A stretch of 64,000 nt of DNA. Origin: Planococcus sp. PAMC 21323 (GTDB lineage: Bacteria > Bacillota > Bacilli > Bacillales_A > Planococcaceae). The stretch lies in contig NZ_CP009129.1 in NCBI RefSeq assembly GCF_000785555.1, positions 2,418,001 to 2,482,000 on the forward strand, written 5' to 3'. Shown piece after piece: positions 1 through 64,000 of this stretch. The notes under the pieces are model-generated. The model was given only the letters and a program-made list of their open reading frames with translations. It made no database searches and was not told the DNA's origin. The number at the start of each line of letters is the position of its first letter. Position 1 is the stretch's first letter. The position numbers and the translations under genes are program-made.

Positions 1-1293
1 TATGGTCCTGAAAACTTAACAGCTGTTGAAACCAATGTTTCTGTAGACAATTTAGCTGAACTAAAAGAAGAAATTAACCGCATTAAACAATTGGAGATTG
101 TACCAGAAGAAGAGCGCAATTATTTCAACGCTGCAGAAGGACGGAATTTAATCGTGATTCAAGTAGAATCGATGCAAAATTTCCCTGTTGGTTTGGATGT
201 TGACGGTACCGAAGTTACTCCGCATATGAACAAACTGATTGAAGAAAGTTTCTACTTCCCAAATACGGCACAACAAACCGGACCCGGAAATACTTCTGAT
301 GCCGAATTTATTTTGAATACGTCGCTTTACCCAGTCGCGTTTAATCCAACATCGCAAACTTACGGCCACAAAAAATTCCCAAGTTTGCCTCGTTTGCTGG
401 CTGCGGAAGATTATAAATCGATGACCTTCCATGCGGACGATATTAGTTTTTGGAATCGCGATGAGCTGTATCCTGCTCTTGGAATCAACAATTATTATTA
501 CGGAGAGTTTTTCGGAAAAGAAGACGTCATTGGTATTGGCCCTTCTGACCGCGTGATGTTTGAAAAAGCAATGCCGATCTTGCGCGAGCAGCATATGCAA
601 AACAAGCCTTTTTACGCTCAACTCATTGGATTGACGAGTCATCACCCGTTCACCTTGCCCGAAGCTGACCGGAAATTAGAACTTCCTGAGCGGTTTGACA
701 ACTCATTGACGGGTGATTACTTGGTGTCGATCAATTATATGGATACGGTCATTAATGACTTTATCGAAGAATTAAAACGAGAAGGTATTTACGAAAATTC
801 CGTTATCGCGATTTACGGAGATCATTTTGGTCTTCAACAAAGCGCCATTAGCGAGAATGATGTCAACTTGGTAAGTGAATTGCTTGGACGTGAGTACGGA
901 ACCTTGGACCGCTTAAATATTCCATTTATCGTCCATGCTCCCGGGATTTCAGATGATGGACAAACGTTTGAAAAAACGAGTGGTCAACTTGATATGATGC
1001 CAACCCTTGCGAATTTGCTAGGGATTTCACTGGATGAACAAATTGTCTTTGGTCAGGATTTGTTGAATCATGGCAGCAACTTACTAGGTGCGCGATATTA
1101 TTTACCTATTGGTGCATTTTGGAACGATGAGATTTTGTTTATTCCGGAAAAAGACTTTAGCGACGGCAATGCTTACGATTTAGAAACGGATCAAGCGGTT
1201 GATGATTATGAGCAATATCGTGATGATTACGACCGCGTCTTGCAGCTTGAAAAGCTGTCAGATGAGTATATGGAAAGTCTGCCTGAGCAGTAG
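1..1293 (+). CDS. LTA synthase family protein (sulfatase fold), 3' part
   Basis: Partial gene: the frame is open from base 1, so the N-terminal membrane region and start codon lie outside the window. What remains is the extracellular alkaline-phosphatase/sulfatase-type domain of lipoteichoic acid synthases, which transfers glycerol phosphate from phosphatidylglycerol. Family residues are visible: Glu in QVES, the catalytic Thr in GNTSDAEF, and the metal-binding Asp-His in YGDHFG. The C-terminal tail (after the QDLL region) is acidic and typical of LtaS paralogues. It ends 5 bp before a stem-loop that resembles a terminator but has lost its U-tract. Which of the LtaS/YfnI/YqgS/YvgJ paralogues this is cannot be told without the membrane part. 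Confidence 0.93.
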   Translation, partial: YGPENLTAVETNVSVDNLAELKEEINRIKQLEIVPEEERNYFNAAEGRNLIVIQVESMQNFPVGLDVDGTEVTPHMNKLIEESFYFPNTAQQTGPGNTSDAEFILNTSLYPVAFNPTSQTYGHKKFPSLPRLLAAEDYKSMTFHADDISFWNRDELYPALGINNYYYGEFFGKEDVIGIGPSDRVMFEKAMPILREQHMQNKPFYAQLIGLTSHHPFTLPEADRKLELPERFDNSLTGDYLVSINYMDTVINDFIEELKREGIYENSVIAIYGDHFGLQQSAISENDVNLVSELLGREYGTLDRLNIPFIVHAPGISDDGQTFEKTSGQLDMMPTLANLLGISLDEQIVFGQDLLNHGSNLLGARYYLPIGAFWNDEILFIPEKDFSDGNAYDLETDQAVDDYEQYRDDYDRVLQLEKLSDEYMESLPEQ

Positions 1294-1298
1294 AAAGT

Positions 1299-1318
1299 GG
1301 AGCCTAGGTGCTCCGCTT
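1299..1318 (+). repeat. Stem-loop copy 1 of a duplicated terminator
   Basis: GGAGCctaggtGCTCC hairpin followed by GCTT. It directly follows the LTA synthase stop codon but lacks a U-tract (next bases AAGTCG). The same 20 bases recur exactly at 1681-1700, where a U-tract follows. The pair flanks about 360 bp of repeat-like DNA. Confidence 0.75.
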
Positions 1319-1393
1319 AAGTCGTGTACAAAAGAATCTTATATTAGGTAAAGAATGAGTAATCATTTAATCACATATATAATACAGGATTCT

Positions 1394-1499
1394 GCGCTCC
1401 ATACGGACGCTTTCCGCGGACGAAGCGCTGAGCCTCCTCGTCGCAAGCTCCTGCGGGGTCTCATCACTCCGTTTTTCCGCAGGAGTCGCCGTATTGCGC
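1394..1499. repeat. Dispersed GC-rich palindromic element
   Basis: Imperfect inverted ends (GCGC..ATACGG at 1394-1406, CCGTATTGCGC at 1489-1499) enclose an inner 9-bp perfect stem (CTCCTGCGG 1449-1457 with CCGCAGGAG 1477-1485). The left end matches 62538-62557 at 18 of 20 positions. Elements with a 'CGGACGCTTTCCGCGG' core are common intergenic repeats in Bacillaceae and Planococcaceae genomes (recalled, not searched). No credible gene overlaps it. The rest of 1319-1680 holds two further hairpins (TACCCAAC/GTTGGGTA near 1518-1554 and TGCTCTCA/TGAGAGCA near 1576-1616) and nothing else I can name. Confidence 0.7.
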
Positions 1500-1678
1500 T
1501 ACAAATCCTTGTGTGGTTACCCAACAAGCTTCTTGAAAGTAGGTTAGTTGGGTACTCTCTCTGATATAAGCCACATGCTCTCAACTAGTCTAGCCATTAA
1601 GGCTCTTGTGAGAGCAGCGAGGCAACGAGAGATGAAGACAGAACTATTCATTTCGACTGGACCATGTCTATTAACACA

Positions 1679-1707
1679 GCGGAGCCTAGGTGCTCCGCTT
1701 TTTTTGA
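1679..1707 (+). terminator. Rho-independent terminator, stem-loop copy 2
   Basis: GCGGAGCctaggtGCTCCGC stem followed by a run of seven T. It contains the second exact copy of the 1299-1318 sequence. It was probably the original terminator of the LTA synthase gene before DNA was inserted between gene and terminator (inference). Confidence 0.75.
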
Positions 1708-1815
1708 TTAAAGTAGCTGTTGCTATTCCGCAAAACAGCTACGCTTTCCGGCGGGCTTGCGCTGTTTTGTTGCATATCTTTATAAGCCTCGTTCTTTACT
1801 GTTTTAAAGAACAAA

Positions 1816-1864
1816 ATCAAAAACCCCCATACACGGCTAATTACGCCGTATATGGGGGTTTTGG
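1816..1864. terminator. Bidirectional terminator 3' of the SLH nucleotidase
   Basis: AAAACCCCCATA... pairs with ...TATGGGGGTTTT around an ACGGC/GCCGT inner stem, with A/T runs on both sides. It ends the leftward nucleotidase gene just beyond its stop. Confidence 0.85.
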
Positions 1865-1873
1865 GTTCAGCTT

Positions 1874-4045
1874 TTATTTTTTTGAGTGTGGTGCAAATAA
1901 TGACACCATTTTAGCCGTTTCTTCTCTTGTCGTGAACTTAGATGGCATGAACTTGCCGTTATAGCCTTGGACGATTCCAAGTTCGTGTAGTAATGTGATG
2001 GCTTCTTTTGTTTCAGCAGTATGCTGTCCGTAATCTGAGTACGGAGCGTATTTGTCTACTTTGTAATCGCCGTTTACTTTTTCATAAACGCGGCTTACCA
2101 TCAATGCGAAATGCGCACGGGAGATTTTATCTCTTGGGTTGAATTTCGTTGTCGTTTTGCCTGTTACATAGCCTTCAGCAAATACGGCATTGATTTCTTT
2201 TTGGCGCTCAAGTGGCAAGTCCGAAATATCCGTGAATGGTGATGCTGGAGCTGTTTCTGGATCCAGTTTCATCAGACGCGAGATAATCGTTGCCGCTTCC
2301 CAACGTGTCAGTTCACGTTTAGGTGAGAACGTTGTTTCGCTTGTTCCTTTGAAAATGTTTCTGTGGTATACATCGTTAATGTACGGGTAAGACCAACGAT
2401 CAGTCGCTACATCCGTAATTGGTGTAACTGCGTTAATGCGGTTTTCAAGCATCGGTTTAACTTGGTCTAGCGATTTTGCATGATCAATGAACATTTCGTA
2501 ATCGATATTTCCTGGCTCACTTACACGACCGTCTTTATAAGCTGCTTCGAATGAAGCAAAGCCGTCGCCGCCTTTAGCTGTAAATGTGTTAGAAGCTACT
2601 TTGTACGATTTCTTCATATCCAAAGCAGTATACGTGTTACCGTTTTTAACTTTTACTTCTGTCACACGTGAACCAGCTGGTTTTGTCGCATCAAACGAAA
2701 ATTGTAGACCCGCTACGTGCAAGAATCCGCCATTTTCAGCTGGGAATTGACGAACGCCGTGTTCAAGAGCCGTTTTCAGTTCTGCTCCTGTTATGTTCAT
2801 AATTGCTAACGAGTTACCAAATGGCATTGTCGTTAATACTTCACCAACTGTGATGTCGCCCACATTAATCGATGCACGGATACCGCCACCGTTTTGAACT
2901 GCGATTACTGTATCTGCATCAATTTTTTTAGCTGCTGCTAACATGCCATCTGCGATTAAGTTACCAAGGTTTGTTTCAGAAGCGCGCACGCCGCCTTCGT
3001 TACGTCCACCGTTAAGGAAAACTTCTGCTGTTGCACCAGTAGATTGATTTTTTAATGCTTCAATTTCTGCCGCATAAGGTGCTAAAAGTTCAGCTGCTTC
3101 TTCATCTGCAACCACATCTTTTGCTCCTACTTCGTGTAACTTTCCAAGTTGTGATGTAATAACGCCATTTTCATCGAACGTTAAATCTAATTGTCCAAGG
3201 AATTTGTTGTATTCGTTGGCTTGAACGATTACTGTCGGGTCTGTATTCCCTTCATAAATAAATGGTTCGTCAATTTTTTTATGTGTGTGACCACCGACAA
3301 TCACGTCAATTCCTTCAACTTTTTCTGCAAGCAATTGATCGTTATCAAATTCTGCCGAATCATCAAAACCAATATGCGTTACGGCAATAATTTTGTTGAT
3401 GCCTTGTTTTTCAAATTCTGCTACTGCTTCTTTAGCAGCTTCAACATAATTAGAAAACGTAATCTCTCCTGGGCTTGAAATTGAAGCGGTCTCTTCTGTT
3501 GTCAAACCAAAAATCCCAACTTTTTCGCCATCAATTTCTTTGACAATGCCGTTGTAAATTTCACCATCGTTATACTCACTTGAGTACGTTTTGTTTTGCA
3601 ATCCAGCCATGTCAGCGTCTCCTGAGAAGTCTACGTTTGCTGCTACAAGGGGAAATTCAGCACCCTCCACAAACTCAGCAAGAGATTTATGTCCGCGCTC
3701 GCTAGCCCCTAAATCAAATTCATGGTTACCAAATGTCATGGCATCGTATTTCATCAAATTCATAAACGTTAAATCCGCTTGGCCTTCGAACGTATTAAAG
3801 TAAAGTGTTCCGGAAAATACATCACCTGCGTCAAGCAATAGGTTATTGGGTTGTTCTGAACGAATTTTTTTCACTAGCGATACACGATTTGCTACTTTAT
3901 CTAAGTTAGCATGCGTATCATTTGTGTGCATGATCGTTAGTTCGAAATCCCCTGTTGCCGCTTGCGCTGTTTCAGGTGATTGAACTCCCACTACGCTCGC
4001 CGTCAATGCAACTGCAATTGCTGATTTAAACATTTTCCCCTTCAT
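1874..4045 (-). CDS. SLH-anchored 5'-nucleotidase / metallophosphatase
   Basis: Secreted bifunctional metallophosphatase of the 5'-nucleotidase/UshA-CpdB type, 723 aa. A signal peptide (cleavage likely after AQA, residue ~29) is followed by the calcineurin-like domain with HTNDTHA (~40), DAGD, GNHEFD (~105) and GGHTHK (~250). The 5'-nucleotidase C-terminal domain follows (GGGIRAS and PFGNSL region, ~340-530). Three SLH repeats (about 545-720) carry LTRWE, ISRAH and TTREE in place of the TRAE motif. It should dephosphorylate extracellular nucleotides while docked on pyruvylated cell wall polymer, linking it to csaB nearby. The start has the ribosome-binding site AGAGGATGG. Divergent from the acyltransferase gene; exact substrate unknown. 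Confidence 0.93.
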   Translation of the reverse strand: MKGKMFKSAIAVALTASVVGVQSPETAQAATGDFELTIMHTNDTHANLDKVANRVSLVKKIRSEQPNNLLLDAGDVFSGTLYFNTFEGQADLTFMNLMKYDAMTFGNHEFDLGASERGHKSLAEFVEGAEFPLVAANVDFSGDADMAGLQNKTYSSEYNDGEIYNGIVKEIDGEKVGIFGLTTEETASISSPGEITFSNYVEAAKEAVAEFEKQGINKIIAVTHIGFDDSAEFDNDQLLAEKVEGIDVIVGGHTHKKIDEPFIYEGNTDPTVIVQANEYNKFLGQLDLTFDENGVITSQLGKLHEVGAKDVVADEEAAELLAPYAAEIEALKNQSTGATAEVFLNGGRNEGGVRASETNLGNLIADGMLAAAKKIDADTVIAVQNGGGIRASINVGDITVGEVLTTMPFGNSLAIMNITGAELKTALEHGVRQFPAENGGFLHVAGLQFSFDATKPAGSRVTEVKVKNGNTYTALDMKKSYKVASNTFTAKGGDGFASFEAAYKDGRVSEPGNIDYEMFIDHAKSLDQVKPMLENRINAVTPITDVATDRWSYPYINDVYHRNIFKGTSETTFSPKRELTRWEAATIISRLMKLDPETAPASPFTDISDLPLERQKEINAVFAEGYVTGKTTTKFNPRDKISRAHFALMVSRVYEKVNGDYKVDKYAPYSDYGQHTAETKEAITLLHELGIVQGYNGKFMPSKFTTREETAKMVSLFAPHSKK

Positions 4046-4352
4046 TTGACACCATCCTCTGATTTTTTTGGACTACTTCGCTCAAACGCTATATGGATAT
4101 TGTGTCCTATACTTACACATTTCACAATAATAGAAATTACATCCAATTATCGAGCGAAATCATTCATTTTCAGTGTAGCATGACAAAATTTATTCAACAA
4201 TAGCATTATTCAATCTAATTTAAAATCAATACACTGTCTTAACATTTTTTACAAAAACGTAACCTTTATAAGCACCTGTCGTCCGGCAAAGCGTGGTAAT
4301 ATTAAATTGATACTTTTAAAATTTTTTGTCATGCAGAAAGCGTGGTAATTGT
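4046..4352. other. Divergent intergenic region, AT-rich
   Basis: 307 bp separating the nucleotidase and acyltransferase genes. It contains two copies of AAAGCGTGGTAAT (4288-4300 and 4337-4349), the second just before the acyltransferase start. A TTAACA-TTTT-TTACAA stretch (near 4237) faintly resembles PhoP half-sites but is too weak to call. No gene seen. Confidence 0.5.
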
Positions 4353-5483
4353 ATGCAACCATTCACAAGAAAACATTTGGATGAAGTTCAATATGCACGG
4401 GTAATTGCCTTATTGGGTGTCTTTGCAGTTCATTCGTCATCTACTGGCCTTGTTAGTAGTATGCCCGGATCGCTACCGTTTACGATTTATAATTTTTTTA
4501 ATATTGCTGGGAAGTTTGGAACTCCTGTATTTTTCTTCTTAAGTAGCTTTGTGCTTTTTTATACGTATTATCCACGAAAATTGACGGTTGGTTTATTTGC
4601 TAAGTTTTATAAAAAACGATTATTGTATATTTTAGTTCCTTATGTGGTTTTTTCCATGTTTTATTTTCTTCTTAAGGCTTATTTGTATCAAAACTACACG
4701 GATACTTCTCATATGTTTAGGGAATTTCTGATTGATCTAGCAACTGGCAAAGCGCACAGCCACTTATATTTTGTCTTTGTTAGCGTTCAATTTTACTTGA
4801 TGTTTCCTATTATTCTTTACTTGTTCCAAAAGTTTTCTGCGATTCGCAAATACGCGATCCTTATTGGATTTATCATTCAATGGGCGTGGGTTTTGATCAA
4901 TTCATTTTATCTTCAAGTACCTGCTAAAGGATCTGTTGCATTATCGTATTTTTGGTTTTATTTTTTCGGCGCATTTCTTGGTGTTTATTATGAAAAAGTG
5001 GCGGCTTGGATTGGCAATTGGCGCAAGGTTTGGCCGTTTATCGCTTCTATTGCAGTGGGTTATTTGTACATGATGTATTTCTACGTTTCGATCTACTATG
5101 ATATTCGAACAAATCAATGGACTGGCAGTACCCGTACTGTTGAGTTTGCTTGGAGCACACATGCCTTTTTGGCTGCTACGTTAATTTTTATTGTTGTTCA
5201 TTTTATGGAATCCTGGAAGTTATCTCGTTTTAAGAAAGTTGTCACAGAAATCGGGGCTGTTTCTTTCGGTATGTATTTGATTCACCCATTTTTCCTTATG
5301 ATTCTAGAAAGGTTTATAACAGGAGGTACGCCGATTGTTTTCCACTCCTGGCAGCTGATGATTCTTTTTATCACCTTTTTCAGCAGTTGGTTATTGGTTC
5401 GGTTATTTTATGATTTTGTGCCCTATAGCTGGATTTTCTTCGGGCAAGGCAATCGCGTATGGAATAAACCAAGCAATAAGTAA
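4353..5483 (+). CDS. Acyltransferase 3 family membrane protein
   Basis: About 376 aa with ten or so hydrophobic helices, matching the acyltransferase_3 (OafA/YrhL) family that O-acylates cell-surface sugars. The N-terminal 'ARVIALLGVFAVHSS' stretch has the family's R...H pattern in helix 1. I chose ATG 4353 (MQPFTRKHLDE) over an in-frame TTG at 4326, because the family signature begins right after it; the ribosome-binding site is weak in either case. It converges on csaB and shares a terminator with it, so decoration of the secondary wall polymer is a reasonable guess, not shown. Confidence 0.88.
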   Translation: MQPFTRKHLDEVQYARVIALLGVFAVHSSSTGLVSSMPGSLPFTIYNFFNIAGKFGTPVFFFLSSFVLFYTYYPRKLTVGLFAKFYKKRLLYILVPYVVFSMFYFLLKAYLYQNYTDTSHMFREFLIDLATGKAHSHLYFVFVSVQFYLMFPIILYLFQKFSAIRKYAILIGFIIQWAWVLINSFYLQVPAKGSVALSYFWFYFFGAFLGVYYEKVAAWIGNWRKVWPFIASIAVGYLYMMYFYVSIYYDIRTNQWTGSTRTVEFAWSTHAFLAATLIFIVVHFMESWKLSRFKKVVTEIGAVSFGMYLIHPFFLMILERFITGGTPIVFHSWQLMILFITFFSSWLLVRLFYDFVPYSWIFFGQGNRVWNKPSNK

Positions 5484-5504
5484 TCGATGTTAATTTTCAA
5501 AACA

Positions 5505-5553
5505 AAAACAGGCTGTACCAAAAGGTTTTAAACTTTTGGTACAGCCTGTTTGT
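5505..5553. terminator. Bidirectional terminator between acyltransferase gene and csaB
   Basis: Long near-perfect stem AAACAGGCTGTACCAAAAG / CTTTTGGTACAGCCTGTTT with A/T flanks, placed between convergent genes. Confidence 0.9.
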
Positions 5554-5562
5554 TTATGATGA

Positions 5563-6657
5563 TCAATTTGTTCCGGCAGCTAATCGTGTAACTGAGTCGA
5601 TAACTGCTCGCGCTGTAGCATTTGCGCTTTTTTGAAGAGGCGCTACCTCTTTTTCAAGCTTTTCATGCACATCTGGATAATTCGAGAGAATATGTTCTAT
5701 AGCTTCTACTAATCCGGTAGCGTTCCAATCTTTCGACTCTACATGACCAAGTACTGGCTGGTTCACAATTTCTGCAAATGAATCGATCTTCGGATCATAG
5801 GATAACGCAACAAACGGCGTAGTACCGACTGCTGCAAAAATTAACGCGTGCAGACGCATCCCGAACAATACATCAGACTCTTTCACAATCGCCATTTTTT
5901 CTTGAATGGTGCTATCGTGTGGCGCAATATATACGTTGTTGGTCATTAAGTCTTCAATCGATTGAGAAGTTTTAAAGTCGTGTATTCCATGCATGGGCAC
6001 AAAAACGATTTCATGTCCTTTAGCTGCTAACTTATCGAGACCAGATGCAATTTCTTGGAAAGCGTAATTATCGTTTGCCCAATTTCGCACTGAAACAGTG
6101 ATGACTTTGCGTTGGAAATTTTGTTGTTGGAGCCAACTGCTGTGAAATCCACTCGCATCAATGCCCATAACCGGATCCGGCACGAGTTGAATATCCGCTG
6201 CTACGCCGATTTTTTTCAATAATTGCTCAGACTGTTGATCACGAACCGTTAATAGCTGTACTGCATTTAATACATGCTTCACAATCATTTGGTTAAGCTT
6301 ATTGCTAATTGGCCCCATGCCTTGTGCATAGACGAATACCGGTTTTTTTAATTGTTGAGCAATTTTTATAACACCGGCATAATACGGAATACTTTTAAAT
6401 CCGGTTTCGTCTTGAAGCAAGCTCCCGCCTCCGCTAATTAATCCGTCAGAAGACTTGATCGTGGCACGAACTTCCTTCAAACTCCACCGGTTTACGGCTT
6501 TTACACGATACGTTTGAGCTGTTTTTTCTGGTTTATTGGATAAAACAACAATTTCGATATTTGGTTGGTACTCTTTTAACGAATGGATAATGGCGTAGAG
6601 AATTGCTTCATCACCTACGTTGTCAAAACCATAATATCCAGATAAAACAACCCTCAC
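5563..6657 (-). CDS. csaB: Polysaccharide pyruvyl transferase CsaB
   Basis: 364 aa. CsaB adds a pyruvyl ketal to the secondary cell wall polysaccharide, the ligand of SLH domains. The N-terminus reads VRVVLSGYYGFDNVGDEAIL, the CsaB signature; GGGSLLQDETG and GMRLHALIFA are family-typical. A longer frame reaches 6699, but GTG at 6657 has the ribosome-binding site GAGGTGG 5 bp upstream and forms a GTGA overlap with the stop of the preceding gene, so translational coupling is likely. It is the last gene of the tagA-flippase-DUF5693-csaB operon. The five SLH proteins in this window depend on its product (family knowledge). Confidence 0.95.
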   Translation of the reverse strand: MRVVLSGYYGFDNVGDEAILYAIIHSLKEYQPNIEIVVLSNKPEKTAQTYRVKAVNRWSLKEVRATIKSSDGLISGGGSLLQDETGFKSIPYYAGVIKIAQQLKKPVFVYAQGMGPISNKLNQMIVKHVLNAVQLLTVRDQQSEQLLKKIGVAADIQLVPDPVMGIDASGFHSSWLQQQNFQRKVITVSVRNWANDNYAFQEIASGLDKLAAKGHEIVFVPMHGIHDFKTSQSIEDLMTNNVYIAPHDSTIQEKMAIVKESDVLFGMRLHALIFAAVGTTPFVALSYDPKIDSFAEIVNQPVLGHVESKDWNATGLVEAIEHILSNYPDVHEKLEKEVAPLQKSANATARAVIDSVTRLAAGTN

Positions 6658-8567
6658 GCCTGCCACCTCACTCTTATAATGGTCACTATTTTTTTCCACA
6701 CATTTTCATATAGCCAAATCAATACAAGTCCGATGATTAACCCGAAAACTATACTATACCCACTTCTAAGTAATGAAATCAAGAGTGGTATATGAAGATG
6801 AGTAAAAGTATTCACTAATGATAAAAACCCAATTACGCCTGGTATGAGCAGGAAGTAATAAGCTTTTGGATATGATTTGGCGATATGAAGTGCCAATACA
6901 AAGAGTGGGAATCCAATGAGAAACTCTTTTGTTCTCGGTCTAACGTATAGAATTTGTTCTAATAATGCACGTATTTGAAGTTCAATTTCTGGAGCCTGTC
7001 CATCATTACCTGTACGGCTAAAATAGTATAAAGCGATGCCACTAAGTATCGCGATAACTATAATATGCCAATAAATCACACTAGCTTTTAAGAAGGTCTC
7101 AATTAGACTACGCCAATAACCCGCATTGATCTTAGAAAGATGTTTAATATTTATCCAAATTGCATAACCAGCAACAACAGCAATCGGCACAATATAAATT
7201 AATGACACGCCTCTAAACAAATCAATGCCAAGTATATATTGATTACCGCTTAACAATACGACAATTAACCAAATACCAATTGCTGCAATACCAACTGCTT
7301 GCGCATAAGATTTCACCATATATCTTTTTTTCTGCGGCTCTTTTTTTAATAAAACTGCCCAAATAGGTGCTGTAATGGCAACTGCTAATGCCAGTGCCTT
7401 TAAAATGATGCTTTGTTGAATAACCAAATATAGTAGAGCAAACAAAGCAGATCCACTTAGCGCAAAGAGCGTTAGTTTTTTATTTTGGAATACAGATTGA
7501 GCAGCTAAGGTTAGAAACGCAACAATCCCAAATAATGCCATTACGGTCTGCCATAACGGAACGCTATAAGTTTCAAATATCCGTGAGTCTCCGCGCGCAA
7601 AACTCGCTGGCAAATCTAGATCTACTTCCGCTTGTAAGTTTTGCAATACCGGCAAAGCTTGTTCATATTTTTTCTGATCTATGTTTAGAAAAAATGCCCG
7701 CAAATTTCGTTCTTTTGCAGCGCGGACAATTTTTTCTGCGCTTTCTGTAATATTGTCTTCTGTAACACCTAGACTGTGAAGACGCACGAGATTTAAGTCG
7801 TTAAGGTATGCTAGTTGATTAAAACCGTTTTGTTCGGTAAATTCAATGTGCATCAACTCATAGCCTGCTGTGTTTAATTGTTCACCAAAGTTTTTCAAGC
7901 CGTCAGGATCTGAATTGAAGGGTACCTCTCCTCCACTGAACAATACTTTGTCAATACCAGGTTGTTTAATCGCGAGTAGATCTTCCTTTACTCTCTCAAG
8001 CTGAGCTTCTTCGCTATAATTTCCGATCCGCGGAATCACCATCATGTCAGCGTCTAATACGGTTTTAATCACTTCTCGATCATAGGAGACCGGTGTGGAT
8101 AGAATCGTGCCGGCATCCCCTGGAATAAACAAATATTCGTCGTCATTCATGGTAAACGTATGTTGGTCTTCAAAATAGCCTTCTGTGACTTTTTCAAAAT
8201 CATACGAAGCGTTTGAATGAATAAATAAACCTGGTCTAGTAAAAGGTTCTTCCAATAGATCTTGTTGTGTTAACAGTAGGTATTCTTGCATCCGAGACGT
8301 GCTAACTGCTGTAATCAGTCTTTTTCGTTCAAGAGAACTAACGGTATCTGGTTCTAAGCTGATACTTTGAACACCCGTATTTTTAAAATCCGATAATATC
8401 TGGTCTAATGTCAAACTCGGATCTTCAATCATCCAGTCTACCGTGGCTTTATAAGGAACAATAGTTTCGATGCTTTTATTTGATTCTTCTATTTGTACCC
8501 GTTGAACGATTGTTGGAATGGTTAGTAACAATGCAACAAGGAGGATACCGATTAATACTTTTTTCAC
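6654..8567 (-). CDS. DUF5693 family membrane protein in csaB operon
   Basis: About 637 aa. One N-terminal membrane helix is followed by a ~300-residue extracytoplasmic domain and then ~9 membrane helices (roughly residues 330-630). This layout and its place beside csaB match the DUF5693 family; function unknown. Because it lies between a flippase and CsaB, a role in synthesis, export or modification of the wall polymer is likely (inference). Start taken as GTG 8567 (VKKVLIGILL), about 8 bp after AAGGGTG; an in-frame GTG at 8579 is the alternative. Its last bases overlap the csaB start. Confidence 0.85.
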   Translation of the reverse strand: MKKVLIGILLVALLLTIPTIVQRVQIEESNKSIETIVPYKATVDWMIEDPSLTLDQILSDFKNTGVQSISLEPDTVSSLERKRLITAVSTSRMQEYLLLTQQDLLEEPFTRPGLFIHSNASYDFEKVTEGYFEDQHTFTMNDDEYLFIPGDAGTILSTPVSYDREVIKTVLDADMMVIPRIGNYSEEAQLERVKEDLLAIKQPGIDKVLFSGGEVPFNSDPDGLKNFGEQLNTAGYELMHIEFTEQNGFNQLAYLNDLNLVRLHSLGVTEDNITESAEKIVRAAKERNLRAFFLNIDQKKYEQALPVLQNLQAEVDLDLPASFARGDSRIFETYSVPLWQTVMALFGIVAFLTLAAQSVFQNKKLTLFALSGSALFALLYLVIQQSIILKALALAVAITAPIWAVLLKKEPQKKRYMVKSYAQAVGIAAIGIWLIVVLLSGNQYILGIDLFRGVSLIYIVPIAVVAGYAIWINIKHLSKINAGYWRSLIETFLKASVIYWHIIVIAILSGIALYYFSRTGNDGQAPEIELQIRALLEQILYVRPRTKEFLIGFPLFVLALHIAKSYPKAYYFLLIPGVIGFLSLVNTFTHLHIPLLISLLRSGYSIVFGLIIGLVLIWLYENVWKKIVTIIRVRWQA

Positions 8568-8615
8568 GTAAGTACACACCCTTAACTTTTCTTGGATTGG
8601 CCTGATTTGCAGACG

Positions 8616-10175
8616 CTATTTCTTGGTGATGAATTTGTTGATGACAGGAATGCGTTGCAATACGCTTTGATCTATCGCTCCAGTTACTAGCAACAAACTA
8701 AAGTAAATCAGTCCGCCAATTGCGACTGCTGCTCCTACATACAATAAAGCTGCCAGTCTCGACAACTCTTCAAAATCCAATAATAAACTTGGTAGCCAAA
8801 TAGCTACCCCCATGACAAGTGAAGCAACAACGATGGTACCGGTCTTTTTCGGAAAAAAATTGAATCCGGTATATTTCCGAATAGCTACGGCGTTAAGTAA
8901 GAATAGGATTATGTAAATAGCGGCTGTTGAAATGGCCGCTCCAACTAATCCGTATAAATTGACTAAGACCAAATTTAAAACCAATTTAATCGAAACACCG
9001 ACAATAATAATCCATGCACCAAGGCGTGCTTTATTGATTCCTTGTAAAACGCCCGTCCCGAGCACGGTTAACGACGTAAATAACGAACTAAACGACACGA
9101 TTGCGAGCACCATACTGCCTTGTAAATCCGTAAACAAACCTAAATTGATCGGCAAGGTTAGAACGACAAGCCCTACTGCAGCTGGAACGGATAATAAATA
9201 CGTCAGGAAAAATGTATTGTCGATCAACTTTCTTGAGCCGACCTTATCATTTTGAGTTAATTTTGCAGAAATCGAAGGAATTAACGGCAAAATAACTGAA
9301 CTTGCAAAAACCGTAACGATTTGAACAAGCGCTAAGCCTCTTCCGTATATTCCATAAAGTGAATTGATATCTTCAGTTGCTTCACCATGCATTTTCAATG
9401 CGGTTGGAATGGTCACTGAATCGATTAAATTTAATAATGCCATTGTAATGGCGCCAATAGCGATGGGAATCGAGATTTTTAAAATCGTTTTAAAGGTTGA
9501 ACGAAAATCAGCTAATGTATAAGGCAACCGTTTTGCTACTTTAACCGACGATCGATTGTACAATATGCGCAAATAAACGAGTGAACCAAGCGCACCAATG
9601 ATTGAACCCATCATAATGCCACCTGCTACTTGCTCGTCTCTGTAAAGACGTTCTACCATAAAAATGGCTACAAGTAGGATTAATCCAACACGGATAAATT
9701 GTTCAATCACTTGCGACACCGCAGTCGGCGTCATATTTTGATGGCCTTGGAAATAGCCTCTGTAGACTGCCATATAAGGTGCAATAAGTAATGTACACGC
9801 TACGACGATTAACGAAAGCCGCGTTGTAGGGCCCCCTAAAACCGTTGCGATTTGATGAGAAAATCCGTACAGAATTAAGAAACTTGTAACACCAAAAAGC
9901 AAGGCCAAAATACCAGAAGTGAAAAAGATATTTTTGACTTGTTGTTCGTCATTTGTCGCACGCGCTTCTGAAATCAGTTTGGAAATGGCGATTGGAATTC
10001 CTGCGACCGACAAAGTTAAAGCAACCATATAGACCGGGTATACTAATGTAAAAATACCGAGCACTTCATCTCCCGCAATATTTTGAAGCGGAATTCGGAA
10101 CAAGCTTCCGAGTATTTTTGATAATAACGCTGCAATGGATAGGATTAATGTACTTTTAACTAAGGTGTTTTTCAT
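8616..10175 (-). CDS. Polysaccharide flippase, MATE/MVF-type (SpoVB/YtgP-like)
   Basis: 519 aa, about 14 membrane helices. The N-terminal 'ILSIAALLSKILGSLFRIPLQ' region is typical of oligosaccharide flippases of the MurJ/SpoVB/YtgP group. It should move lipid-linked wall polymer intermediates or lipid II across the membrane. The start ATG overlaps the tagA stop (ATGA), and 48 bp separate it from the DUF5693 gene, so it belongs to the same operon. From context, export of the TagA-initiated polymer is most likely; a lipid II role cannot be excluded. Confidence 0.9.
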   Translation of the reverse strand: MKNTLVKSTLILSIAALLSKILGSLFRIPLQNIAGDEVLGIFTLVYPVYMVALTLSVAGIPIAISKLISEARATNDEQQVKNIFFTSGILALLFGVTSFLILYGFSHQIATVLGGPTTRLSLIVVACTLLIAPYMAVYRGYFQGHQNMTPTAVSQVIEQFIRVGLILLVAIFMVERLYRDEQVAGGIMMGSIIGALGSLVYLRILYNRSSVKVAKRLPYTLADFRSTFKTILKISIPIAIGAITMALLNLIDSVTIPTALKMHGEATEDINSLYGIYGRGLALVQIVTVFASSVILPLIPSISAKLTQNDKVGSRKLIDNTFFLTYLLSVPAAVGLVVLTLPINLGLFTDLQGSMVLAIVSFSSLFTSLTVLGTGVLQGINKARLGAWIIIVGVSIKLVLNLVLVNLYGLVGAAISTAAIYIILFLLNAVAIRKYTGFNFFPKKTGTIVVASLVMGVAIWLPSLLLDFEELSRLAALLYVGAAVAIGGLIYFSLLLVTGAIDQSVLQRIPVINKFITKK

Positions 10176-10909
10176 CCCTTACGTAAAGCCTTTCGTCCAA
10201 TCACAGTTGCCGCGAATTTCGGTAAAACGAGCATACGCTTCCACCTTGATGGTTGTTTCACAAGACGGTAAAACCATTCAAGGTTCATTTTTTGCCACAT
10301 TTCAGGTGCACGTTTGACCGAACCGGAAAACACGTCAAAACTTCCACCAATTCCGATAAAGACTCCTTTATCAAATTGATCAATATTTGCGCCGATCCAT
10401 TGTTCTTGCCTTGGAAATCCGAGTGCTACAAACACATAGTCGGGTGCTGCGTTTTTAATTTGTTGCGGTAATTGTTGATCGTTCCAATCAAAAAAGCCAT
10501 TTTGACTACCGGCAACTTTGATGTCTGGATACTCTTGTTTTGCTTTTTTAACTGTCGCTTGTAATACCTCTTCAGCTGCACCTAGGAAAAATACGCTCGA
10601 ATGATTTTTGTTTGCCGTTTCAAGCAAATCGAGCATAATGTCATAACCACTCACACGTTCTGGCAATGGTTCACCAACAATTGCGGCCGCTTTGACGATG
10701 CCAATACCGTCTGCTGTAATGTATGTAGCTTTCGCTAATGTTTGTTTGTACGTCTCGTCTTTTAACGAATGCATGACGATTTCAGGGTTGGCTGTCACTA
10801 CAAATGCTCTTTCTTGCTGCGCGACATGCGTTTCTAGTGTTGCGATAAAGTCTTTTTGGGTCGTGTTAATGAATGGCACTCCCAATATATGAACGAATTT
10901 TAGAGTCAT
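10172..10909 (-). CDS. tagA: WecG/TagA/CpsF glycosyltransferase (ManNAc transferase)
   Basis: 245 aa, the usual family length. TagA moves N-acetylmannosamine from UDP-ManNAc to undecaprenyl-PP-GlcNAc, the committed linkage-unit step of wall teichoic acid or secondary wall polymer synthesis. TANPEIVMHSL, TADGIGIVKAA, ERVSGYD and the ALGFPRQE motif are family landmarks. First gene of the csaB operon; its stop overlaps the flippase start. The UDP-ManNAc source, MnaA, is encoded at 52384-53508. The symbol rests on family and context; the polymer itself is not identified. Confidence 0.92.
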   Translation of the reverse strand: MTLKFVHILGVPFINTTQKDFIATLETHVAQQERAFVVTANPEIVMHSLKDETYKQTLAKATYITADGIGIVKAAAIVGEPLPERVSGYDIMLDLLETANKNHSSVFFLGAAEEVLQATVKKAKQEYPDIKVAGSQNGFFDWNDQQLPQQIKNAAPDYVFVALGFPRQEQWIGANIDQFDKGVFIGIGGSFDVFSGSVKRAPEMWQKMNLEWFYRLVKQPSRWKRMLVLPKFAATVIGRKALRKG

Positions 10910-10945
10910 TATTAATCTCCTCTTCAGGGCAAAATATCTTAGGTT

Positions 10946-10951
10946 AGTATA
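10946..10951 (-). promoter_or_regulatory. Candidate -10 of the tagA-csaB operon
   Basis: TATACT on the minus strand, 37 bp upstream of the tagA start codon. The -35 would fall inside the neighbouring terminator arm (a TTGAAC lies 19 bp upstream), which is unusual but possible. Low confidence. Confidence 0.35.
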
Positions 10952-10958
10952 ACATAAA

Positions 10959-11008
10959 GAAGAACCCCGTGTTCAAGCTATAACGGCTTGAACACGGGGT
11001 TCTTCTAT
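10959..11008 (-). terminator. Terminator of the SLH-glucosaminidase gene
   Basis: GAAGAACCCCGTGTTCAAG pairs perfectly with CTTGAACACGGGGTTCTTC around the loop CTATAACGG. It lies between the glucosaminidase stop and the tagA start and separates the two units. Confidence 0.9.
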
Positions 11009-11027
11009 TAAGAATTTGTAAATTATA

Positions 11028-12995
11028 TTACTGTACTACTGGCAACATCTTGATGTAATCGCCGTGAACAAAAGCCTTTGTATACGTTTTGTCTTCTGAA
11101 GCGACTTCATACCATAAAGAACCTGAAGCTGCTGTCGTCTGTGTGTGGATTACGACTGGAACTGCTGAAGTTTTCAATGTATAAAGTGAAGCAAACGACG
11201 TACTTGGATCTTTTCTGAAATTCAACGGGCTTGTTGTTGTGTAACCTAAGGTGTGAACATTTACATCTTTGTTTCCAAGATACTGATCCGTACGGAACAT
11301 ATGTCCCGCAATTTTCTCTCCCCAGAATGCATCTGATGCATAACGAACGTTCATGCCGATGCCTTTGTTTCCAAGAATCGATCCATTATAATAACTACCT
11401 GTTGGTGACTGGTAGCCTTTGCTGATGCGTTTAGCAGCATCTTCAATCGACTCTCTAAATGTCGCATAAGAATACGCTCCGTTATATGCATTGCCGTCTG
11501 CTGCTCCATAACCAAAAAGATTGTTTTTATCTTGTGCGATTTTGCTCGTTCCCCACTGACTTTCATGAATAGCATGAGACATTAAGTAAAGCGCATTAAC
11601 TTTATGCGTTGCTTCCATTTCTTTAAAGAACTTCCCAGCACCAACAAGTGGGCTTTCTGTCCATTTTTTTTCGTACTGCATTTTATTGTAATACGGAAAT
11701 TTGTCCATCAAGTATTTGTCTAGATCTTCCGCCGTGTAATTAGTTGCGGAATGAAGTGGCAGCATATTGAAGTATTGATAGTTTTCAGCTACTTTCGCGC
11801 CTGAAGCGTTTGTAAATGTTGCTCCGTCCCAGCTATAGTATTTCATGCCGCTGACAAATTCTTTTGGTGCTTTTCCAATAACGCCTGTTGAAGCATAGCT
11901 TCCAGTCGAGTGGTTGAAAATTTTGTGGACCAAACTGCTACCAGCCACTTCGTAATACGATTGCCCTTTTTGCATTTGTTGTGGAATGACACGCACTACT
12001 TTTGAACTGACATATCCGACTTTTCCAGCCAATTCTACTTTAACTGTTGTGGCTGTAGAATCGATGAATTTCATTTCGGTATTTGCAGGTACATACGGAC
12101 GGAATGTGCTCGCGCTTGCTTTCAAGCTGTCCGTTGGATAAATTTCTGTAAATGCGTTAGTAGAGACAATTCCTTGCTTCATCCAAAGAATTTGATTACT
12201 ACGTTCAACTACTTGAGCTTTAGAAGTTTTTTGTGCATATTGTTTTGCTTCTGCAAAATCATCAAATTGTTTTAAAACAGTTGTCTTGTCTTCAGTAATT
12301 GAAGAAACTTGAAACTCTAAAGTTTTAGGGGGTAGAAGTTCAGCTCTTGCTCTTAGCATAACTACAGCCACCATCCATCTAGTTGAGCCATCTTTTGGTT
12401 TAAACGTCTTATCATGATTTCCTGTAATAATCCCCAAATGAGAAAGAATACGAACATCGTCTTTGTGATCGTCTCTAATAGTAGAAGCATCTGTAAAATC
12501 CAATGCTTTTGTTTCTGAAACATCGATCACTACGCCTTTTGCTTTTAACGCACGCGCAACCATCGTCGACATTTGCTCACGGTTGATCAATTCATTGGGT
12601 CTGAAAGTATTATCATCATACCCTTTAATGATTCCGGCATTTACAGCCGCTGCAACTGAATTGTAATACCAAGCTCCTAATGATACATCTTTAAAACTTA
12701 TTGCGATTTCAGTTGATGCAGCGGTAAATCCAGCGTTTTCTATAGAAGCGCTTTCTGCCGCAGGACCAAGGTCAAATGAATTCACAACCATTTTAGCGAA
12801 CTCTGCACGCGTTACTTGTTGATTGGGGCGAATTGTTCCATCTTTGTATCCGACGATAACCCCTAACTTCATCAATTCTCTCATTTCTGCTTCATACGCA
12901 TGACCTGTTAAGTCATCTGCCGCTTTTGCCGTTTCTTGTGTAAAAGCCGATAATGCTAAAAGCACCGCCAAAAAACTCATTAATAATTTATACAT
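11028..12995 (-). CDS. SLH-domain beta-N-acetylglucosaminidase (GH73) with SH3 domain
   Basis: 655 aa secreted peptidoglycan hydrolase. A signal peptide is followed by three SLH repeats (~25-215) with VTRAE, INREQ and STRWM motifs; the third is degenerate. A middle region resembles weak SH3/GW-type wall-binding segments. The glucosaminidase domain (~420-570) has catalytic Glu in HAIHESQWGTS and the NNLFGYGA motif. A C-terminal bacterial SH3 domain (~590-655) includes 'NFRKDPST'. It cuts the glycan strands and resembles LytD/LytG-type enzymes. The start has GGGAGG 12 bp upstream, a long spacing. Divergent from the amidase gene. Confidence 0.92.
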   Translation of the reverse strand: MYKLLMSFLAVLLALSAFTQETAKAADDLTGHAYEAEMRELMKLGVIVGYKDGTIRPNQQVTRAEFAKMVVNSFDLGPAAESASIENAGFTAASTEIAISFKDVSLGAWYYNSVAAAVNAGIIKGYDDNTFRPNELINREQMSTMVARALKAKGVVIDVSETKALDFTDASTIRDDHKDDVRILSHLGIITGNHDKTFKPKDGSTRWMVAVVMLRARAELLPPKTLEFQVSSITEDKTTVLKQFDDFAEAKQYAQKTSKAQVVERSNQILWMKQGIVSTNAFTEIYPTDSLKASASTFRPYVPANTEMKFIDSTATTVKVELAGKVGYVSSKVVRVIPQQMQKGQSYYEVAGSSLVHKIFNHSTGSYASTGVIGKAPKEFVSGMKYYSWDGATFTNASGAKVAENYQYFNMLPLHSATNYTAEDLDKYLMDKFPYYNKMQYEKKWTESPLVGAGKFFKEMEATHKVNALYLMSHAIHESQWGTSKIAQDKNNLFGYGAADGNAYNGAYSYATFRESIEDAAKRISKGYQSPTGSYYNGSILGNKGIGMNVRYASDAFWGEKIAGHMFRTDQYLGNKDVNVHTLGYTTTSPLNFRKDPSTSFASLYTLKTSAVPVVIHTQTTAASGSLWYEVASEDKTYTKAFVHGDYIKMLPVVQ

Positions 12996-13423
12996 CCTCT
13001 TAAACTTCCTCCCTTTTGGTTATGAAACCAATATTATACAAATCCCTAGACTTTTTGTTCAAAAAACTCATAAATCTATCACTAAGATAGATTATTGAGA
13101 ACAGGTATACAATCCTTCTTATTATCTATATTTAACCATTTTTACATGGACAAATAATTATTAGACATTTTTGAGTGTACCATTAATGCTTATATATTAG
13201 TAAAGACATTTTTTGTTATTCGTTATTTTTTTATTTTTTTAGCAATATCTCTGATTTAACTGAAACTTTAGTAGGTACAAAGTTATAAGACTAAACTAAC
13301 CGAACAAAAATAAGCTTTTTAAACCATACTTTATTCTTATTTATTTAAAAAACCCATTAATTTGAATAAATATCTGCTATTATCACTAACAGATAGAATT
13401 TTATAGGAGGAAATGACAATTTT
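12996..13423. promoter_or_regulatory. Divergent control region of two SLH peptidoglycan hydrolases
   Basis: 428 bp, very AT-rich. It contains the inverted repeat AATCTATC-ACTAA-GATAGATT (13073-13093) about 80 bp before the glucosaminidase start. A related sequence, TATCACTAACAGATAGAATT, lies at 13381-13400 directly before the amidase ribosome-binding site. Shared core: TATCACTAA...GATAGA.TT. A common operator is possible. I could not place a convincing promoter. Confidence 0.45.
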
Positions 13424-14818
13424 ATGAAAAATGTATTATCAAAAATTGCCCTGTTTCTAGTTGCTGTTGTTTTTGTGATCTCCAGTTTAGGTGTTCAACC
13501 TGTTTCTGCTGCAAGTAATCCTTTTAAGGATGTTTCATCGTCAGACGAAGAAATTTTATATTTATGGAATAAAGGTTTGATTAATGGTGTTGCTAAAAAT
13601 TCATTCGGACCATCTCAGTCAGTAACGCGTGAGCAAGCTGCTACTTTGATTGGTCGTGCATTAGGCTTAAACGGCAAATTGCGTAAAACATCGTTTCCGG
13701 ATGTTAACCCAAGCCGCTACAGCTCAGGTTATATTCAATCAGCTTACGAAAAAGGCATCATTACAGGAAACTCCGATGGTTCATTCCGTCCGCAAGACAC
13801 AATGACTCGTGGCGAAATGGCCTACTTATTAAGTCGTGCATTTAACTACTCAAGCACAGGAAACGTATTCTTTTCAGACATAAATGTAGATACGAGTAAA
13901 AACAGTCTTTATACTGCAGTTAGTAAAATCGCGACTGCCGGTGTTTCAAACGGTACTGGTACTGGTACATACTCACCGAACAAAAAACTGATTCGTGAAG
14001 AATTCGCTATTTTCTTAGCTCGCGCATTAAATTCAAAATATCGAGTGACCTATAAGAATGTCACTATCAATAATCTACGTGTCACAGTAAATAGCTTGAA
14101 CATCCGTACAGGTCCAAGCACAGGTTACTACGCTCTTGGTAAATTAAACTCAGGCGATGCGTTCCAAGTTTATGGCTATAAAGGATCGTGGGCATACGGT
14201 AAAAGCGGCAGCTATACTGGCTATGTGCATTCTGATTATTTAGCAAAAGCTGTACCGGCAGCTGCTAGTAGTCGCTATATTACACTTGACCCTGGTCATG
14301 GCGGTCATGACGGTGGTGCAGCAGCAAATGGACTACTCGAAAAAGACATTAACCTTGACGTTGCAAAACGTGTCGAATCGAAGTTAAAAGCTAAAGGCAT
14401 TAAAGTTTATATGACAAGAACAACCGATGTATTTCATTCACTAGGTGCTCGTGTTGATAAAGGTGTTGCTAGTGGATCAGATACATTCCTAAGTATTCAC
14501 ACGAATTCAGCAGGCGCTCATGGCGCAAGCGGTTCTGAAACTTACTATTCCGCTTCAGTAGGAAGTGATAGCAAGGAATTAGCCACTTTTGTTCAAAATA
14601 GACTTTACAAAGCTATGAACCATCCAAACCGCGGCGTTAAAAACTATGGTTTCCAAGTTATTCGTACGAACCCACTTCCAGCTGCTTTAGTGGAATTAGG
14701 ATTTATTACGAACAAGTATGATTCTGCGAAATTAGCATCTGGTACTTACAAAGATCGTGCAGCTACAGCGATTGCTGCAGGAATCGAAGATTATTACAAC
14801 TGGAAAGCAAAAAATTAA
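13424..14818 (+). CDS. SLH-domain N-acetylmuramoyl-L-alanine amidase (amidase_3)
   Basis: 464 aa. Signal peptide to VSAA (~29); three SLH repeats (~30-205; TREQ, TRGE, IREE); one SH3b domain (~212-275, 'LNIRTGPSTGYY'); zinc amidase of the LytC/CwlC type (~284-460). Zn and catalytic residues are visible: His in LDPGHGG, Glu in GLLEKDINL, His in SIHTNS, Glu in VELGFI. It splits the MurNAc-L-Ala bond of peptidoglycan. GGAGG lies 13 bp before the ATG, longer than usual. A strong terminator follows, so it is monocistronic. Wall attachment via SLH is family knowledge. Confidence 0.94.
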   Translation: MKNVLSKIALFLVAVVFVISSLGVQPVSAASNPFKDVSSSDEEILYLWNKGLINGVAKNSFGPSQSVTREQAATLIGRALGLNGKLRKTSFPDVNPSRYSSGYIQSAYEKGIITGNSDGSFRPQDTMTRGEMAYLLSRAFNYSSTGNVFFSDINVDTSKNSLYTAVSKIATAGVSNGTGTGTYSPNKKLIREEFAIFLARALNSKYRVTYKNVTINNLRVTVNSLNIRTGPSTGYYALGKLNSGDAFQVYGYKGSWAYGKSGSYTGYVHSDYLAKAVPAAASSRYITLDPGHGGHDGGAAANGLLEKDINLDVAKRVESKLKAKGIKVYMTRTTDVFHSLGARVDKGVASGSDTFLSIHTNSAGAHGASGSETYYSASVGSDSKELATFVQNRLYKAMNHPNRGVKNYGFQVIRTNPLPAALVELGFITNKYDSAKLASGTYKDRAATAIAAGIEDYYNWKAKN

Positions 14819-14821
14819 TTT

Positions 14822-14850
14822 TTAAAACGGACTTTTTAGTCCGTTTTTTT
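14822..14850 (+). terminator. Terminator of the amidase gene
   Basis: AAAACGGACT-tttt-AGTCCGTTTT followed by more T, directly after the stop codon. Confidence 0.9.
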
Positions 14851-14893
14851 GTTGTATACTACAGGAAAGTGTAATCTTTCAGGAGGGATTCTA

Positions 14894-16543
14894 TTGAAAA
14901 AATTATCAGTTTTAGCAATCTCTGCGCTCCTTATCAGTGGATGGGCCAGTAGCAATGCCTCCGCTGAAGCCAATGATGCTTCAGATCGCGTGATCATTTC
15001 ATTTAAAGAACGCATCGACTATGACTTGCTCGAAGAAATGGGCGCTGAAATTCACGAGGAATTTGATGCCATTTCTGCAGTTTCTGTCACCTTGCCTAAT
15101 GATCAATTGGTTCAAACCGCTAGCAACGATTCCTCTATTAAATACGTAGAGGAGAATTCAATCGTTACCGCAGCTGGTCAAACGACTACTTGGGGCTATC
15201 GGGCGATTAAAGCGAATACCGCATCGAGTCTCGGTTACACGGGTAAAGGAATAAAAATTGCTATAATCGATTCAGGAATTAATTCTAAGCATCCAGACTT
15301 GAAAGTGGTAGGTGGCGTTTCCAAAGTTGCGAATTCAAGTGCTTTTACAGATGGTAACGGACATGGTACTCATGTGGCTGGTGTTATCGGTGCACAAAAC
15401 AATTCAGTTGGTACCGTTGGCGTTGCTCCAGATTCATTAATTTACTCAGTTAAAGTTTTGTCAGCTAATGGCGTTGGCACGTTGGACGGTGTTGTTGCCG
15501 GCATTCAATGGGCGATAGATCAAAAAGTCGACATCATCAACATGAGCTTGACGACAATTAACGATGACCAGGCTTTACGAGATATTACGAAAAAAGCGTA
15601 CGAAGCTGGCATTGTTGTGATTGCCGCATCTGGAAACGAACGAGAAAAAGGTCTTTATAAAGATGTTCTCTATCCAGCACGTTTTTCTTCTGTTATTGCT
15701 GTTGGATCTGTTTCTAAACTTAATAAGCTTTCTTATTTCTCAAATTATGGGGCATCACAAGAACTGGTAGCACCTGGAGAAGGCATTTTAAGTAGTTTTA
15801 CTGATTCCAAAACAACATCAAATGCCGATTATGCGGTTTCTGAAGGAACATCTGTTGCGTCTCCTTTTGTTGCTGGTACGTTTGCGCAATATATGGAAGC
15901 CTATCCGCATCTATCTAACACGCAATTACGTGAAACTGTTAAACGAGCAGCACTTGATCTTGGTGTTAAAGGACGCGACAACACGTACGGAAACGGACTG
16001 GTTCAATCGCTGCAAACCAAAGCCGCATTGTTCCCCGATTTGAAAAATGATGTATGGTACACACTGCCAATCAAAAAGAACTTTGATCGTGGCATTATCA
16101 CTGGCTTCCCTGACGGAACATACCGTCCCGAAGCGACCATTACACGCGCTGAAGCCGTTACCATGCTTGGCCGTGCACTAAAGTTGAATAAAACCAATAC
16201 CAATCACCATTTTAGCGACGTACCAAAAGATTCGTTTGCAGCTGGCTATATAAACAGCGCGTATGAATTGGGTTATATCAAAGGGGTCAATGCACGCGAA
16301 TTCCGACCAAACGATCCAATCAAACGTGGCGATATGGCAATTATCATGCAAGCTGCATTTAAGCTTGCTGGTACTCAACAAGCTGGCTTTAAAGATGTTC
16401 CAACATCTATGTATTATTACGACGCGATCCAGGCTGCCTATGCAAGTAACGTCGTCAAAGGCTACGCAGACAACACATTCCGACCGAAAAAACCAATCAC
16501 ACGCGCAGAAAGCGCTGAAATTATGAACAATGCATTGAAATAA
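14894..16543 (+). CDS. SLH-anchored subtilisin-like serine protease (S8)
   Basis: 549 aa. I take TTG 14894 (LKKLSVLAIS) as start because AGGAGGG lies 6 bp upstream; the open frame runs back to 14849. Signal peptide to ASA (~24), inhibitor I9 propeptide (~30-90), then the S8 domain (~105-360). The complete triad is visible: Asp in IIDSGI, His in GHGTHVAG, Ser in GTSVASP, plus the oxyanion Asn in ASGNE. Three C-terminal SLH repeats (~370-549; ITRAE, IKRGD, ITRAE) hold it at the cell surface. Likely nutritional or processing protease; targets unknown. It follows the amidase terminator, so it needs its own promoter in a 43-bp gap. Confidence 0.93.
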   Translation: MKKLSVLAISALLISGWASSNASAEANDASDRVIISFKERIDYDLLEEMGAEIHEEFDAISAVSVTLPNDQLVQTASNDSSIKYVEENSIVTAAGQTTTWGYRAIKANTASSLGYTGKGIKIAIIDSGINSKHPDLKVVGGVSKVANSSAFTDGNGHGTHVAGVIGAQNNSVGTVGVAPDSLIYSVKVLSANGVGTLDGVVAGIQWAIDQKVDIINMSLTTINDDQALRDITKKAYEAGIVVIAASGNEREKGLYKDVLYPARFSSVIAVGSVSKLNKLSYFSNYGASQELVAPGEGILSSFTDSKTTSNADYAVSEGTSVASPFVAGTFAQYMEAYPHLSNTQLRETVKRAALDLGVKGRDNTYGNGLVQSLQTKAALFPDLKNDVWYTLPIKKNFDRGIITGFPDGTYRPEATITRAEAVTMLGRALKLNKTNTNHHFSDVPKDSFAAGYINSAYELGYIKGVNAREFRPNDPIKRGDMAIIMQAAFKLAGTQQAGFKDVPTSMYYYDAIQAAYASNVVKGYADNTFRPKKPITRAESAEIMNNALK

Positions 16544-16555
16544 TGTGGAAGTTGA

Positions 16556-16586
16556 AGCCCAACCGGGTTTGCCGGTTGGGTTTTTC
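16556..16586 (+). terminator. Terminator of the SLH protease gene
   Basis: CCCAACCGG-gtttg-CCGGTTGGG stem followed by TTTTT. Confidence 0.92.
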
Positions 16587-16617
16587 ATTTTGGGGGAGAT
16601 TTGGTGGGGGATTAGTT

Positions 16618-17040
16618 TAATCCGGGTGTTCGCTTTTTTTTACACGCATATTTTGGTTTTATACATGAACTTTTCGTGCTCTTACATTAACTTTTCATGC
16701 TCTTATACGAATCCTCTCAACCGGAGCTCTTTACATGAACTTTTGACACCTTTACATGAACTTTCCACTCGCTTACCTGAACTTTTTGCGCTCTTACCTT
16801 AATTTTTCATGCTCTTACATGAATCCACCCAATCCGGAGCTCTTTACAGGAACTTTCCACTCGCTTACCTGAACTTTTTACGCTCTTACCTTAACTTTTC
16901 ATGCTCTTACATGAATCCGCCCAATCCGGAGCTCTTTACATGAACTTTCTACTCGCTTACCTGAACTTTTTGCGCTCTTACCTTAACTTTTCGTGCTCTT
17001 ACATGAATCCACCCAATCCTGAGCTCTTTACATCACCTTT
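16618..17040. repeat. 21-bp phased repeat array 1 (with 92-bp higher-order unit)
   Basis: TAC-type unit starts occur at 16641, 16662, 16683, 16704, 16732, 16753, 16774, 16795, 16816, 16845, 16866, 16887, 16908 and 16937. Steps are 21 bp, with an occasional 28-29 bp unit containing CCGGAGCTCTT. Typical unit: TTACATGAACTTTTCGTGCTC. GGAGCTC-type units at 16723, 16836, 16928 and 17020 (the last reads TGAGCTC) show a higher-order period of 92 bp (first interval 113). The left edge starts with a CCGGGTGTTCGC unit as found in arrays 2 and 4. From 17041 to 17270 I see only AT-rich DNA. The array lies between convergent genes. Confidence 0.9.
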
Positions 17041-17271
17041 TGGCATATTTATTCTACTTTAACGAATTACCCTTCTCCCTTATTAGCTACCAAACTCTTT
17101 TCACTCTCCAATCCTCCTTCTACGTCTTCTTTTCACCATACTGTCAAAGTGACACGCAACCACCCCCTTCGCAGCTCGTATGCATGTTTTTAAGCGTTTA
17201 AACTATACGCTAACAATAACTGCCTAAAATTATTTCATACTTACAATATTTCACACAATCTAGCACCATAA

Positions 17272-17318
17272 AAAAACTGCAAATCACCTCGAGTAAATCG
17301 AGGTGATTTGCAGTTTTT
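17272..17318. terminator. Terminator of the SLH-NlpC/P60 gene
   Basis: CTGCAAATCACCTCGA pairs perfectly with TCGAGGTGATTTGCAG around GTAAA, flanked by A/T runs. Confidence 0.92.
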
Positions 17319-17325
17319 ATTGAAT

Positions 17326-18342
17326 TTATTTGTTAGTGATTGCTCTGTGTACAAATGCTGTGTATTCTGCACGTTTTGCATTTGCGTTTGGCTTGAACGA
17401 TCCGTCGTTGTGGCCATTCGCTAAGTTATGTGCAGCGATTGTGTTGATCGAGTTTTCAGCCCAGTGACCTTTAATATCCGTGAATGATGTTGAAGGTTTT
17501 GATGCTGATAATGCAAATGCTTTTGTTAACACTTTGCTGATTTCAGCGCGTGTAATGTTTTCATTTGGTGCAAAGTATCCTGGAGAGCGTCCGTTAACGA
17601 TTCCGGCTTTCATGACAGCATTAATGTTACCAGCTGCCCAATGTGATGCGGGTACGTCTTTGAAAGCAGAACTTTTTACAGGAGCTAGTTTTAATGCGCG
17701 CGCAATGATTGTCGCTGCTTCTGCTCTTGATACATTATCATTTGGCTTGAAGATGCCATCACCTTTACCTGTGATGATTCCTGCTACGCTTAAATCTTTG
17801 ATTTCTTTAGCTGCCCAATATCCTGAAGATACATCGTGGTATTGTCCAACTGATAGAGAAGGCTTAGAAACTGTAATTGTTTCATTTTTAACTTCATCCA
17901 GACGACGTGCGCCTGTATATTTTGGTGCCCAATACGGGTTTGTGTTTAAGTTCGCAATTGTGATTCCTTTGCTTGTAGCGGAAATAAAATCTCCATTCCC
18001 TAAATAAATTCCAGCGTGTGAAATTCCAGGTTTATACGTATCTGAAAAGAAAACCATGTCGCCTTCTTTTAAATTACTTTTACTGACGCTTGTTCCATTG
18101 TTGTACTGTTGAACAGAAGTACGGGGTATTGAAATGTCAAATTCATTGAAAACATAACGTAAATATCCAGAACAATCAAAGCCAGATGGAGTAGTTCCCC
18201 CAAATTTATACGGCGTTCCTAAGAATTTCTTTGCATATGTAACAATTTCATTTGGTGTAGCAGCACTGGCTTGTGTCGTATTGAAGGGACTAACTGATAT
18301 TAATAAAATAGCAATTATCATGAGTATTAGACGATTCTTCAC
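17326..18342 (-). CDS. SLH-domain NlpC/P60 peptidoglycan endopeptidase
   Basis: 338 aa. Signal peptide (~28), NlpC/P60 domain (~32-150), three C-terminal SLH repeats (~165-338; VSRAE, ITRAE, AKRAE). The catalytic Cys is in FDCSGYLRY and the His in SHAGIYLG. It should cleave gamma-D-Glu-meso-DAP or equivalent stem-peptide bonds, as LytE/CwlO-type enzymes do. GTG start with AGAGGTG upstream. A perfect WalR-type box lies about 104 bp upstream (18446-18462), which fits control by the WalRK cell wall regulator. It has its own terminator. Confidence 0.93.
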   Translation of the reverse strand: MKNRLILMIIAILLISVSPFNTTQASAATPNEIVTYAKKFLGTPYKFGGTTPSGFDCSGYLRYVFNEFDISIPRTSVQQYNNGTSVSKSNLKEGDMVFFSDTYKPGISHAGIYLGNGDFISATSKGITIANLNTNPYWAPKYTGARRLDEVKNETITVSKPSLSVGQYHDVSSGYWAAKEIKDLSVAGIITGKGDGIFKPNDNVSRAEAATIIARALKLAPVKSSAFKDVPASHWAAGNINAVMKAGIVNGRSPGYFAPNENITRAEISKVLTKAFALSASKPSTSFTDIKGHWAENSINTIAAHNLANGHNDGSFKPNANAKRAEYTAFVHRAITNK

Positions 18343-18445
18343 TTGGCACCTCTTTAGTTAAATTTCGGGAAGCTGATCAGGCATCTACCGTTTAATTACT
18401 TATTTAATATATTTTTGATTGTAACAGTGAAAACACGAAATTGAG

Positions 18446-18462
18446 GTTACATTTATGTTACA
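18446..18462 (-). promoter_or_regulatory. WalR (YycF)-type binding box
   Basis: On the minus strand TGTAAC-ATAAA-TGTAAC, an exact match to the WalR consensus TGTWAH-N5-TGTWAH. It sits upstream of a cell wall endopeptidase, the usual WalR target class. It overlaps the palindrome GTTACAAATGTGTAAC (18457-18472). Confidence 0.65.
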
Positions 18463-18588
18463 AATGTGTAACAAAGCATATTTATATGTTTATTTTTAGG
18501 AAATAAAAGGGATACAGTACTTACGTTTTTTCCAAATCATCTATTTCACCCGTTACATCACTTGATGAAAAATTACACGTATTACGAC

Positions 18589-18628
18589 AAAAAAAGCCCT
18601 TATTGCGCAAGCGCAATAAGGGCTTTTG
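18589..18628. terminator. Terminator of the AGCS symporter gene
   Basis: AAAAGCCCTTATTGCGC / GCGCAATAAGGGCTTTT, a near-perfect 17-bp stem with a minimal loop, preceded by an A-run (T-run on the coding strand). Confidence 0.92.
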
Positions 18629-18634
18629 ATCTTA

Positions 18635-20053
18635 TTATTTGTGGCGAGTTTCGCCTTCGCCCCAGCATTCTGTGTTTTTCAAACCGGGGATATTTTTTGC
18701 AAAAAACTCTGGGTTTTTTCCAGCTTTACGTTGGCTTGTGTAATCTTCCAGTACTTTAAAGGCGGTTTTACCAAGTAACGCAATGACAACTAAGTTGAGT
18801 ACCGCCATGAAGCCCATAAATAAGTCAGCCATATTCCAAACCAATTGAACTTGAGCAAGTGCACCGAACATTACCATCGCAAGTACACCGAAACGGTAAG
18901 CAGTTAACCATGCACTATGCGCATTGATAAATTCGATATTCGTTTCACCGTAATAGTAGTTGCCGATGATCGAACTAAAGGCAAAGAACAAAATAGCTAC
19001 TGCTAAAAAGTAAGGAGCCCAGCTACCAAGATGAACATCTAACGAATCTTGCGTCAGCAAAATCCCGATTTGTTCACTCGTTGAGTAAAGGCCTGCCAAG
19101 ATAATAATAAAAGCAGTTGCCGAACAAATAACGATTGTATCGAAGAAAACGCCTAAACTTTGAACAAGTCCTTGTTTGGCAGGATGCGAAACGTTGGCAG
19201 ATGCTGCGGCATTAGGTACAGAACCCATACCGGCTTCGTTTGAGAACAAGCCGCGACGGACACCTTGCATAATAGCAGCACCAATACCGCCGCCGATTGC
19301 TTCTTCTAAGCCGAAAGCACTTTTCACAATAAGTGTGAAGACTGCTGGAATTTCGGTAATATTCATAATGATGATATATAACGCTACGATGATGTAAATC
19401 GTTGCCATAACCGGCACGACGACTTGTGTAACTCTAGCAATCCGTTTGACGCCACCAAAAATAACGATTGCCGTTAATAAAACAAGCCCGATTCCAATCG
19501 ACCAATCTGGAATATTAAAAACGTCTTCAAATGATTGAGCAATCGTGTTTGATTGAACAGAGTTGAAAATAAATCCGAATGCTAATGTTAATAGAATCGC
19601 AAAGACAATACCTAGTTTGCGGTTACCGAGTGCTTTTTCCATGTAATAAGCAGGTCCACCACGGAATTGTTCTCCATCACGGACTTTGTAAACTTGTGCC
19701 AATGTACTTTCGACAAAAGCAGTAGCCATCCCGATGATCGCGACCATCCACATCCAGAAAACCGCTCCCGGTCCGCCAATAGCAATTGCCAGTGCAACTC
19801 CGGTAATATTCCCTGTTCCTACGCGTGACGCAGTAGAAATTGTGAAGGCCTGGAAAGCTGATATCCCGCTATCTCCATCCTTTTTTTCTGTGATTACACG
19901 GAACATTTCTCCAAATAATCGAATCTGAACAAAACGAGTGCGAACGGTAAAGTAAAGGCCAAGGCCCATAAGAAGTGCAATTAGTATGTATGTCCAAAGC
20001 AACGTATTGACGTTATCAACGAACCAGGTGATTCCATTTAAGAAAGCATCCAT
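18635..20053 (-). CDS. Alanine/glycine:cation symporter (AGCS family)
   Basis: 472 aa, about 11 membrane helices. Matches the AGCS/SSS-type amino acid carrier family (AlsT, DagA) that takes up alanine or glycine with Na+ or H+. Landmarks are 'TGNITGVALAIAIGGPGAVFWMW', the AFQAFTISTASRVG stretch and GGGIGAAIMQGVRRGLFSNEAG. I start at ATG 20053 (MDAFLNG), about 7 bp after GGGGAGA; the frame extends to 20089 without a good ribosome-binding site. Substrate not resolved from sequence. Monocistronic: terminators on both sides. Confidence 0.92.
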   Translation of the reverse strand: MDAFLNGITWFVDNVNTLLWTYILIALLMGLGLYFTVRTRFVQIRLFGEMFRVITEKKDGDSGISAFQAFTISTASRVGTGNITGVALAIAIGGPGAVFWMWMVAIIGMATAFVESTLAQVYKVRDGEQFRGGPAYYMEKALGNRKLGIVFAILLTLAFGFIFNSVQSNTIAQSFEDVFNIPDWSIGIGLVLLTAIVIFGGVKRIARVTQVVVPVMATIYIIVALYIIIMNITEIPAVFTLIVKSAFGLEEAIGGGIGAAIMQGVRRGLFSNEAGMGSVPNAAASANVSHPAKQGLVQSLGVFFDTIVICSATAFIIILAGLYSTSEQIGILLTQDSLDVHLGSWAPYFLAVAILFFAFSSIIGNYYYGETNIEFINAHSAWLTAYRFGVLAMVMFGALAQVQLVWNMADLFMGFMAVLNLVVIALLGKTAFKVLEDYTSQRKAGKNPEFFAKNIPGLKNTECWGEGETRHK

Positions 20054-20139
20054 TCTACTTCTCCCCTTTTTCAATAAACTTGTATTCAATACCCTTTTTG
20101 TTAACGCAAAAAACGTTCTTTTCCAACATATATAAAAAT

Positions 20140-20165
20140 GAGACCCTCTAGCAAAAGAGGGTCTC
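20140..20165 (-). terminator. Terminator of the M20 amidohydrolase gene
   Basis: GAGACCCTCT-agcaaa-AGAGGGTCTC, with AAAAAT just outside giving a T-run on the minus strand. It lies 70 bp beyond the stop. Confidence 0.8.
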
Positions 20166-20234
20166 GGATGTCGGCTTTATTATTTTATCATGTGTTTTTC
20201 TCATATAAGAATTTTTAGTATTTTAAGTTTTTTC

Positions 20235-21329
20235 TTATTGAGTTGCTTTCACGGTATTTGCTAACACGCGCGCACCTATATCAAGCGCCTCGTGGTTAAA
20301 GCTCATGTTTGGATGGTGAAGTCCCGGTGTTAAATCAGCACCAACACCAATCATCGCTGCATGCAACTCAGGCTTTTTAATCGTGTAAAAATGAAAATCG
20401 TCAGCGCCGGTCGTATGAACGGGTGCCGCGGGTGCCACGTCTCCTAAAGTTTCACGAATCGCTGCATCCGCAATTTGCATCGCTGTTTCTGATACTTCAG
20501 CGGCTGGTGTGTAATCCGTCCATTCGAACGCAATTTCAACTTCGTGTAATTTTGCTATGTTGGCTAACCCATCGTTAATTTTTTGCTGAAGATGTTTCAT
20601 CAATTCGTTCGACTGCGAACGAACATCCATCGCAAAATTTGCGCTTCCTGGAATGATGTTCAAGCTGTCGCCACCTGTTTGAATATGCGTAAGCTTTGCC
20701 GAATACGATTCAAACGGAGAGAAATAAATAGATTTCACGAATTGATGAATGGCTGCAATCACGTCGATGGCATTTTTCCCTTGGTGCGGACGTGCCCCGT
20801 GCGCATCAACTCCCGTAATTTTCCCTCTTAAGAAAATTCCCGACCCGTGATGAAGTGCAGGTGTTACTTGACCAAATGGCAATTCTTCAATTGGTCGGAG
20901 GTGTACGCCGTATAAATGCGACACTTCATCAATTGCTCCGCGCTCAATCATCGAAAGTGATCCGTTGCCTACCTCTTCTGCTGGTTGAAAAATAAAACGT
21001 ACTCGTTTCGTCAGTTTTTCATCTTTTAAATACAGCAATGCGCCAAGCACCATCGACATATTGGCATCGTGTCCGCACGAATGATTGGCTTGCAATTTGC
21101 CATCGACTTCTTGCCAAAGCGCATCAATATCTGCGCGCACCGCCACCACTTCTTTCCCCTCACCAATTTCAGCAATTAAACCTGTCACATCTGGAAACGT
21201 GTGATGTTTCACACCTAGTTCCGTCATGATCGCTGCTAGTTTTTTGGTCGTTTCGACTTCTTGCCAACTCACTTCTGGATGTGTATGAAAATGGTTAAAA
21301 TACTCAAGTATTTGCTGCTCGATGTTCAT
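20235..21329 (-). CDS. M20 family amidohydrolase
   Basis: 364 aa, the usual size of the HipO/YxeP-type N-acyl-amino-acid amidohydrolases. Metal ligands are recognisable: HPEVSWQE near the N-terminus, Cys-His in NHSCGHDA, Glu-Glu in PAEEVGNG, His in YGVHLRP and C-terminal His in LHHPNMSFNHEA. It should hydrolyse an N-acyl or amide bond in a small metabolite in the cytoplasm. Strong AAAGGAGA site before ATG 21329. Monocistronic. Substrate unknown. Confidence 0.88.
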   Translation of the reverse strand: MNIEQQILEYFNHFHTHPEVSWQEVETTKKLAAIMTELGVKHHTFPDVTGLIAEIGEGKEVVAVRADIDALWQEVDGKLQANHSCGHDANMSMVLGALLYLKDEKLTKRVRFIFQPAEEVGNGSLSMIERGAIDEVSHLYGVHLRPIEELPFGQVTPALHHGSGIFLRGKITGVDAHGARPHQGKNAIDVIAAIHQFVKSIYFSPFESYSAKLTHIQTGGDSLNIIPGSANFAMDVRSQSNELMKHLQQKINDGLANIAKLHEVEIAFEWTDYTPAAEVSETAMQIADAAIRETLGDVAPAAPVHTTGADDFHFYTIKKPELHAAMIGVGADLTPGLHHPNMSFNHEALDIGARVLANTVKATQ

Positions 21330-21427
21330 ATGATGGTCTCCTTTGGGTTGATGGATATACTTTAATAGTTTGATTGTACAGGAGCGGGGTGGATTTAAAT
21401 AGATTGTGGGTTTGATTGGGCTTATGG

Positions 21428-21580
21428 CTTACCCGGGTGTTCGTTCGTGTTACCCGGGTGTTCTCTCTTTTTATCGAGATAGATCTGGCTAACCCGGGTG
21501 TTTGTTCGTGTTACCCGGGTGTTCGCCCGCTTTACCCGGGTGTTTGCACTTTTTATCGAAATGGTGCTGGCGTTTACCCT
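21428..21580. repeat. 21-bp phased repeat array 2
   Basis: Units begin at 21430, 21451, 21472, 21491, 21512, 21533, 21554 and 21575: steps 21, 21, 19, 21, 21, 21, 21. Main unit TACCCGGGTGTTCGTTCGTGT; every third unit is a TATCGA variant. It abuts the 3' end of the NERD gene. Confidence 0.9.
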
Positions 21581-21582
21581 TT

Positions 21583-22539
21583 TCACTTATGAAGTGGGTG
21601 ATAGATATATTTACGATGTTTGCGTCCACCTACTGGCTGACAATTGTTGTTAAGTAGAAATCGTTTAGCCGTTTCTAAATTTTTGAATCCGATAAAATCA
21701 CGACATTCGGCTGTGTTAATGGTGGGTTTTATTAGCATAAACCATTCTTGTAGCGTTACAACATGGGCATTTCTGCTGACGAGTCTGCACGTTTCGCATT
21801 CCCAGGCTATTTGAGTTCTGATCATTTTCCCGAAATGGCAACGTGGACAAAAAACGCCTGTTTCGATTTCAGTTGGGTTGATTTGAAATTTGGGAGCGAG
21901 CGGAAAAGGTTGATAGTCTTCATGTGCTGCGAGGAGTGCGTTACCGAGCTGGTGGAGTTCTTCAATAGAAATGATTGTCTTTGACAAATTTAATTTAGAA
22001 AGGTAAAAGTTGAGTTCACCTACTGCTAAAATGTGGGAATCTGGTGGTGTGTTTTCAACAATTTGCGAAGGGTGCGATATAACGATAATGCTAAAGATAG
22101 GCAACTGGCATCTCAGTGTTCTCAAAAATTTCCCCATACGCATCACCGTTTCGTTCATTTGTGTGATGGGACTTTTATAGCTCCTAATTTCTCCATCTGG
22201 CAAAACAGAATGGAGCGCGCTTGGATTTTGTTTGAATTGAAGCTTCCCTGTAATGTTTTTGACTTCAAGCAAAATCACACAGCTTTGTGTAATCAAAACG
22301 GTATCGACCTGTAACTTGTACGGTGCGGGCAATGAAAAATCTTGGATAAGTTGGTATGCATAAGGTGGGTCGAAAAAGTCGAGCGCTTCGTCTAACCGCT
22401 CTTCACCACCAAAACCCGCTCTCGCATTGTTAAGACTATTTTTCACTGCAGCACGTTTGGGATGAGTAGGTGAAATTCTCTTTAATAACGCTTCATAACC
22501 TGCAATTTTAGCTGGTTTTTCCCGGTGTTTAATAATCAT
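21583..22539 (-). CDS. NERD (nuclease-related) domain protein
   Basis: 318 aa. The NERD domain (~40-160) shows the nuclease-like signature: GGEERLDEAL, then 'LQVDTVLI' and 'ILLEVKNITGKL', where Asp, Glu and Lys are the putative catalytic residues. The C-terminal half has a CPRCHFGK / CETCRL four-Cys zinc ribbon (~225-255) and a final region containing EWFMLIKP. NERD proteins are thought to process DNA, but the cellular role is unknown. Strong GGAGGGAG site before ATG. Stands alone; repeat array 2 follows its stop. Confidence 0.88.
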   Translation of the reverse strand: MIIKHREKPAKIAGYEALLKRISPTHPKRAAVKNSLNNARAGFGGEERLDEALDFFDPPYAYQLIQDFSLPAPYKLQVDTVLITQSCVILLEVKNITGKLQFKQNPSALHSVLPDGEIRSYKSPITQMNETVMRMGKFLRTLRCQLPIFSIIVISHPSQIVENTPPDSHILAVGELNFYLSKLNLSKTIISIEELHQLGNALLAAHEDYQPFPLAPKFQINPTEIETGVFCPRCHFGKMIRTQIAWECETCRLVSRNAHVVTLQEWFMLIKPTINTAECRDFIGFKNLETAKRFLLNNNCQPVGGRKHRKYIYHPLHK

Positions 22540-22769
22540 AGACTCCCTCCTTTTTTATTAGTTTAGCAGGTCTTCAAGGTTTTTGCCATTTATATCCAAA
22601 TTTCATTTTTGATGTGAATATACGGAGCAAATATTGTATTTGGAGTGAGTGAGTCGGCATTTCTATTTGAAATTTCTATAAAAATGACTCTCATCCACCC
22701 CCCAAAAACCAATATGCCCAAGAACGGCTTTTCGCCAGCGAAAAGCCCCAAAACATGAGCGATCTTCTT

Positions 22770-22872
22770 TATACATGACCTTCCTCCGCTTACCCGAACT
22801 TTTGAGCTCTTTACATGAATTTTCCGCACTCTTACATGAATTTTTTATTTCTTTACATGCATCCACTCCCCA
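22770..22872. repeat. 21-bp phased repeat array 3 (hybrid units)
   Basis: Units start at 22772, 22791, 22812, 22833 and 22854 (19, 21, 21, 21). The second unit, TACCCGAACTTTTGAGCTCTT, joins the TACCCG start of arrays 2 and 4 to the AACTTTT body of array 1, so the sequence classes are related. 22540-22770 shows no gene. Confidence 0.85.
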
Positions 22873-22905
22873 TCCGAACTCAATCTCTTTAAAGCAATCC
22901 CAACA

Positions 22906-22932
22906 AAAAAAGCCGCCTTAATGGCGACTTTT
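22906..22932 (-). terminator. Terminator overlapping the rocB stop
   Basis: AAAAGCCGCC-ttaat-GGCGACTTTT; the stop codon lies in the loop region, so the hairpin starts within the last codons. Confidence 0.7.
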
Positions 22933-24531
22933 CACGGGTATTGAAAGAATCATTTCTTCTAGTAGTACCGGCATTTCTTCGAATGTGTTTTTGATGTGCA
23001 AGCGTTCTGTGCGTTTATGCGCATCTTTTCCGTAAGGGCCGACGTTTAGGACGGGTGCCTTGAGCTCTTTCATGGCTTGGAATGGAATGCTGTAGGAATC
23101 GCCGTAAACGGGTGTGTTGTTTTCGTAAGCGATCCATCCGTCACTTTGGTCGTTATAGCTGACGTAGCTCAAGTCTGAGATGCCGTTAAAGTAATGACCT
23201 TGTTTAACATCGAGGTCGAATTTTTGTTTGGCATTTGTTGTGACTTGTTCGACGCAACGTTTAACGAGTTCGTTTTCGGATGAATTGACGGATGGGTAAT
23301 AAGGTGGTGCAAACATTAATACCATTGCCGGCGTCAATTCTTGGCAGTTGATCAGCAAGATGTCTGTGACGTGCATTGATTTTTCGCGAATGTCTAAATC
23401 AGGCATTATTAATGTGTCGTGTAATAAGTCTGTGATGTAGTCGTGACCGAATTTATTGCGTGCGTATTCCATTAGTTTTTCGTAGCGCATAACGTTGATT
23501 CCGCCGACTGGTTCGATGTTTTCACGTTCGCACATGGCGTGGTAGTCACGTTCGCAATGAGCTGCGGCTTCGATTGCGATGTTTTCGAAAATGTCGAAAA
23601 CTTCTTCTGCGTTGCGTTCCATCGTGAAGACGTTGTACATCGCTGAAGTGCGGTATGGCGTTTGTGCTGAGTATTCTAATTTCATATCACGTTGCGTTAG
23701 TGTTACTGGCAGAGGTGTGGTTTCTCCGTAAACGACTTCTTTAAAGCTGGTGTTCCACTCCATGCGATGAGTTAAGTATGTTGAGATATAGCTTGATGTG
23801 ATGCCTGATAAAGGTTCCCCAACATGGGTTTCTTTGCCATAAAACAAAGCGGATGGCATGATTTTCCCAATAGATCCTGTATATAAATAATGAGATGTAT
23901 CTCCGGGTTTCATTCCAAAGACAGGTTCACCGTTTAAGAATAAAATATATTCTAAACCGTGCTCACGCTCAAGGTCAAGTAATCGGGAAGCACCGTAACG
24001 CATACCTGCTGAGTTTACCTCTTCGTCTGGAACGGTTAGAAGCAACAAATTAATTGGCCATTTTTCGATAGAGGCTTTTTCAATTAATGACATATGAAGC
24101 GCAAGTCCCGCTTTCATATCCATCGTGCCGCGGCCGAATAAGTATTCGTCTGAATCAAGGTCCTTTAATGTGTCCGCATCTAGTTCGTCACGAATACGTT
24201 TAAAAGCTTCGCCTAATTCTTTCGGGCTGCATGCTAAAGGTTCCAAGTCGCCATATTCCCCTGTGTGAACCGTATCAAAATGACTTAGTAAGACAATGGT
24301 TTCAACAGCTTCAGGATGTTTATAAAGAGCTGTCACGCTTTGGCGTCCCCAATTCACTTCTCCCATGCCAATATATTGTGGGTTTTCTTGAAAATATGGC
24401 AGCTCCATCAATTTGTCTTTTAACTTATAAGCAAACTCTACTTCTCCATCTGTTAAGGTCATGCTTTTCCAGCTGACAAGTTCACATAATAATTCCTGTA
24501 ATTTCTCTGGCGTTCCCCATAATGTGGCCAC
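22918..24531 (-). CDS. RocB-like M20 family peptidase
   Basis: 537 aa, the long form of the M20 family exemplified by RocB of the arginine utilisation regulon. Landmarks: LLSHFDTVHTGEY, LFGRGTMDMKAGLALH, TVPDEEVNSAGMRYG and the C-terminal 'NVGPYGKDAHKRTERL'. Probably a cytoplasmic zinc amidohydrolase; the biochemical activity of RocB itself is not well established. GTG start with GAGGAG upstream. No roc or arginase genes are nearby, so a link to arginine breakdown is only by homology. Confidence 0.88.
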   Translation of the reverse strand: MATLWGTPEKLQELLCELVSWKSMTLTDGEVEFAYKLKDKLMELPYFQENPQYIGMGEVNWGRQSVTALYKHPEAVETIVLLSHFDTVHTGEYGDLEPLACSPKELGEAFKRIRDELDADTLKDLDSDEYLFGRGTMDMKAGLALHMSLIEKASIEKWPINLLLLTVPDEEVNSAGMRYGASRLLDLEREHGLEYILFLNGEPVFGMKPGDTSHYLYTGSIGKIMPSALFYGKETHVGEPLSGITSSYISTYLTHRMEWNTSFKEVVYGETTPLPVTLTQRDMKLEYSAQTPYRTSAMYNVFTMERNAEEVFDIFENIAIEAAAHCERDYHAMCERENIEPVGGINVMRYEKLMEYARNKFGHDYITDLLHDTLIMPDLDIREKSMHVTDILLINCQELTPAMVLMFAPPYYPSVNSSENELVKRCVEQVTTNAKQKFDLDVKQGHYFNGISDLSYVSYNDQSDGWIAYENNTPVYGDSYSIPFQAMKELKAPVLNVGPYGKDAHKRTERLHIKNTFEEMPVLLEEMILSIPVKSRH

Positions 24532-24670
24532 GGCTTTTCACTCCTCTAGTTGCTTAAAGCTATTTATCTATCTTGTTCTTATTATAGTTATTTGTTGCCC
24601 AAATAAAAAGAGGATGAGAAAAAAATCCTATATTCGAAACAAAATAACTTTCTATCGACATTATTCCATA

Positions 24671-24703
24671 AAAAAAACGACTCAAGGTGAGAGCCGTTTT
24701 TTA
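24671..24703 (-). terminator. Terminator overlapping the EamA gene end
   Basis: AAAAAACGACTC-aaggt-GAGAGCCGTTTTTT; includes the stop codon. Confidence 0.7.
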
Positions 24704-25596
24704 CGTTTCTTCAATATGTCCTCTGCTGCGCCGGAACCAAATAGTACACCAATTACAATGAGCACTAATCCAAATATGTGACCAGAGGTAATTTTTTCAT
24801 TTAATAATACACTTGCTCCTACTAATGAAAATAAGGTGTTCAAGTTCATAAAAATCGCCGCTTTTGTTGGTCCTGCCTGTCCAATTGAGTAATTGTACAG
24901 CATATGGCCAACTGCTGTCCCGAGCATTGCCGAGAATACAAAAGCGATCCAAAATGACGTTGGCGCTGCCGCGAATGCTGCAATTTCGCCTGGTTCTTGT
25001 ACGAGGGAAATGATAAACAATACGAGTGAACCAATTACAAACATATAGCCTGTCAAAATGCGCGGGTCGAGTGTACGCGCTGCATTAGCGATGACAATAT
25101 AGCTCAACACTTGCGCTAATATAGAAATGAAAACAAAGATATCCCCTACGTTTAACCCTGAGGTAGCCCCACTGCCAACCATTACAGTAGCCGCGACTCC
25201 AGCAAAGCCAACGACCACTCCGAGCCATTGCAGTTTAGAAGGGTAATTGCGCATAATGAGCGAAACGAGCACCGCCGTTAACATCGGTCCCGTCCCTAAA
25301 ATCAATCCTGCATTTGAGCCGGTCGTGATCGACAAACCACTGGATAAGAAATAATGATGGGCCACAACATTGAGTAGCGAGCCGAGAACAATAAACTTCC
25401 ATTCACTTTTGGCGGGCCAACGTAACATTTTTATACTTGCGAGTATAGCCATTACGGATAATCCCGCTAATAAAATACGAAAAGCTGTTAAGGTAACCGG
25501 ATCTACGTATCCCAACATGTATTTGACGGCTGATAAATTAAAGCCCCAAACAATCATTACAGCCGTTAAGATGCCGTAAATTTTCCATTTATTCAA
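24682..25596 (-). CDS. EamA/DMT family transporter
   Basis: 304 aa, ten predicted membrane helices in two EamA repeats (~8-140 and ~155-290). Typical start ('VMIVWGFNLSAVKYML') and a basic cytoplasmic tail KKRKKR. Drug/metabolite transporter superfamily member, probably a small-molecule exporter; substrate unknown. TTG start, 8 bp after GAAGGTC. Separated by 37 bp from panF upstream, so cotranscription is possible. Confidence 0.9.
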   Translation of the reverse strand: MNKWKIYGILTAVMIVWGFNLSAVKYMLGYVDPVTLTAFRILLAGLSVMAILASIKMLRWPAKSEWKFIVLGSLLNVVAHHYFLSSGLSITTGSNAGLILGTGPMLTAVLVSLIMRNYPSKLQWLGVVVGFAGVAATVMVGSGATSGLNVGDIFVFISILAQVLSYIVIANAARTLDPRILTGYMFVIGSLVLFIISLVQEPGEIAAFAAAPTSFWIAFVFSAMLGTAVGHMLYNYSIGQAGPTKAAIFMNLNTLFSLVGASVLLNEKITSGHIFGLVLIVIGVLFGSGAAEDILKKRKKRLSP

Positions 25597-25633
25597 TCGC
25601 CAGACCTTCTTTCGACTTTCCGTAGAGAAGTCC

Positions 25634-27085
25634 TTATTTTAAATTGTATTGATAAGCTTTTCTTTCGATTAATAAGCTAAAGACGATAAAGGCTACGAGT
25701 GACAATAACACAGGCACCGTTACCGTATGTACGCCCAATAAATTGCCATTTTCGATATTGTAAAAATGGATCGCAATATAGCTGAATATCCCCGTTGCCA
25801 TTGAAGCAATCGCTCCATATTTATTGCCCCATTTCCAATACAAACCGAGAACAATCGGCCAAATAAATGCCGCTTCTAGTCCACCAAACGCGAATAAATT
25901 CAAGAAAATAAGCAGCTCTGGTGGATTTAAGGCCAGCAAGAAAACAATTATGCCTAGTATACCGGTAACGCCAAACGAAATCCGTTTAATGGTTTTGATC
26001 GTGGCATCGGGTTTCACGTAATTCAAGTAAACGTCTTTTACAATCGACGAACTAACAAGTAGTAATAGAGAATCGACTGTAGACATAATCGCAGCCATTG
26101 GAGCAGCGAGTACGATTCCTGCAACCCACGGCGGCAAAGTTTCAAGTGCGATGAGCGGAATAACTTTATCACCAATTTCAATTCCTGGCATTACGGGACG
26201 TGCAAAAACACCGATTAAATGCATATTGAGCATAATAAACCCGGTAACAAACGTACCGATAATTAATGCACGGTGCATCGAACGCGAATTTTTATACGAC
26301 ATGGCGCGCACCGCAATTTGCGGCAAGCCAACAACGCCGACACCAACAAGAATCCAAAATGATGATACGTAAGCTGCCGTTAAATTACCGTCTGCACCAA
26401 ATGGCGTCACCAAGTTTGGGTTTTCATTGATCAAATCATTGACGATGTTTGGTATACCGCCACCTGCGATAATGACTGCAATCAATAAAACCAGTGTCCC
26501 AACGAGCATGACCGCTCCTTGCACTGCATCCGTTAGGGCAACTGCACGGAATCCCCCGATGGTTACATACACCAGCACACTCACTGCAAATAAGAACAAG
26601 GCCGAATTATACGATAAGCCCGTTAAAGATTCGACGAGACGTGCGCCGCCAATCCATTGTGCAGCCATCGCTGAAAACAAGAAGACGATAATACTAAAAG
26701 CAGACAGCAACACCACAATCGTACTATTGTATCGAGCTTTCAAAAAATCAATCATCGTAATCGCTTTATAGCGACGCGCCATGATGGCGTATTTCTTCCC
26801 GAGAATCATTAACACGAAATAGCCTGTTACCACTTGGGCCATGGCGAGCAATACCCAGCCGAATCCCATTGTATAGGCCGTTCCAGGTCCACCTAGAAAA
26901 CTAGATGCACTGCCATATGTCGCGACCATTGTCATAGCGAGTACAAAGCCACCAAGTTCACGACCACCTAAAAAATAATCACTAATAAAATTTGATGAAC
27001 TCGCCAGTTTACGGCTTGACCAATAGCCGATAAAAAAGATAATTAATAAAAAAGCGAGCATCGGGACTAAAACCGCGTAATTCAT
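25634..27085 (-). CDS. panF: Sodium/pantothenate symporter
   Basis: 483 aa, 13 membrane helices, sodium:solute symporter family. 'SDYFLGGRELGGFVLAMTMVA' is the SSF signature region, and the closest subgroup I recognise is PanF, which imports pantothenate (vitamin B5) with Na+. The start overlaps the yhdT stop by ATGA. The YhdT-PanF pair is a conserved arrangement across bacteria and supports the PanF call. Confidence 0.9.
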   Translation of the reverse strand: MNYAVLVPMLAFLLIIFFIGYWSSRKLASSSNFISDYFLGGRELGGFVLAMTMVATYGSASSFLGGPGTAYTMGFGWVLLAMAQVVTGYFVLMILGKKYAIMARRYKAITMIDFLKARYNSTIVVLLSAFSIIVFLFSAMAAQWIGGARLVESLTGLSYNSALFLFAVSVLVYVTIGGFRAVALTDAVQGAVMLVGTLVLLIAVIIAGGGIPNIVNDLINENPNLVTPFGADGNLTAAYVSSFWILVGVGVVGLPQIAVRAMSYKNSRSMHRALIIGTFVTGFIMLNMHLIGVFARPVMPGIEIGDKVIPLIALETLPPWVAGIVLAAPMAAIMSTVDSLLLLVSSSIVKDVYLNYVKPDATIKTIKRISFGVTGILGIIVFLLALNPPELLIFLNLFAFGGLEAAFIWPIVLGLYWKWGNKYGAIASMATGIFSYIAIHFYNIENGNLLGVHTVTVPVLLSLVAFIVFSLLIERKAYQYNLK

Positions 27086-27351
27086 CGAACGTCCTCCTCT
27101 TCATCAAATGGTACTTCTACAAAGAAGAACTTCACGATGACGACAACTAACACGGAAATCAGTAAAAAGCCGACCACGCAACTATAAAAAAACCAATCTG
27201 GCAAGCCGAAGACATAACTATATTCTTCAACTGGACGCGAACCTAAACCGTAAGCAAAACCAAACCACCAAACAAAATTAAAAATGGCCAAACCAACGCC
27301 AATCCATGCTTCTCGATGAGCTATTTTAAAACGCCAATCCGTTTCTTCCAT
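27082..27351 (-). CDS. yhdT: YhdT family (DUF997) membrane protein
   Basis: About 89 aa, two membrane helices. The start MEETDWRFKIAHREAWIGVG and the WWFGFAYGLG motif are YhdT-typical. Partner of PanF; its own job is unknown. ATG 27351 is 8 bp after GGAG; a GTG at 27360 is also in frame. Acidic C-terminus (EEEDVR) just before the overlapping panF start. Confidence 0.9.
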   Translation of the reverse strand: MEETDWRFKIAHREAWIGVGLAIFNFVWWFGFAYGLGSRPVEEYSYVFGLPDWFFYSCVVGFLLISVLVVVIVKFFFVEVPFDEEEDVR

Positions 27352-27447
27352 CACATACACTCCGTTCGTCCATTTTTCATAATCTCCATCTATCGTACAC
27401 TATTGCTCGCTCTAGATTAACCCCATTGACTCGCTTTTAAACAGCTA

Positions 27448-27477
27448 AAAACCCGAAAGCCATGGCTTTCGGGTTGA
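27448..27477 (-). terminator. Terminator of the adaptor-protein gene
   Basis: AACCCGAAAGCC / GGCTTTCGGGTT, perfect 12-bp stem with an A-run outside (T-run on the minus strand). Confidence 0.9.
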
Positions 27478-27484
27478 TAAGTTA

Positions 27485-28783
27485 TTAACGTGCCAGTAAA
27501 TATTCGACGTATGCACGCCAATAGGTGTTTTTAGCAACTTCGAAATCAGGTTGACGACTCGGGAAAGGCATAAAGACTTTTGGAGGCGCTACAAATTCTT
27601 CAAGTTTCTCTTCATGAATCACAATCGTGCCAGCTTCAGGACCTTCTGACAACACTGCCTTCGTTCCTTTTTCAAACTCTGTAGTAACGGGCACCATTTT
27701 TGGACGACCGTTAATATTTAAAGTATGAGCTTTGCCGACTTTCCCGTCATAATCAAACAACCAAGGTGTTGGAAGTGCTACAGCATTGTCAGCTGTTTCT
27801 AAGGTGATTGCTGTATTGACGTTACTGCCAAACGGTAATGTATTATCCACCGGCAATTCAACCACGATTTGTATTTCATAAAATGCGAGCGGATTGTTTT
27901 GTTCTTTTGGATCTAGTTGATGGTAAGCTTCAAGCCATTTTGATTTTTCAGCAGGTACTTGAGAAATACGTTGAACTGTTCCTTGAACAATGCCATCTAT
28001 GCCTTCACCTTGAATATTAACAGGATCTGCAACTTGAACTAATGGCCATTCATCCTCGAGAACGTAGCTGAGAAATACTTTTTCATTTGAATAAATTTCA
28101 ATGCTTAGTGGTTCTGTATTTCGATTAATTTTAGATACAACACCATCTACTGGGCTAATGACTGATGGATTTGAAGGACTTTGAGCTAATTGTGCTTCTA
28201 ATACGGCTAATTGTGCTTCGATAGAAGCCAGTTCTTGTTCAGCTTGAGCGATGCCTGCAGCATATGAACCGTCTTGTGGTACTGCGACTCCGACTGAAAC
28301 ATTCACATCAAAATCAATGACTTCATCATCTTCATTCGTAATTTGAGAATTATTAGACGCATCGCGCGAGACGACCCCGCCTTGAGCCGCTCTAGCTTGT
28401 TCAAGCGTAGTAAGCGAACTGTTTACTTCATTTCGCTGACCTTCTAGCGCCGTTTTTTGTGTTTCCCACAATGCTCGCTGACCTGCTGTTTCTGCTTCAT
28501 TTAAAACAGCAAGTTCCGACCCAGCGGATACCGCTTCGCCTTCTTGAACCGTCCATTGTTGAAGTGCTTCGTGATCTTGCACATAAATTTCCAAAGTTTC
28601 TTGCGGCGCCGTCAATGCTTCTTTAAATAAATCGATGTTGTATGTACTTGCGTAAGCTTGTTCGTAATCGCTAACGTACACACTTTTCGGCAAAATGCTT
28701 TTCTCACCAAACATAAGTAGGGCATTTGCTGTCAAAAAAGCCACAACCGCGATGGATAATCCCACAAAATAAAACCTATTCAA
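27485..28783 (-). CDS. HlyD/RND-type membrane fusion (adaptor) protein
   Basis: About 432 aa. An N-terminal membrane helix is followed by a lipoyl-like half ('QQWTVQEGEAVSAGSELAVL'), a coiled-coil hairpin (~110-215, long Gln/Glu/Ala runs), a second lipoyl half (SPVDGVVSKI) and a beta-barrel region (~230-400). This is the layout of periplasmic adaptor proteins which, in Firmicutes, join an ABC or other exporter. No ATPase or permease is beside it. TTG 28783 has GGGGGA 7 bp upstream; ATG 28798 is the alternative. It overlaps the upstream membrane gene, so the two are coupled. Confidence 0.8.
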   Translation of the reverse strand: MNRFYFVGLSIAVVAFLTANALLMFGEKSILPKSVYVSDYEQAYASTYNIDLFKEALTAPQETLEIYVQDHEALQQWTVQEGEAVSAGSELAVLNEAETAGQRALWETQKTALEGQRNEVNSSLTTLEQARAAQGGVVSRDASNNSQITNEDDEVIDFDVNVSVGVAVPQDGSYAAGIAQAEQELASIEAQLAVLEAQLAQSPSNPSVISPVDGVVSKINRNTEPLSIEIYSNEKVFLSYVLEDEWPLVQVADPVNIQGEGIDGIVQGTVQRISQVPAEKSKWLEAYHQLDPKEQNNPLAFYEIQIVVELPVDNTLPFGSNVNTAITLETADNAVALPTPWLFDYDGKVGKAHTLNINGRPKMVPVTTEFEKGTKAVLSEGPEAGTIVIHEEKLEEFVAPPKVFMPFPSRQPDFEVAKNTYWRAYVEYLLAR

Positions 28784-29468
28784 AAAGATTTCCCCCATTC
28801 ATAAAGCCGCTCAGCATATCGTCCGTAGGAATCAAACTAAACGATGCAACCACTAAAGCCACTAAAATATGGAGCATAATCAAGCCAAATAAAATTAGTT
28901 TCGGATTGATTTTTGTAAAGCTACGGATAAATCGGTATTGTACCGCAATAATTAATGACGTGAAAATCGTCAGTTGATTAAAGAAATAAATCAAATATTG
29001 ATGATCTAAGAACGTTGCAGCAATCGGTCCAAACGAGAAAATCGATACCGACATCGCAAAGCCGGTCAATGCAAACAATAGGAAAATTAAACCTTTTTCA
29101 ATAATTAGCAAAGCAACCACATACAGTTGCATAATAAGCGCTGCTCGCCAAGCTACTTTTACAATTTTGTTGAATAAAAAAGCCGCTCCATAAAGATGAA
29201 AAGCCAAATAAAAGCCTGCCCAGAGAAGCGTACCAACCAGAGAAGTCCAGCGCGCTAATGTATAAGCATCCCACATTCCTGCCGCCAGAATTGGCGTTAA
29301 TGAATCGGTATTCATGCCCCAAATTTCACCCAGAGCAAATACCAATAGGCCAATCGCAAAGATCCATGCAATGCGTTTATTAACATCGCGCATTTCTGTC
29401 GTTTTTATATTATGTATAAGTTGACCTTGTCTTGGGAAAAAGTGCCAAAATCTGAAGTCTGATATCAT
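28776..29468 (-). CDS. Multi-pass membrane protein of unknown function
   Basis: About 230 aa with five or six membrane helices. The N-terminal cytoplasmic segment contains RFWHFFPRQG. The layout recalls Yip1-type proteins such as B. subtilis YknW, which accompanies the adaptor YknX, but I cannot confirm a Yip1 domain by eye. ATG 29468 follows AAAGGAACT by a normal distance; an in-frame TTG at 29486 is less likely. First gene of a two-gene unit with the adaptor protein. Function unknown. Confidence 0.75.
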   Translation of the reverse strand: MISDFRFWHFFPRQGQLIHNIKTTEMRDVNKRIAWIFAIGLLVFALGEIWGMNTDSLTPILAAGMWDAYTLARWTSLVGTLLWAGFYLAFHLYGAAFLFNKIVKVAWRAALIMQLYVVALLIIEKGLIFLLFALTGFAMSVSIFSFGPIAATFLDHQYLIYFFNQLTIFTSLIIAVQYRFIRSFTKINPKLILFGLIMLHILVALVVASFSLIPTDDMLSGFMNGGNLFE

Positions 29469-29630
29469 GCGAATAGTTCCTTTCAAGGCAATTGACGTTC
29501 TGCTTCACTATACTTTACCAAAAAAGTGTCATCTTTGGAACGCATTAGATGGGACAATCTTCAATATTTAAATCGTTTGAGCCAAAAGATATAGAATTGC
29601 GGTTGAACGGGAGCGTTGCGGTTGGTTTTG

Positions 29631-29806
29631 CTTACCCGGGTGTTCGGTTTGCTTACCCGGGTGTTCGCCCTTCTTATCGAGATCTACCTCGCTTACCCGG
29701 GTGTTCATTTTTCTTACCCTTGTGTTCGCTCGCTTTACCCGAGTGTTCGCTCCCCTTACCCGGGTGTTCGCCCTCCTTATCGAGATCCCCCCACTTTACC
29801 AGGGCC
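29631..29806. repeat. 21-bp phased repeat array 4
   Basis: Units start at 29633, 29654, 29675, 29694, 29715, 29736, 29757, 29778 and 29797: steps 21, 21, 19, 21, 21, 21, 21, 19. TACCCGGGTGTTCGC units alternate with TATCGAGATC units, and the shorter 19-bp step always follows a TATCGA unit, as in array 2. It lies 3' of the DUF2187 gene. Confidence 0.9.
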
Positions 29807-29813
29807 CACAATA

Positions 29814-29843
29814 AAAAAAGCTGCTCACGAGGAGCAGCTTTTG
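29814..29843. terminator. Terminator of the DUF2187 gene
   Basis: AAAAGCTGCTC-acga-GGAGCAGCTTTT with an A-run outside. Confidence 0.88.
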
Positions 29844-29853
29844 CTTTATCAAA

Positions 29854-30081
29854 TTATGCTTCGATAATACGGTATTTCTTATGTGAAATTACGGTCATGT
29901 TGGATGCCGCACCAATTTCTTTTGCGTCTTCTGGTGAAATTTCAACAATCACCGAGTTGTCCATAATTTTAAAAATGGTGCCGTTAACATCGACTCCGTT
30001 ACGAGTGAAAGAAATCCATTCGCCTATGTAGCGTGCTGCTACGAATTCTGATACTTCTTTTTCATGGGGTTGGAAAGCCAT
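29854..30081 (-). CDS. DUF2187 family protein (YkvS-like)
   Basis: 75 aa small cytoplasmic protein. The pattern 'YIGEWISFTRNGVDVNG..', 'NSVIVEIS' and 'TVISHKKYRII' is the DUF2187 (YkvS, KOW-like) signature. It may bind nucleic acid through its small beta-barrel, but the function is unknown. ATG 30081 is preferred, with GAGAGG 10 bp upstream; GTG 30090 is too close to the site. Own terminator; repeat array 4 follows it. Confidence 0.85.
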   Translation of the reverse strand: MAFQPHEKEVSEFVAARYIGEWISFTRNGVDVNGTIFKIMDNSVIVEISPEDAKEIGAASNMTVISHKKYRIIEA

Positions 30082-30166
30082 CAATACCACGCCTCTCTTT
30101 TTAAAACGCTATCTGCCTATTATAGCACAAATTACCTTCTCTTTCATCTTTAAAGAAACGCAGCAT

Positions 30167-31096
30167 TTATTCCATTTCCACAAATCGGCGAACTGCACAT
30201 AACTCCACCTCATGCTTTGTTCTTGCGAGTTCAATAATTTCAACGGACTTTCCGGGTTTCGGGGCATGGAGCATTAAGCCATTGCCATAATAAACGCCGA
30301 CGTGATGGATTTTCCCTTTGCCTTCCTCGTGAGCAAAAAACAATAAATCGCCAATGTGCCAAGAGTCGACGCTCCATGGATCCACTCTGTTTCCATCTAG
30401 CACTTGGTCCACAGCATCACGTGAAATGATAATACCATTTGCTTTCATTAAATTATATGTAAGCCCTGAACAATCAAATCCATAACTCGACATCCCTGCC
30501 CATAAATAAGGCAAATCCAAAAACTTCGCTCCAAGATTGGCGATGTCTAATCCGCTTCCATTTGGACTTTGGTTATAAGCACTAACGATTTCCACAGCAT
30601 CTGTCATAATTAACGCATCACCATCGGGCGTTTGCAGTCGAATAAAATCGCCAACTTCTTTGACCGGTAACATCGTATTAAATGGCACCACTTTTAGCGG
30701 CTTAAAGTTTTCTGTCCACAATTGTGCTTTATTCTGCACAACGCGAGCATAGCCAAGTTCCGTTAAGTTTCCGACTTCTTTCAGTTGACTAACATGCACC
30801 CAACCTGGATAGCCGCGCTCATCTTTTTGGCATGGTTGCCAAAGCGCAACGATTTTCGCCCAGTCGTCCACTACTTCCTCAATCAACACAGGTTCCCCGT
30901 AAAGAAGTTGCGTTTGGATTCGGTTACTACTAATCAAGTCTTGCTTGTCTTCCCAGCTCATACTTTGCAGCCAATTGTTCATATTAGGGTGTTCTGCAAG
31001 TCCTTGTGCATCAACTGGACGCACCTTTTCTGGTGCTGTCCAAACGGTTCCAACTGGAACATTGCATACCCAAGCCGTGGATTCTGTCTGCAACAA
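30167..31096 (-). CDS. ykfC: YkfC-like gamma-D-glutamyl-L-amino acid endopeptidase (NlpC/P60)
   Basis: About 309 aa, no signal peptide, so cytoplasmic. Two N-terminal SH3 domains (~10-180) precede the NlpC/P60 domain (~190-305) with Cys in FDCSGLTYNLM and His in HHVGVYYGN. YkfC releases L-Ala-gamma-D-Glu from recycled murein peptides. TTG 31096 has GGAG 8 bp upstream; GTG 31105 lies too close to it. It sits 24 bp after ykfA, matching the dpp/ykf operon order. No ykfB (L-Ala-D/L-Glu epimerase) or ykfD follows here. Confidence 0.9.
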   Translation of the reverse strand: MLQTESTAWVCNVPVGTVWTAPEKVRPVDAQGLAEHPNMNNWLQSMSWEDKQDLISSNRIQTQLLYGEPVLIEEVVDDWAKIVALWQPCQKDERGYPGWVHVSQLKEVGNLTELGYARVVQNKAQLWTENFKPLKVVPFNTMLPVKEVGDFIRLQTPDGDALIMTDAVEIVSAYNQSPNGSGLDIANLGAKFLDLPYLWAGMSSYGFDCSGLTYNLMKANGIIISRDAVDQVLDGNRVDPWSVDSWHIGDLLFFAHEEGKGKIHHVGVYYGNGLMLHAPKPGKSVEIIELARTKHEVELCAVRRFVEME

Positions 31097-31120
31097 ACTG
31101 TTCACTCCGTTCTTGTTTTG

Positions 31121-32044
31121 TTATTCGACGCCCGGAAGAATCGTTAATGTTTTAGCATCTGCATCTAACTTAGCAAGTGCGCCCAGTGGCACAGAAAAAT
31201 GAGGTTCACAATGACCGATTTTAAAGCCTTTTACGACTGGAATTTTTAAGTCGCTAAAGCAATTGTTTAATACTTGGTCTAATGTCAGAGACGGCTTGCG
31301 TTTATTCGGTTCCGCATTTTTGAAATCACCGATAATAATCCCCGCAGCTTCATCAAATTTTCGTGCCATGCGTAAATGGTTGAGGATTTCATCTACTTCA
31401 GCAGGTTCTTCATCCACGTCTTCGATCAACAAAATTTTTCCTTTTACATCCAAATCGAACTTCGTGCCGATTGCGCTGCGAATTAACGACAGATTGCCTC
31501 CGACTAACTCACCTTGTGCAACTCCACCTACCATTGTTTCGAGTGGCGACACTTCTTCTGTGTAATGCAATTCAAATGGTGCAAATAATTGACCAAACAT
31601 GCGTCTGCTGCGCTCGTGAAATTCTGGCTTCCCGACATCTGACGCTAGCATCGATCCGTGGAATGTCACTAAATTTGCGTATTCTCCGATTGCGGTATGT
31701 AAGAAAGTGATATCTGAATATCCCCAAAACACTTTTGGATTTTCTTTAATCATGGCGTAATCGATTTGGTCTGCGTATCGTGCAGCTCCATATCCTCCAC
31801 CTGCACAAAAAATACCAGCCACTTCGGGATCTTCAAACATGGCATGTAAATCTGCCAAACGTTCTTCATCTGTTCCAGCCAAATAGCCATTAACTTCGTA
31901 AACTGATTTGCCAAGTTTAACGTTCAAGCCGAGCTCTTCTAAAAACGGCAATGCTTTTTTTAAGTTTTCTTGATTTGGTGGACTCGAAGGAGAAACAACC
32001 CCTACCGTGTCTCCTTTTTTTAATCGTTTTGGTAAAGTTCTCAC
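31121..32044 (-). CDS. ykfA: LD-carboxypeptidase (S66 family, YkfA-like)
   Basis: 307 aa, usual family length. S66 peptidases remove the terminal D-Ala from murein tetrapeptides, or inactivate microcin C-like compounds (MccF). 'GDTVGVVSPSSPP', FWGYSDIT with the nucleophile Ser, the C-terminal Glu-rich 'LLIEDVDEEPAEVDEIL' and GHCEPHFSVPLG with the catalytic His are all present. GTG start 8 bp after AAAGGAGT. With ykfC it forms a murein peptide recycling pair. A decayed dppA lies 76 bp upstream, which supports the YkfA reading over MccF. Confidence 0.9.
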   Translation of the reverse strand: MRTLPKRLKKGDTVGVVSPSSPPNQENLKKALPFLEELGLNVKLGKSVYEVNGYLAGTDEERLADLHAMFEDPEVAGIFCAGGGYGAARYADQIDYAMIKENPKVFWGYSDITFLHTAIGEYANLVTFHGSMLASDVGKPEFHERSRRMFGQLFAPFELHYTEEVSPLETMVGGVAQGELVGGNLSLIRSAIGTKFDLDVKGKILLIEDVDEEPAEVDEILNHLRMARKFDEAAGIIIGDFKNAEPNKRKPSLTLDQVLNNCFSDLKIPVVKGFKIGHCEPHFSVPLGALAKLDADAKTLTILPGVE

Positions 32045-32119
32045 ACAATCTACTCCTTTTACTCATTTAATCTTTCTCTAGTATAAACTGAAATGCTCGT
32101 CGAATAATAAAATTCCGCT

Positions 32120-32727
32120 TTAACAGAACTTTGTCTGCATTTCGAGTTTAGTCATAACCAACATCGCGCGGTAAGCTTCTAACATATCCTTTGCTTGAAA
32201 CTGAACAACGGTAGTCCCTTTTTCTAACACACAATCAGCATCATAGTAGCAAGTTCGGCTTCTCCAATTCGAACTTCAAGAGCGGACTTGCTGGTGACAC
32301 ATGTGGTTTCACATTCTCCTTATTATCAATCGCACGAACTGTTCTTTCTTGGAGAAGTTAGTGTGCTTTTTTCGGCTGCAGTGTGCAAACTGCTGAACGT
32401 GTCAGCGATTGTTTAACAGCTGCAGTAGTCACATAAGGAATAAGCACTTCTGCTTCTCGACACCCACAATCATCTCCTGCAATGTAAGCATTAAAACTGA
32501 GCTCGCCAACTTCTATATCATTGATCCACATCGTTCGAACGGCAAAATCATCGAATAAGCCATTGCGACCTTTTGCCCAGCTCGTGCATGATAGCCAGCA
32601 AAAAATGCACCCGTAAATCGACTATCCAATCCTTCCACCATTGAATAAGCATTTACACCACCTTATGTATAATCCGGCAATGCTGTCACACCTTCCATAT
32701 CATAGATAAATAAAATTTTATCGACAA
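32120..32727 (-). pseudogene. dppA: Decayed dppA (D-aminopeptidase)
   Basis: No long frame is open, but the minus strand read in pieces gives a whole D-aminopeptidase in order: KILFIYDMEGVTALPDYT then a stop; SMVEGLDSRFTGAFFAGYHA; a frameshift; NDIEVGELSFNAYIAGDD; TTAAVKQSLTRSAV..PKKAH then a stop; LLQER..; another frameshift; and VVQFQAKDMLEAYRAM to the end. At least two nonsense codons, two frameshifts and one internal deletion (~50-60 codons, including the middle Asp/His region) are visible. The old start (TTG 32727) still has GGAGG. In B. subtilis dppA heads the dpp-ykf operon, so this is a remnant of that arrangement; dppBCDE are gone. Confidence 0.9.
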
Positions 32728-32977
32728 ACCTCCTTCTTCTTTTAGCATTCTTATGACTCAATGTACCAATACCGCTTTAAGAGTTCAATTGATCAGCTAA
32801 TGATAGTTGACCGAAATCAACGAAAAAAATCTTTTTGTTATACTTTTTAGAATTTTTAGTTATTTTGTACGATGTTTATTACGAATCAGTCATTTATACT
32901 AAAAACAAGTTAGCAAACCGCTTAACTTATCAGTAAGATCTTCCAGTAATAAACTTTTAAAAAAGGAGTGGGTAGAG

Positions 32978-33085
32978 ATGATGAATTTCGATAAAGTACT
33001 AGAACTAGGTTGGGGAGATCTTGCAATCGGAGTGGCTGGCTCTACAGCAGTTATGCTGTTTATCAATTTTTACACTTTGATGTAA
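32978..33085 (+). CDS. Small membrane protein, 35 aa (unannotated type)
   Basis: ATG 32978 is preceded by AAAAAGGAGTGGG at good spacing. The peptide starts MMNFDKVLELGWGD and continues as one hydrophobic helix ending in INFYTLM. A strong terminator follows at 33115-33152, so this is a compact monocistronic unit. After the stop there is a further AAGGGGTGA and a six-codon frame (33096-33116: MNNADI). I recognise no family; holin-like toxins, sporulation microproteins and membrane regulators all have this size. Reality supported by the ribosome-binding site and terminator; function unknown. Confidence 0.6.
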   Translation: MMNFDKVLELGWGDLAIGVAGSTAVMLFINFYTLM

Positions 33086-33114
33086 GGGGTGACTTATGAA
33101 TAACGCAGATATTT

Positions 33115-33152
33115 AAAAGCTCTTTTCTGATTTTTATTGGAAAAGAGCTTTT
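33115..33152 (+). terminator. Terminator of the small membrane protein gene
   Basis: AAAAGCTCTTTTC / GAAAAGAGCTTTT, 13-bp perfect stem around a 12-base loop. Confidence 0.85.
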
Positions 33153-33173
33153 AATGTGGATTTTTTCGCATCT

Positions 33174-33211
33174 AAAAACGCCTTTCCAATTTGATCTGGA
33201 AAGACGTTTTA
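33174..33211 (-). terminator. Terminator of the IDEAL-domain gene
   Basis: AAAACGCCTTTCCA / TGGAAAGACGTTTT stem with one mismatch, A-rich on the outside. Confidence 0.8.
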
Positions 33212-33233
33212 TCCATAGGCTGCTATATTCACT

Positions 33234-33704
33234 TTACAAACCTCCATGTAATTGTTGTGATTCGCGCTGCTCGGCCAACAATGCATCAAACATCGCCCGG
33301 TCTCCTGAACTTAACGCTTCATCAATCATGCGATTGTAGTTTGCCTGTTCTAGAAAATGAATGGCATCCGACGCTTCTTTTCTCGTTTGGTCATTAACCT
33401 CAATGACTTCTGCTTTTTCTTCCTGCAGTATTGCTTGGAGATGTTTGTGTATATCAGATACCAGCAACAATTGGTATAGAGGCAAGCGGATAAAGCGATT
33501 GCCTTTTTGGAAGACGAACACTTCAGAAAGATTTTCTACTTGAAACGTATTGAGGTTGACGATAATTTCTTTGCCTTCCACCGGAATAAAGTGAAATAGC
33601 TCGTCATCTTTCATAATTGAGAAATACTGATAAGCGAATACAAATTTAACTAGATGCCCTTCTTTCTTCGTATAGAACGGCTTCATAAGTTTTACGTGCA
33701 ACAT
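33234..33704 (-). CDS. IDEAL-domain protein
   Basis: 156 aa. The C-terminal part holds the IDEAL motif: NRMIDEALSSGDRAMFDALL (~120-145). This short helical domain occurs in many small Bacilli proteins (YpiB and others) and is named after that sequence. The N-terminal ~110 residues form a beta-rich region I do not recognise. ATG 33704 is 8 bp after GAGGGG. Function unknown; cytoplasmic; monocistronic. Confidence 0.82.
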   Translation of the reverse strand: MLHVKLMKPFYTKKEGHLVKFVFAYQYFSIMKDDELFHFIPVEGKEIIVNLNTFQVENLSEVFVFQKGNRFIRLPLYQLLLVSDIHKHLQAILQEEKAEVIEVNDQTRKEASDAIHFLEQANYNRMIDEALSSGDRAMFDALLAEQRESQQLHGGL

Positions 33705-34142
33705 TATAATCACCCCTCATATATTTGTCTTAATATTCCGACTACATTAATTATAGCATAAAATCCTATTTTCGAATATAGAAACGTATAAGAATTTCCT
33801 TATATAGTAGTCGTTTCGGAAACCATTTTGTCACATATTTTTAACAATTAAATATCTTTTTAGGATAAAACGCTATAAAACCTACTCCCACTCAATTCTT
33901 AAGGATTAGTAATTTCGAGTTTTTTAAAATCAAAAACCATAAAATAATCAAACTACACATGACCTTCAAAAGAAATAAATCGGTGTTGAATGAGCTTATG
34001 CGCTAGAGTTTGATATCTATCTTTTTCAGGAGAAATTTTTTCTCTATTTAAAGTGATTAGAGCTACGCTTAAATCTTACAAAATAAAAAAGCTTATCAAC
34101 TACTTAAAGAAGGTAGCTTACAAGCTTTAGAAAGCGGTTACA
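33705..34142. other. AT-rich intergenic region
   Basis: 438 bp with no credible gene. The only structure is an imperfect stem-loop at about 34090-34132 (AAAGCTT...AAGCTTT arms, CTAC/GTAG inner pairs) that could end the next leftward gene. Confidence 0.5.
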
Positions 34143-34514
34143 TTATTTCCGTGGACGCATTCGTTGATGACGATGACGCGGAGGTATAATCATAAAATGC
34201 ATTTCGTTCGGTTTGATATGTATAGATACTCTCTCCATTATATAGCGAACCAACTTTTGAAATTCTTCATCAGGCATTTCTCGCTTGAAAAAAACGATTC
34301 GGTTCATTTTAAAATCGACTTGGACCTGCTCTAAACAATCTGGAAATAAACGTGGGTCTTGAATGCTGTAACAATCACCATCTGATGAAATTTGCCAACT
34401 GATCTTTCCAAACACCAACTCAGCTCTCGCATAGACTACTTCCCAAGCCACAACGTCCTTTGGATGCAAAACAGAACGCAAGTCAGGGATTTCTAAAATA
34501 AACGTATTGAACAA
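34143..34514 (-). CDS. Hypothetical protein with basic C-terminus
   Basis: 123 aa, TTG start 8 bp after AGGAGA. No family recognised. Mixed alpha/beta composition with no membrane helix. The last ten residues (HRHQRMRPRK) are strongly basic, suggesting contact with nucleic acid or the membrane (inference). Divergent from the SWIM/SNF2 pair, 198 bp away. The good ribosome-binding site and normal codon use make it a likely real gene. Confidence 0.65.
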   Translation of the reverse strand: MFNTFILEIPDLRSVLHPKDVVAWEVVYARAELVFGKISWQISSDGDCYSIQDPRLFPDCLEQVQVDFKMNRIVFFKREMPDEEFQKLVRYIMERVSIHIKPNEMHFMIIPPRHRHQRMRPRK

Positions 34515-34712
34515 CGATCATTCTCCTATCTTGACTAATATAATTAGGTCTTTATAACTCTAATAGTACCATTTAACTTACACAAAACAATCACCTTCTA
34601 AAAATAAATCTATGGAATATTGTGCTCTTTACGCGCTATCTACTCTTCATCATTTACGGAGCTGTCTGAAAGACGTATAATAGAGGGAAAGTTTTATTTT
34701 GGGGCGATGCAT

Positions 34713-36245
34713 ATGGCTACGGTTCAATCCCTGGCGAAAAGATTCGAAGATACAATACACAATTATATGGCTGCTATCGACAAATCACTTCTACCAACGC
34801 GCGCGTTGGATGAGGAAATGGTTCGAAAAGCAGTCTTTTTAGTGCGGCACGATGGTGTTCAAATTCAATCGTTTAATGAAGAGCGATTATTGCTTGAAGC
34901 GGTCGTTAAAGACGCACATGCAGTTAAGGTCGTACTTAACTTCGATAAACTTACAGCGATTTGTGTTTGTCCACAAGAAGAAATGTGCCGTCATCGGTTA
35001 GCTGTTATTTTCGCGCTTTATCAAAAAATTGGTTCTTTATCTGAATGGGTAGCTACTTGGCGTGAGCCTGAAAGCAAACAGATGGCTTTATTATCAGAAA
35101 AACGTTCTCCTGAGCAATGGACCAAGCTAATTCGCAGCATTTGGCGAGATGCCATTCCAGACTATACGACACGTAATTACTTTTACTATGAACAAATGTA
35201 TGATGGCCGTTTAAAAAACGCCTTGTCTTATGTTCCATTGGAACGTGAGTGGAAAGTACTTTACCGTACATATGCTCATTTTATTTCGTTAACTGAAGTA
35301 TGGTCAACATTTATTTCAGGTACTCAAGAAGTTCATCATTCGTTCTTCAAAACATGGTTTGATGATGAACTTCATGAACTACGTGACTTGCTTGGCCAGC
35401 TTCGTGTACAGCACCGAACATTTGAAGCAGATGCATTTTTTGAGCATTTAAAAGTTTTAGTCCGTGAATTTATTGAAGTGAAAGATTCGTCGTTTTCACA
35501 ACGATTCTCTCTTTACCAACTATTTTGGACCGATTTGTATACGACAAGTAGACTACGTGAAAAGGAACTTGTCACTCTAAAAAATCCTGATGAACGATTA
35601 AAAGCTTTCTTTACTATTCTTTTAAAAAACGATCTAGATATTAAAAAAATCTCACCAAATGAAACTCATGACTGGGTAACTCTTGCAGTTCTTGCCGAAG
35701 AGGAAAACCACTTGCAAGCACTGACAAATATTTTATTGGCGATCAAGCCTCATGTGAGAACTTTCTTATTTGAAGGCCTCTATACTCAATACCGTCATCA
35801 GTACGTTCGGACACTTAGCCGATTGTTTTCACAAATTGAATTAAGTGAATTAGATTGGGAAGATCTGTTTAAGCAATTTGGACATTACGGATTGCCAGCC
35901 TACTCTGCATATTTGATTGAAAAACAAATGTACAAACAATGGGCAGAACTGCATCATCTTCACAATTCTCCTTTGTATTTTGCGGAGGAATGCGGTTTAA
36001 AAGAAGTACAAAGTGCAGCACCTGATTACGTGCTTCCCCTTCTCCACCGTTATGCACTTTCTTATCTTGAAGAACGCAATCGTCCTAGCTATAAGCAAGC
36101 TGTACGAATTTGGAAAAAGATGAAAGCAGCTTGTAAAAAAAGTGGTCAAATGGAGTTTTGGACTGCGTATATTACTGAAATTCGCAAGCAAAACAAACGC
36201 TTACGTGCACTCCAGGAAGAGATCGAGAAAGGAAATCTTATATGA
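34713..36245 (+). CDS. SWIM zinc finger domain protein
   Basis: 510 aa. The SWIM motif CxC-x5-CxH is clear at about residues 87-97 (CVCPQEEMCRH). The rest is helical, low in known motifs. ATG 34713 is chosen because GGGG is 8 bp upstream; ATG 34707 and a TTG at 34620 are in frame but less well placed. Its stop overlaps the SNF2 helicase start (ATGA), so the two are translationally coupled. SWIM proteins paired with SNF2 ATPases are widespread in Firmicutes and are thought to act together on DNA or RNA-protein complexes; role unproven. Confidence 0.88.
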   Translation: MATVQSLAKRFEDTIHNYMAAIDKSLLPTRALDEEMVRKAVFLVRHDGVQIQSFNEERLLLEAVVKDAHAVKVVLNFDKLTAICVCPQEEMCRHRLAVIFALYQKIGSLSEWVATWREPESKQMALLSEKRSPEQWTKLIRSIWRDAIPDYTTRNYFYYEQMYDGRLKNALSYVPLEREWKVLYRTYAHFISLTEVWSTFISGTQEVHHSFFKTWFDDELHELRDLLGQLRVQHRTFEADAFFEHLKVLVREFIEVKDSSFSQRFSLYQLFWTDLYTTSRLREKELVTLKNPDERLKAFFTILLKNDLDIKKISPNETHDWVTLAVLAEEENHLQALTNILLAIKPHVRTFLFEGLYTQYRHQYVRTLSRLFSQIELSELDWEDLFKQFGHYGLPAYSAYLIEKQMYKQWAELHHLHNSPLYFAEECGLKEVQSAAPDYVLPLLHRYALSYLEERNRPSYKQAVRIWKKMKAACKKSGQMEFWTAYITEIRKQNKRLRALQEEIEKGNLI

Positions 36246-38965
36246 ATCAATTCCAAACTGAAGGAAGCCGTCTCTACTATTTAACCATCGATCGTGGAGA
36301 ATCTTTCCGCATTCAAGCAGCTAATGAAGCTGGCAATCGGATTCCGCCGGAAATCTGGAAATCGTATTTGTATTTTCTAGATAAAGATAGCTTTTACGGC
36401 TTAACGGCACAAACGGATGGACTTGACTTAGTATTAACTCCCGCAGATTTTGTGCGGTTGTTTCAAAACGAACCTCATCATTACGTAACGTTTGCTGGTC
36501 AACGAGCAGAAGATGAAGCTTGGCTGAAATTGGCTGAAAAAGTGGCTGACTCTTTAAGTGACCCTAATTTATGGGACCATATATCGGTTGAAGAAAACAG
36601 TATTGTGATTAGTGATCAGTATGGAGATGACGAAATTCGAACATTTCTTGCTGATACGATTCAGCATCAATTGCGTCAAAAAGGCTTAACGGTAGCTCAA
36701 CTTCCTTACATTCAAGGTTTTGTGCAACAAGCTGGTTGGCAAGGTTTGCCGGATGCAGATGATTATGTGGTCGCCGTACAATTAAGCGAACCTGATACAG
36801 ATGAATTTTGGTCTTTTAAAGTCGTTATGCGCTCTAAACGAGGCAGTGTGTACTGGTCTCCTTCTAAACGTCGAGCAAATGAACCTATCCCTAAAGCGTT
36901 ACCTGAAAAATGGCGTTCGTTTGCGCCAGATATTAAAAATCGCCAAGCTTTGCTATTAAGCTTATGTCCTTCTATTGAGAGCTTTGATGAAGATCTTTTT
37001 TATCATACTGAATGGACAGATGCAGAAATTCTTGAGTTCTTACGTAATGACGCAGAAATCTTACAAGCGTTTGGAGTAGAAGTATCGATCCCTTCTTGGT
37101 TAAAAGCTGTTCAAGAATCCAAAATTCGTGTGAAAGCCAACGTCAACTCGACGATTAAAAAAGCATCTGTTGTCGGACTTGATCAAATCATCAATTTTGA
37201 TTGGCAGTTTTCGTTAAACGGACATGATTTGAGTATGCAAGATTTTCAGCGTTTAGTGTCTGAGAACAAGGAATTTATCCGTATAGGTAATGAATGGGTT
37301 CGTGTCGATTCCAATTTGTTAATGCAATTGCGGAAAATGATTGAAGAAGCAGAAGATGCTGATTGGACGATCAAAGATATGTTGTTCCAAAACGTACCGG
37401 AAATCATGCTTGAGGAAACAGCTGAAGAAGATGACCCACTCGTTGAATTTCATTTAAATAGATCGTTAAAAACATTACTCGATAAACTTCTTGATAAGCG
37501 TGACTTACCGGAAACAGCGTTACCAAAAAACTTATTAACAGAGCTACGTCCTTACCAGAAAATCGGCTTTGATTATTTAGTATTTATGCGTCAAGAAGGT
37601 TTTGGGTTATGTTTAGCAGATGATATGGGCTTAGGAAAAACAGTTCAGCTCATTACTTATTTGCTACATGTTCATGCAAAAAAACCAGATCAACCTTCGT
37701 TAATTATTTGTCCAACTTCTGTACTTGGCAACTGGCAAAAAGAAATAGAGCGCTTTGCGCCTGATTTAAAAGTAGTCACGCATTATGGCAGTGTTCGTCC
37801 AAAAGGTGAAGAGTTTAATGCCTTTTTAGCCGCGGAAAAACCTGATGTGGTGTTATCTACTTACGGCATTGCCTCTTCCGATGGAGAAGAAATGCAAAGT
37901 TTGCATTGGTCAAGCATCACACTAGATGAAGCACAGAATATCAAGAATATGTACACAAAACAGTCGCGTACGATTCGGAAATTCCGCGGAGATCACCACA
38001 TCGCCTTAACAGGAACGCCGATTGAAAACCGCTTGTCTGAATTATGGTCAATATTCGACTTTATCAATAAAGGTTACCTTTACCGCATTAAACAATTCCA
38101 AGAAAACTTCATGATTCCCATTGAACGGGATAATTCTGAAGAACATAAAGAAAAGTTGCGTCAGCGAATTCAGCCATTCTTGCTTCGCCGGACGAAGAAA
38201 GATCCGGACTTGCAGTTAAACTTGCCTGAGAAACAAGAACAGCTGGAATATTGTCCACTGACTCCTGAGCAAGCCGCTCTGTACGAAGGACTTGTTCAAG
38301 ACACGGTGCAGAAAATGGAGACGCTCACAGGTTTTGAGAAAAAAGGATTAGTGTTGAAAATGCTCAGCAAATTAAAGCAGCTATGTAATCATCCATCTCT
38401 TTATTTAAAAGAGCCGTATACGAATGCTGCTGAAATTCTTCCTCGTTCTCAAAAACTAGAGCGCATTGTGACCTTGGCCGGGGAAATTGCGGAACGCGGG
38501 GAACAATGTTTGATTTTCACACAATATATTGGAATGGGTCATTTATTACAGCAAGCGATTAACGAGTTGTATGGTCACGAAGTACCTTTCTTAACCGGTA
38601 GCATGCCCAAACAACAACGTGATACGTTAGTAGCTCAGTTCCAAGCTGGGAAGTTTCCAATCTTCATCTTGTCTTTGAAAGCAGGCGGTACCGGTCTGAA
38701 CTTAACGGCCGCAACGCATGTGTTACATGCTGACAGATGGTGGAATCCAGCCGTGGAAAATCAAGCGACCGACCGAGCTTATCGGATTGGTCAAACTCAA
38801 TTTGTTCATGTCCATAAGTTTGTGACTATCGGAACAATTGAAGAAAAAATTGATTCTCTATTGGTTCAAAAGCAATCGATGTCTGAAGAATTTATTCAAT
38901 CTAGTCAATGGATGACTGATCTTTCGGATAATGACTTGAAAGAACTCTTTACTTATTCTCTATAA
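36242..38965 (+). CDS. SNF2 family DEAD/DEAH-like helicase
   Basis: 907 aa. N-terminal bacterial SNF2-associated region (~1-420), then SNF2_N (~440-700) with Walker A DDMGLGKT, LDEAQNIKN (DEAH-type motif II) and ALTGTPIENRL (motif III). The C-terminal helicase domain (~720-880) has LSLKAGGTGLNLTAA and DRWWNPAVENQATDRAYRIG. An ATP-dependent DNA translocase of the RapA/YwqA type. Coupled to the SWIM protein by a 4-bp overlap. Likely role in transcription recycling or recombination (family inference). Confidence 0.95.
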   Translation: MNQFQTEGSRLYYLTIDRGESFRIQAANEAGNRIPPEIWKSYLYFLDKDSFYGLTAQTDGLDLVLTPADFVRLFQNEPHHYVTFAGQRAEDEAWLKLAEKVADSLSDPNLWDHISVEENSIVISDQYGDDEIRTFLADTIQHQLRQKGLTVAQLPYIQGFVQQAGWQGLPDADDYVVAVQLSEPDTDEFWSFKVVMRSKRGSVYWSPSKRRANEPIPKALPEKWRSFAPDIKNRQALLLSLCPSIESFDEDLFYHTEWTDAEILEFLRNDAEILQAFGVEVSIPSWLKAVQESKIRVKANVNSTIKKASVVGLDQIINFDWQFSLNGHDLSMQDFQRLVSENKEFIRIGNEWVRVDSNLLMQLRKMIEEAEDADWTIKDMLFQNVPEIMLEETAEEDDPLVEFHLNRSLKTLLDKLLDKRDLPETALPKNLLTELRPYQKIGFDYLVFMRQEGFGLCLADDMGLGKTVQLITYLLHVHAKKPDQPSLIICPTSVLGNWQKEIERFAPDLKVVTHYGSVRPKGEEFNAFLAAEKPDVVLSTYGIASSDGEEMQSLHWSSITLDEAQNIKNMYTKQSRTIRKFRGDHHIALTGTPIENRLSELWSIFDFINKGYLYRIKQFQENFMIPIERDNSEEHKEKLRQRIQPFLLRRTKKDPDLQLNLPEKQEQLEYCPLTPEQAALYEGLVQDTVQKMETLTGFEKKGLVLKMLSKLKQLCNHPSLYLKEPYTNAAEILPRSQKLERIVTLAGEIAERGEQCLIFTQYIGMGHLLQQAINELYGHEVPFLTGSMPKQQRDTLVAQFQAGKFPIFILSLKAGGTGLNLTAATHVLHADRWWNPAVENQATDRAYRIGQTQFVHVHKFVTIGTIEEKIDSLLVQKQSMSEEFIQSSQWMTDLSDNDLKELFTYSL

Positions 38966-38976
38966 CTAGCGTTAAA

Positions 38977-39008
38977 TAATCCGGCCAGGTCCCCACCTGG
39001 CCGGATTT
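38977..39008. terminator. Terminator between the SNF2 gene and the ssbB unit
   Basis: ATCCGGCCAGGT-cccc-ACCTGGCCGGAT, perfect 12-bp GC-rich stem between convergent genes. T-rich on the right. Confidence 0.9.
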
Positions 39009-39028
39009 CCCCTTTTAGACATGAAAAC

Positions 39029-39172
39029 TTACCCTTTTTGAACAGAGCAGAAAATCGCTTTTAACTCACTTAGTTCCCTCTCCGCTTCTGCCAATCGTTG
39101 ATGCAGCAAAGCGGTTAGTTTAATTAATTGCTCCATATGCACTTCTAATTGCAGCTGCACATCTTTTGGCAT
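39029..39172 (-). CDS. 47-aa coiled-coil protein downstream of ssbB
   Basis: Begins MPKDVQLQLEVHMEQL and ends FCSVQKG. A textbook GAAAGGAGG site lies 8 bp before ATG 39172, and the start is only 17 bp after the ssbB stop. The sequence is one amphipathic helix with heptad-spaced Leu (QLQLEVHMEQLIKL, ..LAEAERELSEL), so a coiled coil is likely. Too short for usual gene callers. No family recognised. Operon partner of single-stranded DNA-binding protein, so a role in DNA uptake or repair is possible (inference). Confidence 0.75.
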   Translation of the reverse strand: MPKDVQLQLEVHMEQLIKLTALLHQRLAEAERELSELKAIFCSVQKG

Positions 39173-39189
39173 CGCTAAGTGCCTCCTTT

Positions 39190-39600
39190 CTATGCGTTTA
39201 CTTGTTCAGTTTCTGGCGGTTGGAAATCGAAGTCTCTATCGTTTTGTGGTGTTTCCTGCTGAGATGTGGTTTCTTCTTGTGTTTTTCTTTTATCGAGGAA
39301 TCGGATTTGGTCGCCCAATACTTCTGTGACATAAATTCGTGTGCCGTCTTCTTTATCATAGGAGCGCGATTGCAGACGACCTGTAACTGCTACTAGTGAT
39401 CCTTTCACACAGTATTTGGAGATGTTGTGAGCTGGCCTTCCCCAGGTGGAACAAAGCACGAAATCTGTTTCTGTTTCTCCTTTCTGATTTTTATAGTTTC
39501 TTGAAACTGCTACGACGAAGGAAGTATGTATTCGTCCTTCGGTCATGACTCGCATTGTTGGATCTTTCGTCAAACGACCTACAATTCCAACTTGATTCAT
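39190..39600 (-). CDS. ssbB: Single-stranded DNA-binding protein (SsbB/YwpH type)
   Basis: 136 aa with a single OB fold (~1-105): 'NQVGIVGRLTKDPTMR', 'TDFVLCSTWGRPA', 'GSLVAVTGRLQSRSYD'. The tail is short and acidic but lacks the terminal DDDxPF motif that recruits partners, as in B. subtilis SsbB, the competence-specific paralogue. Synteny (ywpF, fabZ, mbl next door) also points to ssbB, not to ssbA between rpsF and rpsR. A promoter with a ComK-type box lies just upstream. Heads a two-gene unit. Confidence 0.88.
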   Translation of the reverse strand: MNQVGIVGRLTKDPTMRVMTEGRIHTSFVVAVSRNYKNQKGETETDFVLCSTWGRPAHNISKYCVKGSLVAVTGRLQSRSYDKEDGTRIYVTEVLGDQIRFLDKRKTQEETTSQQETPQNDRDFDFQPPETEQVNA

Positions 39601-39625
39601 TTTTTCACCCCCTTTCCTTATTTAG

Positions 39626-39674
39626 AGCATACTAAGAAGATTGAATTTTTTGCAAAACCGAAAAAATTATTTTT
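39626..39674 (-). promoter_or_regulatory. ssbB promoter with ComK-type K-box
   Basis: Minus strand: TTGCAA (39650-39655), 18-bp spacer, TATGCT (39626-39631), 25 bp before the start codon. Immediately upstream lies AAAA-ATTAT-TTTT (39662-39674), a perfect ComK AT-box. A second near-match (AAAA-GATTT-TTTG) lies at 39716-39728. Confidence 0.5.
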
Positions 39675-39887
39675 CGTCTATATTCTACTTCTATATTTCA
39701 TTTTTGATATATTTTAAAAGATTTTTTGAATTATATTCTCTTGATTTTATTCAATTCCACTATAATGTAAGCTAAAAACAAATTTCACTTTTGGTACGCT
39801 CTTGTATTTTCAGTAGCTGTTTGCATTCGTCTCTAAAATCTTCTATATGCTATACTGAAACAAAGCTAGTATTGGAGGCATCGCCGC

Positions 39888-40319
39888 ATGAAAACATTTA
39901 AAATGCTGTCATTAGGTATTGAAAAAGAAGATCAAGTGACTGATTATCCGGTACACGATGGCATCATCATTAACCAAGAAAATAAAGAGCGTTCGTGGAT
40001 TTTAGAGATGCTCGTTGATTTACCGCATCAAGAAATCTTTGATCGCTTAAAAGAAAGCAACGAGTTAATAGCTGTGCAAGTGGTCATTTCCTATCCAAAA
40101 AACGAACCTGCCCCTTTTGAAGTCTTCGTTAAAGATGTAAAAATCATGGGAGACCATGTTTCGGTATTGATGAAAGGCACGTTAAAACGCGCCCGTCGTA
40201 AATATGCAGAAACACTTCTTTCTGAACTATTAGAAGATGGACTTGAAGGACAAGAGTTGCTTGAACGTTTTGAAACAGATATGCGGACTCGTCCAGGACT
40301 TCGTAAAGACGAAGCGTAA
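39888..40319 (+). CDS. ywpF: YwpF-like protein
   Basis: 143 aa. The start MKTFKMLSLGIEKED and overall length match the YwpF family, found next to ssbB/fabZ in Bacilli. No known domain or active site; a role is not established. Good GGAGG site 10 bp before the ATG. Shares a bidirectional terminator with fabZ. Confidence 0.85.
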   Translation: MKTFKMLSLGIEKEDQVTDYPVHDGIIINQENKERSWILEMLVDLPHQEIFDRLKESNELIAVQVVISYPKNEPAPFEVFVKDVKIMGDHVSVLMKGTLKRARRKYAETLLSELLEDGLEGQELLERFETDMRTRPGLRKDEA

Positions 40320-40336
40320 AAAATTTAAAATTCCAC

Positions 40337-40386
40337 AAAAAAAGCTGTTGCCGAAAGTCTCTAAGACTCTCGGCAACAGCTTTTTC
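40337..40386. terminator. Bidirectional terminator between ywpF and fabZ
   Basis: AAAAAGCTGTTGCCG / CGGCAACAGCTTTTT with inner AGTCT/AGACT pairing; A and T runs on the two sides. Confidence 0.92.
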
Positions 40387-40389
40387 ATA

Positions 40390-40827
40390 TTATTTGGATG
40401 CTACTGGACCTAACGCAAAAAGAATATCGCATTCACAAGCGAGCTCACCGTCTACTGTCGCAATTGCATGACCTTTGCCCATTGATCCACGAAGTTTTGT
40501 TAAAACAACTTCTAAACGTAATTGATCGCCCGGTACAACTTGTCGCTTAAAGCGGCAATTATCGATTCCTGTAAAAAATGCTAATCGTCCTTTATTCGCT
40601 TCTAATTGCAAAACAGCTGCAGCGCCAACTTGTGCCAATGCCTCAACGATCAAAACACCTGGCATTACTGGATAACCTGGAAAATGCCCATTGAAGAAAT
40701 CTTCGTTTGCAGATACATTTTTTAAGCCAACAGCTTTTTTGCCAGCTTCAATTTCTAAAATACGATCTACCATCAAAAACGGGTAGCGATGTGGTAAAAT
40801 TGCTTGAATTTGTTCAGTTGTCAACAA
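40390..40827 (-). CDS. fabZ: 3-hydroxyacyl-[ACP] dehydratase FabZ
   Basis: 145 aa hotdog-fold enzyme of fatty acid synthesis. '[13 protein letters not shown]' and '[19 protein letters not shown]' carry the catalytic His and Glu. TTG start with AAAGGAG 9 bp upstream. Last gene of a leftward group mbl - EpuA-like - fabZ, as in Bacillus, although mscL, flhO and flhP are missing here. Confidence 0.95.
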
Positions 40828-40891
40828 TCAATCCATCTCCTTTATCCTATATTAACGGACAACGCACATTTCAAACTGCTATATGTAATGC

Positions 40892-41155
40892 TTATTTACC
40901 GCCCATTATATCTAATATGTGTTGCCAAGTTTTCCATTTTAATGCATCGGCCGGACTTCCGTCTCCAATCACGCCAAAGCCTATCATCGCGCCTAGAACC
41001 GCCGCTAACGCGATTAAAGCGACGACTATGATTATACGTAGCCATATTGGAAATAGACGTATTTGAACCCACCATGTCCGTTTCGGACTATCTGATTTTA
41101 CCACGTCTCTTTTAGCTTTTTTTCGAAGAGAAAAGTTTTTCTTTTGTTCAGTCAT
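40892..41155 (-). CDS. EpuA-family small membrane protein ('RNA polymerase subunit beta' of databases)
   Basis: 87 aa: basic N-terminus (~1-30), 'RLFPIWLRIIIVV' entry into one membrane helix, GVIGDGSPADALKW, and a C-terminal WQHILDI segment. This pattern belongs to the EpuA family (PF11772), widely but misleadingly annotated as an RNA polymerase beta subunit. Function unknown. Lies between mbl and fabZ, the usual place in Bacilli. Confidence 0.85.
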   Translation of the reverse strand: MTEQKKNFSLRKKAKRDVVKSDSPKRTWWVQIRLFPIWLRIIIVVALIALAAVLGAMIGFGVIGDGSPADALKWKTWQHILDIMGGK

Positions 41156-41251
41156 TCACTTTCTCAACCTTTCCATCTACTGAATTCTCGAATTTCATAT
41201 GAAATTCGAATTTTAAACTCTAATAATTATAACCAGAAAGTACGATTATTG

Positions 41252-42268
41252 CTATCTGCTGTTTGACCTTGTTTTTTTGGCGCGAAATATATTTTCTTTC
41301 GCTTCAAGCATTAAACCTGTGCCAAGTACAACACATTCCATCGGGTTATCAGCGATGGAAATTGGAATCAGTAATTTTTCAGATAACAATTGATCTAAAC
41401 CGTTTAGCATTGCTCCACCACCTGTTAAAACCGCACCACTTTCAATAATATCTGAAGCGAGTTCTGGTGGTGTTTTTTCCAGAACTGCACGTGTTGCTTC
41501 TACAATGGCTTCTACTGATTCTCTTAATGCATGTTCAATTTCAAATGAACTAATGACTAAGGTTTTAGGATAAGCAGTCAAAATATCACGGCCCCGGATT
41601 TCCATCTGTTTTTCTTCAAGATGCTTACCCGCAGTACCCAGTTCTATTTTGATTTTTTCAGCGGTTTTTTCACCAATCAGTAATTTATGATGATCCTTTA
41701 CATACTTCAAAATTTGTTGATCAAATCGATCACCCGCTATTTTAATTGTTTCACTCGCAACTATGTCCCCCATCGATAAAATGGCTACATCGGTAGTGCC
41801 ACCTCCTATGTCGATGACCATACTCGCATTTGGTTGATAAATATCAAGTCCAGCGCCGATAGCAGCTACTTTGGGCTCGACTTCTACGTAAACCTTTTTA
41901 GCACCCGCTTTTTCTGCTACTTCACGGATTGCATTTTGTTCAATACTCGTAATATTTGTTGGACAACAGATTAATATACGGGGTTTAGACATAAAGCCTT
42001 TTAATTTTAGAATCTGCACAAAATGTTTAAGCATTGCTTCAGTAACATCAAAGTCGTGAATGACACCATCTTTTAGTGGACGAATTGCTTTAATATGCTT
42101 TGGTGTTCTGCCTATCATGTTACTCGCTTCTTTACCCACTGCTAAAATTTCTTCTGTTTTTTTGTCTTTGGCTACTACTGATGGTTCATTTAAAATGATT
42201 CCTTTACCTTTTACATATATTAATACGTTCGCCGTACCAAGATCGATTCCAATGTCTTTAGAAAACAT
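41252..42268 (-). CDS. mbl: Rod shape-determining protein Mbl (MreB-like actin)
   Basis: 338 aa. Bacterial actin: DIGIDLGTANVLIYVKGKGI (phosphate 1), MVIDIGGGTTDVAI (phosphate 2), SGAVLTGGGAMLNGL (adenosine). Position before the EpuA-like gene and fabZ is that of Mbl, not MreB, which lies with mreCD. Organises lateral wall synthesis. ATG 42268 is preferred; GTG 42277 overlaps the AAAAGGGG site. Confidence 0.93.
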   Translation of the reverse strand: MFSKDIGIDLGTANVLIYVKGKGIILNEPSVVAKDKKTEEILAVGKEASNMIGRTPKHIKAIRPLKDGVIHDFDVTEAMLKHFVQILKLKGFMSKPRILICCPTNITSIEQNAIREVAEKAGAKKVYVEVEPKVAAIGAGLDIYQPNASMVIDIGGGTTDVAILSMGDIVASETIKIAGDRFDQQILKYVKDHHKLLIGEKTAEKIKIELGTAGKHLEEKQMEIRGRDILTAYPKTLVISSFEIEHALRESVEAIVEATRAVLEKTPPELASDIIESGAVLTGGGAMLNGLDQLLSEKLLIPISIADNPMECVVLGTGLMLEAKENIFRAKKTRSNSR

Positions 42269-42436
42269 TAAGCCCACGCCCCTTTTAAGCCATTTGTTAT
42301 GCTTTATCAGTTAAGTAAGTCGCTATTTTCTACGTTACCTATGCGAATCAAGATTTCTTTCAAAACCTTCTCTTAACTGAATATTTTATCATAGTAAGGA
42401 TTGTATATACAAAAATCTTCAAACTGTCTTATTTCA

Positions 42437-42479
42437 TAAAAAAAGCTTGCGGAACTGGTAATCAGCGCCGCAAGCCGGT
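42437..42479 (-). terminator. Terminator of murA
   Basis: GCTTGCGG...CCGCAAGC stem with a 7-base A-run outside (T-run on the coding strand). Confidence 0.85.
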
Positions 42480-42489
42480 TATGAATATA

Positions 42490-43788
42490 TTAGACCAAAT
42501 GCTCAACTTTTTCTACTACTTGATCAGCATTCACACGCTCAATATCAGCGCCCAAAGATGCAAGTTTTAAATGGAAGTCAACGTATCCACGATCTAAATG
42601 ATAAAGTTCTGTAACGCGTGTAATTCCATCTGCAGCAAGACCCGCAAGAATTAACGCAGCCGCAGCTCTTAAGTCTGTAGCAGCAACTTCTGCACCTTGT
42701 AATTTCGATGGACCTTCCATAATAACTGAACGTCCTTCGATTTTAACTGAAGCATTCATGCGGCGGAATTCTTCTACATGCATAAAACGATTTTCGAAAA
42801 CCGTTTCTGTTAATACTCCGTTGCCAGTTGCAGTCAACATTAATGACATCATCTGAGATTGCATGTCAGTGGGGAATCCTGGGTGAGGCATTGTTTTAAT
42901 ATCAATTGAACGAAGTGGACGACTTGCACTAACGCGCAATCCTTCTTCAGTTTCTTCAATATTAACACCCATTTCGCTCATTTTTGAAATCAATGCCGTC
43001 ATATGTTCAGGCACAGCGTTTTCGATGATTACATCGCCTTCAGTAATTGCAGCAGCGACCATAAACGTTCCAGCTTCTACGCGATCTGGAATAATGTAAT
43101 GTTCTGCACCGTGCATTTCTTCTACACCTTCGATGCGCATTGTATCCGTACCCGCACCAATAACTCGACCACCCATTTCGTTAATGTAATTAGCCACATC
43201 AACAATTTCAGGTTCTTTAGCCGCGTTTTCAATGATTGTTGTACCTTCAGCTAAAGCAGCTGCCATCATAATATTTTCAGTCGCCCCGACACTTGGGAAA
43301 TCTAAATAGATTTTTGCTCCACGTAGACGACCATCAGTTTTTGCTTCCACAAAGCCATTACCGAAAGTAATGCTTGCGCCCATTGCTTCGAATCCTTTTA
43401 GGTGTTGATCGATTGGACGTGAGCCAATCGCGCAGCCTCCTGGTAAAGCAACACGGGCAAAACCGTTACGTGCAAGAACCGGTCCCATTACTAAAATAGA
43501 AGCACGCATTTTACGCACATATTCAAATTGAGCTTCACTTGATAATGTTGCCGAAGAGTCAATCAGCATTTCGTTCTTTTCCGGGAAATATTCAACAGTT
43601 ACATTTAAACTTCTTAAAACCTCTTGAATTGTATAGACGTCTGCTAAATTCGGTACTTCTTTAATAATACTTTTGCCATTTGAAGCGAGTAATGCTCCAG
43701 CCAATACAGGTAAAACTGCGTTTTTAGCCCCTTCTACCCGTACCTTTCCTTTTAACTTTTGGCCGCCTTTTACGATAATCTGATCCAC
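42490..43788 (-). CDS. murA: UDP-N-acetylglucosamine 1-carboxyvinyltransferase (MurA)
   Basis: 432 aa. First committed step of peptidoglycan synthesis, PEP transfer to UDP-GlcNAc. The catalytic, fosfomycin-targeted Cys is in [10 protein letters not shown], and [13 protein letters not shown] is the substrate loop. The true start is GTG 43788 (VDQIIVKGG): the frame extends to 43803 but the extra codons (MEGIL) are simply the GGAGGG ribosome-binding site read through. Synteny with ywzB and atp marks it as the murAA orthologue. spoIID and ywmB, its neighbours in Bacillus, are absent. Confidence 0.95.
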
Positions 43789-44139
43789 TAAAATACCCTC
43801 CATATGTTTGATTTACATCTATATATTCCTATTTACAATATAAAGTCCAATGTCATTCTTAAGAAACAAAACCTTACTCATATTACCTTCTTTTTTAATA
43901 AAAATCAAGAAAATTTACTCTCAATTTGTTCTCTTTCCAATTCTAACTTCATATTGTTCGAATAACATAAAGCTTTTATGTCCGTTAAAGGAAGATAGTC
44001 ATGTTTTATTAATAATCTATTAGTGCTTTTCCCCTTGTTATAACATTTAAACCTTATACAAGAAGTTTATTTCACAGGAAATAATTATATTGCCGTTTTG
44101 CCATAGCCATGAGTTTCAAAGACATGGCAAAATGGCAAT
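43789..44139. other. Intergenic region without gene
   Basis: 351 bp, AT-rich; only the stem-loop at 44091-44139 stands out. In Bacillus ywmB lies here; no remnant is visible. Confidence 0.6.
44091..44139 (-). terminator. Terminator of ywzB
   Basis: ATTGCCGTTTTGCCAT / ATGGCAAAATGGCAAT long stem with an inner loop, directly after the stop. Confidence 0.75.
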
Positions 44140-44373
44140 TTAAAATAGGTATGGCAGTTGCCGTGACCAAGATGATATATTTAGGAAAAAAGTAGATACC
44201 ATGGTCCCGATTGATATGCTTAGAAAAATGTAGAGGATTTGTGCTTGTAAAACATGGTGTTTGTGTATGAACTTATCAATCATCAATGCCCGCATCGCAT
44301 AAAAAGCAACACCAGTAAAGAAGATATGGCTAAAAATTGATATTAACGCTGTCTGTCCAATCATCATTTCCAT
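44140..44373 (-). CDS. ywzB: DUF1146 family membrane protein (YwzB)
   Basis: 77 aa, two membrane helices; the end of the second, 'ISIGTMVSTFFLNI', and length match DUF1146/YwzB. Conserved 3' of the ATP synthase operon in Bacilli; function unknown. AAAGGAAG site before the ATG. Separated from atpC by the tandem hairpin repeats. Confidence 0.88.
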   Translation of the reverse strand: MEMMIGQTALISIFSHIFFTGVAFYAMRALMIDKFIHKHHVLQAQILYIFLSISIGTMVSTFFLNISSWSRQLPYLF

Positions 44374-44442
44374 TTAGATCTTCCTTTCTTAGTTATAAAT
44401 TTATTCATTAGAAAAAGCGAACAAAAGTCAATTTCCCTTCTG

Positions 44443-44826
44443 TCCGCTTTTACTTTTCTTACTGTCTAGTTCCAACGACCAACTCCTAGAGTCATAAGTT
44501 AATCCACCTGCGTGGCAAAGTGCGCCACACTGTTGGTCTGCCTTATGCCTGTCGGAGCTGAATGGCCGTTTTCACTTTTCTTACTGTCTAGCTTCAGAGC
44601 CCAGATTCTAGGGTCATAAGCCACTCTGACTGTGCGGCAAAGAACGCCGCTTCGTCAGCGCGTCTTATGCCCGTCGAATCTACACGGGCTCTTACGCTTT
44701 TCTTACTGTCTAGTTCCAACGGCCAACTCCTCGGGCCATAAGTCAACCCACCTGCGTGGCAAAGTGCGCCACACTGTTGGTCTGCCTTATGCCTGTCGGA
44801 GCTGAACGGCCGTTTTTACTTTTCTT
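44443..44826. repeat. Three tandem copies of a ~122-bp hairpin repeat
   Basis: ACTGTCTAG starts each unit at 44461, 44583 and 44704 (periods 122 and 121). Each unit contains nested inverted repeats: CATAAG...CTTATG outside and GTGGCAAAGTGCGCCAC or a variant inside, with AACGGCC/GGCCGTT-like ends. Units 1 and 3 are nearly identical; unit 2 is more diverged but keeps pairing. The array abuts the atpC stop and is the only structure that could end the atp transcript. An inverted copy lies at 52232-52391. Confidence 0.92.
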
Positions 44827-46695
<1,869 letters not shown>

Positions 46696-46775
46696 TTAAA
46701 AACTTCTATATAAAGAAGTTCGCAATTTTATTGTTAGCAGAATTTAGTGCCCATTTACATGGGCACCTTGCATTT

Positions 46776-47648
<873 letters not shown>

Positions 47649-47680
47649 TTATTATTTTTTCTTCGTATTCGAACTCTGTA

Positions 47681-49210
<1,530 letters not shown>

Positions 49211-49216
49211 TCATAA

Positions 49217-49747
49217 TTAACCGATTAATTGACGTTCCAGGTTCGCTAATTTTGTGCTCACACTGCTGTCGTAAATACGGTTTCCGATTTGAATACGCAA
49301 TCCGCCAAGTAATGATGGATCGATAATGTTTTCAATTCGTAAAGATTGTTTACCAATTTTATTAGCGAAAACAGAAGAAATTGATGAGCGTTCTTCTTCA
49401 GTCAAAGGACGTGTCGAATAAACTTCCGCATCTTCAATTCCTTGTGCATTATTAGATAAATTAATAAACTCGTCTACCATTGAGCCGACTTCATTTAAGC
49501 GTTTGCGTTCTGCCATCAATTGAAGTGTGTTTACAACAAATGAATTTGCCCCATTAAACACTTCTTTGATCAAGTTTGTTCTTTTATCAGCCGAAAGTTT
49601 TGGAGAGACAATCAAATTGTAAAGTTCTGGAGTCATGTTAAAGACCTTTTTTACTTCACGTAAATCTTGTTCAATCTCCAAAGATGATTCATGCTTTTGA
49701 GCGACTTGGAACAATGCTAAAGCGTATCGTTCTGCAACTTGACTCAC
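49217..49747 (-). CDS. atpH: ATP synthase F1 subunit delta
   Basis: 176 aa OSCP/delta subunit linking F1 to the peripheral stalk. N-terminal 'VAERYALALFQVAQ' and C-terminal 'LLGGLRIQIGNRIYDSSV' are family signatures. Start overlaps the atpF stop (ATGA). Confidence 0.97.
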   Translation of the reverse strand: MSQVAERYALALFQVAQKHESSLEIEQDLREVKKVFNMTPELYNLIVSPKLSADKRTNLIKEVFNGANSFVVNTLQLMAERKRLNEVGSMVDEFINLSNNAQGIEDAEVYSTRPLTEEERSSISSVFANKIGKQSLRIENIIDPSLLGGLRIQIGNRIYDSSVSTKLANLERQLIG

Positions 49748-50265
49748 TGAACTTCGCCTGCCTTCGCAATCGTTTCGTTAATCAACTGACGGTTGTCTTC
49801 CTCAGAGATTTCTTTTTCAAGCACTTTCGTAGCAGCAAGTAGTGACAATGCCACAACTTCTTCACGAACAGCTGAAATAGCTTTATCTCTTTCGTTAGCA
49901 ATTTCTTGCACTGCTGCTTCTTTCATACGACCAGACTCAGCACGCGCAGTTGTAATAATTTCCTCACGCGAAACTTCGCCTTGCTTTTTAGCGTTCTCAA
50001 CGATTTCTTGTGCTTGCGTACGCGCATCTTTAAGAAGGCTACGCTGCTCTTCAAGCAATTTATGAGATTCTAGACGGCTGTTTTCAGCTGTTTCAATTTC
50101 ACTCTTGATCAAATCTTCACGTTGCTGCATTATGCCCATCAAAGGACCCCATGCGAATTTCTTTAAAAGCAACATTAACCCAATGAAGATGACAAGTGTG
50201 ACGAGAATGTCTCCAATATTCAAAAACTCCCCGGTTGCACCGAGTACGAGGTGATCAAAAAACAC
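49744..50265 (-). CDS. atpF: ATP synthase Fo subunit b
   Basis: 173 aa. One N-terminal membrane helix followed by a long charged helix, the peripheral stalk. 'LLLKKFAWGPLMGIM' joins the two. GTG start with GGGAGTG upstream. Confidence 0.97.
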   Translation of the reverse strand: MFFDHLVLGATGEFLNIGDILVTLVIFIGLMLLLKKFAWGPLMGIMQQREDLIKSEIETAENSRLESHKLLEEQRSLLKDARTQAQEIVENAKKQGEVSREEIITTARAESGRMKEAAVQEIANERDKAISAVREEVVALSLLAATKVLEKEISEEDNRQLINETIAKAGEVQ

Positions 50266-50424
50266 GATTGTTTCACTCCCTTCAAGAGCCTAAAATGCAA
50301 TTTCTTCTATAGTAAGATCTTTAGTTATTATAAGATGAACTTTCGAAAGCAAATGTTGCATACAAGTTTAAATGGCGAAAACCATATAATAGCATCCCCA
50401 CCATTTAACTTTTGTATAGGAATC

Positions 50425-50652
<228 letters not shown>

Positions 50653-50695
50653 TCAGGATAATTGTTTTTTTTTTGCTCTATGAGCGGTTTTATAC

Positions 50696-51433
<738 letters not shown>

Positions 51434-51805
51434 TTAATGGTGTTTCACGTGATAAACAATCCGCTCTGTTAACAACAGAGCATAAGGGACCATCAACCCT
51501 ATTACTGCACTGACCAAGTGAATGTGCTCTGCGAATAAAATAGCAATCGCTACAGCAGCAATACCTGATGCAAACCGTAATGCCGTTCCAAGCGAACGAA
51601 CTTTCGAGCCTTCAGCCACCGCACGGTCAAATTTCTCCATCCGACGAACAAGAATCCACATGTTATAAATGCCGAACAAAGTTCCGATTATGAGACCCGC
51701 GAACACTTCTTGATAAGAGGTAAACCCCCAACCAATAACGTAGAGCGCTAAGATGAAAATAATCATCTTTTTTAGTCTTGTGTATATCTCCCTAAGTCCA
51801 TCCAT
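51434..51805 (-). CDS. atpI: ATP synthase subunit I (AtpI)
   Basis: 123 aa with four membrane helices; helps c-ring assembly in related bacteria. 'LIIGTLFGIYNMWILVRRM' is family-typical. Lies 27 bp before atpB. GGAGACAAG site. Confidence 0.9.
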   Translation of the reverse strand: MDGLREIYTRLKKMIIFILALYVIGWGFTSYQEVFAGLIIGTLFGIYNMWILVRRMEKFDRAVAEGSKVRSLGTALRFASGIAAVAIAILFAEHIHLVSAVIGLMVPYALLLTERIVYHVKHH

Positions 51806-51808
51806 TTT

Positions 51809-52030
51809 CTACTTGTCTCCTGATTCGAATTTGCGGACGGTCTGAAGCATTGCCCAAACACCGGCAGTGATGCCTATGAATAGGCAGATGATCATGAAAA
51901 ATGGTGCGGTTCCAATCTTTTCATCGAGCCACATACCCGTGAACACCCCGATGAGTACAGACCCGACAAGTTGTGACAGAATGGCACTATAAATTGCCAT
52001 CGCTTGTAAGGGCTTTTTTGTTGGGCGCAT
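51809..52030 (-). CDS. AtpZ/AtpI family protein
   Basis: 73 aa, two membrane helices: 'SQLVGSVLIGVFTGMWLDEKIG' then 'ICLFIGITAGVWAMLQTVRKF'. AtpZ-type proteins pair with AtpI; together they have been linked to c-ring insertion and cation transport. First gene of the operon; AAGGGGG site. Ends 3 bp before the atpI start. Confidence 0.88.
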   Translation of the reverse strand: MRPTKKPLQAMAIYSAILSQLVGSVLIGVFTGMWLDEKIGTAPFFMIICLFIGITAGVWAMLQTVRKFESGDK

Positions 52031-52060
52031 GACAACCCCCTTGAACCTCGTTGATTTGAC

Positions 52061-52066
52061 ATTATA
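52061..52066 (-). promoter_or_regulatory. Candidate -10 of the ATP synthase operon
   Basis: Perfect TATAAT on the minus strand, 31 bp before the first start codon. The -35 region (TGATGC, 18-bp spacer) is poor. The rest of 52067-52231 shows no gene. Confidence 0.45.
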
Positions 52067-52231
52067 CCCTCAAAAAGAGCAGTCGCATCAGGCTTCCACC
52101 TACATAATCTATGTAAGAAAACCATCTCATGCATACCCTTTGTAAGCATACATTAGGGGTAAAATCATGTCAATTAGTAGAAGTGAAAAACTTCACAAGC
52201 GATTTTTCTCTGACATATTGTGGACAAATTT

Positions 52232-52391
52232 CAACAAAAAAAAGTGGAATTGGCCGTTTTAGCTCTGACGGGCTTAAGACAGAATGGCAAAGTGGCGCTT
52301 TTTGCCACAAAGCCAGGCTGACTTAAGACCCCGAAGAGCTGGCCGATGCAACTAGACAACAAAAAAAAGTGGAATTGGCCGTTTTAGCTCT
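52232..52391. repeat. Inverted copy of the ~122-bp hairpin repeat with 35-bp direct repeats
   Basis: Read on the minus strand this is TGTCTAG-TTGCATCGGCCAGCTC..., the same element as at 44443-44826, with CTTAAG outer arms and a GTGGC/GCCAC inner stem. A 35-base block is repeated exactly at 52232-52266 and 52357-52391, 125 bp apart. The second block includes the mnaA stop codon and its last two codons. Confidence 0.9.
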
Positions 52392-53508
52392 TCAGTTTTG
52401 AAAAATACACATGAAGTGCTTCAACAATTCGTGCAGATGCTTTGCCATCTCCGTATGGATTTGATGCTTGAGACATCGCTTTGTAAGCAGCTTCGTCTGT
52501 CAGCAATTCTTTCGCCATTCCGTAGATTGTTTCTTCATCTGTGCCGGCAAGTTTCAACGTTCCTGCCGTAATGCCTTCAGGACGTTCAGTCGTATCACGT
52601 AAAACTAAAACCGGTTTTCCAAGTGACGGTGCTTCTTCTTGAATCCCACCAGAATCAGTCAGAATAAAGAATGAGCGTGCCGCAAAATTGTGGAAATCCA
52701 AAACTTCTAGCGGTTCGATCAAGTGTATACGAGGATCACGCCCTAGTACTTCATCCGCAACTTCACGGACAGCTGGATTCATATGCACTGGATAAACCAC
52801 TTGAATATCGTCATGCTCTTCAATCAAACGCTTGATGGCACGGAACATATTGCGCATTGGTTGACCGAGATTTTCACGACGATGTGCTGTCAGTAAAATC
52901 ATCCGGTCGCTACCCATCTTCTCTAAAATTGGGTGCGTGTATGTTTCGCGGACGGTTGTTTGTAAAGCGTCGATCGCCGTATTACCAGTAATATAAATCG
53001 TTTCTTCTTTTTTATTTTCATCAAGCAAGTTTTGAGCTGACTTTTCAGTTGGTGAAAAATGAATATCTGCCATGACTCCCGTCAATTGACGGTTCATTTC
53101 TTCAGGATATGGCGAGTATTTGTTATGCGTACGCAAGCCAGCTTCCACATGTCCCACCGCTACCTGGTTGTAAAAAGCAGCTAGGCTCGCAGCGAATGTT
53201 GTCGTCGTATCACCATGCACCAAAACAATATCTGGCTTTGCTTCTTTCATTACCGCATCGAGTCCTTGCATTGCTCGCATTGTTACGTCGGTCAATGTTT
53301 GGCGATCTTTCATGATATTTAAGTCAAAGTCAGGTGTGATTTTAAATGTTTCTAGTACTTGATCCAACATTTCTCTGTGCTGTGCCGTTACCGTTACAAG
53401 TGGTTCAATGGTTTCTGGATGTTTTTGAAGTTCTAAAACAAGCGGCGCCATTTTAATCGCTTCTGGTCGCGTACCAAATATCGTCATTACTTTCCATTTT
53501 TTCGTCAA
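52384..53508 (-). CDS. mnaA: UDP-N-acetylglucosamine 2-epimerase (non-hydrolysing)
   Basis: 374 aa. Converts UDP-GlcNAc to UDP-ManNAc. GTRPEAIKMAPL, HGDTTTTFA, GHVEAGLRT and LTDSGGIQEEAPSLG carry the substrate and allosteric residues. Supplies the ManNAc donor used by TagA (10172-10909). TTG start, GAGG 9 bp upstream. Its last codons and stop are contributed by the hairpin repeat 52357-52391. Nineteen bp after upp. Confidence 0.95.
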   Translation of the reverse strand: MTKKWKVMTIFGTRPEAIKMAPLVLELQKHPETIEPLVTVTAQHREMLDQVLETFKITPDFDLNIMKDRQTLTDVTMRAMQGLDAVMKEAKPDIVLVHGDTTTTFAASLAAFYNQVAVGHVEAGLRTHNKYSPYPEEMNRQLTGVMADIHFSPTEKSAQNLLDENKKEETIYITGNTAIDALQTTVRETYTHPILEKMGSDRMILLTAHRRENLGQPMRNMFRAIKRLIEEHDDIQVVYPVHMNPAVREVADEVLGRDPRIHLIEPLEVLDFHNFAARSFFILTDSGGIQEEAPSLGKPVLVLRDTTERPEGITAGTLKLAGTDEETIYGMAKELLTDEAAYKAMSQASNPYGDGKASARIVEALHVYFSKLKS

Positions 53509-53527
53509 GCTGATTTACCTCGCTCTC

Positions 53528-54157
53528 TTATTTTGTTCCAAATAAGCGGTCGCCAGCGTCTCCAAGACCTGGGACAATATATCCTTTTTCGTTAAGTTTT
53601 TCATCTAATGCCGCGATGAAAATGTCTACATCCGGATGCGCTTCTTGTAAAGCTTCTACACCTTCAGGAGCTGCAATAATACACATAAAGCGAATTTTAA
53701 CAGCGCCTCGTTTTTTCATCGAATTGACTGCTTCAATCGCTGATCCGCCAGTAGCGAGCATTGGGTCAACAACGATAAATTCACGTTCTTGAACATCGGA
53801 AGGCAATTTCAAGTAATATTCCACTGGTTGTAATGTAACCGGATCACGATACAAACCAATATGGCCGACTTTTGCCGCTGGAATCAATTTTAAGATTCCA
53901 TCTACCATACCAATTCCTGCGCGCAAAATAGGGACTACGCCTAATTTCTTTCCTGCAAGAACATTTGACTTTGCCATTTGAACCGGTGTTTCCACATCAA
54001 TTTCTTCTAAGGGCAAATCGCGCGTGATTTCAAATGCCATCAATGTAGCAATTTCATCCACCAATTCACGGAATTCTTTTGTCCCTGTCGACTTATCACG
54101 GATGTGCGTCACTTTATGTTGGATCAATGGATGATCAAAAACATATACTTTTCCCAC
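53528..54157 (-). CDS. upp: Uracil phosphoribosyltransferase
   Basis: 209 aa, standard length. '[14 protein letters not shown]' and the PRPP loop [16 protein letters not shown] are diagnostic. Salvages uracil to UMP. GTG start with AAAAGGAGAG upstream. Upstream of mnaA and atp, as in Bacillus. Confidence 0.97.
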
Positions 54158-54276
54158 GGCCTATCTCTCCTTTTCAAACATTATCTTAAATAGTATAACA
54201 GAAAATCTTTCGTTCAAGTTGTCAGATTCTGCTTTGGCATTATTCAGTTATTTCCGCCTATACAAATATTCTCAAA

Positions 54277-54307
54277 AAAAAACCAGAGAATAAATCTCTG
54301 GTTTTAA
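54277..54307 (-). terminator. Terminator of the GGDEF/EAL gene
   Basis: AAAACCAGAGA-ataaa-TCTCTGGTTTT with an 8-base A-run outside. Confidence 0.9.
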
Positions 54308-54332
54308 GATTAAGGATTATATTTTTTTCATT

Positions 54333-56510
54333 TTAAAGGAGATAAGCTTCGTCAAGAGACATTGGTTTGTAAAACAAATACCCTTGCCCTACTTTACACC
54401 CTAGACTCAATAAAATTCTTCGTTCTTTTTCTGTTTCTATACCTTCCGCAACGGCATGCATATTTAAATTATTCGCAAGTTGAATGATTGTATGGACAAT
54501 CGCCAACGTTCCTGCTTCGTCCATATTTGAAACAAAAGAACGGTCTATCTTCAATTCTTCTATAGGTAACTTCTGAAGATAACTGAGTGATGAATAGCCT
54601 GTTCCAAAATCATCAATCGCAGTTGTAAATCCAAAGTATTTCAAGTTCTTAAAAATTTTATTAGCTGTCTCAATATCAACAAAGCCGATACGTTCTGTAA
54701 TTTCCAATCGAATCCATTTTGGATCTATGCCATACATAGAAGTCATGTTCATTAAGTTTCTAACAAATGAATGATGGAAAAAATGTTCAGCTGATATATT
54801 GATGGCTACTTGTCTTAGCTTTAATCCTTGATCCGCTCTTTTTTTCATCCACCCTAGCACTTGCTCTAAAATACTTTTTTCTACCAAACGTATTTTGCCA
54901 TTTTTTTCAGCAGCCGGTATAAAAATATCAGGGGGAATCACACCTAAATCTGGAGATGTCCAACGTGCCAAAGCTTCAAAACTCAAAATTTCGCCAGTTT
55001 CTAAATCAACTTTAGGTTGCAAGTGAACAGCGATTTCATTGCGGTTTAATGCTACTGTTAACTCGTTGGCAACTCGCAAGTCTCTCATCAAAAACTCATC
55101 CAGTTCACTTTCAAAATAACAAATTGCCTCGCCGGTCCGTAGCTTTGCTTGTGATAAAGCACTATCCGAGCAGCGGATTAACTCTTCTGAATCTTTTTGG
55201 TGTGGCATTACGATAGCGACACCAATTTTCAAGGTTAAGAACAATTCCATGTCCCCAACTTTGATGGGATCAGTAAACCCATGCATCAGTTGTTCCAAGT
55301 AGTCTGGTATTTTAGTAAACGGAGTTATGCTGTACATCGATAATGTAGAATCTGAAAATCGAGCAATCAAGTTTTCTGAGACATTTTGATGCAACATTAA
55401 TCGTCTGCCAATTTCGGTCATGAGTGTATCTCCTGCACGGTGCCCGTATTGATCGACTACTTTTGTATATTCATCTGTTGAAATAAAAGCGACAAAACCT
55501 TCTTTGCCAATCTTCAACAATTTATCAATTTCATCTCTAAAATAATTACGGTTAGGTAAGTTCGTATCCCCATCACGATAAGCTAATCTTAATATTTCTT
55601 CATGTTGATGTGAGTACTTGATGGCTAAAGACACAATCGAAGCCACACCTTCCATGAATTTCAAATCTTTATCGTATGGAATAGCTGTTGCTGGAAAATA
55701 AATACCAAATGTGCCAACCACTTCATCTTCCACACTTAGTATTGGAATAGACCAACTTGAAACTAAGCCATGTTGCTCTACTAATTGTTGATGGTTTCTC
55801 CATAAATAATCCGTAGTCATATCCTTAACTACTACCGGCTGACCTCTATGAAATGCAGCTCCACAAGTGCCGATATCTTCCTCTACTTTTAACCCAATAA
55901 TCTCTTCTTCAAAGCTTTTGGGCATTGATTCGGTAGCACCAATCGTATAAATTCTTTCTTCATTATCGATTAATAACACTGTGCACTTTGCACCGTCAAT
56001 AAAGAACGATTCACATGTATCACAAATATTTTGAAGGATTGAACTCAACTTATTACCGTTTTCTATTTTTTTGTACGTTTGCTTTTGAAGCTTAACTAAA
56101 GCTTCTGTACGCTTTCGTTCAGTAATATCATTTTGAAGCAATAAAGTAAATTTGAGATTTTTTTCTGGAAACGTTAATGGTTGGATTGATAATTCATTCC
56201 AAAAAGGTGTTCCGTTTTTGCGGTAATTGATAATTTCAAAAATCCCTGTTTCTCCTTTAGCTATGCAGTCATGTATAGTTGCACCTACTTCTGGAGAAGT
56301 TTTTTCTCCGTGAAGAAAACGCCCGTTACGTCCTAACGTCTCTTCTTCACTATAGCCAATCATTTTAAAGAAAGCTTCGTTTGCATAAACAATTGGTTGT
56401 TCTTCTATTTCAGAGTTAACGACTAAGAACGATGTATGAAATTTAACACCGAGACGGCGTAGCCACTCTATGATTACATTTTTGTCATTCATTAACTCAT
56501 GCGTATGCAT
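54333..56510 (-). CDS. PAS-GAF-GGDEF-EAL protein, probable c-di-GMP phosphodiesterase
   Basis: 725 aa cytoplasmic sensor. PAS domain (~15-130, 'EETLGRNGRFLHG'; residues like those of LOV domains, but the flavin Cys of NCRFLQ is not there). GAF domain (~150-300). GGDEF domain (~310-460) in which the signature is replaced by RFSDST, so cyclase activity is unlikely. EAL domain (~470-720) with intact SFEALARW, NISAEHF, EITER and DDFGTGYSSL, and IDRSFV, so phosphodiesterase activity is likely. AAGGAGG before the ATG. It interrupts the Bacillus-type upp-glyA junction. Own terminator. Confidence 0.92.
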   Translation of the reverse strand: MHTHELMNDKNVIIEWLRRLGVKFHTSFLVVNSEIEEQPIVYANEAFFKMIGYSEEETLGRNGRFLHGEKTSPEVGATIHDCIAKGETGIFEIINYRKNGTPFWNELSIQPLTFPEKNLKFTLLLQNDITERKRTEALVKLQKQTYKKIENGNKLSSILQNICDTCESFFIDGAKCTVLLIDNEERIYTIGATESMPKSFEEEIIGLKVEEDIGTCGAAFHRGQPVVVKDMTTDYLWRNHQQLVEQHGLVSSWSIPILSVEDEVVGTFGIYFPATAIPYDKDLKFMEGVASIVSLAIKYSHQHEEILRLAYRDGDTNLPNRNYFRDEIDKLLKIGKEGFVAFISTDEYTKVVDQYGHRAGDTLMTEIGRRLMLHQNVSENLIARFSDSTLSMYSITPFTKIPDYLEQLMHGFTDPIKVGDMELFLTLKIGVAIVMPHQKDSEELIRCSDSALSQAKLRTGEAICYFESELDEFLMRDLRVANELTVALNRNEIAVHLQPKVDLETGEILSFEALARWTSPDLGVIPPDIFIPAAEKNGKIRLVEKSILEQVLGWMKKRADQGLKLRQVAINISAEHFFHHSFVRNLMNMTSMYGIDPKWIRLEITERIGFVDIETANKIFKNLKYFGFTTAIDDFGTGYSSLSYLQKLPIEELKIDRSFVSNMDEAGTLAIVHTIIQLANNLNMHAVAEGIETEKERRILLSLGCKVGQGYLFYKPMSLDEAYLL

Positions 56511-56589
56511 ACGACGCGCCTCCTTTTTTATATGTATATATTATTATAGTCCTCGTTTTTTAGAACTTACTTCTATTATAGTATAAAAA

Positions 56590-56622
56590 TACAGCTGCCA
56601 ACATTTTTATTTGGCAGCTGTG
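56590..56622 (-). terminator. Terminator of glyA
   Basis: ACAGCTGCCAA / TTGGCAGCTGT with TATAAAAAT outside. Confidence 0.88.
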
Positions 56623-56627
56623 TGAAC

Positions 56628-57863
56628 TTATTTATATAATGCATGCGCGGCAGTTAATTTTGCAACACGTTCTGCAGCTTCTTTTTTAACATTTTCATCT
56701 TCTGGTTTTTTTAGAAGCATTGCCATAATCATAGCAATTTCTTTCATGTCTTCTTCTTTAAAACCACGCGAAGTAACGGCAGCAGTTCCTAAACGGATTC
56801 CAGAAGTTACAAATGGGCTTTCCGGATCGAAAGGAATGGTATTTTTGTTTGTTGTAATACCGACTTCATCAAGAACATGTTCTGCCACTTTCCCCGTTAA
56901 GTTTAACGAGCGAAGATCAAGCAATAGTAAATGATTGTCTGTGCCGCCAGATACGATATTTACACCTTCTGCAATTAGCGCTTTTGCTAATGCATCAGCA
57001 TTTTTCACAACTTGTTCAATATAGGTTTTAAATTCTGGCTTTTGCGCTTCACCGAATGCTACAGCTTTTGCTGCAATTACGTGCATAAGTGGGCCGCCTT
57101 GAATTCCTGGGAAAATTGTTTTATCGATTTTTTTCGCAAATTCTTCTTTGCAAAGAATTAATCCACCACGTGGTCCACGTAATGTTTTATGCGTAGTCGA
57201 TGTAACAAAATGAGCATGTGGAACTGGATTAGAGTGAGCACCCGTTGCAACGAGACCAGCGATATGAGCCATATCAACCATCAAGTATGCCCCGATTTCA
57301 TCAGCGATTTCACGGAATTTAGCAAAATCTAATTGACGCGAATATGCGCTTGCTCCAGCAACGATCATTTTGGGCTTGTGTTCTAATGCCACTTGACGAA
57401 CTGCCTCGTAATCAATCAATTGCTCTTCTTGAGTCACACCGTACTCAACGAAATTATATTGCATACCACTGAAATTTACTTTGCTACCATGCGTTAAATG
57501 CCCGCCATGGTTCAAGTTCATCCCAAGAATCGTATCGCCTTTTTCTAAAACCGCTGTGTAAACTGCCATATTGGCTTGCGATCCAGAATGAGGTTGAACG
57601 TTCGCGTGTTCCGCACCGAAAATTTCTTTCAGGCGGTCGCGAGCGATGTTTTCAACAACATCTACATGTTCACAGCCTCCGTAATAACGTTTACCCGGAT
57701 AGCCTTCTGCATATTTGTTCGTTAACACCGATCCTTGTGCATCCATTACCGCTTGTGAAACAAAGTTTTCAGAAGCGATTAATTCGATATTGGCTTCTTG
57801 TCTTTCTTTCTCTGCATTCATCGCTTCATATACTGCTGGGTCTTGCGCCTTAATCAATTCCAT
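56628..57863 (-). CDS. glyA: Serine hydroxymethyltransferase
   Basis: 411 aa PLP enzyme making glycine and methylene-THF from serine. The PLP Lys is in [15 protein letters not shown]. The frame runs back to 57923, but ATG 57863 (MELIKAQDP) has GGGAGGG at the right distance and gives the family length. Start overlaps the ywlG stop by 14 bp. Confidence 0.96.
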
Positions 57864-58434
57864 CCGTATATCCCTCCCGTGATTGAACAAGCTCACGATT
57901 ATAGCGTGCACGTTCACCACCAATTAATTTTGGTCGTGTCGTTGCGGAAGCCACAATCGCTTCACCTACTAGTTTAACAGAAGTACGTAACGGAACGGCA
58001 ACTCTTTTTAAATGCATGCCAATCATTGTTTGTCCAATATCTATTCCCGCATGCGCCTGAATTTCCTCTACCACTACCGGATCAATCATCTTACTAAATG
58101 CATGTGCACTCAGCGATCCGCCCGCTTTTGGTGCCGGAATAACAGCGACAGGCTCCCAACCATATTTTTCAGCTGCTCGACGTTCTACTGTCAAAGCTCG
58201 GTTAATATGTTCACAACCTTGGAACGCTAAAAAAAGATGGTGGCGAGCTGCGAATTTTTCTAGAGGTTCAAACAAACTTTCTGCAATATCAAGTCCGCCG
58301 CCTGTTCCGATGCGCTTACCTGCTACTTCTGATGTTGAACAGCCGACTACAAACACTTGGCCTTTCCTGAACTCGATCTGCTGCTCAAATTCGCTTAAAA
58401 CCTCTTCAAGTTGCAATTGCCATAAAGTTTGCAT
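57850..58434 (-). CDS. ywlG: TIGR01440 family protein (YwlG)
   Basis: 194 aa. '[16 protein letters not shown]', [12 protein letters not shown] and [13 protein letters not shown] are the signature of this Firmicute family; structure-based suggestions exist but the function is unknown. AAGGAGGAG site. Between rpiB and glyA, as in Bacillus, with 12-14 bp junctions, so cotranscribed. Confidence 0.9.
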
Positions 58435-58446
58435 GTCGACTCCTCC

Positions 58447-58884
58447 TTATTTTTCGAGGTCTGTGATTTTTTGAATGCGTTTTTCGTGTCTGCCGCCTTC
58501 AAATTCTTCAGTCAACCAAGTTTGAGCTATTTCACGAGCAAGTCCTGGACCAATTACACGCTCACCCATCGCTAAAATATTAGAATCATTATGCCCTCTT
58601 GTCGCTTTTGCACTGAAGACATCATGAACAAGTGCACAACGAATGCCTTTGACTTTGTTGGCAGAGATGGACATGCCGATACCTGTTCCACAAATCAAAA
58701 TTCCACGATCAAATTCTCCACTTGCTACACGATCTGCTACAGGTTTTGCATAATCTGGATAGTCTACTGAATCGTCAGTATGTGGACCAAAGTCTTGGTA
58801 TTCGATACCAATTTCATTCATTAAGTTAACGATTTCTTTACGCAGGTTATTGCCGCCGTGATCTGATGAGATTGCCACTTTCAT
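58447..58884 (-). CDS. rpiB: Ribose-5-phosphate isomerase B
   Basis: 145 aa. SSDHGG at the start, GILICGTGIGMSISANK with the catalytic Cys, and RGHNDSNILAMGERV. Interconverts ribose-5-P and ribulose-5-P (or a related aldose phosphate). GAGGG site before ATG. Confidence 0.95.
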   Translation of the reverse strand: MKVAISSDHGGNNLRKEIVNLMNEIGIEYQDFGPHTDDSVDYPDYAKPVADRVASGEFDRGILICGTGIGMSISANKVKGIRCALVHDVFSAKATRGHNDSNILAMGERVIGPGLAREIAQTWLTEEFEGGRHEKRIQKITDLEK

Positions 58885-58991
58885 AATAAACCCTCTTTTC
58901 TTGAAATCAAATTTATAGATCCGTAAAAGCGGCTTTGTCGAATTATGCCGAAAACCTTTTACGCTTTAAATCAATTCTACCATTTTCACGC

Positions 58992-59029
58992 AAAAAAGAC
59001 AGACTAGCCTCTCGGATTGTCTGCCTTTC
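58992..59029 (-). terminator. Terminator of ywlE
   Basis: AAAGACAGAC / GTCTGCCTTT with one mismatch and A-run outside. Confidence 0.75.
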
Positions 59030-59031
59030 GT

Positions 59032-59460
59032 TTACGCTATTTTCATGATTAGTTTATCAATTAGCAATTTTAACTCTTGAAACGTTTTTTCATAAAGTGG
59101 AATTGGTCCCCCATATGGATCACTAACATCCTCTGTTGAACCAGCCGCAAATTCTTTTATAGTAAAAAGCTTTGTTGCTATTTCCGGATAAGCTTGTAAT
59201 ATTGCTGTTTTATGAGAGTTGGTCATTGTCAACACAAGTTCTGCCCACTCCAAATTTTCACTACTTAATGGTTTTGAAGTATGACTAAAAGAGATTTGTT
59301 GTTGGTTTAATACCGACTGCGCATTTTCAGAAAGAGGGGCTGTTCCTGCAAATATACCTGCAGAACGAGCTTCTACTCCTTCTACTTTTTTGGCGGTCAA
59401 AATTGCTTCGGCCATCGGACTGCGGCATGTATTCCCTGTACAAACAAAAAGAATTTTCAT
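59032..59460 (-). CDS. ywlE: Protein arginine phosphatase YwlE
   Basis: 142 aa low-molecular-weight phosphatase. The active-site loop is VCTGNTCRSPMAEA. The Thr after GN, in place of Ile/Leu, is what makes YwlE specific for phospho-arginine, opposing the kinase McsB. The general acid Asp is in DPYGG. Position next to rpiB agrees. AAAGGAGAGG site. A terminator separates it from rpiB. Confidence 0.93.
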   Translation of the reverse strand: MKILFVCTGNTCRSPMAEAILTAKKVEGVEARSAGIFAGTAPLSENAQSVLNQQQISFSHTSKPLSSENLEWAELVLTMTNSHKTAILQAYPEIATKLFTIKEFAAGSTEDVSDPYGGPIPLYEKTFQELKLLIDKLIMKIA

Positions 59461-59481
59461 TGTGCCTCTCCTTTCACCTAA

Positions 59482-60474
59482 TCAACTAAACCACTTGTGG
59501 TCTGCAGCTTTTTCAAGTCTGTTCATTAAAGCATCTTGGTCTTGTCCATCCGATTTAACTGTCGCCAAAATCAAATCGATGTTTGCTAAATCACAATCTC
59601 GCAAACTAGCATATAAACTTTCCATCGATAATGGGAAATTAAAATCCGCAATTGGATAATCCATTTCACTAATAACCGCTACACGCTTTCCTTTTTCTTG
59701 GACATGTTGGATCGCTTTTTCAATCAACCCTTTTTTGTCTTCAATCAAATATAAAGGTGCGGTCGGTGCATAATGCATATATTTCATGCCTGGTGATTTG
59801 GGCACATTGTCTTTATTTCCAGACGATGTACGAATTGTTCCGATCACTGTTTCGATTTGCTCTTTTGTTATTTTCCCTGGGCGCAATATAACGGGTGGTT
59901 CACAAGTCATGTCTAAAACCGTAGATTCAATGCCAATTTCTGTAGCTCCACCATCTAAAATTAACGGAATTCTTCCTTCCATGTCGTGAAGAACATGTTT
60001 TGCCAATGTCGGACTTGGCTTCCCACTCGTATTTGCACTTGGTGCAGCTAAAGGTAATTTTACTCTTTGCAATAATTTTAATGCGACGGGATGGTTTGGA
60101 ACTCGAACTCCAACTGTTTCAAGGCTTGCTGTTACGTTACTCGCAAAAGTTTCTGGCTTTGCTTGCATAATTAACGTTAAGGCACCTGGCCAAAAAGCAT
60201 CCATACATTGCAATGCTTTTGGAGAAACTTCCTGGACATAATTTAATGCCGATTCTTTTGAATCAACGTGAACAATTAAAGGATTATCTGCTGGACGTCC
60301 CTTTGCTTCAAATATTTTTGCAACGGCTTCAAAGTTTGTTGCATCTGCCCCTAATCCATAAACTGTCTCAGTTGGAAAAGCGACAACTTCGCCTATTTCC
60401 AATTTACCAACAGCCTGTGCATAACTTTTTTCTTCATCCACATTTTTATCCACAACAATCATTTCCGTTTTCAC
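59482..60474 (-). CDS. tsaC: L-threonylcarbamoyladenylate synthase (Sua5/YwlC type)
   Basis: 330 aa two-domain Sua5 form: TsaC catalytic domain (~15-215; AFPTETVYGLGADA, KGRPADNPLIVHV, PSANTSGKPSPT) and C-terminal Sua5 domain (~225-330). Makes the intermediate for the t6A37 modification of tRNA. GTG 60474 has AGGAGTT upstream, so the longer frame to 60519 is unlikely. Its 5' end lies within a DnaA-box cluster. ywlD, found between it and ywlE in Bacillus, is missing. Confidence 0.95.
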   Translation of the reverse strand: MKTEMIVVDKNVDEEKSYAQAVGKLEIGEVVAFPTETVYGLGADATNFEAVAKIFEAKGRPADNPLIVHVDSKESALNYVQEVSPKALQCMDAFWPGALTLIMQAKPETFASNVTASLETVGVRVPNHPVALKLLQRVKLPLAAPSANTSGKPSPTLAKHVLHDMEGRIPLILDGGATEIGIESTVLDMTCEPPVILRPGKITKEQIETVIGTIRTSSGNKDNVPKSPGMKYMHYAPTAPLYLIEDKKGLIEKAIQHVQEKGKRVAVISEMDYPIADFNFPLSMESLYASLRDCDLANIDLILATVKSDGQDQDALMNRLEKAADHKWFS

Positions 60475-60562
60475 TCGAACAACTCCTATTTTTAAGGGTT
60501 TTTCACTTTTTACCCACAATCTGTGGATAAAAACATGTGGTTTGTGCGTAATTTGTGTATAA
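60434..60562. promoter_or_regulatory. DnaA-box cluster at tsaC-prmC
   Basis: Exact TTATNCACA boxes: 60446-60454 (+), 60522-60530 (-) and 60554-60562 (-, TTATACACA). One-mismatch boxes: 60434-60442 (+), 60510-60518 (+) and 60543-60551 (-). Six sites in 129 bp. Confidence 0.75.
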
Positions 60563-60563
60563 A

Positions 60564-61421
60564 CTACTCAATTATCGCAAAAACCATTCGGTCGTTTTTG
60601 TTGATATCTTTTTTACAATAAATAATCGCTTCTGGAAAAGCCTCTTTTAGCATCTTTTCTACCGCCGCACCTTGTTGATAACCTATTTCAAATCCGATAA
60701 TTCCAGGTTTATTTAGCAATTCCGGAATTTGTTTCGCCATTTTTTCATAAAGAGCTAATCCTTCATTATCTGCAAACAATGCATGATGCGGTTCAAAATC
60801 GCGAACACTATCTGATAATCCTGGCGCTTCTGTATAAGCAATATAAGGAGGATTAGATAAAATAACATCCCACTTTTGGTTTTCGATCGGCTTTGTTAAA
60901 TCACCTAATCGAAAATCGATTTCAGCATTCAACTCTTCTGCATTTTGTGTAGCTGTTTTTAGCGCAGGCTCAGAGATATCTGTAGCTGTAACTTGCGCTT
61001 GTGGCAATTCACATTTCATTGTAATGGCGATAACGCCACTCCCTGTGCCAATATCAGCAATAGCTATTTCTTTTTTTGTCAGATGTCGATCAATCAGTCG
61101 CAGTGTTTCTTCTATTAACTCTTCTGTTTCTGGTCTTGGAATTAAAACATCTGCGTTAACATGAAACGATCTGCCGTAAAACTCTTCCGTACCCGTTAAA
61201 TGTTGAACAGGAATTCCTTTTGCATGCTTTTCAATATTTGCCCAAAAATTTTCTAGTTGTGTTTCATTTATTTCATCACGCATCGATGCGATCAACCCGG
61301 AATAAGAAAGACCTAGTTCATGTTGGAGAAGAATACGCGCTCCTCCTTCTTCACGGCCGTGTTCCAGTAAAAAAGAAGAAGCCCTCTTCAGGGCCTCATA
61401 AACGTACTTAAGCTTGGTCAT
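60564..61421 (-). CDS. prmC: Peptide chain release factor N5-glutamine methyltransferase
   Basis: 285 aa. Methylates the GGQ glutamine of release factors. SAM motif [14 protein letters not shown] and catalytic NPPY (LSNPPYIAY). ATG 61421 ([11 protein letters not shown]) lies inside the end of prfA, a 14-bp overlap, which fits coupling with its substrate gene. The longer frame to 61457 lies wholly in prfA. Confidence 0.95.
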
Positions 61422-62487
61422 TATTGAGACTTTCCATACGAGCAGATTGCTCTTCAATGATTAATGCATCGATAATTTCATCCATTTTCCCTTGCAAAAT
61501 CTGATCTAACTTTTGAATCGTCAAGCCGATTCGGTGGTCAGTTACACGGTTTTGAGGGAAATTATATGTGCGAATTCGTTCAGAACGGTCGCCCGTTCCG
61601 ACTGCTGATTTACGGACTGCATCGTACTCAGCTTGTGCTTCTTGCTGGAATTTTTCATAAACACGCGCACGCAATACTTTCATTGCACTTGCTTTGTTTT
61701 TGATTTGTGATTTCTCATCTTGACATGTTACTACTGTATTCGTCGGAATATGCGTCAAACGAACAGCTGACATTGTCGTGTTTACCGATTGTCCACCTGC
61801 TCCAGAAGATGCATAAGTATCTGTACGAATATCATTTTCATGAATATCTACTTCTACTTCTTCAACTTCCGGCAAACAAGCCACTGTAGCCGTTGAAGTA
61901 TGGATACGTCCGCCTGATTCTGTTTCCGGAACGCGTTGAACGCGGTGAGCGCCGTTTTCATATTTCATTTTTGAATAGGCGCCTTTACCGGTAATCATAA
62001 AGACGATTTCTTTAAAGCCGCCAAGTCCAGTTGGATTTGAATCCATCACTTGCACTTTCCAGCCATTCGATTCAGCAAAACGCGTGTACATACGGTATAA
62101 GTCTCCTGCGAACAATGCCGCTTCGTCCCCACCTGCTGCTCCACGGATTTCCATAATAACGTTTTTGTCATCGTTCGGATCTTTTGGAATCAATAATTTG
62201 TGAAGACGTTCTTCCACCACAGAAACCTGTTGGTCGAGTTCGTTCACTTCTTCTTTGACCATTTCGCGCATATCGGCATCCATTTTCTCGTCAAACATTG
62301 CTTTGGCTTCAGCCAATTGCGTTGTTAAATCTTTGTATTCACGGTAACTTTCAACCGTTTCTTGTAAGTCTGATTGTTCTTTTGAATAGTCGCGAAGTTT
62401 GTTGGTATCACTGACGATATCCGGGTCACTTAACAATTCATTTAAACGGTCATACCGATCTTCTACTGATTGTAATCGATCAAACAT
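61408..62487 (-). CDS. prfA: Peptide chain release factor 1
   Basis: 359 aa. Stop-codon recognition motif region ([12 protein letters not shown], with the catalytic GGQ) and '[19 protein letters not shown]' are diagnostic. Reads UAA and UAG. ATG 62487 ([12 protein letters not shown]) has GAGGTG upstream; the frame extends to 62565 through the edge of the repeat element, which is not coding. Confidence 0.97.
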
Positions 62488-62535
62488 AGGTGTCACCTCA
62501 AGTTCTAATTTTTGGTTATTTATTCTAATGAAGAA

Positions 62536-62790
62536 ATCGCTCCAGGCGGACGCTTTCGGGCTCACAGGATGTGAGTCATGCAGCAGGTGCGACAGGACGT
62601 CGCACCTGCTGCCAGGGGGGGCCGGCTTCAGCCGCTTCCCTCGCTCCGCTTAGTCCAGGGTCTTCAGCTCGTCCTAATCCCCTAGGAAAGTCATTGAACG
62701 AATGCAATTCGGCCAATGGCTTTGCGACGAAGCTAGCGAAGCGATGCAGGAGCATATCTTCGCACTTCGCCGCCTTCCGCTTTTTCTTCT
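62536..62790. repeat. GC-rich palindromic intergenic element
   Basis: The left end (62538-62557) matches 18 of 20 bases at 1395-1414. It contains a perfect 14-bp inverted repeat (GCAGCAGGTGCGAC at 62580-62593 with its complement at 62599-62612, loop AGGAC) and a smaller CTCAC-AGGAT-GTGAG hairpin (62561-62575) with a nearly identical loop. GC content is far above the neighbours. It lies between tdk and prfA; downstream 62792-62942 holds only an A/T-only stem (62892-62921) that could weakly end tdk transcription. Confidence 0.75.
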
Positions 62791-62942
62791 AAATATGCTG
62801 TAAAACTTTATAAGCAACAATTGCTTGTAATCTAAGTATGGGATATGGAGAAACGAATCAGAATCTCCGCTAGTTTGCTTTATATCTCATTAATTATTAT
62901 TGAGAATTTCAAATAATAATTGGATAGTAATTTTTTCAATAT

Positions 62943-63536
62943 CTATTCGCTAACTGTTACACCAGTTGGAACTTCGTGATGATGGCGGCAGCGTGGTTCG
63001 TATGCTTCTGAGGCACCTACTAAAATAGTTGGGTCATCTGAGCCTGCTGGCTTTCCATCGATTAAACGTTGCGTCCGGCTTGCGGGAGAACCACAAACTG
63101 TGCAAACTGCTTGAAGTTTTGTAACTTGCTCGGCGATTGCAAGTAAAGCTGGCATCGGTCCGAACGGACGACCTCTAAAGTCTTGGTCTAGTCCAGCAAC
63201 AATTACACGAAAACCGTGATTAGCGAGTTTCTGAACATTTTCGATAATCGCTTCATCGAAAAATTGCGCTTCATCTATCGCAATCACATCGAATTCATCT
63301 GTGATGTAATCCCACATTTCAGAAGAACGAGCAATGGGTAGCGCAATCACAGTTGCACCATTATGCGAAACAACCGCTTCTTTGCTATAACGGTCGTCGA
63401 TTTTTGGTTTAAATACAGCAATCTTTTGTTTTGCGAATTGAGAACGGCGGACACGGCGGATCAGTTCTTCTGATTTCCCTGAAAACATGCTGCCGCAAAT
63501 CAGTTCAACCCATCCCGTTTGTTTCATGACATACAT
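62943..63536 (-). CDS. tdk: Thymidine kinase
   Basis: 197 aa type II kinase. P-loop [20 protein letters not shown], and a zinc site with Cys in [15 protein letters not shown] and the C-terminal YEPRCRHHH. Salvages thymidine to dTMP. ATG 63536 ([11 protein letters not shown]) has AAAGGGG upstream; the frame extends to TTG 63554 within that site. Confidence 0.96.
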
Positions 63537-63862
63537 AGGTGAGACCCCTTTCAAACACTCAGTTATTTTACTCTTACCGTGGCTTTTGCTATATAAATAG
63601 ATGATGTAGATTCCTTATTAAATCAGCAAACACTCTATTTTTACCACGTAAGCTTTCTATTAATCATACCAAAATAATGCTGCATTCTGCTGATTTTTTG
63701 GCATATGTAGGTTATTTTTTCGGATTTAAAACGAAAAAAATACCCGCCAGGCGTTTTCGCGCGAGGCAGGTATAATTTTAATTGATACTTGAAAGCAAAA
63801 GACTGGATGATGGAAATTCGCAAATTGAAAATTCCCAATTCCAGTCTGACGCTTAGCAAGTA
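63537..63862. other. Intergenic region between rpmE and tdk
   Basis: 326 bp without a gene; contains the rpmE terminator. Confidence 0.6.
63729..63773 (-). terminator. Terminator of rpmE
   Basis: ACCCGCCAGGCG / CGCGAGGCAGGT imperfect GC-rich stem with a 7-base A-run outside (T-run on the minus strand). Confidence 0.75.
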
Positions 63863-64000
63863 TTACTCGTTGATTTCTTCTTTTAAGCCGTATTTTTTGT
63901 TGAAACGATCTACGCGGCCATCTGCTGCTGCGAACTTCTGACGTCCAGTGTAGAATGGATGACATTCAGAGCAAAGCTCAACGTTGATGTTTTCTTTTAC
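63863..64000 (-). CDS. rpmE: 50S ribosomal protein L31, 3' part
   Basis: Partial: 45 codons plus stop are inside the window; the start lies beyond base 64000. Reads [17 protein letters not shown] and continues to KEEINE. The CxxC pair and [10 protein letters not shown] are the L31 signature of the zinc-binding form; the preceding Cys residues, if present, are outside. Upstream of tdk, as in Bacillus. Confidence 0.95.

What the first reader, a model, noticed from the sequence alone, without database searches (positions are those of the whole stretch)
16618..29806. A 21-bp phased repeat family in four intergenic arrays
Arrays at 16618-17040, 21428-21580, 22770-22872 and 29631-29806 share a strict 21-bp step (two helical turns). 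Each unit begins with TAC or TAT and has a short palindromic core (ACCCGGGT, ACATG, ATCGA). Sequence between cores varies freely while spacing is kept, as expected for a row of protein-binding sites or phased DNA bends, not for slippage repeats. The hybrid unit TACCCGAACTTTT at 22791 ties the sequence classes into one family. I know no described family with this form.
Basis: partly seen in the sequence, partly recalled or inferred. Interest (0 to 1): 0.75.

Follow-up and report, generated by a model that had tools for sequence, protein, structure and literature searches.

The report
Phased DNA arrays paired with NERD nucleases
Rows of 21-letter DNA sites between genes in Planococcus bacteria appear to be the matching sites of neighbouring nuclease-like genes whose DNA-reading ends change together with the sites, which points to an undescribed bacterial DNA-recognition system.

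Summary
The four arrays are real. In this Planococcus genome the two-unit pattern occurs 33 times and its reversed control 0 times. Units have a conserved 14-bp motif and a free spacer; between duplicated blocks, change is 9-fold rarer in the motif. Steps are mostly 21 bp; breaks are mainly 18/19 or 29 bp or their sums with 21, giving 102/103- or 92-bp blocks. Similar blocks occur in other genera with unrelated motifs. Other species hold arrays in the same gaps, sometimes with the motif replaced unit by unit.

The gene between arrays 2 and 3 encodes a NERD nuclease-like protein with a zinc ribbon and winged-helix tail. Its flanks show a 21/42-bp signal in 23 of 27 species. Three other NERD paralogs of this genome each have an array with its own motif. 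Motif similarity tracks the tail, not the nuclease part. NERDs lacking the tail lack arrays in 5 of 6 loci.

Best reading: each such NERD protein recognises its own phased array. Binding, cutting and role are untested. Nine literature searches found no description.

The parts
16618..17048 (+). Array 1: 19 units, class A-like first unit then class B (TTACATGAACTTTT-type); 92-bp superunits (3x21+29) from 16750
21429..21582 (+). Array 2: class A units (TTACCCGGGTGTTC) with 19-bp short unit TTATCGAGAT...; lies at the 3' end of the NERD gene
21583..22539 (-). NERD1: 318-aa NERD nuclease-like protein with C-terminal zinc ribbon and winged helix; proposed cognate factor of the arrays
22075..22416 (-). 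NERD (PF08378) domain of NERD1, residues 42-155, with invariant D79, E92, K94 (PD-(D/E)XK pattern)
   Evidence: coordinates computed from residue numbers
21787..21849 (-). Zinc ribbon of NERD1 (C231, C234, C248, C251)
   Evidence: read from the cysteine pattern
21601..21768 (-). Winged-helix tail of NERD1 (residues 258-313; third helix 288-297 holds R293)
22597..22643 (.). Imperfect inverted repeat CCAAAT...ATTTGG between NERD1 and array 3; similar sequence upstream of NERD1 in species whose flanks were printed
   Evidence: read by eye; the output was cut
22726..22747 (.). Hairpin GGCTTTTCGCCAGCGAAAAGCC just outside array 3; hairpins of this form recur beside arrays in other species
   Evidence: read by eye
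22751..22872 (+). Array 3: class B and hybrid A/B units, upstream of the NERD gene
29632..29795 (+). Array 4: class A units and 19-bp short units; the orthologous arrays in G014 and G015 are class B with the same layout

Best explanation
The arrays are rows of recognition sites for a neighbouring NERD-family protein. NERD1 (window 21583-22539) joins a PD-(D/E)XK-type nuclease-like domain, a zinc ribbon and a C-terminal winged helix. Each 21-bp unit (two helical turns) would take one NERD protein through its winged helix, in one direction and on one face, so an array loads a head-to-tail row. Genomes hold several NERD paralogs, each reading its own motif, and motif and winged helix change together over evolution. 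SHOWN by computation: the arrays, their phasing grammar, motif conservation, conserved array sites with turned-over motifs, NERD genes flanked by arrays with paralog-specific motifs, a predicted winged-helix tail, and motif/tail co-variation. INFERRED: physical binding, head-to-tail loading and nuclease activity. GUESSED (about 0.3): the arrays, kept near gene 3' ends, are docking tracts that hold or control the nuclease on the chromosome for DNA processing such as defence or repair.
For: Motif conserved against spacer: 21 changes in 891 motif positions, 86 in 396 spacer positions. NERD1 flanks: best lag 21 or 42 above the shuffled 99% level in at least one flank in 23 of 27 species, motif and lag left free. 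NERD genes taken by homology alone: 6 of 6 carry phased copies by reading, each lineage with its own motif; the scan supports 5 of 6. In 294 kb of this genome the three paralog motifs were not found in tandem away from their own genes. L345 and its relative L302 share GGACAGTATTT; L300 and L301 share GTTGGGCATA. Motif similarity follows winged-helix identity given nuclease-part identity (partial Mantel 0.27 and 0.34, P 0.00025), but not the reverse (0.08 and -0.04, P 0.14 and 0.65). Among the 12 closest NERD1 orthologs, 4 class A-only species have His at position 293 in the third helix and 7 of 8 Arg293 species have class B. Model pLDDT 91.7 with a helix-helix-helix-strand-strand tail. NERDs whose profile match stops before the tail: 1 of 6 flanked. 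Arrays in other genera lie beside a tail-bearing NERD in 4 of 39 loci, about 0.2-0.3 expected.
Against: No binding or cutting data. G002 has Arg293 yet only class A was found; G000 carries both classes with one NERD1; G006, G029 and G045 have His at this place with a third motif. G020's six generic YTAC matches were not read, so 'class A only' is not fully checked there. G002, G028, G034 and G018 pass no threshold beside NERD1, and two flanks pass at other lags (G017 at 40, G020 at 31). An over-strict coding mask, which also removes arrays because they are often stop-free, leaves 17 of 27 NERD1 loci and 2 of 6 paralogs (P = 0.008). The scan hit of L301 was coding and is replaced by a 3-unit array seen by eye; still held that hit and a coding hit of L300. 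NERD count and array count correlate only moderately (rho 0.37-0.43) and share phylogeny. L350 has an array beside a NERD without the tail.
Confidence: 0.66

Rival explanations
1. The arrays are bound by an unrelated nucleoid or terminator-associated protein; NERD genes merely lie in array-rich, fast-changing regions.
For: Arrays cluster regionally (G000 7 of 58 gaps against 1 of 47, the one being coding; G014 12 of 46 against 0 of 38; regions were chosen by their arrays) and 45 of 49 border at least one gene 3' end.
Against: NERD paralogs outside the array regions each have their own array and motif; motif tracks the winged helix and not the nuclease part; NERDs without the tail mostly lack arrays.
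Confidence: 0.17
2. The arrays are products of NERD nuclease action: cutting and repair copy and extend a seed site, so the system spreads like a selfish element and the arrays need no host function.
For: Superunits expand by whole 102/103- or 92-bp blocks; in G000 all listed matches lie within about 100 kb of NERD1 or in a second region on the other arm; single class A units are seen at the NERD1 locus in G002 and G028 (by eye).
Against: Block copies differ mainly in the spacer while the motif stays, which points to selection on the site; NERD1 and array sites are kept in place across many species.
Confidence: 0.12
3. Satellite-like repeats from replication slippage, or an RNA element.
For: Tandem form; class A arrays fold better than shuffles as RNA (z -2.4 to -5.3).
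Against: Spacer free but motif fixed; class B arrays show no excess fold (z -0.2 to -1.0); no Rfam match; unit-by-unit motif replacement with the layout kept.
Confidence: 0.03

Closest known systems
Plasmid iterons and their Rep proteins (recalled)
   Same: Direct repeats of about two helical turns, one polarity, replicon-specific motif, winged-helix reader.
   Different: Here the arrays are chromosomal, intergenic and at many loci; no Rep family among the ten genes scanned around them; the companion has a nuclease-like domain. The small plasmid-like contig of this genome has 22-bp repeats with another motif.
Plasmid centromere arrays (ParR-parC; AspA of pNOB8; recalled, AspA also a weak fold match)
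   Different: No partition gene among the ten genes scanned; nuclease-like partner; many chromosomal loci.
REP/BIME repeats with RAYT or gyrase (recalled)
   Same: Intergenic, near gene 3' ends, species-specific sequence.
   Different: The unit is not an inverted REP pair; direct 21-bp phasing with free spacers; the partner proposed is NERD. RAYT genes were not searched.
NERD domain proteins (Grynberg and Godzik 2004; cited in PMC9040797, of which I saw passages)
   Same: The companion is a PF08378 member.
   Different: PMC9040797 says that, to its authors' knowledge, the domain had not been studied in any bacterial protein before; arrays are not mentioned in the passages seen. Here a subfamily with a winged-helix tail goes with phased arrays.

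Membership tests
NERD (PF08378) | Match over Pfam's curated cut-off | tested here: met
   NERD1 45.9 bits against cut-off 22.1; paralogs L344, L345, L182, L190 likewise
PD-(D/E)XK nucleases | D...E-x-K catalytic pattern | tested here: met
   D79, E92, K94 invariant in 59 sequences and in 15 diverse ones
PD-(D/E)XK nucleases | Fold | tested here: inconclusive
PD-(D/E)XK nucleases | Nuclease activity | not testable with these tools
   Needs purified protein
Winged-helix DNA-binding domains | Three helices followed by a beta wing | tested here: met
Iteron origins | Replication initiator gene beside the repeats | tested here: not met
   Pfam scan of ten genes around arrays 1-4 shows no Rep family
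CRISPR arrays | About 23-50-bp identical repeats with about 30-bp spacers and cas genes | tested here: not met
   21-bp units with roughly 4-9-bp free spacers
Known RNA families (Rfam 15) | Match at gathering score | tested here: not met
   0 matches in window 13000-31000
Known anti-phage systems (PADLOC 2.0.0) | Model match of NERD1 | tested here: not met
   0 families at E 0.1
REP/BIME | RAYT (IS200-like) partner and inverted REP pairs | not tested
   No search for RAYT genes was made

The most novel reading that the evidence does not exclude
A previously unrecognised class of chromosomal recognition system, spread over Planococcaceae and probably Bacillaceae. Each member of a multi-copy family of winged-helix NERD nucleases reads its own motif in arrays phased at two helical turns, built from 102/103- or 92-bp blocks (about 10 or 9 turns at 10.25 bp per turn).
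Probability: 0.4. Interest if true: 0.93.

Novelty: categorically new. Interest (0 to 1): 0.84.

Why it matters
NERD is a widespread domain whose function in bacteria is almost unstudied (passages of PMC9040797). If each winged-helix NERD has a cognate phased array, its substrate becomes known at once and testable by one binding experiment. The families offer many natural reader-site pairs, with a candidate specificity residue (293), for learning how a DNA-binding protein and its sites change together. The phasing grammar (21, 18/19, 29 bp) predicts the geometry of a nucleoprotein row.

Tried and rejected
RNA structure as the shared property: rejected, class B arrays do not fold beyond shuffles. 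Flank-to-flank hairpin ends: own flanks pair no better than mismatched flanks of the same genome (mean 14.1 against 14.9; 16 of 49 higher). Viral or plasmid origin: class A and class B exact dimers found 0 stretches in viral contigs; array 1 and NERD1 found no match among plasmids; phage records were not searched. A single species-wide motif: rejected, G045 and G032 hold several motif families at different loci (by eye). A-tract bending as the common cause: rejected on the motifs of class A and other arrays. Arrays beside every NERD: rejected, 5 of 6 NERD loci of the other type have none. Random stretches of other genera (400 kb) gave 0 noncoding lag-21 loci and 1 of 124 gaps, so outside Planococcus the arrays are sparse and were found by pattern. 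The reversed-pattern control is high in some other genera (for example G163, G260, G292), so its counts there are not clean evidence; several of its loci (for example L184, L188, L192) look coding. In one search, exact matches outside Planococcus were in metagenome-assembled contigs of distant groups and were not followed. Family widening through viral contigs failed. The class B expression had a wrong gap length and its zero is ignored. The Fisher test '6 of 6' counts L301, whose scan hit was coding. Literature searches were seen as search listings only; of PMC9040797 I saw passages.

Full report
OBSERVATION. In the host genome (3.2 Mb; genus Planococcus by named relatives) a two-unit pattern allowing both classes gives 30 forward and 3 reverse matches at up to 1 mismatch and none for the reversed pattern. 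At up to 3 mismatches it gives 46 matches against 3; the 46 fall in 2.344-2.448 Mb and 0.487-0.503 Mb. They hold 53 listed arrays with 496 steps, of which 388 are 21 bp. The other frequent steps are 18/19 (18), 29 (13) and 39/40 (46, a unit joined to its short neighbour; eight 27+12 pairs are the same thing).

UNIT ANATOMY. Over 441 units the first 14 positions are conserved (5, 6 and 10 less so), positions 15-18 are near random and 19-21 are pyrimidines. Comparing 99 pairs of units one superunit apart, 21 changes fall in 891 conserved motif positions (nine positions per unit) and 86 in 396 spacer positions, a 9-fold difference. Slippage alone does not predict this. Superunits are 102 or 103 bp (4x21 + 18/19), or 92 bp (3x21 + 29). 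In arrays read in other genomes with other motifs, 305 of 337 steps are 21 and 18 are 18/19; the rest are 22, 24, 30, 39, 41 and 42. Blocks of 103 (G059, and G012 in Planococcus), 206 (G293) and 93 bp (G050) recur, while several others keep exact multiples of 21. These lengths are near 10 and 9 turns of 10.25 bp; that this is a physical constraint is my inference.

SURROUNDINGS. Arrays border at least one gene 3' end in 45 of 49 cases; 4 of 49 are in divergent gaps against 49 of 220 gaps of 100 bp or more (genes by a simple ORF rule; orthologous arrays counted apart). The upstream flank is G/T-rich and the downstream flank C/A-rich. After terminators next to arrays GC skew is 0.57 (n = 20) against 0.09 elsewhere (n = 135). 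The flanks do not pair with each other. Class A arrays fold as RNA, class B arrays do not.

SAME PLACES, OTHER MOTIFS. Flanking-gene comparison shows arrays in the same gaps across species with different classes. Array 4 is the clearest case: G000 has class A where G014 and G015 have class B, with the same order of long and short units. Class A dimers (up to 3 mismatches) occur in 10 of 46 genus genomes and in 0 of 215 other family genomes. A generic YTAC pattern at 21-bp steps matches 157 of 261 family genomes in 17 of 19 genera with many motifs, but its reversed control is also high in some genera, so I use only loci that I read.

THE COMPANION GENE. Arrays 2 and 3 flank a NERD gene. I searched it in the 46 genus genomes (41 with a match) and scanned both flanks in the 27 best loci with motif and lag free: 23 of 27 have best lag 21 or 42 above the 99% level of shuffles in at least one flank; without the window's own genome this is 22 of 26. 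Two flanks pass at other lags (40 in G017, 31 in G020). The motif differs between species groups (read by eye; its output was cut). I then took NERD paralogs by homology alone: three in this genome (L343-L345; a fifth NERD match of this genome was not read) and three in genomes without a close NERD1 (L300-L302). By reading, 6 of 6 have phased copies beside the gene, with their own motifs: GCAAACAAA on both sides of L344; GGACAGTATTT at L345 and at its relative L302; GTTGGGCATA at L300 and L301; CGCCYGCAAAT at 20-bp steps at L343. The scan value reported for L301 came from coding DNA; its array is three units seen by eye, so the scan supports 5 of 6. In 294 kb of this genome the three paralog motifs were not found in tandem away from their own genes. 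A strict coding mask, which removes many arrays because they are stop-free, leaves 17 of 27 and 2 of 6, the latter still above the background of 2 of 143 gaps (P = 0.008). Genus genomes with at least 3 NERD genes show two or more array matches in 21 of 30; those with fewer, in 1 of 16. Rank correlations in three genera are 0.37-0.43 and hold after genome size in the two tested; phylogeny is not removed, and arrays with other motifs are missed by these counts.

CO-VARIATION. Motif 7-mer sharing follows winged-helix identity: 0.00 below 40% identity and 0.52-0.56 above 85%. Given nuclease-part identity the partial Mantel correlation is 0.27 (33 loci, two of them with coding hits) or 0.34 (21 loci, strict mask), P 0.00025; the converse is 0.08 (P 0.14) and -0.04 (P 0.65). 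Partial Mantel tests can be too lenient and do not model a tree. Among the 12 closest NERD1 orthologs, the species in which only class A was found (G020, G028, G034, G041) have His293 in the third helix, and seven of eight Arg293 species have class B; G002 is the exception. Three of the seven (G012, G017, G038) show the CTAC form, read. G000, G012 and G017 have Arg293 and both classes, which I read as class A relics. More distant NERD1 proteins follow no simple His/Arg rule (G006, G029 and G045 have His with a third motif).

MECHANISM AND LIMITS. The best-supported reading is a reader-site pair: a NERD protein with a winged helix, loading in one direction on one face of phased arrays. Binding, cutting and role are not shown. 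The conserved catalytic pattern suggests an active nuclease; docking for DNA processing such as defence or repair is a guess. A second array cluster lies on the other arm (dnaA is at base 1 of G014 and G030; listed clusters at 0.59-0.63 Mb and about 0.69-0.80 Mb from the origin; those lists were capped). Spatial spread through arm alignment would fit, but an old inversion would too.

NOVELTY. Rfam, PADLOC and nine literature searches gave no description of NERD proteins paired with phased arrays; the library held is partial. I rate it categorically new as a system, with parts (nuclease fold, winged helix, direct-repeat arrays) that are known kinds.

Noticed in passing
44444-44826: Tandem array of a 122-bp unit, about 3.1 copies, 68% matches, unrelated in step to the 21-bp arrays.
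   Followed up: no
22726-22747 and flanks: Hairpin (C)TTTTCGC..GCGAAAAG recurs beside arrays in several Planococcus species, with varying arm sequence (by eye).
   Followed up: partly
22597-22643: Imperfect inverted repeat CCAAAT..ATTTGG upstream of NERD1, similar in species printed; possible operator or promoter element.
   Followed up: no
L199 (G000 contig C2, 3364 bp) 3117-3190: Small contig, probably a plasmid: two longer ORFs that look like replication and mobilisation genes (by eye, not scanned) and three 22-bp direct repeats whose motif is not an array motif.
   Followed up: partly
14849-16543 and 17326-18342: Array 1 lies between two convergent genes for S-layer-homology proteins (a subtilase and an NlpC/P60 enzyme).
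   Followed up: no
L343 2012-2112: The array of one NERD paralog runs at a 20-bp step rather than 21.
   Followed up: no
G000 0.49-0.50 Mb and 2.34-2.45 Mb; similar in G014, G030: Array clusters lie on both chromosome arms at comparable distances from the origin.
   Followed up: partly
L323, L328, L321, L333: Within one genome (G045, G032) different array loci carry different motifs at about 21-bp steps.
   Followed up: partly
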